Program-made: the position numbers and the translations under genes
The notes under the pieces: generated by a model
What the model saw: only the letters and a program-made list of their open reading frames with translations
Told to the model about the DNA's origin: nothing
Database searches by the model: none
NCBI GenBank assembly: GCA_036704125.1
Contig: DATNQI010000085.1
Location: 1-64,000 of the forward strand
Source of the DNA: Pantanalinema sp.
GTDB lineage: Bacteria; Cyanobacteriota; Sericytochromatia; S15B-MN24; UBA4093
Direction: 5' to 3'
Length of the DNA: 64,000 nucleotides
In this document: positions 1 to 64,000 of the stretch, piece by piece
How positions within the stretch are numbered: position 1 is the stretch's first letter
Layout of the letters: each line of letters starts with the position of its first letter

Positions 1-7
1 ATAGGAC

Positions 8-35
8 AAGCGCCCGGGGGATCCCCCGGGCGCTT
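8..35 (-). terminator. Hairpin after the tRNA(CAT) gene
   Basis: A perfect 14-bp inverted repeat rich in G and C, with no loop bases outside the palindrome, lies 6 bp beyond the 3' end of the tRNA on the minus strand. Only a weak T-rich stretch (GTCCTAT) follows, so termination may be inefficient or the hairpin may act as a processing barrier. Confidence 0.55.
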
Positions 36-41
36 TGAGAG

Positions 42-114
42 TGGCACTGGCTGGATTTGAACCAGCGGATGAGCGGGTATGAACCGCTTGCCTTAACCAC
101 TTGGCGACAGTGCC
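42..114 (-). tRNA. tRNA with CAT anticodon (Met elongator or Ile2)
   Basis: The minus strand folds as a 73-nt tRNA. The acceptor stem is GGCACTG/CAGTGCC with discriminator A, the anticodon stem AGCGG/CCGCT encloses loop TTCATAC (anticodon CAT), and the T arm is GCTGG TTCAAAT CCAGC. CCA is not encoded. A CAT anticodon can be elongator Met, initiator Met or lysidine-modified Ile2. Pairing at the acceptor tip (G1-C72) argues against an initiator. The D arm resembles organellar and cyanobacterial Ile(CAU) tRNAs, so Ile2 remains open. A strong promoter lies just upstream and a hairpin downstream, so it is a single-gene unit. Confidence 0.9.
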
Positions 115-130
115 GCTGTCGATGATCCCT

Positions 131-159
131 ACTTTATCGCATCCGGCGGGCGACGTCAA
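131..159 (-). promoter_or_regulatory. Sigma-70 promoter of the tRNA(CAT) gene
   Basis: On the minus strand TTGACG (154-159) and TAAAGT (131-136) are separated by exactly 17 bp. Transcription would start about 10 bp before the mature tRNA 5' end at 114. Confidence 0.7.
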
Positions 160-206
160 GATGGGTTGGTGGTAGGGTTAAGGAGGATGTCTGGAGGAGA
201 GCCGCG

Positions 207-1286
207 ATGCGCCTGTTGATGATCGACCAGCTCGTCGCCGGAGCGCGGCTCGGCAAGACCCTCTACGCCGAGGACGGGCGGGCCCTGCTGCATCGCGGCA
301 CCGAGCTGACGGACGGCTACCTGGAGGCCCTCTGGAAGCTGGGCTACCGGGCGCTGTACGTGCTCGACCCCCACTCGGAGGACCTCGAGGCGCGCGATCC
401 CATCAGCGAGCGCACCCGCCAGGAGGCCATCACCGCCGTCCGCGACGTCTTCAGGCAGGTGCGCGAGCCCAATCCCGGCCTCGACCAGGAGTGGACGAGC
501 CGCCGCATCCTCTACAACACGGCCGTCGGCATCCTCAACGACCTGCAAGGCAACCGGGACCTCAACCTCCAGGTCGCCGAGCTGCGGACCCTCGGCTCCT
601 ACACCTTCAACCACTCGGTCAACACCTGCGTGCTGGGCCTGGCCCTCGGCGAGCGGCTCGGCCTTCCCTACGGCAAGCTGGCGGACCTGGCCATGGGCCT
701 CCTGCTGCACGACGTCGGCAAGACCGCCCTGGGCGAGGGCTGTGCCGAGATGCACGAGGGGGCCGAGCAGCTCGTGGATGCGACCTATCGCCGGCACCCG
801 CGCATCGGCTTCGACATCGCGCAGCAGCTGGGCAAGACCCTCTCGAGCCCCGCGAAGATCGTCGTCCTGCAGCATCACGAGCGCCACGACGGCTCGGGCT
901 TCCCCAAGGGGCTCAAGGGCGACGAGATCCACCTCTTCGGCCGGATCGCGGCGATCGCCAACACCTACGACAACCTGATCCACGACCTGGGCCTGGGCCG
1001 CCCCACCCCGCCGCACCAGGCGATGGAGTACCTGATGGCCGCGGGGGGATCCCACTTCGACCACGCCCTGGTCGTCGCGTTCCTCAAGCTGCTCGTGCCC
1101 TTCCCCCTCGAGGCCGCGGTCAGGCTCAGCACCGCCGAGGAGGGCCTGGTGGTCGCCATCGACCGGGGGCTGCCCATGCGCCCGACCATCCGCGTCACCA
1201 TGGACCCCGACGGCACCGAGCGCCGCCGCCCCTACGAGCTGGATCTCAAGAAGCACCCCGACATCACCATCGTCCAGGCCTATTAA
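207..1286 (+). CDS. HD-GYP domain protein, probable c-di-GMP phosphodiesterase
   Basis: This 359-residue protein has an HD-GYP domain filling its C-terminal two thirds. The metal-binding HD pair is at H168-D169 (in LLHDVGK) and the family signature HDGSGFP begins at H227, so the GYP loop reads GFP. The first 130 residues have no signature I recognise, but this layout is common in HD-GYP proteins with an N-terminal DUF3391-like region. The family hydrolyses cyclic di-GMP to pGpG or GMP. The ATG is preceded by GGAGGAG at good spacing. No receiver domain or membrane segment is visible, so the regulating input is unknown. Signalling proteins at 4.8 kb (PilZ-like) and 61 kb (MshEN) suggest c-di-GMP is used in this organism. 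Confidence 0.88.
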   Translation: MRLLMIDQLVAGARLGKTLYAEDGRALLHRGTELTDGYLEALWKLGYRALYVLDPHSEDLEARDPISERTRQEAITAVRDVFRQVREPNPGLDQEWTSRRILYNTAVGILNDLQGNRDLNLQVAELRTLGSYTFNHSVNTCVLGLALGERLGLPYGKLADLAMGLLLHDVGKTALGEGCAEMHEGAEQLVDATYRRHPRIGFDIAQQLGKTLSSPAKIVVLQHHERHDGSGFPKGLKGDEIHLFGRIAAIANTYDNLIHDLGLGRPTPPHQAMEYLMAAGGSHFDHALVVAFLKLLVPFPLEAAVRLSTAEEGLVVAIDRGLPMRPTIRVTMDPDGTERRRPYELDLKKHPDITIVQAY

Positions 1287-1364
1287 CTCTTCGCCGCTTC
1301 TCGGAACGCCTCGGCGGCTGTGCTACGATGCCCGCGCAATGATCCTTTACACGGGAGGCACCAT

Positions 1365-1952
1365 ATGAAGGGACCGACCAAGGCCTCGGGCATCGGCGGC
1401 ACGCTGAGCACCCACGGGGGGCGCGACGCGCGGCGCAAGGTCGTCGGGCGCGCGATCGACCAGTTCCGCCCCGATCTGCCCCACCACGCCAACGCCGCCC
1501 CGGACATCAAGGGGGAGGTGGCCTACTGCGTCAGCTGCCATGCGATCTACCGCCCCAAGCAGTGGCACCTGGACGAGGCGGAGTTCCATCGCCTCTCGAT
1601 CAACCCGGAGGTCGAGGGTCTCACCTGTCCGAGCTGCCGGGCCATCGAGCGCGGGGATTTCTACGGGGAGCTGCGCATGCGCCTGAAGGGCCTCGAGCGC
1701 CACCGCGAGCAGATCCTCAACACGGTCTACAACGAGGAGGCCCGGGCCCGGATCAAGAACCCCCACGAGCGCATCGGGCGCCTGATCGACCGGGGGACCG
1801 AGATCCAGGTGGACACGGTCAACCCCTTCCTCGCGCACCGGCTGGCGGGCAGCCTCAAGAAGGCCTTCCACGGGACCGCCGTGGAGACCGACTACACCCC
1901 GGGCCAGGTCTACGCGCGGATCGCCTGGGGCAAGCCCGAGGGCAGGTCCTGA
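1365..1952 (+). CDS. Zinc-ribbon protein, BCAM0308-like
   Basis: The ATG at 1365 is chosen over an upstream in-frame start because GGGAGG lies just before it, giving 195 residues. Two CxxC pairs (CVSC near residue 47 and CPSC near 83) form a probable zinc ribbon, and the second half is basic and helical with a conserved-looking NPHERIGRLIDRGTEIQVDT-type stretch. The architecture resembles the BCAM0308 family of small zinc-binding proteins of unknown function, an assignment made from memory of the family. It stands alone and ends at a strong hairpin shared with the convergent phosphorylase gene. Confidence 0.7.
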   Translation: MKGPTKASGIGGTLSTHGGRDARRKVVGRAIDQFRPDLPHHANAAPDIKGEVAYCVSCHAIYRPKQWHLDEAEFHRLSINPEVEGLTCPSCRAIERGDFYGELRMRLKGLERHREQILNTVYNEEARARIKNPHERIGRLIDRGTEIQVDTVNPFLAHRLAGSLKKAFHGTAVETDYTPGQVYARIAWGKPEGRS

Positions 1953-1960
1953 CCAAGAAC

Positions 1961-1994
1961 GAAGCGGGGCGGCCCTGATGGGCCGCCCCGCTTC
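1961..1994. terminator. Bidirectional terminator between convergent genes
   Basis: A 15-bp perfect stem (GAAGCGGGGCGGCCC and its complement) with a TGAT loop sits between the stops of the zinc-ribbon gene and the phosphorylase gene. On the minus strand GTTCTT follows; on the plus strand GCGAATTT follows. It can serve both genes. Confidence 0.75.
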
Positions 1995-2007
1995 GCGAAT
2001 TTGGGAG

Positions 2008-2859
2008 CTACAGCCGGGCGACGAGCTCGCGGACCAGCGCCTTGGCCTTGCCCGCGCTCTTGCCCACGACCTCGAGCACCTCCTGCTCGGTGGCGTGGTG
2101 GTCGCCGTCGGGCAGGGCCATGTCCGAGATGAGGCCGAGGCCCACGACCTTGAGGCCGCAGTGGATGGCGACGATCGTCTCGAAGACGACCGACATGCCG
2201 ATCGCGTCGGCGCCGATGGTCACCAGGTGCTGCAGCTCGGCCGGGGTGAAGAAGGCGGGGCCCGTGATGCCCGCGTAGACGCCCTCGTGCAGGGTGATGC
2301 CCTGCTGCTTGGCGATCTCGTGGGCCACGGCGCGCAGCTCGGAGCGGTAGGCGTCGAACATGACCGGGAAGCGAGGACCGACCTCGGGGTCGTTGGCCCC
2401 GATCAGGGGGTTGTCGCCCATCAGGTTGAGGTGGTCCTTGATGAGCATCAGGTCGCCGGCCTGGAACTGCTTGTTGAGGCCCCCCGTGGCGCAGGTGACG
2501 ACCAGGGTCTCGACGCCCATGGCCCGCATGACCCGCACGGGGAAGGTCACCTGTTGCGGAGTGTAGCCCTCGTAGAGGTGGAACCGGCCCTGCATGGCCA
2601 TCACCATCTGGCCGCCCAGCATGCCGAAGACCAGGTTGCCGGCGTGGCCGGGCGCGGTCGAGACGGGGAAGTGGGGGATCTCGGCGTAGGGGATGACCTC
2701 GGCGCCCTCGATCTCGGAGACCAGCGCGCCGAGGCCCGAGCCGAGGATCAGGCCGACCTTGGGCTGGACGGGCGTGCGCGCGCGCAGGAACGCGGCCGCG
2801 TCCGCGATCCGCGCGCGGACTTCGAGGACCTGCGGGGGGAGGGTGGCGGTCGTGCTCAT
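2008..2859 (-). CDS. Purine nucleoside phosphorylase family protein with altered base-binding residues
   Basis: The 283-residue protein is a trimeric-type (class I) purine nucleoside/MTA phosphorylase. The phosphate-site motif GSGLG, the GRFHLYEGY motif (equivalents of R84, H86, Y88 of human PNP) and GADAIGMS are intact. Two residues that set 6-oxopurine specificity differ: human E201 in GPSFE corresponds to F204 in GPAFF, and human N243 corresponds to D246 in ISDMA. The 42-residue spacing of these positions is the same as in human PNP, so the alignment is firm. The substrate may therefore not be inosine or guanosine. The start at 2859 follows GGAGG. It lies downstream of a tRNA operon and about 7 kb from two nucleoside transporters. 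Confidence 0.85.
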   Translation of the reverse strand: MSTTATLPPQVLEVRARIADAAAFLRARTPVQPKVGLILGSGLGALVSEIEGAEVIPYAEIPHFPVSTAPGHAGNLVFGMLGGQMVMAMQGRFHLYEGYTPQQVTFPVRVMRAMGVETLVVTCATGGLNKQFQAGDLMLIKDHLNLMGDNPLIGANDPEVGPRFPVMFDAYRSELRAVAHEIAKQQGITLHEGVYAGITGPAFFTPAELQHLVTIGADAIGMSVVFETIVAIHCGLKVVGLGLISDMALPDGDHHATEQEVLEVVGKSAGKAKALVRELVARL

Positions 2860-2892
2860 GAAGCCTCCGTGGGGTTTTGGGTTGGAGTGGAG

Positions 2893-2982
2893 CGGGGAGA
2901 GGGGGATTCGAACCCCCGAGACCGCTTGACGCAGCCTACATTCTTTCCAGGAATGCCCTTTCAACCACTCAGGCATCTCCCC
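2893..2982 (-). tRNA. tRNA-Ser(GGA)
   Basis: The 90-nt minus-strand sequence has acceptor GGGGAGA/TCTCCCC, discriminator G, anticodon loop CTGGAAA (GGA), a long variable arm typical of serine tRNAs and T arm GGGGG TTCGAAT CCCCC. CCA is not encoded. It is the last tRNA of a Lys-Lys-Ser operon. Confidence 0.95.
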
Positions 2983-3026
2983 CTGCAGGGCTCCCCGCTG
3001 TCGATCGGGGGCCTGATAAAAAAGAG

Positions 3027-3099
<73 letters not shown>

Positions 3100-3129
3100 G
3101 TGGCAAGACGCCGATCATATGAACTTGAG

Positions 3130-3202
<73 letters not shown>

Positions 3203-3255
3203 CAGTTTGAGGCGGTGAGCGGCGCCGAAAGCGGCGCTGCGTCGCAACGTCTCAC

Positions 3256-3284
3256 ACTATAGCCGAAGCCTCGCGAGTTTGCAA
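3256..3284 (-). promoter_or_regulatory. Sigma-70 promoter of the tRNA-Lys-Lys-Ser operon
   Basis: TTGCAA (3279-3284) and TATAGT (3256-3261) are 17 bp apart on the minus strand. No terminator is seen between tRNA-Ser and the phosphorylase gene, so read-through into that gene is possible. Confidence 0.75.
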
Positions 3285-3452
3285 GCGGTCGCGACGAAAA
3301 TTTTAATCCCGATTTAAGGCGCCTGCGCGAAGCCGGGCGATGGGGGGGCGGCCGTGGTGTCTTGGATCACCGCCGTTTCGTCCCTTGCTTTCTAGGATGG
3401 TGGGAGAGCGAACCTTAACGAAGCTTAAACGTGGCGTGCCCCGCCGGGCCGC

Positions 3453-3458
3453 TATAAT
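3453..3458 (+). promoter_or_regulatory. Perfect TATAAT -10 box before the D,D-carboxypeptidase gene
   Basis: TATAAT lies about 80 bp upstream of the preferred TTG start. No good -35 hexamer is seen at 16-18 bp. A start of transcription near 3465 would leave a leader of about 70 nt containing the GGGAGG ribosome binding site. The rest of the 3285-3536 gap shows nothing else. Confidence 0.5.
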
Positions 3459-3536
3459 GTCCGTATCGTTGCAATGTTGATAATGAATGCAGCGACCGCA
3501 AGTCGTCCCCCCTCGTCGCACGGGAGGCTCGTTGCC

Positions 3537-4784
3537 TTGGTTCGAAAGATCCACCTCGCCGCCTTGCTGATCCCCCTGCTCGCGACGATCGCGGCCGTTC
3601 CCGCCCAGGCGGCCGGCACGCCCTCGGTCTCGGCCAAGGCGGCGATCGTCATCGACGGCGTCACGGGCCAGGTCCTCTACGCCAAGAACGTCCACGATCG
3701 CCTGCCCCAGGCGAGCACCACCAAGATGATGGCGGGGATCGTGGCCCTCGAGCGCGGCAGTCTGGCCGACGAGATCCAGGTCAGCAAGCGCGCCGCCGAG
3801 ACCGAGGGCTCCAGCATGTACCTGGAGGCGGGTGAGCGCCTGACCTTCGAGCAGCTTCTCTACGGGATGATGCTCAACTCGGGCAACGACGCGACCGAGG
3901 CGGTGGCCGAGTACATCTCTGGCGACGCCGACCACTTCGTCGGCCTCATGAACCAGAAGGCCCAGGCCCTCGGCCTGAAGGACACCCGCTACGTCACCCC
4001 CCACGGTCTGCCGGCCAAGGAGCACTACTCCAGCGCCTACGACCTGGCCCAGATCGCGCGCTACGCCCTCTCCAACCCGGCCTTCGCCGAGATCGCCGCC
4101 ACCAAGGCCTTTCCCCTGCCCGGCAACAAGCGCGCCCCCCACCGGATGCTCGTCAACCACAACAAGCTCCTGCGCTACTTCCCCGGCGCCTGGGGCGGCA
4201 AGACCGGCTACACCATCGTCGCGGGCAAGTGCTTCGTGGGCTCGGCCAAGCGTGACGGCCGCTACGTGATCGAGGCCCTCCTCAGCGCGCCGGACTGCTG
4301 GGCGGACGCCGAGAAGCTCCTCAACTACGGCCTGGACTCCTTCACCTCGGAGCCCGTCGCGGCCGCCGGCCAGGCGATGGCCGACGCGAAGGTCGCAGGC
4401 GGCGCCCGCGGCTCGGTCAAGGCGGTCCTCGCCCAGGCCGTCGCCCTCAGCGTCCCCAAGGGGGGCAAGAAGCCCGAGGTGAGCCCGAGCATCCGCCTTT
4501 CGCCTTCCCTCAAGGCGCCGGTCAAGGCGGGTCAGCCGGTCGGGACCTACGAGCTGCGCCAGGGCGATCGCCTCCTGGCCTCGACGCCTTTGGTCGCGGC
4601 CGCCGACGTGCCGGTGGGCGGCCTGGAGCTCGGGGACCTGGGGGCGGTCTTCGGCTGGTTCCTCAAGGGCGGCGCGCTCTCGGTGGCCCTCTTCTCGGCC
4701 TTCCGCTGGCGGGGCATGCGCCGCCGGGGCCGTCGCAAGCGTGGGAAGGGCCTGCTCGGCGCTTCCAACGCCATCCATCGCTAG
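3537..4784 (+). CDS. dacF: Serine-type D-Ala-D-Ala carboxypeptidase (PBP5/DacF family)
   Basis: A class A low-molecular-mass penicillin-binding protein of 415 residues that trims the terminal D-Ala of peptidoglycan stem peptides in the periplasm. With the TTG at 3537 as start, the active-site motifs are S60-T-T-K63, S115-G-N and K222-T-G. The TTG is preferred because GGGAGG lies 9 bp before it and translation then opens with a textbook signal peptide (MVRKIHLAALL... cleaved after AQA). An ATG at 3474 is in frame but has no ribosome binding site. The C-terminus carries a hydrophobic stretch and an Arg/Lys-rich tail, consistent with a membrane anchor. The next gene begins 3 bp after its stop. 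Confidence 0.93.
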   Translation: MVRKIHLAALLIPLLATIAAVPAQAAGTPSVSAKAAIVIDGVTGQVLYAKNVHDRLPQASTTKMMAGIVALERGSLADEIQVSKRAAETEGSSMYLEAGERLTFEQLLYGMMLNSGNDATEAVAEYISGDADHFVGLMNQKAQALGLKDTRYVTPHGLPAKEHYSSAYDLAQIARYALSNPAFAEIAATKAFPLPGNKRAPHRMLVNHNKLLRYFPGAWGGKTGYTIVAGKCFVGSAKRDGRYVIEALLSAPDCWADAEKLLNYGLDSFTSEPVAAAGQAMADAKVAGGARGSVKAVLAQAVALSVPKGGKKPEVSPSIRLSPSLKAPVKAGQPVGTYELRQGDRLLASTPLVAAADVPVGGLELGDLGAVFGWFLKGGALSVALFSAFRWRGMRRRGRRKRGKGLLGASNAIHR

Positions 4785-4787
4785 ATC

Positions 4788-5366
4788 GTGCCCGCCCTCG
4801 GATCGCTCGCGGTCGTGAGCCTCGACGGCCAGGAGGTGGTGGGCGAGGTCGTCGCCTGCGACGAGACCCACGCGACGGTGGCCGTCCGGATCCCCCACGA
4901 CGTGGCCGAGGTCTTCCCGCTCGAGGGCACGGTGACCTGGGACGACGGCCGGGTGCAGCCCTGGCGCCGCGCCCAGGCGAGTGCCGTGACCGTCGTCGAG
5001 CTGCGCCTGCCGCTCGCGGCGCTCGGCCCCCAGGAGCCCCGGGCCGAGGTCCACCTCAAGCGCCGGGTGGCGGTGGACGTTCGGAGCCGCGCGGACGGTC
5101 AGCTGGTCGCCGCCGGTCACACCCAGACCCTCTCGCGCGCGGGGGCCAAGCTCGTGCTCAAGCGAGCGCTGCGCCCCGACCAGCGCTATCGCCTGGCCCT
5201 GTACCTGCCCGACGGCCTGCTCAAGCTCGATGCGGTGGTGCTGCGCGCCGACGCCGCCAAGACCCTCGTCGCCTTCCGGGACGTGAGCCCCGAGGCCGAG
5301 GCTCAGCTCGATCGCTTCTTGCGCGAGGGCCTCACGGCCCTGCGCCGCCTGCGCGAGACGCCGTAA
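4788..5366 (+). CDS. PilZ-domain-like protein
   Basis: A 192-residue protein with a YcgR-type N-terminal beta region followed by a PilZ-like barrel. The c-di-GMP motifs are degenerate: RRVAV has the first arginine pair but not the second arginine of RxxxR, and the D/NxSxxG motif reads TLSRAG. Binding of c-di-GMP is therefore uncertain. Translation starts with GTG 3 bp after the carboxypeptidase stop and probably depends on coupling, since no separate ribosome binding site is seen. The pairing links cell-wall trimming with a signalling domain, which is context only. Confidence 0.72.
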   Translation: MPALGSLAVVSLDGQEVVGEVVACDETHATVAVRIPHDVAEVFPLEGTVTWDDGRVQPWRRAQASAVTVVELRLPLAALGPQEPRAEVHLKRRVAVDVRSRADGQLVAAGHTQTLSRAGAKLVLKRALRPDQRYRLALYLPDGLLKLDAVVLRADAAKTLVAFRDVSPEAEAQLDRFLREGLTALRRLRETP

Positions 5367-5452
5367 CCGTCGACGGGGTGTCGGTCCTCGCCGCCGCCCT
5401 GTGCTATCCTCTGCGCCCAGCATGACCCGACACGAGCAAAGGGGGAAGCGCG

Positions 5453-6529
5453 ATGAGAGGCTCGAGAGGCACCAGAGGCAAGGAAGACGTCGCCAACGCC
5501 CTGCGGGAGGCGTTCGCCAAGGACCCGCTGATCAAGGCCGAGCGAATCCGCATCACCATGCTGGCGCCCGGCGCCCTCGCCCTCCAGGGCGAGGTCTCGA
5601 CCCTGGCCGAGAAGGACGAGGCCGGCTTCATCGCTCGCCAGATCGCGCCCCAGTGCGAGATCGACAACTCCCTGACGGTCGCGGTCAATCGCCCCATGGG
5701 CGACGCCGCCCTCGCGCGGCGGGCCGAGGAGGCCCTGCTCGCGGCCAACCTGCCGCGCACCGTGGGCGTGCAGGTGCAGGACGGGCTCGCGGTGCTCAGG
5801 GGCAGCGTGGAGAGCAAGGAGTTGCTGCGCAAGGCGCGGCTCGCCGTCAGCCACGTCCCCGGCATCAAGGACGTGCGCGAGGAGCTGCTGAGCCTCGAGG
5901 GCCGGCAGGTCTTCGAGACGCTCGGCGCCGCGCGCACCGGGCGCACGGATCTCGAAGCGCCGGGCGAGGACCTGGAGCTGGTCGATGCGATCCCCGCGCC
6001 CGACGTGGTCAACCGCATCGAGGAGCTGCTCGCCAACCGCATGGATCCGGCGCGCGCCGACGAGATCCGCGTGACCTTCGACCAGGGGATCGCCCGCCTG
6101 ACGGGCTTCGTCAAGACGATCGAGGAGCTGGCGCGGGCCGAGAAGCTCGCCCGCTCGGTGAGCGGGGTGCGGGCGGTGCGCAACCATCTGGTCTCGCTGG
6201 ACGGCTCCGCGGGCTGCGACGAGGCGCTCGCCACCGAGATCCGCCGGGGGCTCGGCGCCAAGGGCGATCACGCGAGCCCCGTCGACATCAAGGCCTACGT
6301 GGCCGAGGACACCGCCTACCTCCAGGGGGTGGTGGACTTCCCCGAGCAGATCGCCCAGGCGGTCGCGATCGCGCGCGGGGTCCAGGGCATCGCGCACGTC
6401 CACCACAGCCTCCAGGTGAGCGAGCGCCACTTCCGCTCGGGGGCGGGGCCCGGGCATGCGGCGAGCGACGCGCGCGAGCAGCTGGCCGATAAAGGGCTCG
6501 ACTGGGATCCGAACCGTCCGGAGTCCTGA
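5453..6529 (+). CDS. Multi-BON-domain protein
   Basis: The 358-residue protein is built of about four BON modules, each with the beta-alpha-beta pattern and a typical ending such as VxGVRAVRNHLVS (around residues 8-80, 85-145, 185-260 and 270-325). BON domains bind phospholipid or act as protein interaction modules in osmotic-shock and secretin-related proteins. There is no signal peptide or transmembrane segment, so unlike OsmY it appears cytosolic. The ATG follows GGGGGAAG. A TATCCT -10-like hexamer occurs about 40 bp upstream. The last 40 residues are low-complexity and charged. Confidence 0.75.
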   Translation: MRGSRGTRGKEDVANALREAFAKDPLIKAERIRITMLAPGALALQGEVSTLAEKDEAGFIARQIAPQCEIDNSLTVAVNRPMGDAALARRAEEALLAANLPRTVGVQVQDGLAVLRGSVESKELLRKARLAVSHVPGIKDVREELLSLEGRQVFETLGAARTGRTDLEAPGEDLELVDAIPAPDVVNRIEELLANRMDPARADEIRVTFDQGIARLTGFVKTIEELARAEKLARSVSGVRAVRNHLVSLDGSAGCDEALATEIRRGLGAKGDHASPVDIKAYVAEDTAYLQGVVDFPEQIAQAVAIARGVQGIAHVHHSLQVSERHFRSGAGPGHAASDAREQLADKGLDWDPNRPES

Positions 6530-6561
6530 TCGTCCGATTAGGCGTCGCTCGGCGGGGTACA

Positions 6562-6591
6562 TGGACCTGGAGGCCCGGTGGGGCGTATAAT
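6562..6591 (+). promoter_or_regulatory. Sigma-70-like promoter upstream of the ClpN-only gene
   Basis: TGGACC (6562-6567) and a perfect TATAAT (6586-6591) are separated by 18 bp. Transcription would start near 6598, about 43 nt before the ATG at 6641, and would cover the ClpN, histidine kinase and small-protein genes. Confidence 0.6.
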
Positions 6592-6640
6592 ACCCGCGTA
6601 TGCAGCCGAGCGACGGTCGAAAGGGTGGGGCGCGGCGGTC

Positions 6641-7636
6641 ATGTTCGAGAACTTCTCGGCCAAGGCGATCGAGGCGCTCCAGCTGGCCCGCGAAGAGGCC
6701 CGCCGCCTGGAATTCGCTCAAGTGGACACCGACCACCTGCTCCTGGGTCTTCTGGCCGAGGGCAACGGCGTGGCCGCCCGGGCCCTGAGGCTCGAGGGGG
6801 TGGACCTGCGCCGGGCGCGGGTGGCCGCCGAGCAGCTCGGGGGGCGGGGCTACATGCGCGCCTCGCAGCTCTTCTTCTCGAGCGATTGCCAGGCCGTCTT
6901 CTTCGACGCCGCGGCCCTCGCCGCCCAGGTCGAGCCGGTGTTGGTCGACACCCAGGACCTTCTCTTCGCCCTGCTCAAGCACCCCGGCTGCCGCGCGATC
7001 GCCCTTCTGCGCCACCTGGACGCCGACCTGGAGGCCCTGCACCGCCGGGTGCGCTCGGTCCGCGCCCAGGACCTGGAATCGCCCAGCCCGCCTCCCGGCC
7101 CGGATCGGCCGGTGCCGCCCAAGCACTTCAGCCCGCGCCTCTTGACCCCGAGTGCTCGCAAGGCCTACGACCAGGCCTTTGCCATGGCGCGCGCCGCGGG
7201 CCACACCCTGGTGGGGACCGAGCAGCTCCTGGTGGCCCTGCTGGCCGTCGACGAGGGCCTCGCCTCGCGCGTGCTCGCCGAGAGCGGCATGAGGCGCCTC
7301 GACGCCGAGGCCGTCCTGCACCGGGTCATGGGGCTCGGCTCGGGCACGGTCGACTCCAAGCACGTGCTCAGCCGCCGCGCCCAGGAGGCCCTCGACGCCG
7401 CCTGGCGCGAGGCCTGCGCGCGATCGCACGACGCGCTCGGCACCGGCCACGTCCTGCTGGGCCTGCTGGGCCTGGACGCCGGCGGCGCCCTCACCCTCAT
7501 GGACCACCTCAGGCTCAACCTCGGGGCGGTCCAGCTCGATACCGAGCAGGCCTTCGACGACTCCCCTCGCGATCCCGAGCCCCGGTGGGCGGGGGACGCC
7601 CTGCTTGCGACCGGTGACGAATGCCCACTTCCTTGA
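6641..7636 (+). CDS. Clp N-domain protein lacking AAA+ modules
   Basis: The 331-residue protein begins exactly like ClpC (MFENFSAKAIEAL...EEARRL) and carries two double Clp_N units (about residues 1-145 and 165-305). Individual repeats are recognisable from TDHLLLGLL, VGTEQLLVALL and GTGHVLLGLLG. No Walker motifs or D2 domain follow. Clp_N domains bind adaptors and substrates for the ClpC unfoldase, so this may be a free substrate-binding or anti-adaptor protein; that role is inference. The ATG at 6641 is chosen to match the ClpC N-terminus, although the ribosome binding site is weak. The kinase gene overlaps its last 16 bp. Confidence 0.82.
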   Translation: MFENFSAKAIEALQLAREEARRLEFAQVDTDHLLLGLLAEGNGVAARALRLEGVDLRRARVAAEQLGGRGYMRASQLFFSSDCQAVFFDAAALAAQVEPVLVDTQDLLFALLKHPGCRAIALLRHLDADLEALHRRVRSVRAQDLESPSPPPGPDRPVPPKHFSPRLLTPSARKAYDQAFAMARAAGHTLVGTEQLLVALLAVDEGLASRVLAESGMRRLDAEAVLHRVMGLGSGTVDSKHVLSRRAQEALDAAWREACARSHDALGTGHVLLGLLGLDAGGALTLMDHLRLNLGAVQLDTEQAFDDSPRDPEPRWAGDALLATGDECPLP

Positions 7637-9252
7637 ACGCGCTCGAGGCCTTCCTCGACTTCGATCCGCAGGCCCCCGACGCCGTCCGCGAGTTCGCGCG
7701 GCGCGCGCGGGCCCTGCTTTCGGCCGAGAGCGCGACCTTCTGGCGCATGGCCGGCACCACCCTGCACCTGGAGGAGGTCTGGGACGTCTCGGCGGCCGAG
7801 GCGATCGCGGCGCTGACGCGGCTTGCGATCCGCGACGACGCGCCGCAGGCCTTCCTCGACGCGGGCGGGGCCCTGCTGTACCTTCCCCTGCTCGCCCAGC
7901 GCCGGTGCCTGGGGGCCTTCCTCTTCAGGGTCAAGGCCATGCCCGAGGGGGCTTGGCACGCCGCTCTGGCCCTGCCGGCCACGGCCCTCGCCCTGGCCTT
8001 CGCCCACGAGCGGCTCGCGGTGCGCGAGGCGGCGCTGGGCGCGCGCTTCGAGCGCATGATCGACTCCCTGCACCTGCCGATGATCTTCCTGGACGCCGCC
8101 CTGCGCCCGACCTCCCTCAACAAGGCCTTCCGGGATCTGCACGGCCTGGCCGAGGCCGAGGCCTTCGACACCATGGAGGCCCTGTGGGAGCGGATCGGCC
8201 CGCGCTACCTCCATCCGACGGCCGTGCAGCGCATCTTCGCGGCCTGGGCCCGCGCGCCCCTCTTCCCGCCGAGCGCCGAGGTCGAGTTCCGCGAGCCGGG
8301 AGAGGGTCATTATCGCCTGGTCCTGACCCCCTTCGTCGACGGCCAGGGGGCCTTCGGCGGGGCGGTCGCGAGCTACTACGACGTCACCCAGGAGCGCCGC
8401 CTGATGCGCCTGCAGGCCGACTTCATCGACAGCCTGGAGGAGCGGGTCAACGAGCGCACCCACGACCTGGTCATCGCCAACCAGGCCCTGACGCGCGCCA
8501 ACCAGCAGCTGCGCGAGCTGGACCGCATGAAGAGCGACTTCATCTCCACGGTGAGCCACGAGCTGCGGACCCCGCTCAACCTCATCGTGGGCTTCGCCTC
8601 GCTCCTGGAGGAGGGGGTGAGCGGCGAGCTGAACCCCGATCACCGCGAGTGGGTGCGCGGGGTGATCCTGGGATCCATGCGCCTCAAGGGCCTGATCGAC
8701 AACATCCTCGACCTCTCGCGCCTGACGGCGGGGCGCTTCGAGCTCCACTGCACCTGGGTCGACCCGCGGGCCATGCTGGTGCAGGCCGTCGAGGAGCTCT
8801 CCGCCCACCCGGACGCGCAGGGCAAGCGCCTCGTGCTCGACGTGCCGAGCGAGCTGCCCTCCCTCTGGGCCTCGCCCGAGACCCTCTACCAGCAGGTCCT
8901 GATGAACCTCGCGGTCAACGCGCTCAAGTTCACCGAGCCGGGCGGCGAGATCCGCTTTGCCGCCTGGCTCGAGGGCGACAAGTTTGCCCTGGAGGTCACC
9001 GATACAGGGATCGGGATCCCGGAGGAGGCGTTCGGCAAGATCTTCGATCGCTTCGTCCAGGTCGACTCCAGCTCGACGCGCCGCCACGGCGGCTCGGGCC
9101 TGGGGCTTGCGATCGCCCGGGAGATCGTCGAGCTTCACGGCGGCACCATCGAGGTGAAGTCCGAGCTCGGCGTGGGGTCCCGGTTCTGCGTGCGCCTGCC
9201 CATCAAGGCACCGGGGCACGACGCAGGGGAAGGAGAGCCATGCACCAGCTAG
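7621..9252 (+). CDS. Soluble PAS-type sensor histidine kinase
   Basis: A 543-residue histidine kinase. Residues 1-140 look GAF-like, a PAS domain follows (about 145-255, with SLHLPMIFLDAAL), then a coiled coil, the HisKA H-box with H313 in VSHELRTPLN and a HATPase_c domain with NALKF, DTGIGIP and GGSGLGLAIA motifs. No transmembrane helix is visible, so it is probably cytosolic. No response regulator is adjacent. It overlaps the ClpN gene by 16 bp and the following small gene by 13 bp, so all three are translationally coupled. Confidence 0.92.
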   Translation: MPTSLNALEAFLDFDPQAPDAVREFARRARALLSAESATFWRMAGTTLHLEEVWDVSAAEAIAALTRLAIRDDAPQAFLDAGGALLYLPLLAQRRCLGAFLFRVKAMPEGAWHAALALPATALALAFAHERLAVREAALGARFERMIDSLHLPMIFLDAALRPTSLNKAFRDLHGLAEAEAFDTMEALWERIGPRYLHPTAVQRIFAAWARAPLFPPSAEVEFREPGEGHYRLVLTPFVDGQGAFGGAVASYYDVTQERRLMRLQADFIDSLEERVNERTHDLVIANQALTRANQQLRELDRMKSDFISTVSHELRTPLNLIVGFASLLEEGVSGELNPDHREWVRGVILGSMRLKGLIDNILDLSRLTAGRFELHCTWVDPRAMLVQAVEELSAHPDAQGKRLVLDVPSELPSLWASPETLYQQVLMNLAVNALKFTEPGGEIRFAAWLEGDKFALEVTDTGIGIPEEAFGKIFDRFVQVDSSSTRRHGGSGLGLAIAREIVELHGGTIEVKSELGVGSRFCVRLPIKAPGHDAGEGEPCTS

Positions 9253-9509
9253 GCCTGAGCGCCGCCGACGTGGCGGCCCTGCTGCACCGCGAGGGCCAGG
9301 ACGCGTCGCGGCGCCTGGAGACGTTCGCGGCCGCCAACCGGCATTCGGGCCTCGCCGCCGAGGCGGCCCGAGAGCTCGCCTTGATCCAGTACCTGCAGGA
9401 GTTCGCGACGACCCTGCTAGAGGCGAACAACCGTAAGATCGCCGCCGACCTCGTCCGGCTGGGGGTGCTGACCGGCACCATCACCCGCGACGGGGAGGCT
9501 GCGTTCTGA
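9240..9509 (+). CDS. Small helical protein of unknown function
   Basis: I do not recognise this 89-residue protein. It is alanine- and leucine-rich, predicted to be nearly all helical, without cysteines, signal peptide or membrane segment. Its ATG follows GGGGAAGGAGA and overlaps the last 13 bp of the histidine kinase gene, so it is coexpressed with it and might be a partner or modulator of the kinase. That role is inferred from position only. Confidence 0.7.
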   Translation: MHQLGLSAADVAALLHREGQDASRRLETFAAANRHSGLAAEAARELALIQYLQEFATTLLEANNRKIAADLVRLGVLTGTITRDGEAAF

Positions 9510-9541
9510 TGAGATCTACGAAGGAGTAGTATCCCCCGCCC

Positions 9542-10762
9542 ATGAACAAGCTGATCAGTCTCGTCGGAATCGTCGTGATCCTCGGGATCGCCTACCTGCT
9601 CTCCACCAACCGCAAGGCCATCAGCCTGAGGGTCGTGGGCTGGGGCCTCGGGATGCAGGCGTTTCTCGCCCTGTTCGTCCTCAAGACCCCCATCGGCCAC
9701 CTGATCTTCGAGAAGCTGGGGGCGGGCGTCACCAAGCTCCTCGACTTCTCGAAGGTCGGCGCCGGCTTCATCTTCGGCGACCTGGTCAACAAGATGGACA
9801 CCTTCGGCTTCATCTTCGCCTTCCAGGTCCTGCCCGCCATCGTCTTCGTCGGCAGCCTGATGGGCGTCGCCTACTACCTGGGCATCATGCAGTTCATCGT
9901 GAGCCTGATCGCCAAGATCATGGTCAAGACCATGGGTACCTCGGGGGCCGAGAGCCTCTCGGCGGTGGGCACCGTCTTCGTCGGCCAGTCCGAGGCTCCC
10001 TTGCTCATCAAGCCCTACGTCCCCGACATGACCCGCTCCGAGCTGATGGCGGTCATGACCGGCGGCATGGCGACCATCGCGGGCTCGGTCATGGCGGGTT
10101 ACCTCGGCATGCTCGGCAGCGAGTGGGCCCCCCACCTGCTGGCCGCCTCGATCATGGGCGCGCCCGCGGGCATGGTCATGGCCAAGATCATCGTGCCCGA
10201 GACCGAGGAGCCCAAGACCAAGGGCGGTGCCTCGCTCGTGATTGAGAAGACCGAGTCCTCGATCATCGAGGCGGCCGCCAAGGGCGCCGGCGACGGCATG
10301 CACCTGGCCTTCATCGTGGGCGCCATGCTGCTCGCCTTCATCTCCTTGATCGCGATGCTCAACGCCGGCCTGGGCCTGTTCCACACCTCCATGGAGACGT
10401 TGCTCGGCTACCTCTTCATGCCGCTGGCCTTCCTCATGGGCGTGCCCTGGCACGAGGCCGCGACCGTGGGGAGCCTCATCGGCCAGAAGATCGTCCTCAA
10501 CGAGTTCGTCGCCTACTCCAGCCTCTCGTCGATCATCAAGGGCCAGACGGCGGGCGTGACCCTCGGGCCCCAGGCGACCCTCATCGCGACCTTCGCCCTG
10601 TGCGGCTTCGCCAACTTCAGCTCCATCGCCATCAACATCGGCTGCCTGGGCGGCATCGCCCCCAGCCGCCGCGGCGAGCTTGCCCAGCTGGGCCTGCGCG
10701 CCATGATCGGCGGCGCCCTGGCCTCGTGCCTGACCGCGACCCTCGCGGGCATGCTGAGCTAG
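9542..10762 (+). CDS. nupC: NupC-type concentrative nucleoside transporter, first copy
   Basis: A 406-residue inner-membrane protein of the CNT family that imports nucleosides with a cation. It has the N-terminal domain (NRKAIS...WGLGMQ), the gate segment (ESLSAVGTVFVGQSEAPLLIKPY) and the C-terminal transport domain ([10 protein letters not shown]...[15 protein letters not shown]). Many hydrophobic segments are apparent. An AAGGAG motif lies upstream but about 17 bp from the ATG. It is followed after 9 bp by a close paralogue. A role in feeding the purine phosphorylase at 2-2.9 kb is plausible but not shown. Confidence 0.92.
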   Translation: MNKLISLVGIVVILGIAYLLSTNRKAISLRVVGWGLGMQAFLALFVLKTPIGHLIFEKLGAGVTKLLDFSKVGAGFIFGDLVNKMDTFGFIFAFQVLPAIVFVGSLMGVAYYLGIMQFIVSLIAKIMVKTMGTSGAESLSAVGTVFVGQSEAPLLIKPYVPDMTRSELMAVMTGGMATIAGSVMAGYLGMLGSEWAPHLLAASIMGAPAGMVMAKIIVPETEEPKTKGGASLVIEKTESSIIEAAAKGAGDGMHLAFIVGAMLLAFISLIAMLNAGLGLFHTSMETLLGYLFMPLAFLMGVPWHEAATVGSLIGQKIVLNEFVAYSSLSSIIKGQTAGVTLGPQATLIATFALCGFANFSSIAINIGCLGGIAPSRRGELAQLGLRAMIGGALASCLTATLAGMLS

Positions 10763-10771
10763 GGGGGCGAC

Positions 10772-11980
10772 ATGCAGAATCTCATCAGCCTCGTCGGCAT
10801 CGTGGCGATCCTCGCGATCGCCGCAGCCTTCTCGACCAACCGCAAGGCGATCCGCTGGCGGATCGTCCTCTGGGGCCTCGGCATCCAGCTCACTCTGGCC
10901 CTCTTCATCCTCAAGACCCAGCCGGGCAAGGTCCTCTTCCGGATCCTGGGAGAGGGCGTCAGCCAGCTTCTGGACTTCTCCAAGGTCGGCTCCAGCTTCC
11001 TCTTCGGCGGCCTGGTGACCAAGGTTCCCTCGTTCGGCTTCATCTTCGCCTTCCAGGTCCTGCCGACCATCGTCTTCATGGCGTCGCTTATCTCGGTGTT
11101 CTACTACCTGGGCATCGTGCAGAAGGTCGTCAGCTTCCTCGCGTTCCTCATGACCAAGACCATGGGCATCTCGGGCGCCGAGAGCCTCTCGAGCGCGGCC
11201 TGCGTCTTCGTCGGCCAGGTGGAGGGGCCTCTCTTGGTCCGCCCCTACATCCCCGACATGACCAAGTCCGAGCTGATGGCCCTGATGACCGGCGGCATGG
11301 CCACCCTCGCGGGCGGTGTGCTCGCGGCCTACCTCGGCATGCTCGGAAAGGACTGGGCGCCGGCTCTCTTGGCCGCCTCCTTCATGGGGGCTCCGGCGGG
11401 CCTGGTGATGGCCAAGATCATCGTCCCCGAGACCGAGCAGCCCAAGACCACCGGCGGGGCCACGATCGAGATCGAGCGCACCGAGTCCTCGGTCATCGAG
11501 GCGGCCGCCAAGGGCGCGGGCGACGGCATGAACCTGGCGTTCAACGTGGGCGCCATGCTGCTCGCCTTCATCTCGCTGGTGGCCATGCTCAACGCGGGCC
11601 TGGGCCTGTTCCACACCTCCATGGAGCAGATCCTGGGCTACGCCTTCTCGCCGCTGGCCTTCCTGATCGGCGTGCCCATGAACGAGGCGATGGCCGTCGG
11701 CAACCTGATCGGCCAGAAGCTGGTGCTCAACGAGTTCGTCGCCTACTCCCAGCTCCAGCAGATGATCACCAACCACCAGCTCAGCGAGCGCGCGACCCTG
11801 ATCGCGACCTTCGCCCTGTGCGGCTTCGCCAACTTCAGCTCGATCGCGCAGAACGTGGGCGGCATCGGGGCCATGGCCCCCAGCCGCCGCGGGGATCTGG
11901 CGAAGCTCGGCCTCAGGGCCATGCTCGCCGGTGCTCTGGCGTCGTGCATGAGCGCGGCGATCGCGGGACTCCTGAGCTAA
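10772..11980 (+). CDS. nupC: NupC-type concentrative nucleoside transporter, second copy
   Basis: A 402-residue paralogue of the preceding transporter, sharing long identical stretches such as [10 protein letters not shown] and [11 protein letters not shown]. The gate reads [17 protein letters not shown] instead of GTVFVGQSEAPLLIKPY, so S and A in the substrate-contact region are replaced by V and G. This suggests the duplicates differ in nucleoside preference. It starts 9 bp after the first copy with GGGGGCGAC upstream. No clear terminator is visible in the 106 bp before the convergent GT9-like gene. Confidence 0.92.
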
Positions 11981-12086
11981 CCAATAATGTCCCCCGCCCC
12001 CTGGTGGACTTGCGCACGGATGCGCTGATGCCGCGAAGGGCACGGATGCCCGAGAGCGGCTCGGGGTTAGGGGTGGGGGGATCTAA

Positions 12087-13436
12087 TCAAGTTCCATACG
12101 ATGGGGCCTCGTCCGCGTGCCGGATGAGGCTTTCTCGTTCTTCGGGGCTGATGCTGCCCAGGATCACCTTGATCTTCGGGACGACCTTGCCCGGCTTCAG
12201 CTCGCGCCGGATGAAGTCGTCCAGGACCTGCGAGACCTCCGGCCCGGTCAGGGGGTGGGCGGTCAGGGTCAGCGCCCAGGGAGCCGTCGCCTCGTGGTCG
12301 GCGACGAAGGCCGCCACCTCCTGCTTCCAGGTGGCGAGCGGCCCGAGCCAGTCGGGGAAGGCCACGCGCGTCCTGAGCCGGGCGAAGTTGTCCTCGCGGT
12401 GCTCGCGGCCCCAGCCGGGCTCGCCGCCCAGGTACAGGTGCTGGTGGGTGAAGGGGGTGATCGCGTGGTCGGTCTCGAAGCGCGAAAGGCCGCGCGGATC
12501 CCTGGCGGCCTCGCGCATGAGCGCCTTGGCCTCGCGCAGGGCCGTGCGCCGGGCCCTCAGGCGCGGCACGAGGGCGTCGGCCTCGGCGATCATGCGCTCC
12601 ACCGAGATGGCCTGGGTGCAGGGGGTGCGGCCCTTCTGCAGATTGGCCGCGCGGCACTCGCTCAGCACGTTCCCGCTCCAGCCGCAGTTGCGGCAGGCGG
12701 GTGAGACCTCCACGGCGATCGAGTCGGCGTCGTAGGCGTAGGCGGCGTAGGGGTGGCTCGCTCCCCAGGGCGAGAGGATGGGCGTCCCGAGCGCGCCTGA
12801 GAGGTGGGTGAGGCCGCCGTGGTTGCCGACGAAGAGGTCCGCCAGGGAGAGGACGGCCATGGTCTGGCGGAGGGTGGTCTGTCCCACCAGGTCGTAGCCG
12901 AGGCCCAGGTGGCCCGCCGAGAGGCCACCGCCCAGCTCGATCAGCGAGACGCCGTGCGCCGTCTCCATGTGGGCCATGAGGGCCCTGAAGCGCTCTTCGC
13001 CCCAGCGCCGGTCGGGCTCCTTGCTGTCGACCGAGAAGGCGACGATCAGCTCGTCCCCGCCGTCGTCCTCGAGGCCCAGCTCTTCCATCTCGCGGGGCAG
13101 GACGTAGAGCGACGGCGGCGTGGGATCCGCAGGGAGGCCGTGAAAGCGCCGGAAGTTGTCGAACACGCTCAGCCCCTCGGCGAGCGCGTCGCGCAGGGTG
13201 GCCGTCACGGGCTTGAGATCGGGGGTGGCGACGATCAGGTCGAAGGCCTCGTCGGGGCTCGTCTCGTCGAAGGAGTCGACGAGCGGATGGCCCCAGGCGA
13301 GGGTGCGGCTGCCACGCGAGGCGATCCATGCCTCGGGGTGGCGCTCGCGCAGGGCACGGTAGAAGCCGGTCTCGCAGACGATGTCACCGAGGCCCTTTTC
13401 GCCGCGGTGATCGACCAGGATGCGAAGGGGAGTCAT
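12087..13436 (-). CDS. GT9-like (ADP-heptose:LPS heptosyltransferase-type) glycosyltransferase
   Basis: The 449-residue protein has a GT-B fold like family 9. It starts with LVDHRGEKGLGDIV, has the donor-side segment VGQTTLRQTMAVLSLADLFVGNHGGLTHLSGALGTPILSPWG, and then a cysteine patch (ACRNC...SEC...PC) as seen in related enzymes. A C-terminal region of about 150 residues beyond the GT9 core is unassigned. It is the last gene of the flaG-fliD-fliS-fliT run, 21 bp after fliT, which points to flagellar glycan assembly rather than LPS core; the location is evidence only by context. Confidence 0.8.
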   Translation of the reverse strand: MTPLRILVDHRGEKGLGDIVCETGFYRALRERHPEAWIASRGSRTLAWGHPLVDSFDETSPDEAFDLIVATPDLKPVTATLRDALAEGLSVFDNFRRFHGLPADPTPPSLYVLPREMEELGLEDDGGDELIVAFSVDSKEPDRRWGEERFRALMAHMETAHGVSLIELGGGLSAGHLGLGYDLVGQTTLRQTMAVLSLADLFVGNHGGLTHLSGALGTPILSPWGASHPYAAYAYDADSIAVEVSPACRNCGWSGNVLSECRAANLQKGRTPCTQAISVERMIAEADALVPRLRARRTALREAKALMREAARDPRGLSRFETDHAITPFTHQHLYLGGEPGWGREHREDNFARLRTRVAFPDWLGPLATWKQEVAAFVADHEATAPWALTLTAHPLTGPEVSQVLDDFIRRELKPGKVVPKIKVILGSISPEERESLIRHADEAPSYGT

Positions 13437-13457
13437 GGCGGGTGGAAAAGCGAATCC

Positions 13458-13826
13458 TTACTGCTCGTGATCCAGGAACTGCGGATCGATGGGGTCGCCG
13501 TAGGCCTCCATGTACCCGCTGAGGGCGTCCTTGGAGCGGTCGACCGTGCTGAGCTCGCGCATCAGGGTGTGGCGCTTGCGCTGGAAAGCCGCCTGGTTCT
13601 GGAGGTCGAGGGTCTGCATCTCGGAGAGCGTGGCCTTGAGCGCCGCGCGGTTGGCGGGCAAGGTCGGCCCCGCCAAGAGCTGCTCGGCAGCATCGAAGCA
13701 GACGGCTCGCTCGTCGAGCAGGTGGACGAACTCGTCCCACGCGTCCACGGCGATGGCGTCCGACTGCAGTCGCGTCAGCTCCATCGCCTGGTCGTAGAGG
13801 CGCTCGAGCTCGGCCTCGCGCTCCAT
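13458..13826 (-). CDS. fliT: FliT-like flagellar export chaperone
   Basis: A 122-residue, highly charged helical protein. Sequence identity to FliT is hard to see, but size, helical content and position directly after fliS fit a FliT/FliS-associated chaperone, which in other bacteria holds FliD. The start at 13826 is 2 bp beyond the fliS stop without its own ribosome binding site, implying translational coupling. It could also be a lineage-specific flagellar protein. Confidence 0.6.
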   Translation of the reverse strand: MEREAELERLYDQAMELTRLQSDAIAVDAWDEFVHLLDERAVCFDAAEQLLAGPTLPANRAALKATLSEMQTLDLQNQAAFQRKRHTLMRELSTVDRSKDALSGYMEAYGDPIDPQFLDHEQ

Positions 13827-13828
13827 CG

Positions 13829-14242
13829 TCAGGCGGTGGCCTGCGCGGTCTTGAGCGCGCCCACGTTCTTGGCGGCCTGCATCCAGGCCTCGCGCAGCTC
13901 CTTGAGGATGTCGAGGACGCCCGTCAGCAGCTGTGGGTTCTTGCCGATGTTCGCCTGGACGGTCTGGCGGGTCATGAAGTCGTAGAGGTCGAACAGGTTC
14001 TTGGCCAGCTCGCCGCCGACCTTCATGTCGAGGGTGACCATCAGCTCGTTGAGGATGTTCTGGACCTTCAGGCAATTGGTGTTGGCCGTGTTGAAGTCCT
14101 TGTCCTCGAGGGCCTTCTTCGCGGTGTTCGCGAAGCGGATTGCCCCGTCGTACAGCATCAGCAGCAGACGCTCGGGCGAGGCCGTCTCGACCTGGGTCTG
14201 CTGGTACTGGGAGTAGGGATTGTTCGCCAGCATCGTGTTCAT
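13829..14242 (-). CDS. fliS: Flagellin export chaperone FliS
   Basis: The 137-residue protein carries the FliS signature: NPYSQYQQTQVETASPERLLLMLYDGAIRF at the N-terminus and LFDLYDFMTRQTVQANIGKNP in the middle. FliS binds the flagellin C-terminus in the cytosol and stops premature polymerisation before export. The start follows AGGAGG. It sits 24 bp after fliD and 2 bp before the fliT-like gene. Confidence 0.95.
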   Translation of the reverse strand: MNTMLANNPYSQYQQTQVETASPERLLLMLYDGAIRFANTAKKALEDKDFNTANTNCLKVQNILNELMVTLDMKVGGELAKNLFDLYDFMTRQTVQANIGKNPQLLTGVLDILKELREAWMQAAKNVGALKTAQATA

Positions 14243-14266
14243 GCGGGAAAGCTCCTCCTAAAGGGG

Positions 14267-16051
14267 TTAACCGAGGGCGCTGATCTGGGAGAGGAAGGCC
14301 GATTTCTGACTGTTGATCCGGGCGACGGCCTGCTCCATGGCGGCGAACTGTCGCTCCATGCCTTTACGGGTGAGGGCGAGGCGGCTGGTCACGTTGGTGA
14401 TCTGATCGTCGTAGCCGCGCAGCTGCCGCTGGACCGACTTGTCTCGGGTCTTGAAGACCCCGTCGGTGCTGCCGACCTTGGTGAGGTAGGTCTTGAGCTT
14501 GGCGGCGATCCCCTTGTCGATCTTCTTGGTCGAGTCCAAGGGGTCGGTTTCGGTGAGCTGGAAGAGCATGGCGACCCGGTCGGGGTTGGCCTCCATGGCG
14601 GCCTTGAACTTGGTCTCGTCGAGCTGGAGGTGAATCTTGTCGTCCTTGCTCGTCGCGAGGCCGAGTTCGACCAGGCTCTTGGGGGAGTCGGTGACGCCCG
14701 AGACGTTGGAGGCGAGCATCGAGCGGATCGAGTCGGTGATCTGGCGCAGGTCTCGGTCGAAGGCGTTGGGTTGGCCCTTGGCCGTGGCATCGGTGATGGC
14801 GTCGACCAGCTGGTTGTACTGGTCGACGAAGCTCTTGACCTTGGTGATGGTGGCGCCGGGGTCGGCGGCGGTGGTCACGGTGATCGCGTCGTTGGTGTTT
14901 TCCTGGATCTTGACGGCTGTGAAGGTCAGCCCCGGGATTACGTTGGTGAAGGTGTTGGTCGCGCTGCTGATGAAGTGCGTCGCGTCCGTGTCGCCCGCGG
15001 CCCCGGTGAAGCCGTTGACTCCGACGATACCAATCTGGGCGTTCTGGCCCGCCTTGAGCTCGCCGTTCAGGAGCCCGAGCTTTGACATGAGATCGCCGGT
15101 GGTGTCCTCGACCGAGACGGCGCTGGAGCCCGTCGTGCGCGAGGTCATGACGATCTTATCCTCGAGGGGGTTGTAGGTGGCGGTCACGCCGGCCTTCGAG
15201 GCGTTGATCTTGGTCAGGATGTCGTTGAGCGACTCGGTGGCAGCGTTGTAGCTCAGCTCGACGCCGTTGATCTTGAAAGCGCCCGAGCTCGGCGCGCCGG
15301 CGACGAGGTTGGAGGTGGCGAGCGGAGTGTTGACCTGGAGGGTACTGATGCCACTGGTTGAGCGGATCGTCGCGCCGATCGGGCCATCGTAGGTCACGGT
15401 GCGCAGGTTGGTCACGCTCAGGAAGTTGGAGGTGTCGCTGCCTGCACCCAGGATGATCTTGGTGGCGTTCGCGGCCGTCAGCTCGATCTTGTTGCCAACC
15501 AGCGCGGCCGTCACGTCGCCGCCGGTCTGGGTCGAAATGCCGGCGAAGACATCGCTCAGGCTCTTCGTGGGATCAACGGTGACGGTGTTGGTCTGCGTGC
15601 TGCCATCGGAGTCCCGGGTCCACTGGATGGTGAAGGTTCCCGCCTTGATGGGGGCCGAGCCCTTGATCTCACTTAGTACGGTGCTGGCATCGCTCAGCGC
15701 GGTGCCGAGCCCCGCACCGGAACGCAGCGTCGTGGCGGTCGCCAGTTGCTTGACGTTGATGCGATAGGAGCCTGAGGCGGCATCCGCCCCGGCCTTGGCA
15801 GTGAGGACGTTGGTGTCGCTCGAGGTGGCGGACTTGGCGCGCAGGTTGAGATCCATCGTCAGCTCGGAGGCCGCCCCCTTGAGGGCCAGGATCCGGGTGT
15901 TGATCGTTTGGAAGACCTGGTTCTTGGTGTTGAGCGCCGATTTCTTCTGCTGGAGCAGCCGCAGGGGCTGCTGCTCGATCGACATCAGCTGCTCGACCAG
16001 CGCCTTGGTATCGAGGCCGCTCGCGATGCCTCCGACCGAAAATCCACCCAT
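14267..16051 (-). CDS. fliD: Flagellar filament cap protein FliD
   Basis: At 594 residues this has FliD_N (VGGIASGLDTKALVEQLMSIEQQPL at the start) and FliD_C near the end (LVDAITDATAKG..., with the closing coiled coil). It is the distal filament cap on which flagellin assembles. Heptad-like helices at both termini and a Thr/Ser/Ala-rich middle are as expected. AAGGAGG precedes the ATG. The gene is in the unit driven by the sigma-28-like promoter at 16.6 kb. Confidence 0.95.
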   Translation of the reverse strand: MGGFSVGGIASGLDTKALVEQLMSIEQQPLRLLQQKKSALNTKNQVFQTINTRILALKGAASELTMDLNLRAKSATSSDTNVLTAKAGADAASGSYRINVKQLATATTLRSGAGLGTALSDASTVLSEIKGSAPIKAGTFTIQWTRDSDGSTQTNTVTVDPTKSLSDVFAGISTQTGGDVTAALVGNKIELTAANATKIILGAGSDTSNFLSVTNLRTVTYDGPIGATIRSTSGISTLQVNTPLATSNLVAGAPSSGAFKINGVELSYNAATESLNDILTKINASKAGVTATYNPLEDKIVMTSRTTGSSAVSVEDTTGDLMSKLGLLNGELKAGQNAQIGIVGVNGFTGAAGDTDATHFISSATNTFTNVIPGLTFTAVKIQENTNDAITVTTAADPGATITKVKSFVDQYNQLVDAITDATAKGQPNAFDRDLRQITDSIRSMLASNVSGVTDSPKSLVELGLATSKDDKIHLQLDETKFKAAMEANPDRVAMLFQLTETDPLDSTKKIDKGIAAKLKTYLTKVGSTDGVFKTRDKSVQRQLRGYDDQITNVTSRLALTRKGMERQFAAMEQAVARINSQKSAFLSQISALG

Positions 16052-16174
16052 GATTCACCCTCCTTGGCGGGGTCAAGACCATCCAACAAAACCAGGCATG
16101 TTACGGCCATTGGCCGCCGCTGGCGGCTAGGGCGCCTGCGGCTCAACGCAACAGGAACAGTTTCGTTAGACGCT

Positions 16175-16558
16175 CTAGCGGTTCTCGTCCACCAGCAGGC
16201 CCGAGAGCTGCTTCTGGAACATGGCGACCAGATCCAGGAACTTCTCGGAGGGGATCTCGCGGATCACCTCGCCGGTATCCTGGTTGACCACGGTGACGAT
16301 GGTGCGCTTCGTATCCTCGTGGACCTTGAAGCGCAGGGACTCGTTGAAGGTCGTCATCAGCTGATCGACCTGATCGACGGCCTGGGCGAGCATCTGCTTG
16401 CCCACGGGCTTGGCGTTGTCGCCCTGCTCGGCGTTCTGCTGAGCGGCGAGGGGGATGGCGGCTACCTGAGCGCGATCGCGCTGGGCCTGCTGATCGGCCG
16501 GGAGGTTGCTGAGTTGAGAGACCGCGCCGGCGGCCGCGATGGCTCCTTCTATACGCAT
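16175..16558 (-). CDS. flaG: FlaG family flagellar protein
   Basis: A 127-residue FlaG protein. The C-terminal half has the family pattern LRFKVHEDTKRTIVTVVNQDTGEVIREIPSEKFLDL. FlaG proteins influence filament length in other bacteria. The ATG at 16558 is chosen because AGGAGAGGG precedes it, rather than an in-frame start 48 bp upstream. It is the first gene after the sigma-28-like promoter and precedes fliD by 123 bp, a gap in which nothing else is seen. Confidence 0.9.
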   Translation of the reverse strand: MRIEGAIAAAGAVSQLSNLPADQQAQRDRAQVAAIPLAAQQNAEQGDNAKPVGKQMLAQAVDQVDQLMTTFNESLRFKVHEDTKRTIVTVVNQDTGEVIREIPSEKFLDLVAMFQKQLSGLLVDENR

Positions 16559-16611
16559 AGGGACCCTCTCCTGTGCTCGTGTGGGGCGACGAGACGCGAT
16601 TCCCACTCATG

Positions 16612-16638
16612 GTATCGGCCCGGTGGGCGCGATCTTTA
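16612..16638 (-). promoter_or_regulatory. Sigma-28 (FliA/SigD) type promoter for flaG-fliD-fliS-fliT
   Basis: On the minus strand TAAAGATC and GCCGATAC are separated by exactly 11 bp. The FliA consensus is TAAAGTTT-N11-GCCGATAA, so 6 of 8 and 7 of 8 bases match at the correct spacing. It lies 54 bp upstream of the flaG start, beyond the flagellin terminator. Confidence 0.75.
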
Positions 16639-16663
16639 CGGGGTCGCGTAGCTATTTTCCCAA

Positions 16664-16693
16664 GAAAAGAGCCGGCCCGAAGGCCGGCTCTTT
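16664..16693 (-). terminator. Rho-independent terminator of the flagellin gene
   Basis: A 12-bp stem (AAAGAGCCGGCC with its complement) and 4-nt loop lie 11 bp after the flagellin stop, followed on the minus strand by TTCTTGGG. It separates flagellin transcription from the flaG operon. Confidence 0.85.
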
Positions 16694-16703
16694 CCTGAGG
16701 GGC

Positions 16704-17537
16704 TTACCGGAGCAGGCCGAGGACGCCCTGCGACGACTGGTTGGCCTGGGAGAGCATCGCGGTCGACGACTGGCTGAGGATCTGGGCCTTCGACATGTTG
16801 ACGACTTCCTTCGCCATGTCGAGGTCCTTGACTCGGCTGTTCGCGGCGTTGAGGTTCTCCGAGGCAACACCCAGGTTGGCGATGGTGTGCTGCAGGCGGT
16901 TGATCAGCGCACCCAGCTTGGAGCGGTTGTTGCTGACGGTGTTGATCGCGGCATCGAGCTTCGAGATCGCGGTCGAGGCGGCAGCCGAGTTGCCGACCGA
17001 GATGTCGGAGCCGTTGCTGACCGACAGCGAAGTCGCGCTCATGTTGCTGAGGGTGAAGCTGATGGTCTGGCCAGCGTTGGCGCCGATCTGGAAGGTCAGG
17101 CCGCCGGCGGACAGGTCACCGTTGATGAGCTTCTTGGTGTTGAACTCGGTCGTGGTCGAGATGCGATCGAGCTCGCTCGAGAGCTGGCTGAGCTCGTCCG
17201 AGATGTTGCTGCGGTCGGCGGTGGTCAGGGTGTCGTTGGCACCCTGGACGGCCAGCTCGCGCATACGCTGCAGGATGGCCTGGGACTCCTGCATCGCGCC
17301 TTCGGCGGTCTGGATGAGCGAGATGCCGTCCTGGGCGTTACGCGAGGCCTGGTCGAGACCACGGGTCTGGCCTTCCATCTTCTGGCTGATGGCGAGGCCG
17401 GCGGCATCGTCCGAAGCGCCGTTGATGCGCAGGCCGGACGACAGGCGCGCCAGGCTCTTGTTGAGCATGGTGTCGTTGTCGGTCAGCACGCGGTGGGCGT
17501 TGAGGGCGGCCACGTTGGTGTTGATACGAAGAGCCAT
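16704..17537 (-). CDS. fliC: Flagellin
   Basis: The 277-residue flagellin has the conserved D0/D1 N-terminus (MALRINTNVAALNAHR, LSSGLRINGASDDAAGLAIS) and C-terminus (LGVASENLNAANSRVKDLDMAKE..., ending GLLR). The middle, about 80 residues, is very short and rich in Ser, Thr and Asn, so outer domains D2-D3 are absent. This Ser/Thr-rich surface is the likely acceptor for the glycan made by the neighbouring genes. AAGGAGG precedes the ATG. It has its own promoter and terminator, as expected for a highly expressed gene. Confidence 0.98.
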   Translation of the reverse strand: MALRINTNVAALNAHRVLTDNDTMLNKSLARLSSGLRINGASDDAAGLAISQKMEGQTRGLDQASRNAQDGISLIQTAEGAMQESQAILQRMRELAVQGANDTLTTADRSNISDELSQLSSELDRISTTTEFNTKKLINGDLSAGGLTFQIGANAGQTISFTLSNMSATSLSVSNGSDISVGNSAAASTAISKLDAAINTVSNNRSKLGALINRLQHTIANLGVASENLNAANSRVKDLDMAKEVVNMSKAQILSQSSTAMLSQANQSSQGVLGLLR

Positions 17538-17596
17538 GAGATACCTCCTTGTGGGGTGTGCGGGAAACTTCCGTGTCTCCTCGCTTTTACGGATCC

Positions 17597-17626
17597 ACTA
17601 TACCCGGCAGACGAGAGTGATAACAA
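17597..17626 (-). promoter_or_regulatory. Promoter of the flagellin gene, sigma-70-like
   Basis: TTGTTA (17621-17626) and TATAGT (17597-17602) lie 18 bp apart on the minus strand, about 60 bp from the flagellin start. A GCCGGGTA stretch overlaps the -10 but has no sigma-28 -35 partner at 11 bp, so sigma-28 control here is not supported. Confidence 0.5.
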
Positions 17627-17650
17627 GCCTTTGGCCGTTATTTTCTGCGG

Positions 17651-20017
17651 CTACCTTTTTTCGTCCGGAGCACCCGCCCCGAGGGTGAGCAGCTGGCGCC
17701 GCGCGTAGGTGTCCCGCGGATCCAGCTCCGTCGCCTTGGCGAACATCACGCGCGCGTCATCGACGTTGCCGGTCACGCGGCACAGGTCGCCCAGCGCCAC
17801 GTAGGGCGCGGGATCCTGCGGCGAGCCTTCGCGAGCGCGCAGATAAAGGGAAAGGGCTTGCTCGTAGCGTCGGTGGGCGCCGAGGGTCTGCCCGATGCCG
17901 AGGGCGAGGCCGCCGATGCTCGGGCCGAGACGCTCGACCTGCGCCAGCACCTGCTGGATCCACTCCTCGCGCTCGCCGCGCAGGGCCAGGTCGAGGACCG
18001 CGCGCCAGGTACGGACGAGATCGGCATCCTGCGGGCGATTCTCGGGCAGCGCGTGGCCCGCGACGATCTCGCCCAGGCACGCCAGCGCGCGGCTGTCCGC
18101 GTCCTCGGCGAAGCGCGCCCAGATGGGACGGGCGGTCTCGATCCGGCCTGCGAGCAGGTGGACGAGACTCAGGTTCAGGAGCGCCGGGCGCGACTCGGGC
18201 TGCTTGTCGATCGCGGCCTCGAGCGCCGCCTGGGCCTCGCTCAGGTGGCCGAGCTTGAGCAGGGCCTCCGCCTTGGGGATCAGGGCGTCGCTCAGCGAGG
18301 GATCGAGCGCTAGGGCCTTGTCCCATGCTTCGACGCAGTCCGCGTAACGGCCGAACCTGAAGCAGATCGAGGCCATGTTGATCCATGCGCGCAGGTCCTC
18401 GGGGTCGCGCTCGAGGGCGGCGACGAAGTGATCGAGGGCCCGGGCGAAGTCCTGCTCCTGGTAGAGCATGATCCCCATGTTGGTGTGGATCTCGGCGTCC
18501 GGGTTCGGATGACGCGCGATCGCCCTCTCGATGTACTCGAGCCCCTTGCGGTTGTCGCCCAGCTTGGTGTGGCAGACGGCGATCGCGTTGAGGGCCTTGT
18601 GGAGGGCGATGGTCGGGTCGATCCCGCCCGCGTGGATCACGTTGCCCAGTTCGAGGCAGCGCTCGAAGTGGGGGATGGCCTCCTCCCAGCGCTCCTGGTC
18701 CATGTAGGTCAGGCCGATGGTGAAGCGAGTGTCGACGTGGTCACGGAAGAGCTTGGCGCCCTTCTCGAGGTAGCCGAGGGCGCGGTCGAACTCCTTGCGG
18801 CGGCGGCTCAGGTCGCCCAGGTTGTAGTAGACGTTCGGGTAGTAGGGCAGATCGGTCGGCGCCTTGCGCTCCTCGAGCAGCTCGAGGGCGCGCGCGTAGT
18901 TGGTCTCGGCCTCTTCGAGCCGGTTCATGAGCTTGAGGGTCTGACCAAGCTGGAAGTAGGCGTAGGGGTTCTCCGGATCCTGCTCGCGGAACTTCTCGAG
19001 CAGCTCGTAGTTGCGGCGGTTCTTGTCCCGCTCGTCCATGCAGGAGCGCAGGTAGCCGTAGTGGACGATCTTGACCTCGCAGTTGCGGGACTTGAGGCCG
19101 GTGCGGCCGGCCGAGGGTCCCGCTTGCTCGTGGATGATGCCCTCGAAGCGGATGTCGGGCCGATTCTGGAAGACGCGGAAGAGGAGGGCCATCTGGCTAC
19201 CCTCGACCTCGTCCTGGCCGAGGTAGTTCTCGATGACCAGGCTGTAGCCGATGACGTTTTGCTCGCGCAGGAGGGGCTTGAGGTGGTGCTTGGTTGCCTC
19301 GTCCAGGCGCTCGTCGGCGTCCAGCACCAGGATCCAGTCACCGGTCGCCTGCTCGATTCCGGCGTTGCGGGCCGCCGAGAAGTCACCGATCCAGGGGAAG
19401 TGGATCACCTTGGCGCCGAAGCGCTCGGCGATGGCGAGGGTCCCGTCGGTGGAGCCGGTGTCGACGACGATGATCTCGTCGGCCACGCCCTGCACGCTCG
19501 CCAGGCAGCCCTCCAGGTACTTCTCCTCGTTCTTGACGATCATGCAGAGGCTGAGCGTGGGCTCGGCCGGCTTGGTCAGGGCGGTGAGGTACTCCAGGTC
19601 GTCGACGACGACGTCGCCGGTCTCTCGCACCCGGCGCATGGCCTCGACCAGGCTCTGGCGAGCGGTGGGGTGAGAGGGGTTCAGGTCGAGGGCGCGACGG
19701 AAGAAGACCTCCGAGGCCGCATACCACTCGAGCTTGAACATGGTCACACCCAGGGTGTTCACGGCGTCGACCAGGTAGGGATCGAGCGTCAGCGCCTGGC
19801 GAAGGGCCATGACCGCCTTGTCGTACTTGTCTTGCTGCAAGAGGGCCACGCCGAGCTGGGTGAAGAGCGTCGCGTCTTGATCGTCCTGCTCCAGGGCAGC
19901 GAGGAAGTGGGTCGCGGCAGCTTCGTAGTTCCCCTGGTCGAACGCTTGCGCCCCCATCTGGATGAGGTCGTCGCGCTGGGGGGCGATAGCGCCGGTTTTT
20001 ACGATCTTGAGGGCCAC
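17651..20017 (-). CDS. GT2 glycosyltransferase flanked by TPR repeats (GT2-TPR 1)
   Basis: The GTG at 20017 is chosen as start because AAAGGAAA precedes it, giving 788 residues. TPR units occupy about residues 10-120, a GT2 domain about 155-380 (LCMIVKNEEKYLEGCLASVQG, VDTGSTDGT, then DADE as the DxD-type metal motif), and further TPRs run to the C-terminus. The GT2 core resembles SunS-like peptide glycosyltransferases, and TPRs commonly hold protein acceptors. With flagellin 113 bp downstream and a sigma-28-like promoter upstream, direct glycosylation of flagellin is the best guess. The donor sugar is unknown. Confidence 0.85.
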   Translation of the reverse strand: MALKIVKTGAIAPQRDDLIQMGAQAFDQGNYEAAATHFLAALEQDDQDATLFTQLGVALLQQDKYDKAVMALRQALTLDPYLVDAVNTLGVTMFKLEWYAASEVFFRRALDLNPSHPTARQSLVEAMRRVRETGDVVVDDLEYLTALTKPAEPTLSLCMIVKNEEKYLEGCLASVQGVADEIIVVDTGSTDGTLAIAERFGAKVIHFPWIGDFSAARNAGIEQATGDWILVLDADERLDEATKHHLKPLLREQNVIGYSLVIENYLGQDEVEGSQMALLFRVFQNRPDIRFEGIIHEQAGPSAGRTGLKSRNCEVKIVHYGYLRSCMDERDKNRRNYELLEKFREQDPENPYAYFQLGQTLKLMNRLEEAETNYARALELLEERKAPTDLPYYPNVYYNLGDLSRRRKEFDRALGYLEKGAKLFRDHVDTRFTIGLTYMDQERWEEAIPHFERCLELGNVIHAGGIDPTIALHKALNAIAVCHTKLGDNRKGLEYIERAIARHPNPDAEIHTNMGIMLYQEQDFARALDHFVAALERDPEDLRAWINMASICFRFGRYADCVEAWDKALALDPSLSDALIPKAEALLKLGHLSEAQAALEAAIDKQPESRPALLNLSLVHLLAGRIETARPIWARFAEDADSRALACLGEIVAGHALPENRPQDADLVRTWRAVLDLALRGEREEWIQQVLAQVERLGPSIGGLALGIGQTLGAHRRYEQALSLYLRAREGSPQDPAPYVALGDLCRVTGNVDDARVMFAKATELDPRDTYARRQLLTLGAGAPDEKR

Positions 20018-20057
20018 TAAGGTTTCCTTTCTCATCGGAGAACCGCTGCCACGATCC

Positions 20058-20084
20058 TTTTCGGTTTCTTTGCCCCCGACTTTA
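20058..20084 (-). promoter_or_regulatory. Sigma-28-like promoter for the GT2-TPR 1 gene
   Basis: On the minus strand TAAAGTCG and ACCGAAAA are separated by exactly 11 bp. Each half matches 6 of 8 bases of TAAAGTTT-N11-GCCGATAA. The site is 41 bp upstream of the GTG start and in the gap after GT2-TPR 2. It is weaker than the flaG site. Confidence 0.5.
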
Positions 20085-20115
20085 GGTGATCTCGGGCGAA
20101 ATGAGGAAAGAATCG

Positions 20116-21768
20116 TCAGCGGGCGAGAGATGCCGCCTTGGCATACATGGTCCGGGCCTCGTCCGGCTCGCCGAGGGCCTGGCATGCGTCGCCAAGCAAG
20201 CGATAGACCACCGGGTCCTCGGGGGTGCGCTGCTGGGCTCTTAGCAGGGCTCCGGCGGCAAGCTCCGCCAGGCCACCGCGCAGGAAGGTCTCACCCAGGG
20301 CGCGATCGAGCGAAGGGAGGGTTTCTCCGAGCGAGTCGAGGCGATCGAGCAGTGCCTGCACCATGGCCGTCCGATCGCTCGTCAGCGCCAGCTCCGCTGC
20401 CGCGCACCAGCTCGCCACCAGGGTCGCTTCGTCGGGCCGCGCGACGGGGAGGGGGCGATCCGTCAGGGCATGAGCGAGGACCAGGAGGGCGCGGCACTCG
20501 GGACTGTTTGGGCAGCGAGCGTAGGCCCCAGCCGCCTCCTCGTAGCGCTCGGCTTGGAGCCACTGCATGGCCAGGTTGAGCCAAGCGCGCGGCTCGCCGG
20601 CATCCCGGGCGATGGCGGCCTCGAAGTGACGGATGGCCTCGGCGTCCTCGCGCTCGTCCGAAAGGAGGATCCCGAGGTTCACGTGCAGGGCCGCGTCGGG
20701 CGCGGGATGGAGCGCCAGGGTTTGCTCCAGATAGGCCCTGGCACGCGGGCGATCGCCCAGCCGGATGTGGCAGTCCGCGAGGGCGCGCAGGGCCTTGTGG
20801 CCTGGCACGTCCGGATCGGTGGGGTAGGCGGGCCGGGCGCCTTGCATGCCCAGGCACCGCTCGAACCAGGGGATGGCCTCGCGGAAGGCCCCCGCGTCGA
20901 AGTGGCAGAACCCCCGGATGTAATAGAGATCGGGGTAGTCGGGATACCGCGCGATCGCCTCGTCCAGCACCGCGGTGGCGCGCTCGAAGCGCAGGAGCCT
21001 CCGGTAGAGGTCGCCGAGGCTGAGGTAGAGGTTGGGGTAGTAAGGGGTTCCCTTCGCGGCCCCCCGGGCCTCGAGCAGGTCGAGGGCGCGCAGGTAGTGC
21101 CGCTCCGCCTCGATGAAGCGATCGAGGAGCTTGAGGCCCTCGGCCAGGTTGAAGTGCGCGAACGGGTCGTCCGGCGCGAGGGTCGCCTGGCGTTCGAGGA
21201 TGCGAAGGTTGCGCTCGCGCTTGCCTCGCTGCGTCACCGCCTCGGCCAGGTACCCCAGGTGACGGATCCGCACGCCCGAAGGGAGGGTCGCGCGGCCGGT
21301 ACGCTTGGCTGAGGGGATGGCCTGCTCGTGGATCAGGCCGTCGAAGCGAATGCCGAGCCCGTTGCGGAAGAGCCTGAAGACAGGGGCATGCTGGCTCATC
21401 CCACCACCGGCCGAGCCGACGAGGTTCTCGCACACCAGGGAGTAGCCCGCCACGTCCTCGGCCCGGAGCAGGCGCCTGAGCTCGGGGATCGAATCGGCCA
21501 GAAGCCGCTCGTCGGCATCCAGCACCAGGATCCAGTCGCTGGTCACCTGCTCGATGCCCGCGTTGCGCGCCGCGGCGAAGTCCCCGATCCAGGGGAAGTG
21601 GCTCACCCTGGCGCCGTGGCGCTCGGCGATGGCGAGGGTCCCGTCGGTGGAGCCGGTGTCCACGATGACGATCTCGTCCACCACCCCCCGTACGCTCGCC
21701 AGGCAATCCTCCAGGTAGGCCTCCTCGTCCCTGACGATCATGCAGAGGGCGAGGGTGGGGGCGCTCAT
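20116..21768 (-). CDS. GT2 glycosyltransferase with C-terminal TPRs (GT2-TPR 2)
   Basis: A 550-residue paralogue of GT2-TPR 1 without the N-terminal TPRs. The GT2 domain spans about residues 6-230 (LCMIVRDEEAYLEDCL, VDTGSTDGT, DADERL), followed by TPR repeats to the end. Both share the run FPWIGDF-AARNAGIEQ. The ATG overlaps the stop of the upstream giant gene as ATGA, so the two are coupled. Residues matching the DxD motif are intact. It is likely another transferase of the flagellar glycan pathway, with acceptor specificity set by the TPRs (inference). Confidence 0.85.
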   Translation of the reverse strand: MSAPTLALCMIVRDEEAYLEDCLASVRGVVDEIVIVDTGSTDGTLAIAERHGARVSHFPWIGDFAAARNAGIEQVTSDWILVLDADERLLADSIPELRRLLRAEDVAGYSLVCENLVGSAGGGMSQHAPVFRLFRNGLGIRFDGLIHEQAIPSAKRTGRATLPSGVRIRHLGYLAEAVTQRGKRERNLRILERQATLAPDDPFAHFNLAEGLKLLDRFIEAERHYLRALDLLEARGAAKGTPYYPNLYLSLGDLYRRLLRFERATAVLDEAIARYPDYPDLYYIRGFCHFDAGAFREAIPWFERCLGMQGARPAYPTDPDVPGHKALRALADCHIRLGDRPRARAYLEQTLALHPAPDAALHVNLGILLSDEREDAEAIRHFEAAIARDAGEPRAWLNLAMQWLQAERYEEAAGAYARCPNSPECRALLVLAHALTDRPLPVARPDEATLVASWCAAAELALTSDRTAMVQALLDRLDSLGETLPSLDRALGETFLRGGLAELAAGALLRAQQRTPEDPVVYRLLGDACQALGEPDEARTMYAKAASLAR

Positions 21769-24700
21769 GCGTCCTTCCTCGCGGGGGCCGGTGGGTCCTG
21801 CCGAATGCCGGCCGGCGAGGCAACCCGCAGGCCCAGCGCGAGGGCGATCGCACGAGCCACCAGGTCCTGCGAGTCCACCCAGACGGTGGCGGCGCGCACG
21901 AGGCCCACCCCAGAGGTCCCCACCTGTTCGAGCAGCAGGACGTCGGGGATCGCCTCGGGGTCCAAGCCTCGCACGCTCAGCCACTCGGCGATCGCCTCCA
22001 GGGTCCCTTCGGCCTTGCCCGGTTTCACCGGCACGAGAAGGGAGCGATGGGGCTCGCTCTCTGCCGCCAGGAAGGCGGCGAGGCCCTCCTTCCAGTCGGT
22101 CGCGCAGAGCCAGCGCTCCTTGGCGCGCGCTTCCAGGAGAGGGGCTTCCTCGTTCCAGTTCAGGGCCTTGAAGCGCTCGCGCGCCACACGCAGCAGCTCC
22201 GCGGTGGGGGCCTCGAAGGCGGGGCGTCCCATGTCGCGCGCCCCCTGCGCGACGTCGGCCGGGCCCAGCACCAGATCGGCTGCGGCCAGGTAGCGGGGCA
22301 GCTCCAGCGGGATGACCGGCGCCTCCAGCAGGGAGATGTCGGGGATGTTCGCCGGGTCGAGGTTCAGGCGCGCGAGCTGCGCCACGACTTCTTCCTGGAC
22401 GGCGGTGCCCTCGGGGCCCGTCAGGACGTGAAGGCACGTTTCGGCGCCCGGGGCGAAGGCCTCCAGGTAGGCCTCGAGGGTTGCGGCGAGCAGCGCCTCG
22501 TCGGGTGCGGCGAGCACCACGTTGAAGGCGGCGCGATCCGGCAGGTCTGTCGGCGCGGCCTCGGGGCTGAACACCGGCTCGGTGTGGATCCGGGGATCGA
22601 AGGGGAGGGCGAGGGCATCCGAGAGGCTGTAGCCGCGCTCCATTGGCTGGGCCTCGGGCAGGAGCCACTTGCGCTTGAACTTGCCCCAGTTCTCCTCCAT
22701 GGCTTGCCGGTAGTCGATTTTCTGGCCCTTGAAGGTGACGCTGCCGAAGTGGTGGATGAAGACGTCGTTGGCCAGGGCGATCCCGAAGCCTGCCACCTGG
22801 GCGCGCAGGCAATAGTCGTCGTCCTCGAAGTTGCCCCGTCCGAAGCGCATGTCGAGACCGCCGAGGCGCTCGATCACCTCGCGGCGGATCAGCATGCAGA
22901 ACCCGATGATGCGCTGGATCGAGAGGACTTCCCCCCCATGGCGTCGGCGCCAGTCGGAGGCGTAGGCCTCGAAGCCCGCCAGGCTGCGCTGATCGTAGCC
23001 GACCCCGTCGACCTGCTGGGGGCCCGTGATGCAGTTGGTCCGGGGCCCGACCAGCCCGATTCCGGGGGCTTCGGCGGCTGCGATCATGCCGTCGAGCCAT
23101 CCCTCGCTGACGACGGTGTCGTTGTTGAGGAGTACCACGTGACGCCCCTGCGCCACGGCGATACCCTGGTTGCAGCCGCCGGCGAAGCCGCGGTTGCGGT
23201 CGTTGAGGAGCAGCTTCACGTTGGGGTGCTGCGCCGCCAGGTGCTGCAGGTAGCCGACGGTTCCGTCGGCCGAGGCGTTGTCGACCACGATCAGCTCGAA
23301 GTCGCGGGTGTGCCGGAAGAGGCTCTCCACGCAGAGGCGGGTCACCTCGAGCTGGTTGTAGGTGAGGACCACGATCGACGCGACGGGTTGTGCCGCTTCG
23401 CCTTCCAGGATGCCGGGGGTGGGGTCAAACCAGGACATGCCCCAGAGGTCGTCGGCCGACGGCACCCGGCCGGGGCCGTAGTGGCGGACCAGCTTCCGGG
23501 CCAGGGCGTCGGTGCTCTCCTGGACCAGGCGTTTGGTGCGATCCGAGGGCTCGGTCTTGAAGCTCACCTGGCCGACGTGGTGCACGAAGGCGTCGGCGGC
23601 GACCACCAGCCGATAACCCGCGTCGCGCAGGCGCCACGAGAGGTCCAGGTCGTCGTTGCCTAGGAAGAGCTCCTCGTCCAGGAGGCCCACCCGGTCCAGC
23701 ACGCGGCGCGGGATCATCATGCAGAAGCCGATGAGGAGCTTGGTCTCGACGGTGCCGTCGAGATTGACCCCGGCCAGGATCATCGCGAGCGTCTCGGGGG
23801 TGATGGCCGAGGGGAGCGCCGGGGGCAGGTAGCGCTGGATCTTCTGCAGGCCCGCGACGTAGTCGGAGGTGGGGCCGACCGCGCCGACGGCGGGGTCCTC
23901 GCAGCGGCTGCGCAGTCGCTCGAGCCAGCCCGGGGTCACGACCGTGTCGGGGTTGAGCAGGATGCTGAACTCGCCCTTGCCGATCCGCAGGCCGGCGTTG
24001 CTGCCGGCCGAAAAGCCGAGGTTCGATGGGCTCAAAACGATCCGCAGGCGCGGGTCGCGCTCGGCCTGGGCCTGGAGCCACCCGGCCGTCCCGTCTTGGG
24101 AGGCGTTGTCCACCACGATCAGCTCGTCGTCGGGGGCCATGGTGCGAAGCGCGTGGGTGAGGCAGTCATCAAGCGTGCGCTGGGAGTTGTAGCTCACGAC
24201 GACGAGCGAGCAGCTCCCGGGGATCACGGGCGTCCCGGCGGCCTTGCTCAGGGCCGCGGGGGTGGGCGGGAGGATGCGCAGGTCGAGGGCCTCGGCGCGG
24301 GCGCGCGACACCGCCGTGCCGTCATCGAGCCAGGCCGTGGCGAGGCGGAAGATGGCCATCTCCGACGTGGCTGGGGCGTCCAGGAGGATCACGTCGGGGA
24401 TGGCCTCGATGTCGTGTCCTTTGGCCTGAAGCCAGGTGGCGATGCGATCTTGGTTCGCCTCGGCGGTGCCGGGCGCCACCCGGAGCAGCAGGGCCACCTC
24501 CTGGTCGGGGTTCACAGCCGCCAGGAAGGCCTCTAGGGGCTGCTGCCAGTCGTCGCCGCACGTTGCGAGCCAGCGCTCGCGGTGCTTCTCGGTCATGGGG
24601 AGCGGGCGCTCCGCCCAGGGGGTGTCCCCGATGGCGCTCACGGCCGCCCGGAGCGTCTCGGGCTCGGGACGGCTCAGGGCCGGTAGGCCCATGTCCCGAG

Positions 24701-26942
24701 CAACGCGTGCGAGGCGAGGCTCCGCCATCACCAGGTCACCCGCGCGCAGGTAGGCGGTCAGGCCCTCGGGGGCGGCGGGAACGTCCAGCAGGCAAATGTC
24801 CGGAATGGCCTCGGGGGAGTGGCCCGAGGTCTCGAGGGTTTGAACTACAGTGGCCTGGACCGCATCAAGGCGAGCGCCCGCCAGGAGGTGAAGGGCCACG
24901 TCGTCGTCCTGCGCGAAGGCCTTCAGGTAGGCTTCGATCATCATCGGCAGCTGTTCTGGGTCGCCCACGGGGACGACGATGTTGAAGCCCCGGCGATCCG
25001 GCAGCTCGATAGTCGCGGCCGGGGGAAGGGCCTGTGCCTGGGTGTGGGTGGCCCGGAAGAGGAGCTGATAGGCGTTGCTCTGTGCGGCCAGGGAGGGGTT
25101 GTCGATCCCGAGGGCGCTCGCCGCTTGCGTGAGGACTTCTCCGGCCAGGGGGTGGGGGACATCGATGGTGCTCGCCTCGAGGACCCTGAGGCCCGACTGG
25201 GCGAGCAGCTGGGCGAAGCTCTGCTGGGTGAAGAAGCGCAGGTGGGTGCGGTCCAGCAGCCCCTCGTCGGCGTAAGTGAACGCGCCGCTCAGGAGCTCGC
25301 CGATGACGGACCAGTGGGCCACGTTCGGCAGGCAGACCAGGACCTCGCCCCCGGGGGCGAGGTGGCGCCGGTGCTTGGCGAGGACCGCACCGGGGTCACG
25401 CAGGTGCTCAAGCACGTCGCCGTAGAGGATGCAATCAAAGTAGCCTTCGGGATACGGAAGGTCGAGGGTCTCCACGTCGCCCTCCACCACGGCGTCGAGA
25501 CGCATCCGGGCTTCAAGGGCGGCCTCGGGGAAGGCCTCGAAGCCAACGACCTCGCGGGTGGGGTTCTGCTCCTTGAGCCACGCGCCCAGGTAGCCGGCCG
25601 CACAGCCGACCTCCAGGATGCGTTTGGCGCCAGGCGGGACCATGGTGGCGAGGCGCTGGTTGATGCGGCCGTAATAGCCGCCCTCGGGAACCCTCGGGGT
25701 CATTCGGGTACCTTCCTCCATCATGCGTTCGATGAACGCCACTGTACGCTCGGTGGCGTGCCCGTCGTTGCGGTAATTGAAGTGTTCGGCGGTCTGCGCG
25801 CGGCATGCTTCGAGGCTGGCACGGAAGCCTTCATCCATGAGGCAGGCGCGCAGGGCCTCGGCGATGGCGTCCGCGGCAGGGGGGCACGTCGCTACGCCCG
25901 GGTAGGGGGCATAGCCCGAGCGGGTGCCGGTTCCAGGTTGCTGCCATGCGATGGACAGGCCGTGCTTCCCGGCCAGGAGAGCCTCGGTCTGAAACGTGGA
26001 ATCGAGACCCACCACCAGGTCGCAGGCACCGAGGAACCAATCGCGAGGTGCGTCGGGAACGGAGATCGCGATCCCGACCTCGTCGGCCAGTCGCTGATGC
26101 CAGGCGGGACCGAAGTCACCGAGGGCTCTGTGGCCGGGGTGAGGGCGCACCACGATCTGGGGCTGCGCGTCCGCAAACAGCAAGACCCCTCGCAGGAACT
26201 CCCGGAAGCCCTCTTCTAGAAGTCCCGGCAGGTCGAAGGTGGTGAGGGTGTGGGGCCAGCTACCCGAGAAGCCCACCACGAGGCGCTCGGGGGCCAGGCC
26301 AAGCCGGGCGCAGGCCGCTGCGCGCTCTGGAAGCGACTGCCGGTAGAGCTCGTCCCATGCCGGGCGCCCCAGCAACGCGATCTGCTGCGGCTGGTTTTTG
26401 GCGTTCAGTAGGAAAGTGTCCCGCGTATAGGCGCCTTCCGCCCCTACCCAGGTGGTCCGGATGAGGTCGTGGAAGTCCCCCAGGGGAAAGGGGGCCAGCG
26501 AGAGGCCGTGGGGCAGGTGAAGCGTCGCGATGGCGTGGCGTTCCGCCTCGGCGACCAGCAGCCTCAGATTGGGGGCGACGTCGTTGTGGACGACGACGGC
26601 GCCCAGGGGATGGTCGCGATGAAGCAGAGCGAAGGCTCGGGCGATGACCTGAAAGTTCAGGGTGTTCTGCAGCACGAGCGGCCCGAGACGATCCGCCACC
26701 TGGGGGGTCCAGTCGCGGCCGGAGAGGTGGAAGGAACGCGCGGGAAAGATGCCCTGGAAGGTCTCGTCCCAGCCGGCGGCCTGGGCCTGGAGTGCCGGTT
26801 GAAGCTGGGTGCGGGCCGCCGCCATGTACTGCGTGAAGGTGGGGGCGCCGAATACGACTACGTGGTGGCCCCGGTCTCGCAGGGCCTGGATGAGACCCTC
26901 GTGTCCGGAGTGAGGGGTAATCAGGATCGCGCGCGAACTCAT
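21765..26942 (-). CDS. Giant modular glycosyltransferase/methyltransferase
   Basis: This protein has 1725 residues. Domains in order: a GT-B-like region (about 1-415, with HLPHG, RPHPGH and a D-S-T-F-Q-T-E-A-L-L segment like CDP-glycerol or nonulosonate transferases); a class I SAM methyltransferase (about 430-640, ILEVGCAAGYLG); an unknown module of about 240 residues (648-890); GT2 domain A (about 908-1150, VVVSYNSQRTLDDC, NPDTVV); GT2 domain B (about 1185-1430, VVLTYNQLEVTRLC, NNDTVV); and a second copy of the unknown module (about 1468-1715). The ATG overlaps the upstream stop as ATGA. It could build most of a linear glycan by itself. The acceptor, a flagellin glycan or a polysaccharide, is not shown. 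Confidence 0.85.
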   Translation of the reverse strand: MSSRAILITPHSGHEGLIQALRDRGHHVVVFGAPTFTQYMAAARTQLQPALQAQAAGWDETFQGIFPARSFHLSGRDWTPQVADRLGPLVLQNTLNFQVIARAFALLHRDHPLGAVVVHNDVAPNLRLLVAEAERHAIATLHLPHGLSLAPFPLGDFHDLIRTTWVGAEGAYTRDTFLLNAKNQPQQIALLGRPAWDELYRQSLPERAAACARLGLAPERLVVGFSGSWPHTLTTFDLPGLLEEGFREFLRGVLLFADAQPQIVVRPHPGHRALGDFGPAWHQRLADEVGIAISVPDAPRDWFLGACDLVVGLDSTFQTEALLAGKHGLSIAWQQPGTGTRSGYAPYPGVATCPPAADAIAEALRACLMDEGFRASLEACRAQTAEHFNYRNDGHATERTVAFIERMMEEGTRMTPRVPEGGYYGRINQRLATMVPPGAKRILEVGCAAGYLGAWLKEQNPTREVVGFEAFPEAALEARMRLDAVVEGDVETLDLPYPEGYFDCILYGDVLEHLRDPGAVLAKHRRHLAPGGEVLVCLPNVAHWSVIGELLSGAFTYADEGLLDRTHLRFFTQQSFAQLLAQSGLRVLEASTIDVPHPLAGEVLTQAASALGIDNPSLAAQSNAYQLLFRATHTQAQALPPAATIELPDRRGFNIVVPVGDPEQLPMMIEAYLKAFAQDDDVALHLLAGARLDAVQATVVQTLETSGHSPEAIPDICLLDVPAAPEGLTAYLRAGDLVMAEPRLARVARDMGLPALSRPEPETLRAAVSAIGDTPWAERPLPMTEKHRERWLATCGDDWQQPLEAFLAAVNPDQEVALLLRVAPGTAEANQDRIATWLQAKGHDIEAIPDVILLDAPATSEMAIFRLATAWLDDGTAVSRARAEALDLRILPPTPAALSKAAGTPVIPGSCSLVVVSYNSQRTLDDCLTHALRTMAPDDELIVVDNASQDGTAGWLQAQAERDPRLRIVLSPSNLGFSAGSNAGLRIGKGEFSILLNPDTVVTPGWLERLRSRCEDPAVGAVGPTSDYVAGLQKIQRYLPPALPSAITPETLAMILAGVNLDGTVETKLLIGFCMMIPRRVLDRVGLLDEELFLGNDDLDLSWRLRDAGYRLVVAADAFVHHVGQVSFKTEPSDRTKRLVQESTDALARKLVRHYGPGRVPSADDLWGMSWFDPTPGILEGEAAQPVASIVVLTYNQLEVTRLCVESLFRHTRDFELIVVDNASADGTVGYLQHLAAQHPNVKLLLNDRNRGFAGGCNQGIAVAQGRHVVLLNNDTVVSEGWLDGMIAAAEAPGIGLVGPRTNCITGPQQVDGVGYDQRSLAGFEAYASDWRRRHGGEVLSIQRIIGFCMLIRREVIERLGGLDMRFGRGNFEDDDYCLRAQVAGFGIALANDVFIHHFGSVTFKGQKIDYRQAMEENWGKFKRKWLLPEAQPMERGYSLSDALALPFDPRIHTEPVFSPEAAPTDLPDRAAFNVVLAAPDEALLAATLEAYLEAFAPGAETCLHVLTGPEGTAVQEEVVAQLARLNLDPANIPDISLLEAPVIPLELPRYLAAADLVLGPADVAQGARDMGRPAFEAPTAELLRVARERFKALNWNEEAPLLEARAKERWLCATDWKEGLAAFLAAESEPHRSLLVPVKPGKAEGTLEAIAEWLSVRGLDPEAIPDVLLLEQVGTSGVGLVRAATVWVDSQDLVARAIALALGLRVASPAGIRQDPPAPARKDA

Positions 26943-27556
26943 GGCAGCAGGTTCCCCACAAGTGGCTTGAGGGCGAGGGTCAGCTGGTTCAGCACCTCGT
27001 ACTCCAAGAGCGGCGGTAGCGGCATCCCTTGATGCTGGATCGCACGAGCCTGCGGGGTCTGAGCCCAGGAGCGCGCCCAGCGCCATGCGACCTGGTCGAG
27101 GACCCGCGCTTGTGCGTGCGGCTGGAGCATCCCAAGGAAATCCACGGCAAAGGGCAGGCGCGGCCCGATCCGATCGTTGAGGGTGGCGAGCAACTCGACG
27201 GCGCCCGGCGGTTCGAGGTGCGTGTGCAGGTCGGTGACGAAGGCTTCGTAGGCGGGCCCCAGCAGGGCCTGGAGCTTGGCGGCGTCGAGGTCGACCCCGG
27301 CGCGCAGGGCGGCCTGCAGTGGTCCGTGAGCCCTGCATGCAGTCTCCAGGAAATCCCAGAGCCTCGCGGCTGCGGGATCCCGCAGTGCGCTAACCAGCTC
27401 GATGCGGGCAGCTTCATCAAGGGCAAGCGTCGGCGCCAGGCGGGATATTCTCGCTTCGGCCGCTTCCACGGGGAGCGGCAAGCCCGGGGGAGCGACGTAG
27501 CGATCGTCCCAGACTCGCGCTTGCCAAGGGGGGCGAGGGGTGGGCCGGGCGTCCAT
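26939..27556 (-). CDS. Uncharacterised protein, first gene of the leftward glycosyltransferase operon
   Basis: I do not recognise this 205-residue protein. It is helical, Pro/Ala/Leu-rich, with several tryptophans and no signal peptide or membrane segment. The ATG at 27556 is chosen over a TTG 3 bp upstream; AGAGGA precedes it. Its stop overlaps the start of the giant glycosyltransferase gene (ATGA), so a partner or scaffold role for that enzyme is a reasonable guess. Nothing in the sequence identifies a catalytic activity. Confidence 0.65.
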   Translation of the reverse strand: MDARPTPRPPWQARVWDDRYVAPPGLPLPVEAAEARISRLAPTLALDEAARIELVSALRDPAAARLWDFLETACRAHGPLQAALRAGVDLDAAKLQALLGPAYEAFVTDLHTHLEPPGAVELLATLNDRIGPRLPFAVDFLGMLQPHAQARVLDQVAWRWARSWAQTPQARAIQHQGMPLPPLLEYEVLNQLTLALKPLVGNLLP

Positions 27557-27784
27557 CAAAAGCAGTCCTCTTCATTGCGAGCTCGCGAGTTCTCCTCGGA
27601 TTGTTTACCCACTCGCGCCTCGATTGTATTGGAGCAAGCGGCTTTCGGTCATGGCGCGGGGCAGGGGAGGCGTGTTAGACGTCCCTCGATGCAGGGTATT
27701 TTGCTGGTGGATTTGTGCCTGTGGAGCGCCGGCCTTGCTTGCTGGCGAATACCCGCATGGTTAGAGGAACGAGGCGGTAATAGG
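27557..27784. promoter_or_regulatory. Divergent promoter region between the glycosyltransferase and Pse operons
   Basis: This 228-bp gap is visibly richer in A and T than its surroundings. Leftward, ATGACC and TACAAT are 18 bp apart (around 27624-27655). Rightward, TTGTTT (27601-27606) is 18 bp from TGTATT (27625-27630). Both are imperfect. No sigma-28-type site was found. Confidence 0.4.
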
Positions 27785-28795
27785 TTGCTTAAAGGTAGCT
27801 CGATTCTGGTGACGGGGGGGACCGGGTCCTTCGGAAAGCGATTTATTCGAACGATCCTGGAGCGGTATCCGGATATCACCCGCCTGGTCGTTTTTTCGCG
27901 TGACGAGCTCAAGCAGTTCGAAATGGCGCAAGATTTCTCCGCCGCTCGCTTTCCCCAGATCCGCTACTTCATCGGAGACGTTCGTGACAAGGACCGCCTC
28001 CTGCGCGCCATGGAGGGGATCGACGTCGTGGTCCATGCCGCAGCCCTGAAGCAGGTCCCTGCGGCCGAGTACAACCCTTTCGAGTGCATCAAGACCAACG
28101 TGCTCGGGGCGCAGAACGTGATCGAGGCCGCCTTCGATGCCGGGGTCAAGCGGGTGGTCGCCCTCAGCACCGACAAGGCGGCCGGCCCCATCAACCTGTA
28201 CGGGGCTACCAAGCTCTGCTCCGACAAGCTCTTCGTCGCCGCCAACAACATGAGGGGCAAGCGGGACATCCGGCTCTCGGTCGTGCGCTACGGCAACGTC
28301 ATGGGTAGCCGCGGCAGCGTCATCCCCTTCTTCCTGCAGAAGCGTCATGAGGGGGGGCTGCCGATCACCGATTCGCGAATGACTCGGTTCAATATCACCC
28401 TCGACGAGGGGGTCCAGATGGTTCTGGACGCGCTCGATCGCATGTGGGGCGGCGAGATCTTTGTACCCAAGATCCCGAGCTACCGCGTCGTCGACGTGGC
28501 CGAGGCGATCGCCCCGAGTGCCAGGCGCGAGATCGTGGGCATTCGACCGGGTGAGAAGCTCCACGAGGAGATGATCACCGAGACCGACGCCATCTCCACC
28601 CTGGAGTGCAAGGACTACTTCGTGATGCTGCCCTCCATGCGGCTGTGGGACGTCGAGGAGTTCAAGCGAGCCTTCGACGCGCGTCCCTGCCCGGATGGCT
28701 TCAAGTACAACAGCGGCACCAACACCGACTGGCTGAGCGTCGAGCAGATTCGCGCCCTGATCAAGCAGCACGTCGACCCGGCCTTTTCGGTCTAG
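27785..28795 (+). CDS. pseB: UDP-GlcNAc 4,6-dehydratase (inverting), PseB
   Basis: An extended SDR of 336 residues that converts UDP-GlcNAc to UDP-2-acetamido-2,6-dideoxy-L-arabino-hexos-4-ulose, the first step to pseudaminic acid. The NAD(P) motif GGTGSFGK is near residues 10-18, STDKAA follows and the active-site YxxxK is Y139-K143. The TTG at 27785 is chosen because the protein then starts MLKGSSILVTGG, matching known PseB proteins, with GAGGCGG upstream. The reading frame is open further upstream but without family similarity. It is the first gene of the rightward Pse operon. Confidence 0.93.
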   Translation: MLKGSSILVTGGTGSFGKRFIRTILERYPDITRLVVFSRDELKQFEMAQDFSAARFPQIRYFIGDVRDKDRLLRAMEGIDVVVHAAALKQVPAAEYNPFECIKTNVLGAQNVIEAAFDAGVKRVVALSTDKAAGPINLYGATKLCSDKLFVAANNMRGKRDIRLSVVRYGNVMGSRGSVIPFFLQKRHEGGLPITDSRMTRFNITLDEGVQMVLDALDRMWGGEIFVPKIPSYRVVDVAEAIAPSARREIVGIRPGEKLHEEMITETDAISTLECKDYFVMLPSMRLWDVEEFKRAFDARPCPDGFKYNSGTNTDWLSVEQIRALIKQHVDPAFSV

Positions 28796-28806
28796 AGGAG
28801 GGCCTC

Positions 28807-29970
28807 ATGTCCGCATCCATTCCCTATGGCCGCCAGTGGATCTCCGAGCAGGACATCGCGGCGGTCGTCGAGGCCTTGCGATCCGACTGGCTCACCCAGG
28901 GCCCCCTGGTTGCGCGCTTCGAGGAAGCCCTCGCCGAGAAGGTCGGCGCCCGCTATGCGGTTGCCGTCGCCAACGGCACCGCGGCGCTGCATCTGGCCGC
29001 CCTTGCCGCGGGCTTCGGCGCGGGGGACGAGGTCATCACCACCCCCAACACCTTCGTCGCCTCGGCCAACTGCGTCCTCTACGCCGGCGCGCGCCCCGTG
29101 CTCGCCGACATCGATCCCCAGACCTACTGCATCGACCCTGTTGCGGTCAGAGCACGCCTGACCCCCGCCACCAGGGGCCTGATTCCCGTTCATTTCGCGG
29201 GCCAGCCTTGCGACATGGCCGCTCTCGGTGCGATCGCCCGGGAGCACGGCCTGACCGTCATCGAGGATGCGGCCCATGCCATCGGGGCCACCTACCAGGT
29301 GGACGGCGTGACGTATCGGGTGGGATCCTGCGCGCACAGCGCCATGACCATCTTCTCCTTCCACCCGGTCAAGCACGTGACCACCGGTGAGGGCGGAGCG
29401 ATCACCACCAACGACCCCGCACTGTACCAGAAGCTCGTCCAGCTCAGGACCCACGGCATCACGCGTAACCCCGAGCGCCTGACCCGCAACGAGGGCCCCT
29501 GGTACTACGAGATGCAGGAGCTGGGCTTCAACTACCGCCTCACCGACTTCCAGTGCGCCCTGGGCCTGCAGCAGCTCAAGCGCCTGGATGACTTCGTCGC
29601 GCGCCGCCGGGCGATCGCCGCTGCCTACGACCAGGCCTTCGGGGCGGAGTCCGAGCTGATCGTTCCCTTCGAGCGGCCCGATGCCTCCTCGTCCTATCAC
29701 CTGTACGTCGTGCAGTTCCGGACCGCGGACCGCCGTAAGGCCTTCGAGCGCTTGCGCGAGCTGGGGCTCGGGGTGAACGTCCACTACATCCCGGTCCACC
29801 TACAGCCGTATTACGCGCGCGAGCTGGGATGCCGCCCGGGGGATTACCCGCAGGCCGAGGCCTATTACGGGCGCGCCGTCTCGCTTCCGATGTATCCCGG
29901 GATGAGCGACGAGGAGGTCGCGCGCGTGATCGCACTGGTGAGGCAGACGGTACGGGAGCTTGCGGCATGA
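28807..29970 (+). CDS. pseC: UDP-4-keto-sugar aminotransferase, PseC
   Basis: A 387-residue PLP enzyme of the DegT/DnrJ/EryC1 family. It transfers an amino group to C4 of the PseB product, giving UDP-4-amino-4,6-dideoxy-AltNAc. The start (IPYGRQWISEQDIAAV) is typical of PseC; the PLP lysine is K189 in FHPVKHVTTGEGG. AGAGGAGG precedes the ATG. The next gene overlaps its stop as ATGA. In the standard pathway its product goes to the acetyltransferase PseH, which is not present here. Confidence 0.94.
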   Translation: MSASIPYGRQWISEQDIAAVVEALRSDWLTQGPLVARFEEALAEKVGARYAVAVANGTAALHLAALAAGFGAGDEVITTPNTFVASANCVLYAGARPVLADIDPQTYCIDPVAVRARLTPATRGLIPVHFAGQPCDMAALGAIAREHGLTVIEDAAHAIGATYQVDGVTYRVGSCAHSAMTIFSFHPVKHVTTGEGGAITTNDPALYQKLVQLRTHGITRNPERLTRNEGPWYYEMQELGFNYRLTDFQCALGLQQLKRLDDFVARRRAIAAAYDQAFGAESELIVPFERPDASSSYHLYVVQFRTADRRKAFERLRELGLGVNVHYIPVHLQPYYARELGCRPGDYPQAEAYYGRAVSLPMYPGMSDEEVARVIALVRQTVRELAA

Positions 29971-30719
29971 GGACGGTTGCGATCATCCAGGCCCGAATGG
30001 GGTCTTCCCGGTTGCCGGGCAAGATTCTGATGCCGCTCGGGGATCGGACCGTCCTGGAGCACGTGGTGGCGCGAACCCGGGCATGCCCTTTGATCGACGA
30101 GGTGGTCGTCGCGACGACGCAAGGGCCGCAAGACGATGTCCTTCTCCCGGTGCTCGAGCGCCTGGGCGTGCCGTGTTTTCGCGGAAGCGAGGGCGACGTC
30201 CTGGAGCGTTACTATCAGGCGGCACTGCAGCAGCGTGCCGACGTGGTGGTCCGGGTCACCTCCGATTGTCCGTTGCTCGATCCTCAAGTGCTGACGCGCT
30301 TGCTGGAGGCCTTCTTCGTCGCACGTGCGGGCGAGACCCCATGCGACTACCTGAGCAACACGCTCACCCGAACCTTTCCGCGCGGCCTGGACGCCGAGGT
30401 CTTCAGCTTCGAGGCCCTCGCGCAGGCGCATGCCGAGGCGCGCGAGCCATACGAGCGCGAGCACGTGACGCCCTTCCTCTACTTCCATCCGGATCGCTTC
30501 GCCCTCAACGACTTCAGGGATGACGCCGACGCCTCGGGTCACCGCTGGACCCTGGACACGATCGACGACTACCGGCTGATCGAGGCGCTTTACGCCGCGC
30601 TCTACCGACCGAACGAGCTCTTCTCGACCCGGGAGGCGCTTTCCTATCTGGATCGCCACCCACAGCTGGTTCAGCTCAACGCCCACGTCGAGCAGAAGAA
30701 GATCCAGGAGGGCGCATGA
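29967..30719 (+). CDS. pseF: SpsF/PseF-type cytidylyltransferase (CMP-nonulosonate synthetase)
   Basis: The 250-residue protein starts IIQARMGSSRLPGKILMPLG, the nucleotide-binding signature of the SpsF/NeuA-like cytidylyltransferases, with DCPLLDP as a second motif. It is expected to activate the nonulosonic acid with CTP to CMP-sugar for transfer. It is closer to the SpsF form of the Bacillus spore-coat cluster than to Campylobacter PseF, by my reading. The gene overlaps pseC and the pseG fusion by 4 bp each, showing tight coupling. Confidence 0.88.
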   Translation: MRTVAIIQARMGSSRLPGKILMPLGDRTVLEHVVARTRACPLIDEVVVATTQGPQDDVLLPVLERLGVPCFRGSEGDVLERYYQAALQQRADVVVRVTSDCPLLDPQVLTRLLEAFFVARAGETPCDYLSNTLTRTFPRGLDAEVFSFEALAQAHAEAREPYEREHVTPFLYFHPDRFALNDFRDDADASGHRWTLDTIDDYRLIEALYAALYRPNELFSTREALSYLDRHPQLVQLNAHVEQKKIQEGA

Positions 30720-32467
30720 GGGTCGTGTTCCGGGCCGATGCCTCACAGGAGATCGGCAGCGGGCACGTGGCGCGCTGCCTGGTCATCGCCCGTCTGCTGC
30801 GCGCGCGCGGCGCTCAGGTCTCGTTCCTCTGCCGGGAGCTGCAAGGCCACCTTTGCGACTTCGTCGAGCGGCAGGGCTTCGAGGTGCATCGCCTCCCGCG
30901 GCCCGAGGCGCCTTTGGCACCCGGTTTCGCGCGCCTCGCGCATGCCGCCTGGCTGGGGGTGAGCTGGGAAGAGGATGCGGCGCAAGCGGCGGCCTACCTG
31001 AGCGCGCTCCCGGCTCCTCCCGATTGGCTCGTGGTGGACCACTACGCCCTGGACGCACGCTGGGAAGAGGCCCTGCGCCCCCATTTCAACCGCCTGATGG
31101 TCATCGACGACCTGGCGGATCGCCCTCACGCGTGCGACCTCCTGCTGGACCAGAACCTTCACCCGGGCTTTGAGCACCGCTACGAGGCCCTGGTGCCGGC
31201 GGGATGCCGCCTTTTGCTGGGATCGCGCTTCGCGCTGTTGCGGCCCGAGTTCGCCTGGGCGCGCCGGGATCTGCGCCTGCGGAGCGGCGCGCTATCGCGT
31301 CTTCTCGTCTTCTATGGCGGGAGCGATCCGACCAACGAGACCCTCAAGGCCCTCCGGGCCCTGCGCTCGCTCGCGGATCCCGCGTGGCGCATCGACGTGG
31401 TGCTTGGAGCGGCTAACCCTCATCGAGAGGCGATCGAGGCATTCTGCCGCGACTGGCCGCAGGTGGCCCTGCATACGCAGGTGGACCGGATGGCCGAGTT
31501 GATGGCTTCGGCGGACCTTGCGCTGGGAGCGGGGGGCGTGACGACCTGGGAGCGCGCTGCCCTGGGCTTGCCTTGCGTGGCCTCGGCCATCGCCTACAAC
31601 CAGGAGTCGATCCTGAGGGGGGCGGCAGAGGCCGGTATCCTCTTCAACCTCGGGAAGGTCGAGGACGTCACCGAAGAGGCGATCGCCGCGGCGATCGAGA
31701 ACCTGGCGGCGGATCCCGCTGCCCTGCAGGCGATGGGGGAGGCCGGCCGCGCGCGGGTCGACGAGTGGGGGGCCTTCCGGGTTCTGGCTGAACTGGGTGC
31801 CGCCTCGTATCGCATCACCGTGGTCTCGGATGCGTCCAGCTGGATCAACGCCCACGTGCCGGAGTTCGTCCGGATGCTGGAGGCCCAGGGTCACCACGTG
31901 AGCTGGGTGCACGAGGTCGCCCGGATCCCGGCGGGGGATTTCGTCTTCTACTGGGGATGCGGCCAGATCGTCTCGGCCGAGGTTTTGGCGCGCAATCGCC
32001 ACAACCTGGTGATCCACGAGAGCGCCCTGCCTCACGGCAAGGGCTGGTCGCCCCTGACCTGGCAGATCCTCGAGGGCCGCGCAGAGGTCCCCGTGACCCT
32101 GTTCGAGGCGATGCCCGCGGTCGACAGCGGCCCGATCTATCTCCGAGGGACCATGCGTTTTCGGGGGACCGAGCTGGTGGACGAGCTGCGCGCGATCCAG
32201 GCCCAGGAAACCCTGCGTCTCTCTCTTGCTTTCATCGAGGGTTACCCCGAGGTGGTGCACCAGGCGAGCCCTCAGCTGGGCGACGCCACCTATTATCCAC
32301 GGCGCACCCGGGAGGACAGCCGCCTCGATCCCGAGCGTTCGCTCGCGGATCAGATGAACCTGTTGCGGGTGGTCGACAATGAGCGCTACCCCGCTTTCTT
32401 CGACTGGGGCGGGGAGCGCTACGTGCTTGCCGTCCACAAGGCGGATGCCCCGCAGAAAGGCGCTTGA
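30716..32467 (+). CDS. pseG: PseG hydrolase fused to a formyltransferase domain
   Basis: A 583-residue fusion. Residues 1-360 are PseG, the UDP-sugar hydrolase that frees the 2,4-diamido-altrose: FRADASQEIGSGHVARC with H17, at the position of the catalytic His of Campylobacter PseG, then DDLADRP and GAGGVTTWERAALGLP. Residues 365-583 are a 10-formyl-THF-type formyltransferase domain with H434 in IHESALPHGKGWSPLTW and D470 in VDSGPIY, matching the catalytic His and Asp of Fmt/ArnA enzymes; the partner Asn of the usual NxH motif is Val. The fusion suggests N-formylation of the sugar at this stage (inference). Confidence 0.88.
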   Translation: MRVVFRADASQEIGSGHVARCLVIARLLRARGAQVSFLCRELQGHLCDFVERQGFEVHRLPRPEAPLAPGFARLAHAAWLGVSWEEDAAQAAAYLSALPAPPDWLVVDHYALDARWEEALRPHFNRLMVIDDLADRPHACDLLLDQNLHPGFEHRYEALVPAGCRLLLGSRFALLRPEFAWARRDLRLRSGALSRLLVFYGGSDPTNETLKALRALRSLADPAWRIDVVLGAANPHREAIEAFCRDWPQVALHTQVDRMAELMASADLALGAGGVTTWERAALGLPCVASAIAYNQESILRGAAEAGILFNLGKVEDVTEEAIAAAIENLAADPAALQAMGEAGRARVDEWGAFRVLAELGAASYRITVVSDASSWINAHVPEFVRMLEAQGHHVSWVHEVARIPAGDFVFYWGCGQIVSAEVLARNRHNLVIHESALPHGKGWSPLTWQILEGRAEVPVTLFEAMPAVDSGPIYLRGTMRFRGTELVDELRAIQAQETLRLSLAFIEGYPEVVHQASPQLGDATYYPRRTREDSRLDPERSLADQMNLLRVVDNERYPAFFDWGGERYVLAVHKADAPQKGA

Positions 32468-32469
32468 CC

Positions 32470-33144
32470 ATGCACGTCGTTGCCGCGAGCCGGGTCTGGG
32501 ATCCTGCCATGCTCGAGCGCCTGCGTGAAGCCGCCCAGCAGGACTTCGTCCTCATCGAGCGCAAGGAGGACCTGACGCCCGAGCGCCTTGCCGCCCTCGA
32601 GCCGGGCTACGTCTTCTTCCCTCACTGGTCCTACTTGATCCCGCGCGAGATCCACGAGCGCTTCGAGTGCGTGATCTTCCACATGACCGACGTCCCCTTC
32701 GGCCGGGGGGGGAGCCCTCTCCAGAACCTCATCGCGCGGGGCATCTACGAGACGAAAGTCTCGGCGCTGCGCTGCGAGGCGGGCCTCGATGCCGGGCCCG
32801 TTTACATGAAGCGCCCGCTTTCGCTGCACGGGACGGCCGAGGAGATATACCGTCGCGCCACCCGGGTCATCGAGGGGATGATTGTCGAGATCCTGCGTTC
32901 GCGCCCCGAACCCCGCCCTCAAGAAGGAGAACCGGTCGCCTTCCCGAGGCGCAAGCCCGAGCAGAGCGACCTCTCGGCCCTGCGCGACCTCGAGCAGCTC
33001 TTCGACCACATCCGCATGCTCGACGCCGAGGGCTATCCCAGGGCCTTCCTGGAGACCGAGAATTTCCGCTTCGAGTTCGAGCGCGCGGCGCTCCGTGGGG
33101 AGAGCCTGCTCGCCGACGTTCGCATCACCAGGAGGAAGCAGTGA
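32470..33144 (+). CDS. Second sugar formyltransferase
   Basis: A 224-residue, Fmt-like formyltransferase. H71 in FHMTDVPFGRGGSPLQNLI and D107 in LDAGPVYMK fit the catalytic His and Asp, while the Asn two residues before His is replaced by Ile. It is shorter than Fmt and lacks the tRNA-binding C-domain, so an amino sugar is the expected substrate. The ATG at 32470 is used; a TTG 6 bp upstream is possible. It lies 2 bp after the pseG fusion and overlaps the deacetylase gene. A methionyl-tRNA substrate is unlikely in this context. Confidence 0.82.
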   Translation: MHVVAASRVWDPAMLERLREAAQQDFVLIERKEDLTPERLAALEPGYVFFPHWSYLIPREIHERFECVIFHMTDVPFGRGGSPLQNLIARGIYETKVSALRCEAGLDAGPVYMKRPLSLHGTAEEIYRRATRVIEGMIVEILRSRPEPRPQEGEPVAFPRRKPEQSDLSALRDLEQLFDHIRMLDAEGYPRAFLETENFRFEFERAALRGESLLADVRITRRKQ

Positions 33145-33839
33145 GCCGCACCGTGCTCGTCGTCGCCGCGCACCCGGATGATGAGGTTCTCGGCTGCGGG
33201 GCGACCATCGCCAAGCATGCCGGGGCCGGTGATCGCGTTCACGTGGTCATCATGGCCGAAGGGCTGACCAGCCGCGACGCGAAGCGCGATCGCGCCGGGC
33301 AAAGCGAGGCCCTCTCCGAGCTGGCCCAGGCTGCCCATCGCGCCAACGAGATCCTCTCGGTCGCCTCGCTGAAGCTGCTCGACTTTCCGGATAACCGCAT
33401 GGACAGCCGCGATCGCCTCGACGTGATCAAGGTCGTCGAGCAGGCGGTCGCCGAGCACCGCCCGAGTCTCGTCTACACGCACCATGCCGGCGACGTGAAC
33501 ATCGACCACCGTCGGATCCACGAGGCGGTCGTCACCGCCTGCCGTCCCATGCCGGGGGGCTTCGTCGAGACCCTGCTCTTCTTCGAGGTCCCCTCCAGCA
33601 CCGAGTGGCAGCCCCCGCATTCGGCGGCGCCCTTCTTGCCCAACTGGTTCGAGCCGGTCGAGGACACCCTCGCGATCAAGCAGGAGGCCCTGCGCGCCTA
33701 CCACTCCGAGATGCGGGCCTGGCCCCATGCCCGATCGTACGAGGCGGTCGAGCACCTGGCGCGCTGGCGCGGGGCGAGCGTTGGAGTCGAGGCCGCCGAG
33801 GCCTTCATGCTGGGGCGCCGCGTGGCGCGTCGTCCATAG
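33141..33839 (+). CDS. PIG-L/LmbE family N-deacetylase
   Basis: A 232-residue zinc-dependent deacetylase with the AHPDDE motif at residues 10-15 (H11, D13, D14) followed by VLGCG, and the second metal motif HHAGDVNIDHRRIH near residue 115. PIG-L enzymes remove N-acetyl groups from sugars. GTG start with AGGAGG upstream, overlapping the previous stop as GTGA. In this operon it could expose the amine that one of the two formyltransferases then modifies; this is inference from order and families. Confidence 0.86.
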   Translation: MSRTVLVVAAHPDDEVLGCGATIAKHAGAGDRVHVVIMAEGLTSRDAKRDRAGQSEALSELAQAAHRANEILSVASLKLLDFPDNRMDSRDRLDVIKVVEQAVAEHRPSLVYTHHAGDVNIDHRRIHEAVVTACRPMPGGFVETLLFFEVPSSTEWQPPHSAAPFLPNWFEPVEDTLAIKQEALRAYHSEMRAWPHARSYEAVEHLARWRGASVGVEAAEAFMLGRRVARRP

Positions 33840-33850
33840 GAAGGAAGAAC

Positions 33851-34903
33851 ATGCAGGAGATCGTCGTTCAAGGGGTTTCGATCGGCCCGTCCGCGCGCCC
33901 CTTCGTCATCGCCGAGATGTCCGGGAACCACAACCAGTCCCTGGAGCGGGCGCTCGCGATCGTGGAGGCGGCGGCACGCGCGGGGGCGCACGCGCTGAAG
34001 ATCCAGACCTACACCGCCGACACCATGACCCTGGATCTCGCCGAAGGGCGCTTCTTCATCGACGACGCGAACAGCCTCTGGAAGGGCAAGTCGCTCCACC
34101 AGCTCTACCAGGAGGCCTACACCCCCTGGGAGTGGCACCGGGCGATCTTCGACCGCTGCCGGGAGCTCGGCATGATCGGCTTCAGCACCCCCTTCGACGC
34201 CACCGCGGTGGACTTCCTGGAGTCGCTCGACGTTCCCCTGTACAAGATCGCTTCCTTCGAGAACGCCGATCTTCCCCTGATCCGGAAGGTGGCGGCCACG
34301 GGCAAGCCCATGATCATCTCGACCGGCATGGCCACGCTGGCCGAGCTGGACGAGACGGTACGCACCGCCCGCGAGGCGGGGTGCCGGGATCTCGTCCTGC
34401 TCAAGTGCACGAGCACCTATCCGGCGACCCCGCAGAACACCAACCTCCTGACGATTCCGCACATGCGCGAGCTGTTCGGGGTGCAGGTGGGCCTCTCCGA
34501 TCACACCATGGGCATCGGGGCCGCCGTCGCGAGCGTGGCGCTCGGGGCGACCGTGATCGAGAAGCACTTCACCTTGGCCCGGGCAGACGGAGGGGTGGAC
34601 TCCACCTTCTCGCTCGAGCCCGCGGAACTTGCGGCCTTGGCGGTCGAGAGCGAGCGTGCCTGGCAGGCCATGGGGCGAGTGACCTACGGGCCCCTCGAGC
34701 GCGAGAAGCCGTCCATGCAGTTCCGGCGCTCGCTGTACGTCGCCCAGGACATGCGAGAAGGTGAGCGATTCACGCTGGAGAACCTCCGCGTGGTGCGTCC
34801 GGGCTACGGCCTTTCCCCCAAGTTCTACGATCTGCTTCTCGGACGTACGGTGGGCCGCGATGTTCCAAAGGGAACGCCACTGAGCTGGGACCTTCTTAGT
34901 TAG
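33851..34903 (+). CDS. pseI: Pseudaminic acid synthase PseI (NeuB family)
   Basis: The 350-residue NeuB-family enzyme condenses the 6-deoxy-diamido-sugar with phosphoenolpyruvate to a nonulosonic acid. It has the TIM-barrel start (FVIAEMSGNHNQSLERA), KIQTYTADTMTLD and FSTPFDATAVDFLE motifs characteristic of PseI, and a C-terminal SAF (antifreeze-like) domain from about residue 290. AAGGAAG precedes the ATG. It is the last gene of the Pse run; 102 bp follow before the next gene, with no strong terminator. Confidence 0.94.
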   Translation: MQEIVVQGVSIGPSARPFVIAEMSGNHNQSLERALAIVEAAARAGAHALKIQTYTADTMTLDLAEGRFFIDDANSLWKGKSLHQLYQEAYTPWEWHRAIFDRCRELGMIGFSTPFDATAVDFLESLDVPLYKIASFENADLPLIRKVAATGKPMIISTGMATLAELDETVRTAREAGCRDLVLLKCTSTYPATPQNTNLLTIPHMRELFGVQVGLSDHTMGIGAAVASVALGATVIEKHFTLARADGGVDSTFSLEPAELAALAVESERAWQAMGRVTYGPLEREKPSMQFRRSLYVAQDMREGERFTLENLRVVRPGYGLSPKFYDLLLGRTVGRDVPKGTPLSWDLLS

Positions 34904-35005
34904 CTGCCGTATTCTGACAGGTAGGCCCCCAGGCCCTTTGCGACGGTCTGGGGCGCTGATGGAATGAGCATGAGACAGCGGTGCCTGATGGTAGTGAGGT
35001 GAGGC

Positions 35006-36289
35006 TTGCGAGGCAATGGATTGAGCTTGTGCATGATCGTGCGCGACGAGGAGGCGCTACTTTCACGCTGCCTCGAGAGTGTGCGGGGCGTCGTCGACGA
35101 GATCGTCGTGGTCGACACGGGCTCGGAGGATAGGACTGTGGCCGTAGCCGAGCGTTTTGGTGCCGAGGTGATCCGGTTCGACTGGTGTGACGACTTCGCG
35201 GCGGCGCGCAACGCGGGAATCGAGCAGGCCACCGGGGATTGGATCCTGGTGCTGGACGCCGACGAGGCGCTCGCGCCGGACTCCGCGCAAGCCCTCCGGG
35301 CCTCCATGGCCCTGGAGCATGGCGGCTTCTTGTTACCCCTCGAGAACGATCTGGGCGAGGGTCGGCGCCACCAGACTCGGCTCTTGCGTCTCTTTCGACG
35401 CCATCCGGACATTCGCTTCAAGGGACGCGTGCACGAGCAGCTCAGCGAGAGCATCCTCGCGCTAGGTCTCCACGTCGGCGATTGCGCGGCAGTTATCCGC
35501 CACGACGGATATCTGCCCCAGCGTATCGCGGAGCGCAATAAGCACGAGCGAAACCTTGCGTTGCTCGAGACGATGCGCCGTGAGAACCCCTCGGATCCCT
35601 ACGTCGCCTATCAGTATGGCAAGACCTTGCTGGCGAGCGGATGTGCCACCGATGCCGTCGTGCCGCTGCGCGAATCGCTTGCCGTGCTGGCCCGGGTGGA
35701 GGATCCCGAATCGTACCCTTTCTACTCGAAGGTTTACCTGCACCTGGGCAGCACCCTCGAAACCAGTGCGGACCTGGATGGGGCCCTCGCCGTCTTGCAG
35801 GAGGGGATTGAGCGCCTACCCGACTCCCCTCTCCTCTGGCTGAATTACGGCTGCTACGCCCGGGAGCTCGGGATGGCACAAGAAGCCTTCGATGCCTTCG
35901 AGCGATGCCTGGCGATGGACGCGGAGGGCAAGGAGCGGGCTGCGGCCCTCAGCGCCGACATGCTGTGGGAGGACGGGCAGCGTCAAGAAGCGCTGGTGCG
36001 TTATCGCTTCGCCGCCAGCGAGGCCGGGGTGGATGCGTTTTCGATCTGGTTGAAGCTGGCAAGTCGTGCGATGGAGCTTGGCGAGGCCGAGGAGGCCATC
36101 GGCGCATACGAGGTCGTTGCCGGCTTGAATCCCGATTACTTGCCCGCGCAGCTTGCCCTGGCGAGCCTCAACTTCGAGCGGGGAGCATTCGGGGCTGCGC
36201 AACGCGCATTGGAGGTCGTGGAGCGCCTTGAACCCGGTCGTGCGGATGTGCACTTCCTACTTACCGCGTGCCGCGACCAGGCAGGGTGA
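35006..36289 (+). CDS. GT2 glycosyltransferase with C-terminal TPRs (GT2-TPR 3)
   Basis: The 427-residue protein begins at TTG 35006, preceded by GAGGTGAGG. A GT2 domain (about residues 6-200: LCMIVRDEEALLSRCL, VDTGSEDRT, DADEAL) is followed by TPR repeats to the C-terminus. It is a shorter paralogue of the two leftward GT2-TPR proteins, sharing ARNAGIEQATGDWILVLDAD-type stretches. Codon usage and GC look lower than in the leftward copies. It probably belongs to the Pse transcript and acts on the same glycan or acceptor. Confidence 0.84.
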   Translation: MRGNGLSLCMIVRDEEALLSRCLESVRGVVDEIVVVDTGSEDRTVAVAERFGAEVIRFDWCDDFAAARNAGIEQATGDWILVLDADEALAPDSAQALRASMALEHGGFLLPLENDLGEGRRHQTRLLRLFRRHPDIRFKGRVHEQLSESILALGLHVGDCAAVIRHDGYLPQRIAERNKHERNLALLETMRRENPSDPYVAYQYGKTLLASGCATDAVVPLRESLAVLARVEDPESYPFYSKVYLHLGSTLETSADLDGALAVLQEGIERLPDSPLLWLNYGCYARELGMAQEAFDAFERCLAMDAEGKERAAALSADMLWEDGQRQEALVRYRFAASEAGVDAFSIWLKLASRAMELGEAEEAIGAYEVVAGLNPDYLPAQLALASLNFERGAFGAAQRALEVVERLEPGRADVHFLLTACRDQAG

Positions 36290-36336
36290 TGCTTCGGTCC
36301 GTCAGCGCCGACAAAAAAGGTGAATCCTCTCAAGCT

Positions 36337-36407
36337 TAAGCCTCGCTCCTTTGGGGAATAAGGGGGATCGTCACTGCTCGGCTGCTCGAGGGGGTTACTA
36401 GGATGAA
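36337..36407 (+). repeat. Leader repeat, copy A (before the S8 protease)
   Basis: About 71 bp, from TAAGCCTCGCT through the protease start codon, are repeated without gaps at 39385-39455 with roughly 61-62 of 71 bases the same. This copy carries the protease ribosome binding region. No known riboswitch class was recognised in it. Confidence 0.85.
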
Positions 36408-38529
36408 GCTGAACCGCCACGCATGGTTGCTCGGGGCGCTGCTCGCGACGAGCTGCGCGCTGCGCCCGCCCGGCCTCACCCCCCCCTCGCCGGTCGCCGG
36501 CCTCGCGCCCGACACTCCGGGCCTCGCCCCGGACGGCATGCCCGACTTCGAGCAGCAGGGCCTCTCCGAGCGCAACGAGGTCATCGTGCGCTTCAAGCCC
36601 GGCAGCGAGGGCAAGGACATCGGCGTTCCCCTCGTGCGGGAGCTGTTGCTGCCGCGTACCAAGCTCTTCAAAGTCGACTCGCTCGAGGCCCAGGCCGCTC
36701 TCTTGCGCCAGCTGCGCGAGGACCCCGACGTGGAGTACGCCGAGCCGGACTACACGGTCCACGCGGCGGCCCTGCCCTCGGACCCCAAGCTCGGCGACCT
36801 CTGGGCCTTCACCAAGGTGAACATGGCGGGCGCCTGGGGCACGACCCTGGGGGATGCGGCCGTCAAGATCGCCGTCATCGACACCGGGGTCAACTACAAG
36901 CATCCCGACCTCGCGGACAACTGCCTGGTCGCCGAGGGCTTCGACTTCCAGAATTACGACACGGATCCCATGGACGACGAGGGGCACGGCACCCACGTGG
37001 CCGGCACCATCGCCGCGATCGCCAACGCCCAGGGCGTGGTGGGCGCCGCTCCCGGCTGCAAGATCATCCCCATCAAGGCCCTGGGCCTCAAGGGCGGCGC
37101 TTCCTCGGCGGTCGCGAGCGCCATCGTGCACGCCGTCCAGAAGGGCGCCAAGGTCATCAACCTGAGCCTGGGCTCGACCACGGCCACCCAGACCGAGCGC
37201 AACGCCGTCGACTACGCCGTCGGCCAGGGCGTCATCGTGGTGGCCGCCGCGGGCAACAGCAACACCACCCGCCCCTCGTACCCGGCGGGCTATCCGAGCG
37301 CCATCTCGGTCGGCGCCACCGACCGCGACGACAAGCGCGCCTCGTTCTCCAACTACGGCCCCTGGGTGAAGCTGGCCGCGCCGGGCACCGAGATCCTCTC
37401 GACCGACTACTTCTCGTCGAGCACCAGCGGCAACTACTCGATCAAGCAGGGCACCAGCATGGCGAGCCCCCTGGTGGCCGGGGTGGCTGCCCTGATGCGC
37501 AGCCAGCACGCGGACTGGACCGTGCAGGAGATCCAGCAGGCCCTCGTGACGACGGGGGTGGCCCTGCCGGTTCCCTTCTACACGGACAAGACCGGCCCGT
37601 CGGGCATCAAGCGCCTCGACGCCAACGCCGCGCTCGCCCTCTCGAGCCCGCCTTCGGACCCGGCGCCCACGATCAAGCTGCTGCAGGCGGTGCCCGCCCT
37701 CGGCGGAGCGACCCTGCGCCTGGAGGCCAGCGAGCCCGTCTCCGTCGCGGTGGAGGTCTCGGAGAGCGTCGACTTCGCCGATTCCCGGACCTTCAATGGC
37801 CCGAGCAGCAAGGCGAGCTTGCCTGTTGTCGCCCTTGACGACCTGAAGGCGGGGACGACCTACTACTACCGGGTGAAGGCCACCGACCCCAAGGGCCAGG
37901 AGGCTTCCGAGACCGGTCTCACCGCTCCGCGCACCCTCAAGACCTTGCCCATCACCTACACGGGGATCAGCGTCTCCGGGGTGCCCGTCGCGCCGGGCAG
38001 CAAGGTCGCGGACGTCTACAAGATGCTCGTGCGGTGGAAGAGCAGCCGCCCGACGACGAGCAAGATCGAGCTCAGCTTCTCTCCGGACATGTCCTCGAGC
38101 GGCGTCATCACGGATTCAAATCGGGTGAGCGATCACGCGCTGACCCTGGGGAGCACGACGCCCCTCTATCCGGGCAAGAAGTATTACTATCGCCTGAGCG
38201 GGGACGACTCGCTGGGCAACGCCGTGGTGTCGCCGACGGTTGGCACCTTCACGACCTACCCGGTCTCCTACTCGGTCAAGGCCAGCTACACCCGCACCTC
38301 GATCAATCTGGAGTGGACCTCGGGGGTCGCGCTGAACACGTGGGCCGCCACCGCCTCCACGGCCGCGGGGCTGCCCGAGCCCGAGGACGGCTCGGAGCGC
38401 CAGACGACCCACGCCAAGACCTTCGAGGGCCTGGCGCCTGGCAAGACCTACTACGTCAGGATCGGCGGCTACGACGCCAACGGGTACCCCGTCACCCTGC
38501 GCGTCTTCACCGTCCCCACGGCCCGCTAG
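36403..38529 (+). CDS. Subtilisin-like serine protease lipoprotein (S8 family)
   Basis: A 708-residue secreted or surface protease. A lipobox (LLATSC) ends the signal peptide, an inhibitor I9-like propeptide follows (NEVIVRFKPG...VEYAEPDY), and the catalytic triad is D160 (VIDTGVNYKHPDL), H198 (GHGTHVAGT) and S352 (GTSMASP), with the oxyanion Asn in AAAGNS. The C-terminal 300 residues contain three fibronectin-III-like modules (for example AGTTYYYRVKATD, PGKKYYYRLSGDD, PGKTYYVRIGGYD). The start codon is the end of a repeated leader. A collapsed second copy lies 0.9 kb downstream. Confidence 0.94.
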   Translation: MKLNRHAWLLGALLATSCALRPPGLTPPSPVAGLAPDTPGLAPDGMPDFEQQGLSERNEVIVRFKPGSEGKDIGVPLVRELLLPRTKLFKVDSLEAQAALLRQLREDPDVEYAEPDYTVHAAALPSDPKLGDLWAFTKVNMAGAWGTTLGDAAVKIAVIDTGVNYKHPDLADNCLVAEGFDFQNYDTDPMDDEGHGTHVAGTIAAIANAQGVVGAAPGCKIIPIKALGLKGGASSAVASAIVHAVQKGAKVINLSLGSTTATQTERNAVDYAVGQGVIVVAAAGNSNTTRPSYPAGYPSAISVGATDRDDKRASFSNYGPWVKLAAPGTEILSTDYFSSSTSGNYSIKQGTSMASPLVAGVAALMRSQHADWTVQEIQQALVTTGVALPVPFYTDKTGPSGIKRLDANAALALSSPPSDPAPTIKLLQAVPALGGATLRLEASEPVSVAVEVSESVDFADSRTFNGPSSKASLPVVALDDLKAGTTYYYRVKATDPKGQEASETGLTAPRTLKTLPITYTGISVSGVPVAPGSKVADVYKMLVRWKSSRPTTSKIELSFSPDMSSSGVITDSNRVSDHALTLGSTTPLYPGKKYYYRLSGDDSLGNAVVSPTVGTFTTYPVSYSVKASYTRTSINLEWTSGVALNTWAATASTAAGLPEPEDGSERQTTHAKTFEGLAPGKTYYVRIGGYDANGYPVTLRVFTVPTAR

Positions 38530-38536
38530 CGTTGCG

Positions 38537-38974
38537 CTAGCGAGCGATGGTCTTCCGTGTCGCCGGCTTCTTCGGTGCTGGTGTCCTGTTGTCGATACGA
38601 TTCGATGCCTTCTTGAGCGCCATTGGGCGGATCAAGACGTCCGCGGGAATGCTCAGGTGCTGATTCAGGCGCCAGATCATCGCGAGGGTCAGGCCGCGCT
38701 GGTGGTTCATCACCTCGTAGACTCGGCTGCGGTTGCCGATCACGTTGATCAGCGCCTTCTGGTCAAGCCCCCGCTGCTCGAGGCGGAATTTGATGGCCTC
38801 GACGGGATCCGGTGGATCGATCGGATGGTGCGCGCGCTCCCATGCCTCCGCCAAGGTGATGAGGACGTCCAGGCGATCGCCTTCCGGGGTGCCGGGCTCG
38901 GTTCCCCAAAGCTCCTCGATCTCGCGGAGCGCCGCATCGTGGTCCTCGTCGGACCGGATAGGCTTAATCTCCAT
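38537..38974 (-). CDS. higA: HigA-type antitoxin, XRE family
   Basis: This 145-residue protein has the HigA pattern: an acidic N-terminus (MEIKPIRSDEDHDAALREIEELW), PDPVEAIKFRLEQRGLDQKAL and a helix-turn-helix of the XRE type (LINVIGNRSRVYEVMNHQRGLTLAMIWRLNQHL). The C-terminus is basic. GGAGG precedes the ATG at 38974, which lies inside the last 11 bp of the toxin gene. As antitoxin and autorepressor it is expected to bind the palindrome at 39304-39322. Its stop is 8 bp from the stop of the protease gene on the other strand. Confidence 0.9.
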   Translation of the reverse strand: MEIKPIRSDEDHDAALREIEELWGTEPGTPEGDRLDVLITLAEAWERAHHPIDPPDPVEAIKFRLEQRGLDQKALINVIGNRSRVYEVMNHQRGLTLAMIWRLNQHLSIPADVLIRPMALKKASNRIDNRTPAPKKPATRKTIAR

Positions 38975-39287
38975 ACTGCACCTCCTCGGCATCGATCTTG
39001 TCATACTCTCTGTGGGAGCCAACCCACTTGATGAAGATGACCTGACGCGTGTAATCGATCGCCACTATCAGGCGATAGGAGTTGCCCTTGATGTTGAACA
39101 CCACGCGATCATTGCTGACGATGCTGGCCGAAGCATACTGGGCTTTTAGCGCTGCCGAGTCCTTCCACTCGGCCTTCGATGCCTCCTGGAACCAAGCCGT
39201 CAAGGCAGACTTGAGTGCAGGATAGTCCTTGTGGCCCGCGCGGCTTTCGAGGTAGCTGCTCAACGTCTTTCGGGCGATCACTCTCAT
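38964..39287 (-). CDS. higB: HigB-type mRNA interferase toxin
   Basis: A 107-residue toxin of the HigB family: MRVIARKTLSSY at the start, ALKAWF-like helix, SNDRVVFNIKGNSYRLIVAIDY in the core and IFIKWVGSHREYDKID near the end, a pattern shared with the RelE fold. HigB cleaves mRNA on the ribosome. Toxin precedes antitoxin, the normal order for higBA, with 11 bp overlap. The start at 39287 has no ribosome binding site, and the predicted transcription start falls on its A, so translation is probably leaderless. Confidence 0.9.
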   Translation of the reverse strand: MRVIARKTLSSYLESRAGHKDYPALKSALTAWFQEASKAEWKDSAALKAQYASASIVSNDRVVFNIKGNSYRLIVAIDYTRQVIFIKWVGSHREYDKIDAEEVQYGD

Positions 39288-39294
39288 GGAGGTA

Positions 39295-39323
39295 ATGATA
39301 TCCTGTTCCCATGGTGGGAACAA
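39295..39323 (-). promoter_or_regulatory. higBA promoter with overlapping palindromic operator
   Basis: On the minus strand TTGTTC (39318-39323) and TATCAT (39295-39300) are 17 bp apart. The perfect inverted repeat TGTTCCC-N5-GGGAACA (39304-39322) covers the spacer and most of the -35, the expected place for HigA repression. Only 7 bp separate the -10 from the higB ATG, so the mRNA would begin at or next to the start codon. Confidence 0.75.
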
Positions 39324-39384
39324 GGTGTCATGGCCAAAACTTAACCAGGGCTCCGGAGTTTCCAGGTCGCCATCGCTCCTGGCA

Positions 39385-39531
39385 TAAGCCTCGCTTCTTC
39401 GGGGAATAAGGGGGATCGCCACTGCCTGGCTGCTTGAGAGGGTTTCAAGGATGAACAAGATCGGCGACTACGACGCCAACGGGTATCCCATCACCCTGTG
39501 CGTCCTCACCGTTCCCACGGCCCGCTAGCGT
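39385..39531 (+). pseudogene. Collapsed duplicate of the S8 protease gene
   Basis: Positions 39385-39455 match the protease leader and start codon, and 39456-39531 match the last 75 bp of the protease gene including its TAG stop (about 92 per cent identity, constant offset of 999 bp). Codons 3 to about 684 are missing. What remains is an in-frame 25-codon ORF (39451-39528) starting MNKIGDYDANG and ending VPTAR. It is best read as a second tandem protease copy reduced by one internal deletion. Its leader and stop now lie directly before the kelch gene, whose ATG is 6 bp past the remnant stop. Confidence 0.85.
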
Positions 39532-39534
39532 GAC

Positions 39535-40677
39535 ATGAGCGCGCCTCGCCTTCCAAGCACTCTCGGGCGCGCGGCGATCGCCCTTGCGATCGCCCTCGCG
39601 CTCGGGGCCTGCGAAACCGACCTTCCCGCGGGGGTGCAGACGAAGCCGGGCGTCACCCCCGCGGGGACCGATTCCGGCGGCTCGGCCACGCAGGCCCCCG
39701 CCCTTCCTGCCGGCTCGCGCCTCGGGGCCTTCCAGGTCGTGCCCGGGGTGGCGCTCGGCACGGCTCGCTCGGAGCATACGAGCCAGGTGGTCGGTGCGTT
39801 CTTGTACGTGCTCGGGGGGCTCTCGGGCGAAGAGACGTCGTCGAACCTGGTGGAGCGCGTGGCGCTCGACGGGGTGGAGCGCGCGGCGATCGCGAGCGAC
39901 GGGACCCTCGGCCCCTTCTCGAGCGTCGAGCGATCGCACCTGACGACCCCGCGCTTCGGCCACTGCAGCGTGGTGGTGGGTAGCTATTTGTACGTGCTCG
40001 GGGGGCTGGACGGGAATTTCGTCAGCCTCAACACGGTGGAGCGGGCGGTGATCAACTCCAACGGAGTGCTCGGCCAGTTCGCCCCCGACCCCGAGGCGAC
40101 GCTCGTCCTGCCCCGCTACGGTGCTGCCTGCCAGGTGGTCGGGAAGTACCTGTACGTGATGGGCGGGGGCGGGGATCACCAGAACGCCACCGAGCGAGCG
40201 CCTATCCGGGACGACGGCACCCTCGGCCCCTTCGAGCTGATGCCGGCCTCCCAGGCCGCCTCGGGCCGCGTCTTCTCGAGCGCCCACCTGCTGGGTACTT
40301 TCGTCTACCTCCTGGGCGGCGACGAGGAGGACAGGACCGAGCGGGCGTCGTTCGCGACGGACGGCGCGCTCGGGAGCTTCGCCCCCCAGGCGAGCGCGAG
40401 CCTCACGGTGCAGCGGGGTTCGGCGACGAGCCACGTGATCGGGAACTCCCTCTATGTGCTTGGGGGCTGGAGCGGCGTGGTCGAGAAGACCCTGGAGCGG
40501 GCGAGCCTGGGAGCCGGCCAGGCCCTGGGCGCCTTCTCGAGTGTCGCCGAGACTGCCCTGAGCGGACCGAGCATGCGCCACACCAGCCACATCGTTGGCC
40601 CCTACCTCTACGTGATCGGGGGCAGCGACGACGGCCGGCGCGCCCTGAGGCGGGTGGAGCGTGCTCTGATCGAGTGA
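39535..40677 (+). CDS. Kelch-like beta-propeller lipoprotein
   Basis: The 380-residue protein has a lipoprotein signal peptide (LALGAC, modified Cys near residue 26), a Pro/Ala/Gly-rich linker and then about six kelch-like repeats of roughly 50 residues, each with Y(L/V)LGG or YVIGG plus a following E-R pair and a GxLGxF element. Propellers of this type bind proteins or sugars; no catalytic residues are seen. There is no ribosome binding site of its own; translation may be coupled to the 25-codon protease remnant ending 6 bp upstream. Confidence 0.82.
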   Translation: MSAPRLPSTLGRAAIALAIALALGACETDLPAGVQTKPGVTPAGTDSGGSATQAPALPAGSRLGAFQVVPGVALGTARSEHTSQVVGAFLYVLGGLSGEETSSNLVERVALDGVERAAIASDGTLGPFSSVERSHLTTPRFGHCSVVVGSYLYVLGGLDGNFVSLNTVERAVINSNGVLGQFAPDPEATLVLPRYGAACQVVGKYLYVMGGGGDHQNATERAPIRDDGTLGPFELMPASQAASGRVFSSAHLLGTFVYLLGGDEEDRTERASFATDGALGSFAPQASASLTVQRGSATSHVIGNSLYVLGGWSGVVEKTLERASLGAGQALGAFSSVAETALSGPSMRHTSHIVGPYLYVIGGSDDGRRALRRVERALIE

Positions 40678-40704
40678 GCGGACCCAAAATCATGAAGCGG
40701 GTTC

Positions 40705-40747
40705 TTGCGTTCGATGCTTTCATGTATTACCGTATTTCATGTGAAAA
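40705..40747 (+). promoter_or_regulatory. Candidate promoter and operator of the AbiE-like pair
   Basis: TTTCATGT occurs twice in direct orientation (40718-40725 and 40735-40742, 17 bp apart) and the second copy is part of the palindrome TTTCA-TG-TGAAA. TTGCGT (40705-40710) and TACCGT (40728-40733) are 17 bp apart. AbiEi regulators usually bind repeats at their own promoter, so these are the natural candidate sites. The -10 match is weak. Confidence 0.4.
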
Positions 40748-41778
40748 GAAATGATAAACTTTCTGAAAGCGAGATTCTCTCCACCGTGGAGAGACTTCTG
40801 AAAGCCCGACTCCCTGCGGGATGGTCCGCCTACGTCCGAGACGCCGATCGGGGCCACGATGGCCGGTTAGTCGTCGAAGGCGCCGATGGGACACAGGCCG
40901 TGTGGGCCATCGAGACAAAAAGGCGGGTATTTCCCCGAGACATCCCCTTCTTGGCCGACGGTCTAAGCACTCCCCTGCTCTTGGCGGTCTCCTATGCAGG
41001 GCCATCAACACGAGAGGCCCTGGCGTCAGCGGGCATCAGCTATTGCGACACGACCGGGAACCTCAGGATCATTGCGACAAGACCGGCAATATGGCTGGAA
41101 GATCGTGGTGAGCAGAAGGATCCATGGCGCCCGGAAGGGCCGCTCGCCTCGCTCAGAGGACGCTCGGCAAACCGGGTTGTCCGGGCCCTTTGCGATTTTC
41201 GACCACCTTACAAGATCGGTGAACTTGCCTCTCTTGCAGGAACGTCCGCTCCGACAACATCACGCGTCTCCGAGCTCCTGGAGCGCGAAGCGATTATCGA
41301 CCGCAACAACAATGGTGCCATCACACAGGTTGACTGGCGCAGACTACTTGAGCGCTGGACACAAGACTATGGGCTGCTCAAGTCCAACACGGTTCGGACG
41401 TTCCTGGATCCTCGCGGCCTCTCAGCATTGCCCAAAAAACTTGAAGCGATGAAAGGTCGATTTGCCTTCACCGGCACGTTCGCCGTTCCACCGGACGCCC
41501 GAGTGGCACCATCCAGGGCTGCTGCCCTCTACGTTGAAAACATTCCGGAGTTCGCCTCGCAACTCAACCTGACCCCGGTCGAAACCGGAGCTAATGTCCT
41601 CTTGATCGAACCGGCCTCGGACGTCGTCTTCGAGCGCATGGTCGAACAAGAAGGGTTACCTTGCGTCGCAGTGAGCCAGGTCGCCGTCGACCTCCTCACC
41701 GCTCCTGGCCGAGGAAGCTCGGAAGCGGCAACGCTCATGACCTGGATGGAGAAGCACGAAGATGCCTGGCGCTCCTGA
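40741..41778 (+). CDS. abiEi: AbiEi-like antitoxin/regulator of a type IV toxin-antitoxin pair
   Basis: A 345-residue protein from GTG 40741; an ATG at 40714 is also possible and neither has a ribosome binding site. Residues 35-110 contain E-T-K in AVWAIETKRR followed by GISYCDTTGNLRI, as in AbiEi_2-type proteins with an endonuclease-like N-domain. A winged-helix motif lies at about 158-195 (YKIGELASLAGTSAPTTSRVSELL). The C-terminus has TPVETGANVLLIEP and TAPGRGSSEAATLMTWM, typical of AbiEi. It overlaps the nucleotidyltransferase gene by 17 bp. GC content is clearly lower than in flanking genes, suggesting transfer. Confidence 0.75.
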   Translation: MKRNDKLSESEILSTVERLLKARLPAGWSAYVRDADRGHDGRLVVEGADGTQAVWAIETKRRVFPRDIPFLADGLSTPLLLAVSYAGPSTREALASAGISYCDTTGNLRIIATRPAIWLEDRGEQKDPWRPEGPLASLRGRSANRVVRALCDFRPPYKIGELASLAGTSAPTTSRVSELLEREAIIDRNNNGAITQVDWRRLLERWTQDYGLLKSNTVRTFLDPRGLSALPKKLEAMKGRFAFTGTFAVPPDARVAPSRAAALYVENIPEFASQLNLTPVETGANVLLIEPASDVVFERMVEQEGLPCVAVSQVAVDLLTAPGRGSSEAATLMTWMEKHEDAWRS

Positions 41779-42595
41779 GCCGATCTACGTCGCTGCGAGA
41801 GCCTTGTTGCTGGATGCACTTGACACCCTTGCACCGCATCATCCGGCCCTGACCCTCGTAGGAGCCCAGGCGATCTATCTTCATACGGGCAGCGCAGACC
41901 TCCGGGTCGCGGAGCACACCACCGATGGGGATTTGGTCGTTGATCCCGATATTCTCTCGGATGAGCCCTTGCTGGAAGGCATCATGACGGGTGGCGGATT
42001 CCTTCCGAGCGGCCAACCCGGGACCTGGCTTAAGTCAGGAACGGAAGCCAAGGCGATCGATTTGCTGGTTCCGGAAGCGGTAGCAGGTGCGCTCGGTCGC
42101 CGTGGTGCAAGAATACCACCCCATGGAAGCCGTGTGGCAAGACGCACACGAGGGCTTGAGGGAGCGCTCATCGACCGCTCTCCGATGCGCATTTCGGCCC
42201 TAGATGATCAAGACGAGAGGAGCCATCTCATCCACGTCGCCGGTCCTGCCGCTCTGGTCGTAGCCAAGCTGATCAAGATCGGCGAACGAAGCGAGCATCC
42301 AGAACGCTTGAAGGGGAAGGATGCACTCGACATCCTGAGGCTCCTGCGTGCCCATGACACGAACGAACTGGGCGCAGGCCTGCTGCGCTTGAACAACCGC
42401 CCACCATCCGCAGAGGTCACCAAGGAAGCCTTGGGCTACTTGTCCGCTCATTTCCTGGATCCTCAGGGGATCGGCCCTCAACTCGCGGCGCAAGCCGCGC
42501 ACCCCTTCGAAGACGCCGATGAGGTCGCGCTATCGTGCGCAATCTTGGCAGGCGAACTGCTGCGGGCAATTCCCGGACTCAGTGAAGGGAGTTAA
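41762..42595 (+). CDS. abiEii: AbiEii-like nucleotidyltransferase toxin
   Basis: A 277-residue protein with a nucleotidyltransferase-like N-terminal half: VGAQAIYLHTG followed by TTDGDLVVDP, where the D-x-D pair would bind metal, then a helical C-terminal half with VAKLIKIGER and KGKDALDILRLLRAHD. In AbiE systems the nucleotidyltransferase is the bacteriostatic toxin opposed by AbiEi. The 17-bp overlap with the upstream gene and equally low GC mark the two as one unit. The expected K-x-D element beyond the DxD is present (KGKDALDI), but activity cannot be judged. Confidence 0.75.
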   Translation: MPGAPEPIYVAARALLLDALDTLAPHHPALTLVGAQAIYLHTGSADLRVAEHTTDGDLVVDPDILSDEPLLEGIMTGGGFLPSGQPGTWLKSGTEAKAIDLLVPEAVAGALGRRGARIPPHGSRVARRTRGLEGALIDRSPMRISALDDQDERSHLIHVAGPAALVVAKLIKIGERSEHPERLKGKDALDILRLLRAHDTNELGAGLLRLNNRPPSAEVTKEALGYLSAHFLDPQGIGPQLAAQAAHPFEDADEVALSCAILAGELLRAIPGLSEGS

Positions 42596-42602
42596 CGGCT
42601 TC

Positions 42603-42632
42603 TTGCCAACCCCTGCCAACCTGTGATATGGT
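42603..42632 (+). promoter_or_regulatory. Promoter of the small RNA gene
   Basis: TTGCCA (42603-42608) and TATGGT (42627-42632) are separated by 18 bp, giving a start near 42639. No convincing ORF follows before the terminator at 42831. Confidence 0.6.
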
Positions 42633-42638
42633 GACCGC

Positions 42639-42852
42639 AACTTCGTCGGGCACGAGACGGTCCAGTTTTTGGGCTACAATCTCGAACAACGGGCGCCCGG
42701 AACTCTGGATGTCGAAGTAGACCGTCCCCGCAGACGGAAACGGACGCATTTCAGGAGGGCACCCACCTGCTTGTTAAGCAGGTCTAAAAACTCCCGTCCA
42801 CGGCCCGGCGGAGCCCATTTCTTCCCCTTCGGCCTCTTCGGAGGCCTTTTTT
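42639..42852 (+). ncRNA. ssrS: Stand-alone structured RNA, candidate 6S RNA
   Basis: About 214 nt with its own promoter and an intrinsic terminator, no credible coding frame. The 5' GGGCT can pair with AGCCC near 42812 and CGGGC with GCCCG, closing a long imperfect hairpin with a large internal bubble. A perfect 8-bp hairpin (ACCTGCTT-GTT-AAGCAGGT) lies on the 3' side within ACCCACCTG...CAGGTCTAAAA, which resembles 6S RNA 3' halves as I remember them. 6S RNA mimics an open promoter and binds sigma-70 RNA polymerase. The class is uncertain; the RNA gene itself is better supported. Confidence 0.5.
42831..42852 (+). terminator. Intrinsic terminator of the small RNA gene
   Basis: The stem GGCCTC/GAGGCC with a stable TTCG tetraloop is followed immediately by six T residues. 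It is one of the clearest terminators in the window. Confidence 0.9.
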
Positions 42853-42919
42853 GCATGCGCTGCGTCAGCGGAAGGGGGTATGATCGCAGTGATGACGACG
42901 AACCAGAAAGGAGACGAGC

Positions 42920-43180
42920 ATGGGCGAAGCTGAACGCTTGGATCTGAACGCGGCCGCGCGCGGCCTTGATGCGCATGATCTCGAAGCGGTGATCGACTTC
43001 ATCGGCTATCTTCGGATAAAGCGCGAACATCAAGCGCTACCGCCCGTGCTGGCCGAGGCTCCGCTGGATGATGAGCCCCTGACCGATGAGGATCTGACGG
43101 CGATCGCGGAGGCCAAGGCCGACATTGCCGCTGGACGCATGACCACAGCTGAGGAGATGAGGGCGGAGTTCGGCTTGTGA
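42920..43180 (+). CDS. RelB/ParD-like antitoxin
   Basis: An 86-residue acidic protein. Its N-terminal half is helical (ARGLDAHDLEAVIDFIGYLRIKRE, DUF2281-like) and the C-terminal half is a disordered acidic tail (PLTDEDLTAIAEAKADIAAGRMTTAEEMRAEFGL) as in antitoxins that wrap a RelE toxin. AAAGGAG precedes the ATG. A TATGAT -10-like box lies near 42879, without a good -35. Its stop overlaps the toxin start as TGATG. Confidence 0.8.
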   Translation: MGEAERLDLNAAARGLDAHDLEAVIDFIGYLRIKREHQALPPVLAEAPLDDEPLTDEDLTAIAEAKADIAAGRMTTAEEMRAEFGL

Positions 43181-43458
43181 TGACCTGGTCCTATCAGTTC
43201 TCTGACGGGGCCAAGCGGCAGTTCCGAAAGCTGGATAGGCCGATTCAGTCGGCCATGCTCGGGGCACTGGATCGACTTGCTTTCGAGATGTCAAATCCGA
43301 GTGCCCCGCGCACCGTCAAGGTCAAGAAACTAGGCGGGCGCGGCGAAGAGTGGCGTTTGCGCGTGGGTGATTACCGTGTCATCTTCGAGCACCGAGGCGA
43401 TCATCTTGTGATCCTCGTGTTGAAAGTAGGGCATAGAGGAGATGTTTATCGAGACTGA
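43180..43458 (+). CDS. RelE/ParE family toxin
   Basis: A 92-residue RelE-type toxin: QFSDGAKRQFRKLDRPIQ at the start, VKKLGGRGEEWRLRVGDYRVIFEHRGD in the core and the C-terminal VGHRGDVYRD. The conserved Arg residues of RelE mRNA interferases are present in the RVGDYR segment and near the end. Antitoxin-first order with 1-bp overlap. A GTG 3 bp upstream is an alternative start. It shares fold but little sequence with the HigB toxin 4 kb away. Confidence 0.88.
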   Translation: MTWSYQFSDGAKRQFRKLDRPIQSAMLGALDRLAFEMSNPSAPRTVKVKKLGGRGEEWRLRVGDYRVIFEHRGDHLVILVLKVGHRGDVYRD

Positions 43459-43606
43459 CGGGCTCAGCTCATCACGCGAAAGAGGCCATCCGGAGTTCTT
43501 GGACGAGCGGGAGGAGTACCTGCTGGCCATCAGTCGTCTCGAGGACGACTCAGACGTCATTCTTGGCGCTGATGAGGCCTGGAGGCGCCTTGGTCTGGAC
43601 ACCTGA
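43442..43606 (+). CDS. Small antitoxin-like ORF
   Basis: A 54-codon ORF overlapping the toxin gene by 17 bp and starting ATG immediately after AGAGGAG. The peptide starts MFIETDGLSS and its C-terminal half (REEYLLAISRLEDDSDV...AWRRLGLD) resembles the C-terminal, toxin-binding part of small Phd/RelB-type antitoxins. It may be a decayed antitoxin fragment or a real third component. The spacing of the ribosome binding site is too short to be optimal. Confidence 0.4.
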   Translation: MFIETDGLSSSRERGHPEFLDEREEYLLAISRLEDDSDVILGADEAWRRLGLDT

Positions 43607-43650
43607 GGTCATGGTGTCCGCCGTCAAGGAGCTACGACTGAGAGAAGACG

Positions 43651-44127
43651 ATGACTGAACCCCTGCGGATCCCCCTGCCCGACCTCGATGCCACCCAGCG
43701 CTTGGGCGAGGCCATCGGGCGCACCGCCCGGGCGGGTGATATAATCCTGCTCTCGGGCGACCTCGGCGCGGGCAAGACCAGCCTGACCCAGGGGATCGCG
43801 CGGGGCCTTGGGATCTATGATCGGGTGACGAGCCCGACCTTCAACCTCCTCCACGAGTACCACGAGGGGCGCGTGCCGCTTTACCACTTCGACCTGTATC
43901 GCCTGGACGCCCACGGCGTCATGGCCCAGGGCTTCGACGACTACTGGGAGCGCGGCGACGGCCTGTGCGCCCTCGAGTGGGCCGAGCGCCTGGAGGGCGC
44001 CCCCTTGCCCGATCACCTGGACCTCTTGCTGGAGCACGCCGGCGAGGGGCGCCTCGCCACCCTCACGGCCAGCGGCGGTGCCGCCGCGGCCTGGCTCGAA
44101 CGGATCCGCGTCCATGCCCCGGCCTAG
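43651..44127 (+). CDS. tsaE: tRNA threonylcarbamoyladenosine biosynthesis ATPase TsaE
   Basis: A 158-residue P-loop protein: Walker A GDLGAGKTS at about residues 36-44, SPTFNLLHEY and LYHFDLYRL. TsaE is required with TsaB, TsaC and TsaD for t6A37 on ANN-decoding tRNAs. The last residues overlap the tsaB start by 14 bp. Confidence 0.95.
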   Translation: MTEPLRIPLPDLDATQRLGEAIGRTARAGDIILLSGDLGAGKTSLTQGIARGLGIYDRVTSPTFNLLHEYHEGRVPLYHFDLYRLDAHGVMAQGFDDYWERGDGLCALEWAERLEGAPLPDHLDLLLEHAGEGRLATLTASGGAAAAWLERIRVHAPA

Positions 44128-44875
44128 CCCCCTTCCCGACGCCCCCTGGGTGCTCGGCCTCAACACCGCCTCCGAGACCCTGGGCGTCGCCCTGGCCTCG
44201 GGCCTCGACCTGCGCGCGGAGCTCTTCGTCGCGCCCTCGCCCGGCGCGCGGGGCCACCACGCCGAGCGCCTCATGGTCGCCGTCGACTCCCTTTGCCGCC
44301 TGGCGGGGATCACCCCCTCGGCCCTTTCGGCCCTCTCGGTGGCCGTCGGGCCCGGCGGCTTCACCGGGGTGCGCACGGCCCTCTCGGCCGCCAAGACCAT
44401 CTCCCAGGCCCTCGACAAGCCCCTGATCGGCGTCTCGACCCTCGAGGCCCTCGCCCAGCAGGCGAGCGCCATGGGCCTGGTGGCGCCTCTGGTCGATGCC
44501 CGGCGCGGCGACGCCTTCGGGGCCCTCTACCGCAAGGGCGAATCGACCCTCGAGTGCCTCATCCCCCCCGAGCTGGCCTCGGTGGCGGAATGGATGGATC
44601 GCCTCTCGATCCACGCCGCGAACGAAGCCCTGGTGTTCGTGGGCGACGGGGCGGCCTCCCACCCCGAGGCGGTCGCCGGCCGCTGGCCGGGCGGCGCCTA
44701 CGTGCCGAGCGAGCACCTCCTGCGGGCAGGAGCGGTCGCCCAGCTCGGCGCGAGGGCGCTCGCGGCGGGCCGCTACGAGGACGCCGTGGCCCTGATGCCC
44801 GAGTACCTCCGCGCCCCGAGCGCGGTCCCCAACTGGCAGCCCCTGTACGCCCCCCCGCGAGAGGAAGGCCGATGA
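44114..44875 (+). CDS. tsaB: TsaB, partner of TsaD in t6A synthesis
   Basis: The ATG at 44114 gives 253 residues, the usual TsaB length. The ASKHA-fold motifs are visible: LGLNTASETLGVAL at the start, VAVGPGGFTGVRTALS in the middle and PLVDARRGDAFGALY. TsaB bridges TsaD and TsaE. It overlaps tsaE by 14 bp and rimI by 4 bp (ATGA), so the three are one operon. Confidence 0.94.
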   Translation: MPRPSPLPDAPWVLGLNTASETLGVALASGLDLRAELFVAPSPGARGHHAERLMVAVDSLCRLAGITPSALSALSVAVGPGGFTGVRTALSAAKTISQALDKPLIGVSTLEALAQQASAMGLVAPLVDARRGDAFGALYRKGESTLECLIPPELASVAEWMDRLSIHAANEALVFVGDGAASHPEAVAGRWPGGAYVPSEHLLRAGAVAQLGARALAAGRYEDAVALMPEYLRAPSAVPNWQPLYAPPREEGR

Positions 44876-45390
44876 TTTCGATCCGCCCCATGACCCATGA
44901 CGACCTGATCGACGCGGTCGCGATCGAGCGCCTCAGCTTCGGCGAGCGCTGGAGCGTCCAGACGTTCGCCGGCGAGCTCGACAACCCCTCGAGCAACTAC
45001 TTCGTGGCCCTCGACGACGATCGCATCGTCGGCTACGCGGGGTACTGGCTGATCCTCGACGAGGCGCACATCACCACCATCGCCGTCCACCCCGCCGAGC
45101 GCCGGCGGTCCATCGGCGAGATCATGCTCCAGCACCTGATCACCCACGCCGCCAAGGCCGACGCCAAGTGGCTCACCCTCGAGGTGCGCGTCTCCAACGA
45201 GGGGGCCAAGAAGCTCTACGAGAAGTACGGCTTCACCGCCCTCGGCCGCCGCAAGGGCTACTACCAGGACGACGGCGAGGACGCCCTGGTCATGTGGACC
45301 GAGAACATCTGGCAGAGCGAGTACCGTGAGCGCTTCGAGCGCCTCAAGGCCGAGCTCGCCGAGCGCCTGGGGGCGGCGAAGGAGGCCTAG
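44872..45390 (+). CDS. rimI: GNAT acetyltransferase RimI
   Basis: A 172-residue GNAT enzyme with the RimI pattern: MTHDDLIDAVAIERLSFGERWS, ITTIAVHPAERRRSIGEIML (acetyl-CoA binding), LEVRVSNEGAKKLYEKYGF and GRRKGYYQDDGEDALVM. RimI acetylates the N-terminal alanine of ribosomal protein S18 in E. coli and is typically next to tsaB, as here. The usual Q/RxxGxG/A acetyl-CoA loop reads RRRSIGE, slightly unusual. A role as the missing Pse acetyltransferase is not suggested by context. Confidence 0.93.
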   Translation: MISIRPMTHDDLIDAVAIERLSFGERWSVQTFAGELDNPSSNYFVALDDDRIVGYAGYWLILDEAHITTIAVHPAERRRSIGEIMLQHLITHAAKADAKWLTLEVRVSNEGAKKLYEKYGFTALGRRKGYYQDDGEDALVMWTENIWQSEYRERFERLKAELAERLGAAKEA

Positions 45391-45395
45391 ATCGG

Positions 45396-46511
45396 CTAGT
45401 GCCGCGTGAGGGCCATGACCACCTCGAAGGCGATCAGCAGGATGATGATCAGCTCGAGGGCGACCGAGCGCCGGGTGTTCACCTGATCGGTGAGCATCTG
45501 GTACACCTCCTGAGCCGTGCGGATCTTGCCGTCGAGGGAGGCCTCCCACTCGCCGAGGCGCAGGCGCTCGGCGATCGCCCGGTAGACGCGAGCCGAGTAC
45601 AGGTCTCCTATGAACTTGAGGGCATTCTCGATCTGCTCGGTCAGCTCGATCACGTCCATGGTGACGGCCATCAGGCGCTGCTGGGTGCGCTGGTAGTCGT
45701 TGCGCAGCCAGGACTTCCAGCGGGGCAGGGCCTGCCCGCGCTCGATCTCGTGGTAGATGGCGTCGAGCTGCTCGTCCAGGAGCCTGTCGTAGAAGCGCAG
45801 CTCCAGGAGCTCGGCGTTGGCGAACTCCAGGGTGTCCACGTGCTCGGTGGCCCCCTCGGGGTCGTAGATGAAGGCGGTGTTCCAGTCGATGACGGCCAGG
45901 TCGTCCGCGAAGTAGCTGACCTTCTTGCCGAGCACCTCGGCCTGCTCGGAGGCCGAGAGGGCCTTGGCCTCGCCGCGCATGAGCTGGGCGAGGCTCGCGC
46001 CGCTCTTCAAGAGCAGGCGCTCGGCGTCGATGTCCTCGCCGAAGGCCTGCACGTAGAAGATGGTGTAGTCCTCGAAGAGCACCTCGCGCGGCGGGTTAAC
46101 CATGAAAGGGGAGAGGCGCGGCTGCAGGTCGTGCAGGATCTGGCGGCTCAGGACCTCGATGGCGGGGTTGTCGATGTAGGCATCGGCCTCTCTCACCAGC
46201 GTGTCCCAGGCGTCCGGGCACGGCACCTCCCACCGCAGCGCCACCACCCCGAAGTCGAAGACCTTGGCGCTGACACGGGCCTCGCGGGCCTGGTCGGGGC
46301 GGGGGTGAAGGGTGCGCTTGCCCAGCGAGAAGGTGAGCGGCGGGTTGCGGTACTGGAGGTGCTCCGGGGTGGGCCGGCGCGGGGTGAAGCGCGCGATCGC
46401 GGCGTCCGCGCCCAGCGCGCGACCCAGCCTGTCGAGGTCGACCGTGTCCGCCACCGTGAAGAGGTGGTAGACGAGAATCTGGCCCGAGGCGATCGCAAGC
46501 GGCATGTCCAT
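45396..46511 (-). CDS. RMD1/DUF155-family membrane protein
   Basis: A 371-residue protein similar in plan to the RMD1/RMND1/Sif2 family: a soluble N-terminal domain (FDFGVVALRW, ...HDLQPRLSPF), a helical region (LEFANAELLELRFYDRLLDEQLDAIYHEIER) and one C-terminal transmembrane helix (SVALELIIILLIAFEVVMAL). Eukaryotic members work in mitochondrial translation; bacterial function is unknown to me. No ribosome binding site is evident before the ATG. It converges on rimI with only 5 bp between stops. Confidence 0.8.
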   Translation of the reverse strand: MDMPLAIASGQILVYHLFTVADTVDLDRLGRALGADAAIARFTPRRPTPEHLQYRNPPLTFSLGKRTLHPRPDQAREARVSAKVFDFGVVALRWEVPCPDAWDTLVREADAYIDNPAIEVLSRQILHDLQPRLSPFMVNPPREVLFEDYTIFYVQAFGEDIDAERLLLKSGASLAQLMRGEAKALSASEQAEVLGKKVSYFADDLAVIDWNTAFIYDPEGATEHVDTLEFANAELLELRFYDRLLDEQLDAIYHEIERGQALPRWKSWLRNDYQRTQQRLMAVTMDVIELTEQIENALKFIGDLYSARVYRAIAERLRLGEWEASLDGKIRTAQEVYQMLTDQVNTRRSVALELIIILLIAFEVVMALTRH

Positions 46512-46639
46512 GCCAGGATGCTATCAGATTCGACGCTCGCCGTCTTTACCAAACGTGACGCCGAGATCATTCGCCTTCTCGGTGCGCCTGGGCGTCCCCT
46601 TTGGCATCATGAGGTCGTCCTTCCGTCAGCGAGGCCTCG

Positions 46640-47281
46640 ATGAACACCCATTCCCACGCCTTCTTCACCTTCGCCGCGCTCCACCAGCTCGAGGGAGCCC
46701 CGCTCGCGGTCGCAGGCTCGGTCCTGCCCGACGCGCTCTACTACCTGGCGGTGCCCTTCCTCGCCGCCCGGCGCGGGATCTCGTATCGTTCGGCGCAGAC
46801 CGAGGTCTACCGCATCCCCGCCCTGCGTCGCGCGGTCGACGCGCTGCACGCCGTGCCGGTGCTCGCCGTCGTGAGCCTCCTGGCATGGCTCTTCTGCCCG
46901 CCACTCTTGATGCTGTGCCTGGGCTGGGCGAGTCACCTGGCGATCGACTTCGTGACCCACGGCGAGGGGAGCCACCCGCACTTCTGGCCCCTGGTGCCGT
47001 GGAGGTTCAAGAGCCCCGTCTCCTTCTACGAGGAGGATCGCTTCGGGCGCCAGTTCATGATCGCCGAGCACGCCTTGATGGTCGGGATCGTGCTGTACTG
47101 GCTCAGGACGGGCTTCATCGGAGCCCGCTCGCTCGAGGTCCTGGCGGGGAGCGCGGGGCTCATGCTGCTCTCGGCCTTCAGCCTCGCGACGATGGTGGCC
47201 TACGTCGTCCACCTGCGCCAGCGCCGCGCGGGGGTGGCGCGCAGGGGGGGCGGCTGGGCCTCGGCCCTCGGCATCGAGTAG
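46640..47281 (+). CDS. Integral membrane protein, YdjM/DUF457-like predicted metal hydrolase
   Basis: The 213-residue protein has about four hydrophobic segments and metal-ligand-like residues at the N-terminus (NTHSHAFF), GSVLPDALYY and CLGWASHLAIDFVTHG, the pattern of membrane-bound metal-dependent hydrolases of the DUF457/YdjM type. Substrate unknown. The ATG has a weak ribosome binding site. It precedes the envelope operon, but a separate strong promoter starts that operon. Confidence 0.68.
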   Translation: MNTHSHAFFTFAALHQLEGAPLAVAGSVLPDALYYLAVPFLAARRGISYRSAQTEVYRIPALRRAVDALHAVPVLAVVSLLAWLFCPPLLMLCLGWASHLAIDFVTHGEGSHPHFWPLVPWRFKSPVSFYEEDRFGRQFMIAEHALMVGIVLYWLRTGFIGARSLEVLAGSAGLMLLSAFSLATMVAYVVHLRQRRAGVARRGGGWASALGIE

Positions 47282-47346
47282 CTCGCCTCGACGGAACCTC
47301 CTTGCCGCCTCTCTCGTCTGAAGGATCGGTCCGCATCCCTCTCAAA

Positions 47347-47375
47347 TTGCGAATCGATGGCACACCCCCTATAAT
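47347..47375 (+). promoter_or_regulatory. Promoter of the bamA-lpx envelope operon
   Basis: TTGCGA (47347-47352) and a perfect TATAAT (47370-47375) are exactly 17 bp apart. Start would be near 47382, giving a leader of about 44 nt to the preferred bamA start. Confidence 0.8.
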
Positions 47376-47425
47376 GTCCGCTGGACCGGAACCTCCGGTT
47401 GCCATGTCACGAGAGAGGCGCCCAA

Positions 47426-49384
47426 TTGATTTCGAAGACGAACCTCGCCGGGGGGCGGGGCTGGCGCGCGGCCCTGGCGGCCCTGCTGATCCTCGCGGGG
47501 ATCGGCTCGCTGTCGCCCGCTCGGGCCCAGCCCGCACCGGCTGCCAAGCAGCCCACCCCGGTCCCGCAGCAGTCTCCCAGGAAGGCCACGCCCGCCAAGC
47601 CGGCCGTTGAGCCCCAGGCACCCGCCGCGACGCCGAGCGTCTCGAGCGGGGCGACCTCCTCCTTGACCCCCGAGGTCGACGAGGGTCCCAAGATTCACCT
47701 GGTGGACATCCGGATCCGCGGCAACAAGACCGTCTCCGAGGAGACGATCCTGCTGTCGATCCCCATCCACGCGGGCCAGGACGTGACCCGGGCCCAGGTC
47801 GAGGAGGCCCTCCAGCGGATCTATGGCCTCGGCTACTTCCACCCGCCGAGCGCCTCGACCCAGCCGGTCATGGGCGGCGAGCGCCTGATCATCACCGTGG
47901 TGGAGTACCCCGTCCTCAAGGGAGTGACCCTCTCGGGGGCGACCCTCTTCCCGGCCAGCGAGCTCGAGCAGCCGTTCGAGGCCATGAAGGGCCGGGTGAT
48001 CAACCTCAAGGACATCCAGGAGGCCATCAAGCGCATCGAGAAGCGCTACGCCGATCAGGGCTACGTGCTCGCCAGGATCGTCGACCTGCAGGTCGCCCCC
48101 GACGGCCAGCTCCTGCTCAAGGTCGCCGAGGGCACGATCAACGCCATCTCGATCGCGGGCAACGACGAGACCCAGGACTTCGTCATCCGCCGCGAGATCA
48201 CCCTCAAGCCCGGCGACATCTACAACTTCGGCCGCATGCAGGACGACCTGCGCCGGGTCTACAACCTCAACTACTTCGAGGACATCGGCATCAAGTACGA
48301 GCCGGCCGAGAGCGATCCGACCAAGGTCAACGTGATCGTCACCGTCAAGGAGAAGCAGACCGGGACCTTCAACCTGTCGGCCGGCTGGAGCAACCGTGAC
48401 GGCCCGCTCGGCATCCTGAGCCTGCGCAAGGACAACCTCCTCGGTCGCAGCCAGTCGGTGAGCGCCGATCTGACCATCTCGAAGAACTGGGCCGCCGAGC
48501 TCAACTACTTCAACCCCTGGATCGACGACCGGCACACCTCGTTCGGCGCGAGCCTCTACGCGCGGCGGTTCTTCAACTACTACGCCTCGTTCCTGGAGGA
48601 GCGCCAGGGGACTGCGCTCTCCTTCGGCCAGCCCCTCTTCGGCCAGGACCCGGTCACGGCCCAGTGGCGCGGCGCCTGGCGCCTGAAGCTCGAGCGGATC
48701 GGCATCCTGGGCGGCTCGAACTACGACCAGCGCCTGGACACCATCACGGCGCAGCCCCACGTCGCGGGCACCGGGCGCGAGGCGGACCTGTCCACCAGCG
48801 TCGGCTACACCGTGACCTTCGATAGCCGCGACTACATCCTCAACCCCAACACCGGCTGGTTCAACACCGCCATGGTGGACCAGTACGTGCCGGGGCTGGG
48901 GGACCTCAAGATGACCCGCCTGCAGCTGGATCTCAACCGCTACGTCCCGCTGTGGCTGGGGCACACCCTGGCCGTGGGCTGGAAGCTCGGCACCATGCAG
49001 ACGCCCTTCGGCGGCAACATCCCGCCGTACGAGCGCTTCTACTCCATCGGCAACTACATGGTCCGCGGCTGGCCCGAAGGCCTCAACCTGACCAATGCGG
49101 GCAACCAGGGAGCGCCCGGCCAGGCCTTCGTGGGCGACTCGTTCACCCTGGGCTCGATCGAGTACCGCTTCCCCATCGTCAACATCCTCTCGGGGGTGGT
49201 CTTCGGGGACACGGGCCTCTTCTGGGACCAGGCCCAGCAGAACTTCGGCTGGGAGCGTGCCCGCTCCGGCTACGGCGCGGGGATCCGCCTCAACACGCCG
49301 CTCGGTCCCTTGCGCCTCGACTACGGCCTCAAGAAGTGGGGCGAGGCCGGCCAGATCCACTTCTCGATCGGTCAAAAATTCTAG
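47426..49384 (+). CDS. bamA: BamA/Omp85 outer-membrane protein assembly factor
   Basis: The TTG at 47426 is chosen since GAGAGAGG precedes it and a signal peptide (MISKTNLAGG...SPARAQ) follows; a TTG at 47399 is also in frame. The 652-residue protein has a Pro/Ala-rich linker, three POTRA domains (about 90-310, beginning IHLVDIRIRGNKTVSEETILLS) and the Omp85 beta barrel, ending in F as outer-membrane barrels do. The small POTRA number matches cyanobacterial Omp85 rather than the five of proteobacteria. It inserts outer-membrane proteins. Skp and the lipid A genes follow. Confidence 0.93.
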   Translation: MISKTNLAGGRGWRAALAALLILAGIGSLSPARAQPAPAAKQPTPVPQQSPRKATPAKPAVEPQAPAATPSVSSGATSSLTPEVDEGPKIHLVDIRIRGNKTVSEETILLSIPIHAGQDVTRAQVEEALQRIYGLGYFHPPSASTQPVMGGERLIITVVEYPVLKGVTLSGATLFPASELEQPFEAMKGRVINLKDIQEAIKRIEKRYADQGYVLARIVDLQVAPDGQLLLKVAEGTINAISIAGNDETQDFVIRREITLKPGDIYNFGRMQDDLRRVYNLNYFEDIGIKYEPAESDPTKVNVIVTVKEKQTGTFNLSAGWSNRDGPLGILSLRKDNLLGRSQSVSADLTISKNWAAELNYFNPWIDDRHTSFGASLYARRFFNYYASFLEERQGTALSFGQPLFGQDPVTAQWRGAWRLKLERIGILGGSNYDQRLDTITAQPHVAGTGREADLSTSVGYTVTFDSRDYILNPNTGWFNTAMVDQYVPGLGDLKMTRLQLDLNRYVPLWLGHTLAVGWKLGTMQTPFGGNIPPYERFYSIGNYMVRGWPEGLNLTNAGNQGAPGQAFVGDSFTLGSIEYRFPIVNILSGVVFGDTGLFWDQAQQNFGWERARSGYGAGIRLNTPLGPLRLDYGLKKWGEAGQIHFSIGQKF

Positions 49385-49412
49385 GTTTTCTGCACCCTTA
49401 AAGGAGAACGAC

Positions 49413-49886
49413 ATGCTTCAACGGATGGTTTCGGGTTTTGCGGCGCTCGCGCTCGCCGCGGGCCTCATGCTCCAAGCGCCCGCCCAGGCGGCGGCTCCCG
49501 GCGCCCTCGGCTACGTGGACACCCAGAAGGTCTTCCAGAGCTACAAGGGCGCCCAGTCCGCCCAGGACCGCTTCCGCAAGGAGGCCCAGGACTACCAGGA
49601 GGAGCTGGTCGACGCCCAGCGCAAGCTCGAGGAGGCCCGCAAGGCCAACAAGAGCAGCGACGAGATCGCCAAGATGCAGAAGAAGTTCGAGGACGAGCTG
49701 AAGCCCAAGAAGGCCAAGGTGGAGGCCCTCGACCGGGAGCTGTCGGGCAAGATCAAGAAGCAGATCGAGGCGGCGATCGCCCAGGTCGCCAAGACCAGGG
49801 GCTTCGCCACCGTGGTCGACAAGGCGGCGATCCTCTACGGCGGGGAGGACCTGACCGGCGACGTCCTCAAGAACCTCAACAAGTAA
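49413..49886 (+). CDS. skp: Skp/OmpH periplasmic chaperone
   Basis: The 157-residue protein has a signal peptide ending AQA, then the OmpH pattern [22 protein letters not shown] and a long charged coiled coil rich in Lys, Glu and Ala. Skp holds unfolded outer-membrane proteins in the periplasm for BamA. AAAGGAG precedes the ATG. Position between bamA and lpxD is widely conserved in diderms. Confidence 0.92.
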
Positions 49887-49887
49887 C

Positions 49888-50922
49888 ATGGCCGGCCTTA
49901 CCCTTCAGGAGCTCGCGGAGCGCCTCGGCGGGACGGTCGACGCCCAGGACGCCTCCTTTCGGATCGCCGGGGTGGCGAACCCCGAGGAGGCGACGCCGCG
50001 GGATCTCGTCTTCCTGGTCGAGGACAAGTACCTGGCTTCCATCGCGGCCTGCGCGGCCGGGGCCGTGGTGGCCCGCTCGCCCGTCGCGGGCAAGGCCACC
50101 GTGGTCGTGAAGGCCCCGCGCGAGGCCATGGCGCGAACCCTCGCCCTCTTCGCCCCCCCTCAGCCCTTGCCGCATCGCTCCGAGTTCGCCTCGGTCGATC
50201 CCAGCGCCGAGATCGCCGAGGGGGTGAGCGTCGGCCCTCACGTGACGGTGGGGCCGAGGGCTCGCGTCGGGCGCATGACCGTCCTGCATCCCGGGGTGGT
50301 GATCGGGCCGGACGCCCGGGTGGGCGAGGCCTGCGTCCTTTACCCCAACGTGGTGGTCCGCGAGGGCTGCACGCTGGGGGACCGGGTGATCGTCCAGCCC
50401 GGGGCCGTCATCGGCTCGGACGGCTTCGGCTTCGTCACCATGCCGGACAGAACCCACCTCAAGATGCCCCAGATCGGGGTCGTCGAGGTCCAGGACGACG
50501 TGGAGATCGGGGCCAACGTCACCATCGATCGCGCGACCATCGGCGCGACGGTCATCGGGCAAGGAACCAAAATTGACAACCTAGTGCACGTCGGCCATAA
50601 TGTGCGTATCGGGGAAAATGGCCTCCTGGTCTCTCAGGTGGGCATTTCCGGCTCGGTCACCGTCGGGGATCGGGTCACGATCGCCGGCCAGGCCGGCGTC
50701 GCCGGGCACTTGACGATCGGCGCGGACACGGTGGTGGCGGCCAAGGCCGGCGTCACAAAGAGCCTGCCGCCGAGGGTCATGGTTTCCGGGTTTCCCGCGC
50801 GTCCCCACCGCGAGGAGCTGCGCCGCCAGGCGCAGATCGAGCGTCTGGGCGAGCTGGCGGAGCAGGTCAAGGCCTTGCAGGCCGCGATCGCTGCCGTCCA
50901 GGGGACCTGCCAGGGGACCTGA
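49888..50922 (+). CDS. lpxD: UDP-3-O-acylglucosamine N-acyltransferase LpxD
   Basis: The 344-residue protein has the LpxD N-terminal domain ([25 protein letters not shown]) and a left-handed beta-helix of hexapeptide repeats with the catalytic histidine segment [26 protein letters not shown]. It adds the N-linked acyl chain in the third step of lipid A synthesis. The C-terminus is a short helix. It starts 1 bp after the skp stop. Confidence 0.96.
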
Positions 50923-50933
50923 AGGGGGGCGGC

Positions 50934-51392
50934 ATGGCGTTTGGGATCCGACAGGCGGCGATCCTCACCGGGCTTGCGCTCGTGCTCGGGGCCATTGTCG
51001 TGCCGATCCAGGCCTTTGCGTCGATCGCCATCCCCAACGGCGAGGTTCGCTTGCAGGAGGGCGGCTACGTCCGGGTGACGGCCATCGGGCTGCCGCCTCT
51101 GGGCGTGACCGAGCGCTCCGGCGCGCGCGACGTCGCCCGGCAGAACGCCATGGGCCTGGCGCAGCGTCGCTTGCTCGCCGCCGTCCTGGACCTGCCGGTC
51201 GGGCCGAGCAAGGTGACCGTCCGCGATCGCCTCGCCGCCAAGCCGAAGGCGCGCGAGCGCCTGCGCGACCTGATCGCGCGGGCCCGCGTCACCGGCCAGG
51301 AGCTCGCCGACGGCTCGGCCGAGGTCACGCTGGAGCTGCCCTACTCGGGTCCTGGCGGGCTCGCCGAGTTTTTCGCCGTCCTTTCGCCCTAG
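50934..51392 (+). CDS. Secreted LPP20/FlgO-like protein of unknown function
   Basis: A 152-residue protein with a signal peptide (ILTGLALVLGAIVVPIQAFA). The mature part resembles the LPP20-type fold: GYVRVTAIGLPP, then ARDVARQNAMGLAQRRLLAAVLDLPVG and ARVTGQELADGSAEVTLELPYSG. No lipobox cysteine is present, so it is probably soluble in the periplasm. It lies between lpxD and lpxC, an unusual insertion, and is spaced to be in the same transcript. Function unknown. Confidence 0.7.
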   Translation: MAFGIRQAAILTGLALVLGAIVVPIQAFASIAIPNGEVRLQEGGYVRVTAIGLPPLGVTERSGARDVARQNAMGLAQRRLLAAVLDLPVGPSKVTVRDRLAAKPKARERLRDLIARARVTGQELADGSAEVTLELPYSGPGGLAEFFAVLSP

Positions 51393-51407
51393 CGCCGCAG
51401 GAGACTC

Positions 51408-52298
51408 ATGCCGTTGGACCGCACCCTACAGTGGACGCTCGAGCGTCCGGTCACCTTCGAGGGCGTTGGCCTGCACTCCGGCGCCCGCGTCACCATGACG
51501 CTCCTGCCCGCCGATCCCCACAGCGGGATCCGCTTCCTGCGCACCGACCTGCCCGGCACCGCCGCGATTCCGGCCCTGGCCGACCACGTGGTCGAGACCA
51601 CCCTCTCGACCACCCTCGGCCTGGACGGGGTCCGCGTCGGCACCGTCGAGCACCTCATGGCCGCCCTCTACGTGATGGGGGTCTGCAACGTCGAGGTGCT
51701 GGTCGATTCGCCCGAGCTGCCCATCATGGACGGCAGTTCGCTCGCTTACATCGAGGCCATCCAGCGCTGTGGCCGCGTCGAGCAGCAGGCTTCGCGCCGC
51801 ACCCTGATGATCCAGGACAAGCTCGAGGTGCAGCGCGGCGACCGCTCCGTCATCTACCAGCCCGCCGAAAGCGACGAGGCCGAGCTGACATGCATCGTGG
51901 ACTACGGCCACCCTCACGCCGGAGCGCAGCTCTACGAGGGCGTCCTGAGCGAGGAGCGCTTCGGGGCCGAGCTGGCCCCGGCCCGCACCTTCTGCTTCCT
52001 GGCCGAGGTCGAGGCCATGCGCAGGGCCGGCCTCGCGAAAGGCGGCACCCCTGACAACGCGGTGGTGATCGCCGACGACGGCCCCATGACGGCTCTTCGC
52101 TACGCCGACGAGTGCGTCCGCCACAAGACCCTGGACCTGATCGGGGATCTGGCCCTGTGCGGCTTCGAGTGGCGCGGCGCGATCACGGCCGCCAAGGCCG
52201 GCCATCCCCTGCACGTCGCCCTTGCCCTTCAGCTTCAGCGCCTCGCCAGCCGCGAGCGCGCCAAGGAGGAACCCGTCTATGCCCACCATGCTCGCTGA
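51408..52298 (+). CDS. lpxC: UDP-3-O-acyl-N-acetylglucosamine deacetylase LpxC
   Basis: A 296-residue zinc deacetylase, the committed step of lipid A synthesis. The zinc ligands are H82 (VEHLMAAL), H239 and D243 (HKTLDLIGD), and the AGHPLHVAL motif holds the general-acid histidine. The gene overlaps fabZ by 20 bp. Confidence 0.97.
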
Positions 52299-52755
52299 GG
52301 CTGCCGCCGTGCCCCCCGAGACCCCCAAGACCCTCGACATCAACGAGATCATGGCGATCCTGCCCCACCGCTTCCCCTTCCTGCTGGTGGACCGGGTGCT
52401 CGAGGTCGTGCCCGGCAAGCGGGCGGTGGCCATCAAGAACGTGAGCGTCAACGAGCCGCAGTTCACGGGGCACTTCCCCGAGCGGCCCCTGATGCCCGGG
52501 GTGCTGATCGTCGAGGCGCTCGCGCAGGTGGGCGGCATCGTGCTGCTGCAGCTCGAGGAGTACCACGGCAAGCTCGCGCTCTTCGCGGGCATCGACGGGG
52601 TGCGCTTCCGTCGCACCGTCCTGCCGGGGGATCAGCTCGTCATGAAGGCCGAGCTGATCAAGATCCGCGGGCAGATCGGCCGGGTCAAGGTCGAGGCCCG
52701 GGTCGCAGAGGCGCTCGTCACGGAAGGCGAGCTGATGTTTGCACTGGTCGACTGA
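52279..52755 (+). CDS. fabZ: 3-hydroxyacyl-ACP dehydratase FabZ
   Basis: The 158-residue hot-dog-fold enzyme has [13 protein letters not shown] and the catalytic [10 protein letters not shown] (H65) with Glu in VLIVEALAQ. It acts in fatty acid elongation and competes with LpxA for 3-hydroxyacyl-ACP, which explains its place between lpxC and lpxA. Confidence 0.97.
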
Positions 52756-52756
52756 C

Positions 52757-53563
52757 GTGATTGAAGTTCACCCTACCGCGGTCATCCATCCCAGCGCGCG
52801 CCTGGGCGACGGGGTCAAGATCGGCCCCTACGCCGTCATCGGCGAGCACACCTCGATCGGGGCGCGCACCGTCGTCGGCCCCCACGCCGTGATCGAGCCC
52901 TACACCACCCTCGGTGTCGATTGCCAGGTCTTCAGCGGCGCGATCATCGGGGGCGTGCCCCAGGACCTCAAGTTCGGCGGCGAGGAGTCCTACACCGTCA
53001 TCGGCGATCGCAACATCATCCGCGAGTGCGTCACCATCAACCGCGCCACCGGCATGGGCGAGGAGACGCGCATCGGCGACGACAACATGTTCCAGGCCTA
53101 CGTCCACGTGGCCCACAACTGCGTGATCGGCAACCAGGTCGTGATGTCCAACTGCGCCACGCTCGCCGGCCACGTCTCGGTCGACGACTACGCCATCATC
53201 GGCGGGCTCGCGGGCATCCACCAGTTCTGCCGGGTCGGCACCATGGCCATGGTCGGCGCCATGAGCCGGGTGACCCAGGACGTTCCCCCCTACATGCTGA
53301 TCGAGGGCGCCCCCCCCAAGGTGCTGGGCCCCAACGTGATCGGCCTGAGGCGGCGGGGCCTCGCTCAGGACGAGCGCACCCTCATCAAGCGCGCCTACAA
53401 GCTCATGTACCGCTCCGATCTCAACTTCGCCCAGGCCCTGGAAGCGATCGCGGAGCTCGGCGACTCGCCCTACCTTCGCCAGCTGATCGCCTTCGTGGAG
53501 GCCTCCGAGCGCGGCGTGGTCGGCCGCTCGGCCCGCGCCTCGGCCCCCGAGGCCGACGCCTAG
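52757..53563 (+). CDS. lpxA: UDP-N-acetylglucosamine O-acyltransferase LpxA
   Basis: The GTG at 52757, 1 bp after the fabZ stop, gives 268 residues and the expected start (MIEVHPTAVIHPSARLGDGVKIG). Hexapeptide repeats form the beta-helix; the catalytic His is in AYVHVAHNC, and AGIHQFCRVG and the C-terminal helices are typical. First step of lipid A synthesis. Confidence 0.96.
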   Translation: MIEVHPTAVIHPSARLGDGVKIGPYAVIGEHTSIGARTVVGPHAVIEPYTTLGVDCQVFSGAIIGGVPQDLKFGGEESYTVIGDRNIIRECVTINRATGMGEETRIGDDNMFQAYVHVAHNCVIGNQVVMSNCATLAGHVSVDDYAIIGGLAGIHQFCRVGTMAMVGAMSRVTQDVPPYMLIEGAPPKVLGPNVIGLRRRGLAQDERTLIKRAYKLMYRSDLNFAQALEAIAELGDSPYLRQLIAFVEASERGVVGRSARASAPEADA

Positions 53564-53564
53564 C

Positions 53565-54737
53565 ATGGACCGAGTCCCCACCGTCTTCATCTGCGCGGGC
53601 GAGGTCTCCGGGGATCTCCACGCCGCGCGCCTGGTTTCGGCCCTCCTCGAGCGCCGGGGCGGGCTTGCGGTCTGGGGCGTCGGCTCGCACCGCATGCGAT
53701 CGGCCGGCGTCGAGGTGCGCTGGGACGTTACCCGCTACAGCGCGGTCGGCCTGCTCGAGCACCTGCCGGGCGTCCGCCCCATCGCCAGGGTCCTCTCCGA
53801 GGTCCGCGAGGCCCTGGCGGCCAACCGGCCCGACGCGGTGGTGCTGGTGGATTACCAGGGCATGAACATGCAGATCGCGCGCTTCGCCAGGGCGCTCGGC
53901 ATCCCCACCGTCTACTACATCTCCCCCCAGGAGTGGATCTGGGGCCTGCCGGGCGGCTGCCGCAAGGTCGCCGAGGTCTCGGACCTGATCCTGGCCATCT
54001 TCGAGAAGGAGGCCGAGGCCTACCGCGCCTCGGGGGCCAACGTGGAGTTCGTCGGTCATCCCCTGCTCGACATGGTGCCGGGCGACGAGCGCGGGGCCCT
54101 CGCCCATCGCCTGGGGGTGGACGTGGCCGAGCCCATCGTCGCCCTCTTCCCCGGCAGCCGCCGGATGGAGCTCTCGCGCCTCCTGCCGCCCATGCTCGAG
54201 GCCTGCGAGCGCCTGCTTGCGGCCAACCCCCGGGTGCAGTTCCTGCTGCCGGTGGCGAGCCCGGATCTCGCCGAGCTGGTCCTGCGCCTGCGCGCACAGC
54301 GGCCGGGCGTCGCGGTGAAGGTGGTCTCGGACGTGAGCGGCATGGCCCTGATGCGCCTTTCGGACGTGGTGCTCGCCGCCTCCGGCACGGTGGTGCTCGA
54401 GGCCGCGGTGGTCGGCACCCCCGTGGTCGCCGCCTACAAGATCGGGGCCCTGGCGGCCTTTCTGGCCAGGCGCCTGATGCGCGGGGCCTACGTGACGCTG
54501 CCCAACATCGTCATGGACGAGGGGATCGTCCCCGAGCTGCTGCAGGGCGAGGCGAACGGGGCGCGCATGGCCGAGGAGGTGCTGCGCCTGCTGCAGAGCC
54601 CGGGCGATCGCGCCCGGATGATCGCGCGCCTCGCGGCCGTCCGGGCCCGCCTCGGGACGCCGGGGGCCGTCGGCCGCGCCGCCGACCGGATCGTGGCACG
54701 CCTGGCGGCCACGGAGGAAGCCAAGACGCTGGCATGA
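53565..54737 (+). CDS. lpxB: Lipid-A-disaccharide synthase LpxB
   Basis: The 390-residue GT19 enzyme has AGEVSGDLHAARLV at the start, YYISPQEWIWG and FPGSRRMELSRLLPPMLEA, and ASGTVVLEAAVVGTPVVAAYK near the donor site. It joins UDP-diacylglucosamine and lipid X. It overlaps the following SDR gene by 4 bp. Confidence 0.96.
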   Translation: MDRVPTVFICAGEVSGDLHAARLVSALLERRGGLAVWGVGSHRMRSAGVEVRWDVTRYSAVGLLEHLPGVRPIARVLSEVREALAANRPDAVVLVDYQGMNMQIARFARALGIPTVYYISPQEWIWGLPGGCRKVAEVSDLILAIFEKEAEAYRASGANVEFVGHPLLDMVPGDERGALAHRLGVDVAEPIVALFPGSRRMELSRLLPPMLEACERLLAANPRVQFLLPVASPDLAELVLRLRAQRPGVAVKVVSDVSGMALMRLSDVVLAASGTVVLEAAVVGTPVVAAYKIGALAAFLARRLMRGAYVTLPNIVMDEGIVPELLQGEANGARMAEEVLRLLQSPGDRARMIARLAAVRARLGTPGAVGRAADRIVARLAATEEAKTLA

Positions 54738-55675
54738 CCGAACACGTCTTCATCACCGGGATCAGCGGCTGCGTCGGCCACTACCTCTTCGACGCCCTCG
54801 CCGGCGACCCCCGCTACCACCTCCACCTCCTGGTCCGCGACGTCTCGCGCCTGCGCTTCGACTACCAGGACCGGCCCAACGTCTCGATCGTCGCGGGGGA
54901 CCTGATGGACATCGAGCGGCACGCCGAGCTGCTCGGGCGGATGGACCACATCATCCACGTGGCGGCCGCCTGGGGCGAGGCGGTGAGCTACGAGGTCAAC
55001 CACCGCATCCCCTTTCGCATGTTCGAGCTGGCGGATCCCGGGCGGATCAAGCGTCTCGTCTACTTCGCGACCGCGAGCGTGCTGGACCAGGACAACCGCC
55101 TGCTGGCTCCCGCCGAGGAGCACGGCACCGACTACATCCGCAGCAAGTACCAGGCCTGCGCGCAGCTGGACGCCCACCCCCTGGGCGACCGGATCGTGGC
55201 CGTCTTCCCGACCCTCATCTTCGGAGGCGGGGCGCGCCAGCCCCTCTCGCACCTCTCCTCGGGCCTCTCCGACGTGGGGCGCTGGCTCTCGATCGCGCGC
55301 TTCTTGACCCTCGAGGGCACCCTGCACTTCATCCACGCCCGCGACATCGCCCGGATCGTCGCGCACGTCCTCTCGCACGAGGTCCCCGAGCGCTGGCTGG
55401 TGCTCGGCAACCCCGAGCTGAGCGTCGACCAGATGATCGACCAGCTGTGCGCGGCCTTCGGCCGCCGGCGTCCGCGCCTCTTGCGGCTCGATCTCACCCC
55501 CATGCTCGGCCTGATCGAGCGCCTGGTGGGCTCGGGCTTCAACACCTGGGACCGCTACAGCCTCAAGCACCGCCACTTCCGCTACCGGACGGTCAACGCC
55601 GAGACCTTCGGCCTGCCGAGCGACCTCTCCACTCTTGGCGCGGTGGTGCGCGAGCAGCTCGCGGCCTCGCGATGA
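54734..55675 (+). CDS. NAD-dependent epimerase/dehydratase (extended SDR)
   Basis: A 313-residue SDR with the nucleotide motif GISGCVGHYL and YIRSK as the active-site YxxxK. The middle has DIERHAELLGRMDHIIHVAAAWGEA and the C-terminal domain ends in a region reminiscent of sugar epimerases or 3-beta-HSD-like enzymes. Substrate unknown. The ATGA overlaps with lpxB and coaE place it in the envelope transcript, so a cell-surface sugar or lipid substrate is plausible. Its C-terminal residues (HRHFRYRTVNAETFGLPSDL) look lineage-specific. Confidence 0.8.
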   Translation: MTEHVFITGISGCVGHYLFDALAGDPRYHLHLLVRDVSRLRFDYQDRPNVSIVAGDLMDIERHAELLGRMDHIIHVAAAWGEAVSYEVNHRIPFRMFELADPGRIKRLVYFATASVLDQDNRLLAPAEEHGTDYIRSKYQACAQLDAHPLGDRIVAVFPTLIFGGGARQPLSHLSSGLSDVGRWLSIARFLTLEGTLHFIHARDIARIVAHVLSHEVPERWLVLGNPELSVDQMIDQLCAAFGRRRPRLLRLDLTPMLGLIERLVGSGFNTWDRYSLKHRHFRYRTVNAETFGLPSDLSTLGAVVREQLAASR

Positions 55676-56274
55676 AGGTCATCGGCCTGACCGGGGGGAT
55701 CGCCTCCGGCAAGACGACGGTCGCGAACCTTCTGGCCGAGCACGGCGGGGCGGTGATCGACGCGGACGTGGTCGCGCGCGAGGTGGTCGAGCCGGGGACC
55801 CCCGGCCTGGCTGCGATCGCCAGGGCCTTCGGCCCCGAGGTGATCGACCCGGCCGGCCGCCTGGACCGCGCGGCGCTGGGCAAGCGCGTCTTCGCCGACG
55901 AGGCCGAGCGCGAGCGGCTCAACTCCATCGTCCACCCCGCGGTCAAGGAAGCCATGACCCGGGCCCTCGCGGATCTTGCGCGGCGCGTCCCGCCCCCCCC
56001 CTTCGCGGTCCTGGTGATCCCTTTGCTCTTCGAGACCGGGATGCAGGCCATGGCCGACACCGTCTGGACCCTGAGCGTGCCTCCCGAGCTCCAGCGCGAG
56101 CGCCTGCTTTCGCGCGACGCGCTGAGCCCGCAGGAGGCCGATGCCCGCATCGCATCCCAGTGGCCGCTCTCGCGCAAGCTCGAACTGAGCGATCGGGTCA
56201 TCGACAACACCGGCCTCCCGGAGGCGCTCGATGCCCAGGTCGCCGCGGCCCTGCGCCTCGAGGGGCTCGAGTAG
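55672..56274 (+). CDS. coaE: Dephospho-CoA kinase CoaE
   Basis: A 200-residue P-loop kinase with GLTGGIASGKTT at residues 5-16, DADVVAREVVEPG and IPLLFETG. It carries out the last step of CoA synthesis. The ATG overlaps the SDR stop (ATGA). Confidence 0.95.
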   Translation: MKVIGLTGGIASGKTTVANLLAEHGGAVIDADVVAREVVEPGTPGLAAIARAFGPEVIDPAGRLDRAALGKRVFADEAERERLNSIVHPAVKEAMTRALADLARRVPPPPFAVLVIPLLFETGMQAMADTVWTLSVPPELQRERLLSRDALSPQEADARIASQWPLSRKLELSDRVIDNTGLPEALDAQVAAALRLEGLE

Positions 56275-56293
56275 CGCGTGGTAGCATGACCCC

Positions 56294-56869
56294 ATGACCC
56301 GACGCGCTCACGTTCGACCCCGCGCGCGCCTTCGCCGGTTCGTCCTCGCCCTCGCCGCCCTCGCGCTCCTGCTCGCCTTGGCGCGCCCGGCGGGGGTCGC
56401 GGCCGCGCGCCTGTTCTTCCCCTTCCCCTACCGGGAGGCCATCGAGCGCGAGGCCGAGCGGTACTCGCTCGATCCGCTCCTGGTGGTGGCCGTGATGCGC
56501 GTCGAGAGCGGCTTTGCGCCTCGGGCGCGCTCGCGGGTGGGGGCCCGGGGCCTCATGCAGCTGATGCCGTCGACCGCCGCGTGGGCCGCCCGCAAGGTAT
56601 CCATGCGCGACTTCTCCGCCGAGGGGCTGGAGGACCCGGACACCAACATCCGGCTGGGCTGCTGGTACCTGAGCTACCTGCGCCGCCAGTTCCCGGGCGA
56701 CCTGCACGCGATGCTCGCCGCCTACAACGGGGGCGAGGGCAACGTCGCGCGCTGGAAGCGCCAGCCCGAGGCCCTGGAGGCGGCCTACCCCGAGACGCGC
56801 GCCTACGTCAGGCGCAGCATCCGGGCCTACCGGATCTATCGCCTCCTGTACCGGGACTGGGCCTCCTGA
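56294..56869 (+). CDS. SLT-type lytic transglycosylase
   Basis: The 191-residue protein has an Arg-rich N-terminus and one hydrophobic signal/anchor helix, then an SLT domain: DPLLVVAVMRVESGF with the catalytic Glu in ESGF, GARGLMQLMP and AMLAAYNGGEGNV. It cleaves peptidoglycan glycan strands with 1,6-anhydro ring formation. The DciA-like gene overlaps its stop as TGATG. Confidence 0.92.
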   Translation: MTRRAHVRPRARLRRFVLALAALALLLALARPAGVAAARLFFPFPYREAIEREAERYSLDPLLVVAVMRVESGFAPRARSRVGARGLMQLMPSTAAWAARKVSMRDFSAEGLEDPDTNIRLGCWYLSYLRRQFPGDLHAMLAAYNGGEGNVARWKRQPEALEAAYPETRAYVRRSIRAYRIYRLLYRDWAS

Positions 56870-57438
56870 TGCAGAAGCTGCAGCGCTTTCTGGCCAAGAG
56901 CCTCAAGGAGTGGAAGGCCGAGGACGCCGTCGCGGCGGGCCGCGTCTTCGCCCTGTGGCCGACGATCGTGGGCGAGGCGATCGCCGCGCGCACCCGGCCT
57001 CGCTTCCTGCGCGGCGGGGTGCTCTTCGTCGAGGCGGCCTCCTCGGCGTGGGCCAACGAGCTGACCATGCTCAAGCCCCGCATCCTCAAGGCGCTCGACA
57101 CCCATCTGGGCGGGGGCCTCATCCGCGACGTGCGCTACCAGGTGGCCCCCACCTGGCAAGAGCGCAAGGGCTACGAGGCCCCGGTCCACGAGCCGGAGCC
57201 GGTCCTTGCGCGCGAGCCCCTCACCCCCGAGGCGCAGAAGGAGATCGCCGAGCAGGTGGCCGCCAAGGTGCCGGATCCGGCCCTGGCCGAGGCGACCGGC
57301 GAGCTGCTCTCGGCCGTCGCCCGGCGCCGGGTGGCCAAGCAGAAGGCGGGGTATCTGCCCTGCCCCTCGTGCGGAGCCCTGGTGCCGCCTGGGAGCGGCG
57401 CCTGCCCGATCTGTCGCCTGACGGGCAGCGGGCGCTGA
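56869..57438 (+). CDS. dciA: DciA-like DUF721 protein with C-terminal zinc ribbon
   Basis: The 189-residue protein has a DUF721 domain at residues 10-100 (VFALWPTIVGEAIAARTRPRFLRGGVLFVEAASSAWANELTML), the KH-like domain of DciA, which helps load the replicative helicase in most bacteria lacking DnaC. Residues 160-185 contain CPSCGALVPPGSGACPIC, a four-cysteine zinc ribbon not usual for DciA. Its role here is inferred from the domain only. Confidence 0.82.
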   Translation: MQKLQRFLAKSLKEWKAEDAVAAGRVFALWPTIVGEAIAARTRPRFLRGGVLFVEAASSAWANELTMLKPRILKALDTHLGGGLIRDVRYQVAPTWQERKGYEAPVHEPEPVLAREPLTPEAQKEIAEQVAAKVPDPALAEATGELLSAVARRRVAKQKAGYLPCPSCGALVPPGSGACPICRLTGSGR

Positions 57439-57508
57439 ACAAAGCAAGCAAACGGCATTTTCGGGGTATAAACCAAGGGGCCGTCCCCCTTCAGGAGTTT
57501 TGACCCCC

Positions 57509-58411
57509 ATGCCGAACCATCCCTTGCTCCGTACCTTCGCCAAGCTCTTTCCCTGGCTCACGCCCGCCGCGCGCGACGGCGTCGCCCCCGAGCGGGGGTA
57601 CGACGACCCGATCCGCGATCCCGAGGCGGTGCTCCTGGGCCTCAACGCCCCCCCCATCAGGGTGGAGGTCGGATCCGAGCTGATCGGCCTGGTCGACTCG
57701 AGCTCCGGCGGCAACCTGATGGACGGCATCGTCATGCTGCGGGTCAAGCTCGCCGAGGACCTTGGCTGGGTCATCCCCGGGGTCCAGTTCCGCGACAACC
57801 CCGGCCTGACGCCCCTCGGCTACCGCCTCTTCGTCTGGGGCCAGGCCGTCGCCGAGGGCATCGTCATGCCCGGCATGATGGGGGTGGACCCCGAGTCGCT
57901 CTCGCCCGAGCAGGCCAAGAGCGCCCGCGTCGGCGAGCGCCCCGCCACCGGCCAGCTGGTCGCCTGGATCCCCCAGACCCTCGAGCAGGCCGCCCAGCAG
58001 GGGGTCTCGGCCGACGAGATGCTCATCGAGCACCTGGAGGGGGTCCTGCGCAAGAACCTCTATCGGCTGGTGACCCCGGACAGCCTGAGCTTCGCCCTCG
58101 ATCGGCGCTTGCGCCTCTACGGCCGCGAGCTGGCCGACGAGCTCCTCAGCCGCTTCGTCACCCGCGGCGAGTTCATGCTCTGCCTGCGCGAGCTGCTCAA
58201 GGCCGGGCGCTCGGTCCGCGACCTGCCCTTGATCGTCGAGGCCCTCTACACCTCGTGCCACGAGCGCTGCACCCGCGGCTCGACGCCCTCGGACGCCATG
58301 TTCGGCATGGCCCTGCAGGTGCCGCAGTTCACCCCCTACGACCTGGCCCAGTCGGTGTGCCGCCAGCTCGGCTGGCCTCCCTTGGACGAGCGCCTGCTGC
58401 GCTCCCACTAG
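57509..58411 (+). CDS. Soluble FHIPEP-domain protein (FlhA cytoplasmic-domain-like)
   Basis: A 300-residue protein similar to the C-terminal cytoplasmic domain of FlhA: PIRVEVGSELIGLVD, DLGWVIPGVQFRDNPGL, EGIVMPGMM and the ring-forming part (LIEHLEGVLRKNLYRLV, FMLCLRELLKAGRSVRDLPLIVEAL). No transmembrane segments are present, so it is not an export gate itself. CAGGAG lies 11 bp before the ATG at 57509. It may be a decoy or regulator that binds export chaperones such as FliS or FliT, or a remnant of an flhA duplication. Confidence 0.82.
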   Translation: MPNHPLLRTFAKLFPWLTPAARDGVAPERGYDDPIRDPEAVLLGLNAPPIRVEVGSELIGLVDSSSGGNLMDGIVMLRVKLAEDLGWVIPGVQFRDNPGLTPLGYRLFVWGQAVAEGIVMPGMMGVDPESLSPEQAKSARVGERPATGQLVAWIPQTLEQAAQQGVSADEMLIEHLEGVLRKNLYRLVTPDSLSFALDRRLRLYGRELADELLSRFVTRGEFMLCLRELLKAGRSVRDLPLIVEALYTSCHERCTRGSTPSDAMFGMALQVPQFTPYDLAQSVCRQLGWPPLDERLLRSH

Positions 58412-58425
58412 CCGAAGCTCCCCCC

Positions 58426-58454
58426 TTGCCATGAGGGGGAGGCTGCGCTATACT
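58426..58454 (+). promoter_or_regulatory. Promoter of the tmRNA gene
   Basis: TTGCCA (58426-58431) and TATACT (58449-58454) are 17 bp apart, giving a start near 58461, 38 nt before the mature 5' end. Confidence 0.8.
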
Positions 58455-58498
58455 TCACATGCTGTTACTGTCCAGTGACTGGCACGGTGACGCCTTAA

Positions 58499-58887
58499 GG
58501 GGATGTCACGGTTTCGACCAGGAGTGCGATGGTAGGGGCTGCGAGCCGGGAGTGTCGTCCGATCCCGCTAAATCAGATGGCAAAAAAAACAAGTGCCAAA
58601 GCTAACGTCTTTGCGCTTCCCTCGGTTGGTGGCCGTCAGGCCGCTGCCCTCGCTGCGTAAGTAGCGAGTTAAGGGACACTCATCATCCCCCGCCGGTCGG
58701 GATGATGGGTCACTTTGACCGGCTGCCGCCGACCGATTTGTTCGCTGAGTCGGCCTAAGCCTAGCGAACTATCCTGACACGAGCCGAGCCGAGGGGGCGC
58801 GTGCCAGGTGAAACGTACCCCAGGCTACGCTCGTAGACGCCGCTATGGTTGTCTTTTGGGACGTGGGTTCAATTCCCACCATCTCCA
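58499..58887 (+). ncRNA. ssrA: Transfer-messenger RNA (tmRNA)
   Basis: The one-piece tmRNA has GGGGATGTCACGGTTTCGAC at the 5' end, acceptor pairing GGGGATG/CATCTCC, T arm GTGGG TTCAATT CCCAC and discriminator A; CCA is not encoded. The tag reading frame resumes at GCA 58580 and ends TAA at 58658-58660, encoding 26 residues: AKKTSAKANVFAL, then PSVGGRQ and the degron AAALAA. This is longer than the common 10-15 residue tags. tmRNA with SmpB rescues stalled ribosomes. Confidence 0.96.
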
Positions 58888-58889
58888 CT

Positions 58890-58920
58890 GCCCGGGAAGC
58901 CACTGGCTTCCCGGGCGTTT
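58890..58920 (+). terminator. Terminator of the tmRNA gene
   Basis: A 12-bp stem (GCCCGGGAAGCC with its complement) and ACT loop start 3 bp beyond the tmRNA 3' end, followed by GTTTCGTTTC. Confidence 0.85.
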
Positions 58921-58978
58921 CGTTTCATGCCGAAAAAGCGGCCCTCGCCCCGGGGCGAGGGCCGCTGCGCGAGCTAGC

Positions 58979-59644
58979 TCACCTGGGCTTGGGGCCCACC
59001 GACTGGGGGATGATGTCGTTGAAGGCCTTGGCGAAGTCGCCCTGGTACTTGCGGGCGTACCAGTCCATGGCCTGCACCCAGCTCGAGAGGGAGTAATCGG
59101 GCCTCAGGCTCGTGCCCTTCGCGAGCTCGGCGTCGACCACCTGGTTGGCTCTTTCGACCTTGGCCGGGTCGATCGTGGTGATGGCCACCGAGCGGCTCGC
59201 CATGTCGGCGGAGATCTTCCAGGCGACCATGGTGCTGCCGAGCGAGATCCGCGCGCGCGTGCCCTCGCGGTAGAACGCGGCGAGCGGCGCCGAGGCGGAG
59301 CCGACCCGGGTCAAGAGGAAGCCCGCGCGCTCGGGCGACTGGATCGTGAACCTGCCGCTGGCGTCGCTCTTGGTCGTGCTCGCGTCCTTGAGCGGCTGGA
59401 GCTTGGCGTCGGCCAGGAAGATCGTCTGGTTGCCCAGCGCCTCCTGCTTCATGCTCTGGAGCTGGCCCACGATCTCGGTGGTGCTGAGGAAGGGCTTGGG
59501 GCCCGTCAGCTCGCCGCTGATGGTGAAGGTCACCCCCGGCTCGCGCAGAGAGGGGGGGGCCGGGGGCTGCGGATCGGGGCTCGCGCCGGGGCAGCCCGAA
59601 AGCAGGAGGGCGGCGGCGAAGAGGCCGAAACGACGGTCGAACAT
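58979..59644 (-). CDS. Lipoprotein with carboxypeptidase-regulatory-like domain
   Basis: The 221-residue protein has a lipobox (LLSGC, lipidated Cys at about residue 18), a Pro-rich linker and a beta-sandwich with SDASGRFTIQSP, as in CarboxypepD_reg-like domains. The C-terminus (YARKYQGDFAKAFNDIIPQSVG) is helical. Unknown function. It lies between tmRNA and htrA on the opposite strand. Confidence 0.75.
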   Translation of the reverse strand: MFDRRFGLFAAALLLSGCPGASPDPQPPAPPSLREPGVTFTISGELTGPKPFLSTTEIVGQLQSMKQEALGNQTIFLADAKLQPLKDASTTKSDASGRFTIQSPERAGFLLTRVGSASAPLAAFYREGTRARISLGSTMVAWKISADMASRSVAITTIDPAKVERANQVVDAELAKGTSLRPDYSLSSWVQAMDWYARKYQGDFAKAFNDIIPQSVGPKPR

Positions 59645-59747
59645 GGCGCTTACCTCGCAATTCGAAACGCCCCCCCATGCTAAAGCGCACGAGCGAGCGT
59701 TACCCGGGCCGAGGTGGCCGAAGTTGGTTGTGGGTTTCGACGGGGGC

Positions 59748-60875
59748 CTACTCCCCGGCGGGGCGCTCGGCCTCCTCGGGCAGGGCGCCCAGCCGGATCG
59801 AGAGGGTCCTGCGCTGGCCGCCCCGGCTCACCATGAGCGAGACCGTCTCGCCCACCTTCTTGCCGGCGAGGTGGCGGATCAGGTCGCCGGGCTTCTCGAG
59901 CTTGAGGCCGTCCACCGAGACCAGCACGTCCCCCGCGCGAAGGCCCGAGCGCTCGGCGGGGCCGCGGGGGACCACCCGCTGCACCAGGACGCCCGGCTCG
60001 GCCGCGCGCTCCAGCTGGGCGGCGCGCTCGGGGGTCAATTCGGAGATGCTCACGCCGATCCAGGCGCGCTCGACCCTGCCCTTGGTGGCGAGCTGCTCGA
60101 CGATCGCGCGGGCGGTGTCGGCCGGGATGGCGAAGCCGATGCCCTGGGCCTGGGCGGCGATCGCCGTGTTGACCCCGATCACCCGGCCGTTCATGTCGAT
60201 CAGGGGGCCTCCCGAGTTGCCGGGGTTGATGGCGGCGTCGGTCTGGATGAAGCTCACCCGCTCGCTGATCGAGACGTCGCGGTTGAGGGCGCTGACGATC
60301 CCGGCGGTGACGGTCTTGGAGAGGCCCAGGGGGCTGCCGATCGCGACCACCCACTCGCCGACGCGCAGCGCGTGGCTGTCGCCGAGCGCGAGCGTCGGCA
60401 GGTCCTTGCCCTCGATCTTGATTACGGCGATGTCGGTCGCCGGGTCCCGCCCGACGATGCGGCCGCTCAGCTTGCGCCCGTCGTTGAGGGTCACGCTCAG
60501 GCGGGTGGCGTTGCGCACCACGTGGTGGTTGGTGACGACGATCCCGCCGGGATCGACGATGAAGCCCGAGCCGACGCCCTTCTGGAGGGTCTCCTGGGGG
60601 CCGAAGAAGTAGTCCTCGAACGGGTCGCCGCTGCTCACGCGCTGCCGGGTGAGGGTGTCGATGTTGACGACCGCGGGGGCCGCGCGCTCGACGAGATCCG
60701 CGATCCGCTCGGTGCCGACCGGCAAGCCGCCCGAGGGCGCCCGCTCGCTCGAGGCGGTCTTCGAGCCCGAGGCCGCGGGCGCGGGGGCCTCGCCGTGGCG
60801 GCAAGAGGCCATGGCGCCGCCCGCGGCCGCGCCGATGGTCAGCATCACCAGGTAGCCGAAGATCTTGCGTTGCAC
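59748..60875 (-). CDS. htrA: HtrA/Deg family serine protease with one PDZ domain
   Basis: The 375-residue protein has a signal or lipoprotein segment (GGAMASC, so possibly lipidated), a chymotrypsin-like domain with H118 (VTNHHVV), Asp in DIAVIKI and S221 (NPGNSGGPLID), and one PDZ domain (RAWIGVSISELTPERAAQLE to the end). The single PDZ matches cyanobacterial HhoA/HhoB and proteobacterial DegS. Envelope protein quality control is its expected role. AAAGGA precedes the ATG. Confidence 0.94.
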   Translation of the reverse strand: MQRKIFGYLVMLTIGAAAGGAMASCRHGEAPAPAASGSKTASSERAPSGGLPVGTERIADLVERAAPAVVNIDTLTRQRVSSGDPFEDYFFGPQETLQKGVGSGFIVDPGGIVVTNHHVVRNATRLSVTLNDGRKLSGRIVGRDPATDIAVIKIEGKDLPTLALGDSHALRVGEWVVAIGSPLGLSKTVTAGIVSALNRDVSISERVSFIQTDAAINPGNSGGPLIDMNGRVIGVNTAIAAQAQGIGFAIPADTARAIVEQLATKGRVERAWIGVSISELTPERAAQLERAAEPGVLVQRVVPRGPAERSGLRAGDVLVSVDGLKLEKPGDLIRHLAGKKVGETVSLMVSRGGQRRTLSIRLGALPEEAERPAGE

Positions 60876-60936
60876 GATCGATCCTTTCGAGGGGGCGACC
60901 CCAGAACCTTAGCACAACCCTTGCTAGCCCGGAAGG

Positions 60937-60963
60937 TTGCGCGGCCCCTCGAGAGGGTATAAT
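60937..60963 (+). promoter_or_regulatory. Candidate promoter before the TPR-MshEN gene
   Basis: TTGCGC (60937-60942) and a perfect TATAAT (60958-60963) are 15 bp apart, a short spacing. The start would be near 60970, about 48 nt before GTG 61018. Confidence 0.5.
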
Positions 60964-61017
60964 GCAGGGAAGCGCCCATTCGGCGCCGGGCTGGTAGGTT
61001 CAAGCAAGGGTCATCAG

Positions 61018-62793
61018 GTGAACGCTCAGGCGGAGATGGGCATCAAGGCGTTCAAGGAAGGGCGGATCGCCGAGGCGATCGTCTTCCTGGAGTTCGCCAC
61101 CAAGTTCAACCCGGACAACCACCAGGTGTGGTTGATGCTGGCGCGCGCCTACCAGAAGGACGGCCAGGCCTTCAAGGCTGCCGAGACCTACAAGCTCGTC
61201 CTCGACAGCACCCAGGACCACCAGCTGACGGGCTATGCCCGCGAGGGCCTCGGCTCGATCGAGGACCCGCGCGCGCTGGCGGCCGCGAGGGTCGAGGCGG
61301 TGGCCCTGAACTGCCCCGAGTGCGGGGTGGCCATCCCCCCGAGCCGGCAGGATCGGCCCTGGTGCGCCTGCGGCTGGAACAACAAGGCCCAGGCGAGCGT
61401 TTCCAGCCGGATCTTCATCAGCGACGTGCAGGGATACTGCCGGCGGCGCTCGGTCAAGGTCAGCGTCATGTTCCGCGGCGACGTGATCGTGATCGCCGCC
61501 AGCGAGGTCCGCATCCAGGGCATCGGGACCCGCACCTACCCGGTCAACCCGCGCCTGCTCTTTCCCGCCTCGAGCGGGATGCTGTGCGTCGACCAGCGCG
61601 ACCTGGGGCCCATCATGGCCAAGATGAGCGACGAGGCCCTCTTCCGCGAGCGCGGCACCGCCGACGACATCACCATGGGCAAGCTCTACACCTGGAGCCA
61701 GTTCATGGCGCGGCTCTCGGAGTTCAGGGGCTACGACGTGAGCTCGCGCGCCCCCGACACCAGCCTCGCGGGGCTGCTGGCCTCCTACAACGCCCTCGAT
61801 CCGGAGCTCATCAGCGACGCCCTCGCCCTGCGCGAGGCGCCGGAGACCCTTGGCCAGACCATCCTTCGCCTCGGCATCTCCAACTTCGAGGCGATGGTGA
61901 CGGCCGTGGTCGGCGACTTCCGCATCGCCCAGCCCGGCGCGCGCGCCTTTCACGAGCGCCTCGGAGCCCTCCTGGTCGCCAAGGGCAGCGTCTCGCCTGC
62001 CCAGCTCCAGGAGGCCATCGCCCTTCAGCCGCAGCTGCGCAAGCCCCTCGGCGAGATCCTGGCGGGCCACCTCAAGGCCTGCTCGGCCGCCGATATCCAG
62101 GGGGCGCTCAAGGCCCAGCGCCCCCTCAGCGTCATGCTGCCCGAGGCGGACATGCTCGGCGAGCTCCTGGTGGCGCGCAAGAAGCTGACCCGCACCGACA
62201 TGCTCCAGGCGCTCGCCGACGAGCAGACCAAGCGACGGGTGCCGCTGGGCGAGGTGCTGATCAACATGGGCCTCATCACCCACCAGGACCTCCAGGCGGT
62301 GCTCGCCTGGCAAACCCAGAAGAAGCGCCTGACCCAGATGGGGGTGCTCCGGCTGGGGGAGGTCCTCGTCGAGCAGAAGGTCCTGAGCGAGGCCTCGCTC
62401 GCCGAGGCGCTGCGCCACCAGGTCCTCGACTCGCAGCCGCTCGGGCGCCTCCTGGTCTCGCGCGGCCTCTGCACCCCGGAGCAGGTGCTCGCGGCCCTCG
62501 ACGCCCAGATCGTGCGCCGCAACCAGCTGGCGGGCGCCGAGGGAACCGAGGAGGAGGCGCAGGCCCCCTCCGCGCGCCGCCTCACCACCCCGCTCAGGGT
62601 GCAGACCGGCAGGCTCGCCGCCCCGGTCCCCGCCGCTCGCAAGCCCGCCAGGCGCTCCGGGCCGGGCCCTCGCGCGGTCTGGCTGGCGGTGGCGGTCGCC
62701 GCCTGCCTGGTCGTGGGGGGGGTGGCCTTCGCCCTTTTCACGAAGCCGGGGACCCCGCCGAGCGCCGAGCAGGCCCACTCCCGGCGCAAGTAG
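61018..62793 (+). CDS. TPR / zinc-ribbon / tandem MshEN-like membrane protein
   Basis: The GTG at 61018 (AAGG upstream) gives 591 residues. In order: two or three TPRs (residues 1-90), a cysteine cluster CPECG...CACG (about 99-120), a beta-rich middle region with no assignment, then a chain of helical repeats at about 314-500 of MshEN/GspE-N type (RLGALLVAKGSVS, MLGELLVARKKLT, PLGEVLINMGLIT, RLGEVLVEQKVLS, PLGRLLVSRGLCT), and one transmembrane helix at about 554-575. MshEN domains in MshE bind c-di-GMP. No ATPase domain follows, so it is a sensor or scaffold rather than a secretion motor (inference). Confidence 0.8.
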   Translation: MNAQAEMGIKAFKEGRIAEAIVFLEFATKFNPDNHQVWLMLARAYQKDGQAFKAAETYKLVLDSTQDHQLTGYAREGLGSIEDPRALAAARVEAVALNCPECGVAIPPSRQDRPWCACGWNNKAQASVSSRIFISDVQGYCRRRSVKVSVMFRGDVIVIAASEVRIQGIGTRTYPVNPRLLFPASSGMLCVDQRDLGPIMAKMSDEALFRERGTADDITMGKLYTWSQFMARLSEFRGYDVSSRAPDTSLAGLLASYNALDPELISDALALREAPETLGQTILRLGISNFEAMVTAVVGDFRIAQPGARAFHERLGALLVAKGSVSPAQLQEAIALQPQLRKPLGEILAGHLKACSAADIQGALKAQRPLSVMLPEADMLGELLVARKKLTRTDMLQALADEQTKRRVPLGEVLINMGLITHQDLQAVLAWQTQKKRLTQMGVLRLGEVLVEQKVLSEASLAEALRHQVLDSQPLGRLLVSRGLCTPEQVLAALDAQIVRRNQLAGAEGTEEEAQAPSARRLTTPLRVQTGRLAAPVPAARKPARRSGPGPRAVWLAVAVAACLVVGGVAFALFTKPGTPPSAEQAHSRRK

Positions 62794-62807
62794 CCGCCAA
62801 GAGAAGA

Positions 62808-62837
62808 GCCCCCCGGATCCCTGAGGATCCGGGGGGC
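62808..62837 (-). terminator. Terminator of the HU gene
   Basis: A perfect 13-bp GC-rich stem with a 4-nt loop (TCAG on the minus strand) lies between the converging MshEN and HU genes. On the minus strand TCTTCTCTTGG follows, a moderately T-rich tail. Confidence 0.7.
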
Positions 62838-62856
62838 GCGACGCGCGAGGCGAAGC

Positions 62857-63168
62857 TTACTTCTTCTTGCCGGCAGCGGCCTTGGTCTTCTTGCCGCCTT
62901 CGACGCGCTCCTTGAGGGTCTTGCCGGCGGTCCAGACGGGGCTCTTCTTGGCGGGGATCTTGAGGACGGCGCCGGTGCGGGGGTTGCGGCCCTCGCGGGC
63001 GGCGCGCTCGCGCACCTGGAAGGTGCCGAAGCCGACGAGGGTGATCTTGTCGCCCTTCGACAGCGCCGAGCTGATGGCTTCGATGGTGGCGTTCAGGCAC
63101 TCGCCGGCTTCCTTCTGGGAGACCTTGGCCTTGACGCTGATCTGCTTGATGAGTTCTTCTTTGTTCAT
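62857..63168 (-). CDS. hup: HU family DNA-binding protein
   Basis: A 103-residue HU protein: MNKEELIKQISVKAKVSQKEA at the start, GFGTFQVRERAAREGRNPRTG (the DNA-binding arm) and a Lys/Ala-rich tail (KKTKAAAGKKK) that exceeds the usual 90-residue length. The ATG at 63168 is preferred because it matches the HU N-terminus. HU bends DNA and organises the nucleoid. The promoter is close to consensus. Confidence 0.96.
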   Translation of the reverse strand: MNKEELIKQISVKAKVSQKEAGECLNATIEAISSALSKGDKITLVGFGTFQVRERAAREGRNPRTGAVLKIPAKKSPVWTAGKTLKERVEGGKKTKAAAGKKK

Positions 63169-63271
63169 CCCTCGAAATCCCTTCTGCCGAAAATGGCGTG
63201 GCAAGCGGCTTTTCCTGCGGGCCATGCCCGCGAAAGCCGCGTCACAAGCCAGCTTCCGTTAACACACCGCG

Positions 63272-63301
63272 ATTATAAGGGGCAAGCAATAGAAATGGCA
63301 A
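63272..63301 (-). promoter_or_regulatory. Promoter of the HU gene
   Basis: TTGCCA (63296-63301) and a perfect TATAAT (63272-63277) are 18 bp apart on the minus strand, followed by a leader of about 100 nt. The strength fits an abundant nucleoid protein. Confidence 0.8.
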
Positions 63302-63350
63302 GCCTTTTTCCGGTCTGATTCCCACTTTGTTATGAGGTTGCGTTGCTGGG

Positions 63351-64000
63351 TCAGGATGGCCTGGTGGCGCGCCCGAAGGCTTCGAGCTTCGCGATCGCGG
63401 CCCCCGAGTCGACCGTCTCGGCGGCAAGGGCCACCCCCGCGCGCATGTCGTCGGCGGCCCCGCCGAGCCAGAGGGCGGCCGCGGCGTTCCAGAGCACCAC
63501 GTCGCGGCAGGGGCCCCGGTCCTCGCCCGAGAGCACCGCGCGGATGAGGTTCGCGTTGGTCGGGGCGTCGCCGCCCGCGAGCGCCGAGAGCGGGGCCGGG
63601 GCGAGGCCCGCGTCGGACGGATCCAGCTGGAAGGTGCGGATGGTGCCGTCGGCCTTGAGCTCGGCCACCTCGGAGGGACCCTCGAGCGAGAGCTCGTCGA
63701 GGCCGCCGCGGCCGTGGACGACCAGCGCCCGGCGGGTGCCCAGCTCGCGCAGGGCGCGGGCCATCAGGGGGACGTGCGCGTGGCGGAACACCCCGAGCAC
63801 CTGGTGGGTGGGGCGCAGCGGGTTGCAGAGGGGGCCGAGCAGGTTGAAGGCGGTGGGGAAGCCCAGCTCGCGCCGCACCGGGGCCACGTGCTTCATGGCC
63901 GGGTGGTAGCGCGGCGCGAAGAGGAAGGTGATGCCGTGGGTCTCGAGGCAGCTGGCGGCCGCCTCGGGGGAGAGCTCGACGTCGATGCCGAGGGCCTCCA
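63351..64000 (-). CDS. trpD: Anthranilate phosphoribosyltransferase TrpD (partial, 5' end outside the window)
   Basis: The frame is open from the window end to the stop at 63351. The visible 216 codons contain the TrpD region FLFAPRYHPAMKHVAPVRRELGFPTAFNLLGPLCNP, characteristic of the enzyme, and LVVHGRGGLDELSLEGPSEVAEL. TrpD adds the phosphoribosyl group to anthranilate in tryptophan synthesis. The N-terminal part with the PRPP-binding motif lies beyond position 64000. Confidence 0.95.
   Translation of the reverse strand, partial: EALGIDVELSPEAAASCLETHGITFLFAPRYHPAMKHVAPVRRELGFPTAFNLLGPLCNPLRPTHQVLGVFRHAHVPLMARALRELGTRRALVVHGRGGLDELSLEGPSEVAELKADGTIRTFQLDPSDAGLAPAPLSALAGGDAPTNANLIRAVLSGEDRGPCRDVVLWNAAAALWLGGAADDMRAGVALAAETVDSGAAIAKLEAFGRATRPS

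Follow-up and report, generated by a model that had tools for sequence, protein, structure and literature searches.

The question raised by this locus is what a single protein of 1725 residues, built around two copies of a module that belongs to no named family, might be doing next to a set of flagellar genes. The window that we analyzed is a stretch of 64,000 nucleotides and is part of a 3.5-Mb draft genome of Pantanalinema sp. Two TPR-GT2 genes follow the giant gene downstream on its own strand, and after them come the genes for flagellin, FlaG, FliD, FliS and a FliT-like protein; a pseudaminic-acid operon is read divergently upstream of the giant gene (Table 1). The giant shares an ATGA with a neighbor at each end: its start codon overlaps the stop of an upstream ORF, and its own stop codon the ATG of the neighboring TPR-GT2 gene. 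Translational coupling at both ends is therefore likely. The upstream ORF (206 aa; 26939-27559, minus strand) is of unassigned family.

With regard to its domains, the giant reads as [GT-B-MT-tail-tail]-[GT2-GT2-tail-tail], where MT is a methyltransferase, a tail is one half of the repeated module and the GT-B part is only GT-B-like. The methyltransferase matches PDB entry 3cc8 (E 7e-47) in addition to its Pfam family, and both GT2 domains were found by Pfam, so that the original prediction of a GT-B/methyltransferase/double-GT2 chain holds for these three units. Its GT-B part is a different matter: the N-terminal ~415 aa had no significant Pfam match (Capsule_synth was very weak at E 0.16, and Glyphos_transf and Glyco_transf_4 were weak too) and nothing at E 1 or below among PDB sequences. 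The label comes from motifs read in the sequence (HLPHG, GRPxWD, RPHPGH and GLDST) and from weak matches to families of GT-B fold only; the domain is probably a GT-B of the capsule-synthesis/glycerophosphotransferase type. An orthologue of it in locus L032 is 53% identical. When the full protein was compared with genome contigs just one distant GT2 match was obtained, in Leptolyngbya, and a partial counterpart arranged as [GT-B-MT-tail-tail]-GT2 is encoded in genome G009.

Module 1 (residues ~640-905) and module 2 (residues ~1458-1725) are 43% identical (110/254 aa, E 1e-56), and their alignment score of 471 compares with 45 +/- 8 in shuffles (z about 52). The copies start with FNIVV and FNVVL, contain ARDMGLPA and ARDMGRPA, respectively, and carry IPD(I/V)xLL four times, at residues 713, 848, 1533 and 1665 of the giant; the two GT2 domains lie between them. 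A profile of the first halves matches the second half of module 1 (E 1.8e-8), and first and second halves align by hhalign at E 1.1e-9. Thus, the homologous duplication flanking the GT2 domains, the motifs FN(I/V)V, DMG-PA and IPD(I/V)xLL, and the two internal half-repeats per module were all correctly anticipated in the original prediction. Judging from these alignments the inner repeat is real: each module consists of two homologous halves of about 120 aa, the tails, and all four copies form one family. In a tree, tails 1a and 2a form one group and tails 1b and 2b another, and each group includes the matching half from genome G009. Therefore, the a-b tandem pair arose first and was later duplicated as a pair.

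Table 1. Positions of the giant protein, its parts, its neighbors in the window, and stand-alone tail genes in related genomes (positions with an L prefix refer to those loci).
Feature	Position	Strand	Basis or remark
Giant protein, 1725 aa	26942..21765	minus	Intact ORF; ATG at 26942, stop at 21765
N-terminal domain, residues 1-415	25698..26942	minus	Probably GT-B, capsule-synthesis/glycerophosphotransferase type
Methyltransferase domain, residues 430-600	25143..25655	minus	Pfam Methyltransf_23, E 9e-21 (430-589); SAM motif LEVGCAAG at 443
Tail 1a (module 1, first half)	24630..25001	minus	Repeat alignment and profiles; AlphaFold
Tail 1b (module 1, second half)	24228..24590	minus	Repeat alignment and profiles
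GT2 domain 1	23523..24227	minus	Pfam Glyco_tranf_2_3 and Glycos_transf_2, residues 908-1137; NPDT at 997, GNDDLDLSW at 1095
GT2 domain 2	22728..23393	minus	Pfam Glycos_transf_2, residues 1189-1360; NNDT at 1273, EDDDYCLR at 1373
Tail 2a (module 2, first half)	22170..22541	minus	Repeat alignment and profiles
Tail 2b (module 2, second half)	21768..22127	minus	Repeat alignment and profiles
TPR-GT2 protein	20116..21768	minus	ATGA overlap with giant; GT2/TPR by sequence reading and similarity to 17651-20035
TPR-GT2 protein	17651..20035	minus	Pfam GT2 and TPR
Flagellin	16704..17537	minus	Flagellin_N and Flagellin_C
FlaG, FliD, FliS, FliT-like	13458..16606	minus	Pfam; FliT below its cut-off
GT9-like (heptosyltransferase-like) protein	12087..13436	minus	Pfam Glyco_transf_9; divergent C-terminal tail at 12090-12404
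Pseudaminic-acid operon, divergent upstream of giant	27785..34903	+	PseB, PseC, PseF-like, PseG-formyltransferase, formyltransferase-like, LmbE-type deacetylase, PseI
PseG-formyltransferase fusion	30716-32467	+	
Second formyltransferase-like ORF	32464-33144	+	
LmbE-type deacetylase	33135-33839	+	
Stand-alone single-tail gene	L034:4478-4891	+	Adjoins tailed TPR-GT gene; begins within the end of a GT4 gene
Stand-alone single-tail gene	L046:4832-5419	-	Adjoins tailed TPR-GT gene

As had been predicted, the module fell in no known family: no named family covered it at cut-off in Pfam and NCBIfam searches of the giant or in Pfam searches of the tails, and the best PDB sequences found with the tail profile were short, chance-like stretches. 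These, glutamyl-tRNA synthetase among them (best single stretch, i-Evalue 0.61), were rejected. The module also had no match among 72,556 plasmids. One of 27 tails, in a relative, did match PF13692 directly (E 2e-4), and an iterated profile united the tails with true GT4 C-terminal domains. To avoid circularity we rebuilt the profile from the 27 tails without catalytic GT4 domains (profile A1). By hhalign, A1 matched five true GT4 C-domains at 98.0% (E 3e-13, a pairwise value that is not database-calibrated), and the controls (the methyltransferase, GT2, PseB, PseC, PseF, PseG, PseI, flagellin, FliD, FliS and reversed GT4) all scored <=3.8%. Within the class, catalytic GT4 C-domains were detected at E 1e-6 to 1e-11. 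A1 was also run over 292 genomes of the phylum, whose members outside this class look like photosynthetic cyanobacteria. Strong matches were confined to the class; the best of the weaker ones outside it were to GT4 enzymes (residues 177-281) and to WecB-type UDP-GlcNAc 2-epimerases (residues ~200-308), both named by sequence reading, and both fall on the C-terminal GT-B domain.

Structure prediction of the module region, a check suggested along with the original prediction, was informative at the level of the single tail. AlphaFold, given 44 tails, modeled tail 1a with a pLDDT of 94 and a pTM of 0.87 as a Rossmann-like domain of alternating beta and alpha elements (order E-H-E-H-E-H-E-H). An earlier run on the whole module with 3 sequences was poor (pLDDT 56) and we drew no conclusions from it. 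For the tail model, Foldseek returned many Rossmann proteins from the PDB and nothing below E 1e-3; GT-B enzymes, which were among the top matches, reached TM about 0.53-0.56, and other Rossmann proteins scored similarly. Structure alone does not single out GT-B; the sequence profiles do. With the GT4 C-domain match, its clean controls and the Rossmann-like model taken together, it is very probable that each half is by descent a degenerate GT-B C-terminal (GT4-like) Rossmann domain. The suggestion that the module is a degenerate GT-B fold is thus well borne out, with the refinement that the unit is each half and not the whole module.

What has degenerated is the donor site. The arginine and lysine of the RKG loop are present in 0/44 tails as compared to 5/5 of the GT4 set, and in the E-x7-E loop, also intact in 5/5 of that set, the first glutamate remains in 2/44 tails and the second in 3/44. 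All four copies of the window, and nearly all of the 44 tails, have lost the RKG loop that follows strand 1, the lysine of strand 2 and E-x7-E. The tails furthermore lack a complete two-domain GT-B fold, being single C-domain units of ~120 aa that mostly occur once per relative. They are mutually divergent (mean column identity 29%), with conservation at hydrophobic positions and in a DPExIPD motif. On these grounds the tail looks like a pseudo-GT domain that is non-catalytic. It follows that at most four units of the giant can be catalytic, fewer than the 'five or more' originally counted.

Tails are not peculiar to the giant. In our sample of the class (Sericytochromatia of the Cyanobacteriota, 18 genomes in the searched set) they are present in 15/18 genomes, usually at the C terminus of a GT protein, where they make up the final ~120 residues, in the architectures GT4-tail, GT4-GT4-tail, GT2-GT4-GT4-tail, GT4-GT2-GT2-tail-GT2-tail, GT2-tail and GT-TPR-tail. 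Set beside these, the giant resembles a fusion of two tailed blocks into a single chain. In the window itself, the tail of the GT9-like protein was recognized by hhalign at 91.7% (residues 355-444), and at 96% when the orthologue from genome G001 was added. The search for stand-alone copies that accompanied the original prediction was also productive: separate tail genes occur in G006 and G008 (about 171 and 138 aa), that of G008 starting within the end of a GT4 gene. These two stand-alone copies differ at 28/26/66 sites in codon positions 1/2/3, which shows constraint at the protein level. In genome G010, three consecutive ORFs (L045:388-5254, + strand) are each terminated by a tail, the first being a GT2 by Pfam, in what appears to be a tandem expansion. 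As for the company that the tails keep, tailed GTs are encoded at a distance of up to about 10 kb from flagellin in four genomes (G001, G005, G007 and G010) and adjoin pse-type genes in three (G009, G004 and G012). Two of the three tail-less genomes (G015 and G017) have no flagellin either, both being members of one family and so not independent, and in G003 flagellin is present and the tail absent. Many tailed GTs are on contigs without a flagellin gene (the contigs are short), and the tail may therefore serve surface glycans generally.

The upstream operon says something about the sugar that might be used. PseB, PseC, PseG and PseI passed NCBIfam equivalog cut-offs, and the PseF-like protein is a cytidylyltransferase (Pfam CTP_transf_3). 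We noticed no PseH acetyltransferase in the operon (27785-34903); this, together with the formyltransferases, hints at an N-formyl variant of pseudaminic acid. Flagellin is present in 15/18 genomes of the class and PseI scores above cut-off in 8/18. PF01973 (Maf) is the usual family of flagellin nonulosonate transferases. It is absent from this genome and 16 others, that is from 17/18 genomes of the class, and is not among the Pfam matches of the giant. Thus, if flagellin carries pseudaminic acid, another GT must act. The window also contains two adjoining genes in tandem for Na+-dependent nucleoside transporters (9542-11980, + strand).

Given the adjoining flagellin, FlaG, FliD and FliS genes, the pse operon and the ATGA coupling, a role of the giant in flagellin glycosylation is likely. 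We favor, with moderate confidence, the more specific scenario in which the giant is a cytoplasmic multi-domain enzyme of flagellin O-glycosylation whose non-catalytic pseudo-GT tails serve in docking or in acceptor binding. The catalytic domains would build a short methylated glycan that sits on, or extends, a pseudaminic-acid-type sugar of flagellin, drawing on CMP-pseudaminic-type and other nucleotide sugars in the cytoplasm. The tails would transfer no sugar; their part would be to hold the acceptor, be it flagellin or the glycan on it, or to dock several GTs together. That acceptor binding is their main task is a tentative proposal, made by analogy to GtfB (PMC6973325) and to the accessory parts of Maf-1 (a TPR tail) and Maf-2 (the partner protein GlfM; PMC13317340), and we slightly favor it over enzyme assembly.

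Assembly of GTs as the main task of the tails is possible and rather doubtful. The analogy here is TarS, a GT2 that can be trimerised by non-catalytic domains arranged in tandem at its C terminus (PMC5156392). In its full form this alternative makes the tails oligomerisation or scaffold domains that touch one another and not flagellin, their homotypic contacts joining the giant and the GT9-tail protein with further tailed GTs of the locus in one complex. It would account for one type of tail being found on several classes of GT, the GT9-like protein of the same window included, and for stand-alone tail genes adjoining GT genes. It sits less well with the profile search, in which neither TPR-GT2 protein of the locus had a tail match, and with the divergence of the tails, which is atypical of a conserved homotypic interface. 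We regard such a scaffold as possible and rather unlikely to be the main explanation.

The original prediction took the giant for an assembly-line glycan polymerase. There is precedent for this in WsaE, builder and capper of an S-layer glycan, which the giant resembles, with its two GT2 domains and its methyltransferase on a single chain (PMC2943079). The giant, however, lies in a region of flagellin operon genes that includes a pse operon, its stop codon overlaps the neighboring TPR-GT2 gene, and no polymerase, flippase or ABC exporter was seen among the locus genes scanned (part of the ORFs of the window). The locus points to flagellin O-glycosylation, and an assembly line for capsule or exopolysaccharide is improbable. 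It is more improbable still that the tails are relics, that is duplicated GT fragments kept as functionless linkers. Their high divergence and lost catalytic residues could be read in this way, but tails are kept in most genomes of the class, their predicted fold is well packed, their hydrophobic positions and DPExIPD motif are conserved, and the stand-alone copies are under protein-level constraint. Hardly credible, finally, is the idea that the tails are active glycosyltransferase or nucleotide-sugar-binding domains of an unusual kind, a tandem pair forming a mini GT-B enzyme: GT-B enzymes are indeed made of two Rossmann domains and the tails here are paired, but both halves are of the C-terminal type, the donor-binding residues are gone in nearly all tails, and most relatives have a single tail after a complete GT, so that pairing is not needed.

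A domain unnamed in the libraries searched is now placed, as the half of a GT that would have turned into a non-catalytic accessory. Under the favored scenario of a flagellin-modifying enzyme with pseudo-GT tails, it is also linked to the glycosylation of flagella in a class that has received little study and is without the usual Maf. If the tails recognize flagellin, protein glycosylation would be aimed in a new manner, by parts derived from GTs, and this could be tested through single expressed modules. A broader speculation, which we consider unlikely as a whole and worth stating, is that throughout this flagellated, non-photosynthetic class of Cyanobacteriota flagellin receives a glycan of the pseudaminic-acid type with no Maf involved. 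In that case GT4 C-domains, duplicated and decayed again and again, would have given rise to pseudo-GT-B tails, and these would have taken over acceptor recognition, serving a wide range of unrelated catalytic GT blocks as a modular address tag.

It is instructive to compare the giant and its tails with systems already described. The closest relative of the tail is the GT4/GT-B C-terminal domain (PF00534, PF13692), homologous to the tail profile by hhalign (98%); the tails differ in being units of about 120 aa, alone or in tandem, without an N-terminal partner domain and with the donor-binding residues lost. A 'FPDW' tail of cyanobacteria, a C-terminal domain of ~123 aa that follows GT4 in large MT-GT4-TPR/FkbM proteins and had no Pfam model in four proteins scanned, occurs in 27/146 photosynthetic genomes (L105-L124). 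It is alike in size and in its place after GT4, and a colinear weak profile match was obtained via the GT9 tail (best 35%, E 4e-4), but direct comparison of the profiles gave only 1-10% and homology is not established. An additional 'FPDW' match in G020 (L103), weak and inside an unrelated ORF, was dismissed as false.

In Maf systems the acceptor-binding part is either C-terminal, as with the TPR tail of Maf-1, or separate, as with Maf-2 and its partner GlfM (PMC13317340); the biological step expected of the giant is the same, but PF01973 is absent here and the giant's tail is GT-B-derived and not TPR. In the O-GlcNAc transferase pair GtfA-GtfB, GtfB binds the acceptor protein and is described as a chaperone, not a transferase (PMC6973325). 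GtfB has a DUF1975 domain and is a protein of its own, whereas the tails are short C-domain remnants within the same chain. WsaE of Geobacillus is a trifunctional soluble protein of S-layer glycan synthesis that combines, like the giant, a methyltransferase with two GT domains in one chain (PMC2943079), from which the giant differs in its flagellar locus, its four pseudo-GT tails and a further, GT-B-like domain at the N terminus. In the type B GT2 of C. difficile, GT and methyltransferase are likewise joined in one protein that is encoded in the flagellin operon and modifies flagellin (PMC5207246); no tails are described there, and its sugars are GlcNAc, rhamnose and a sulfonated peptidyl-amido sugar. 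GT-methyltransferase proteins of surface-glycan and flagellin systems are thus already known, and the giant, which is not a Maf, would work in the manner of these.
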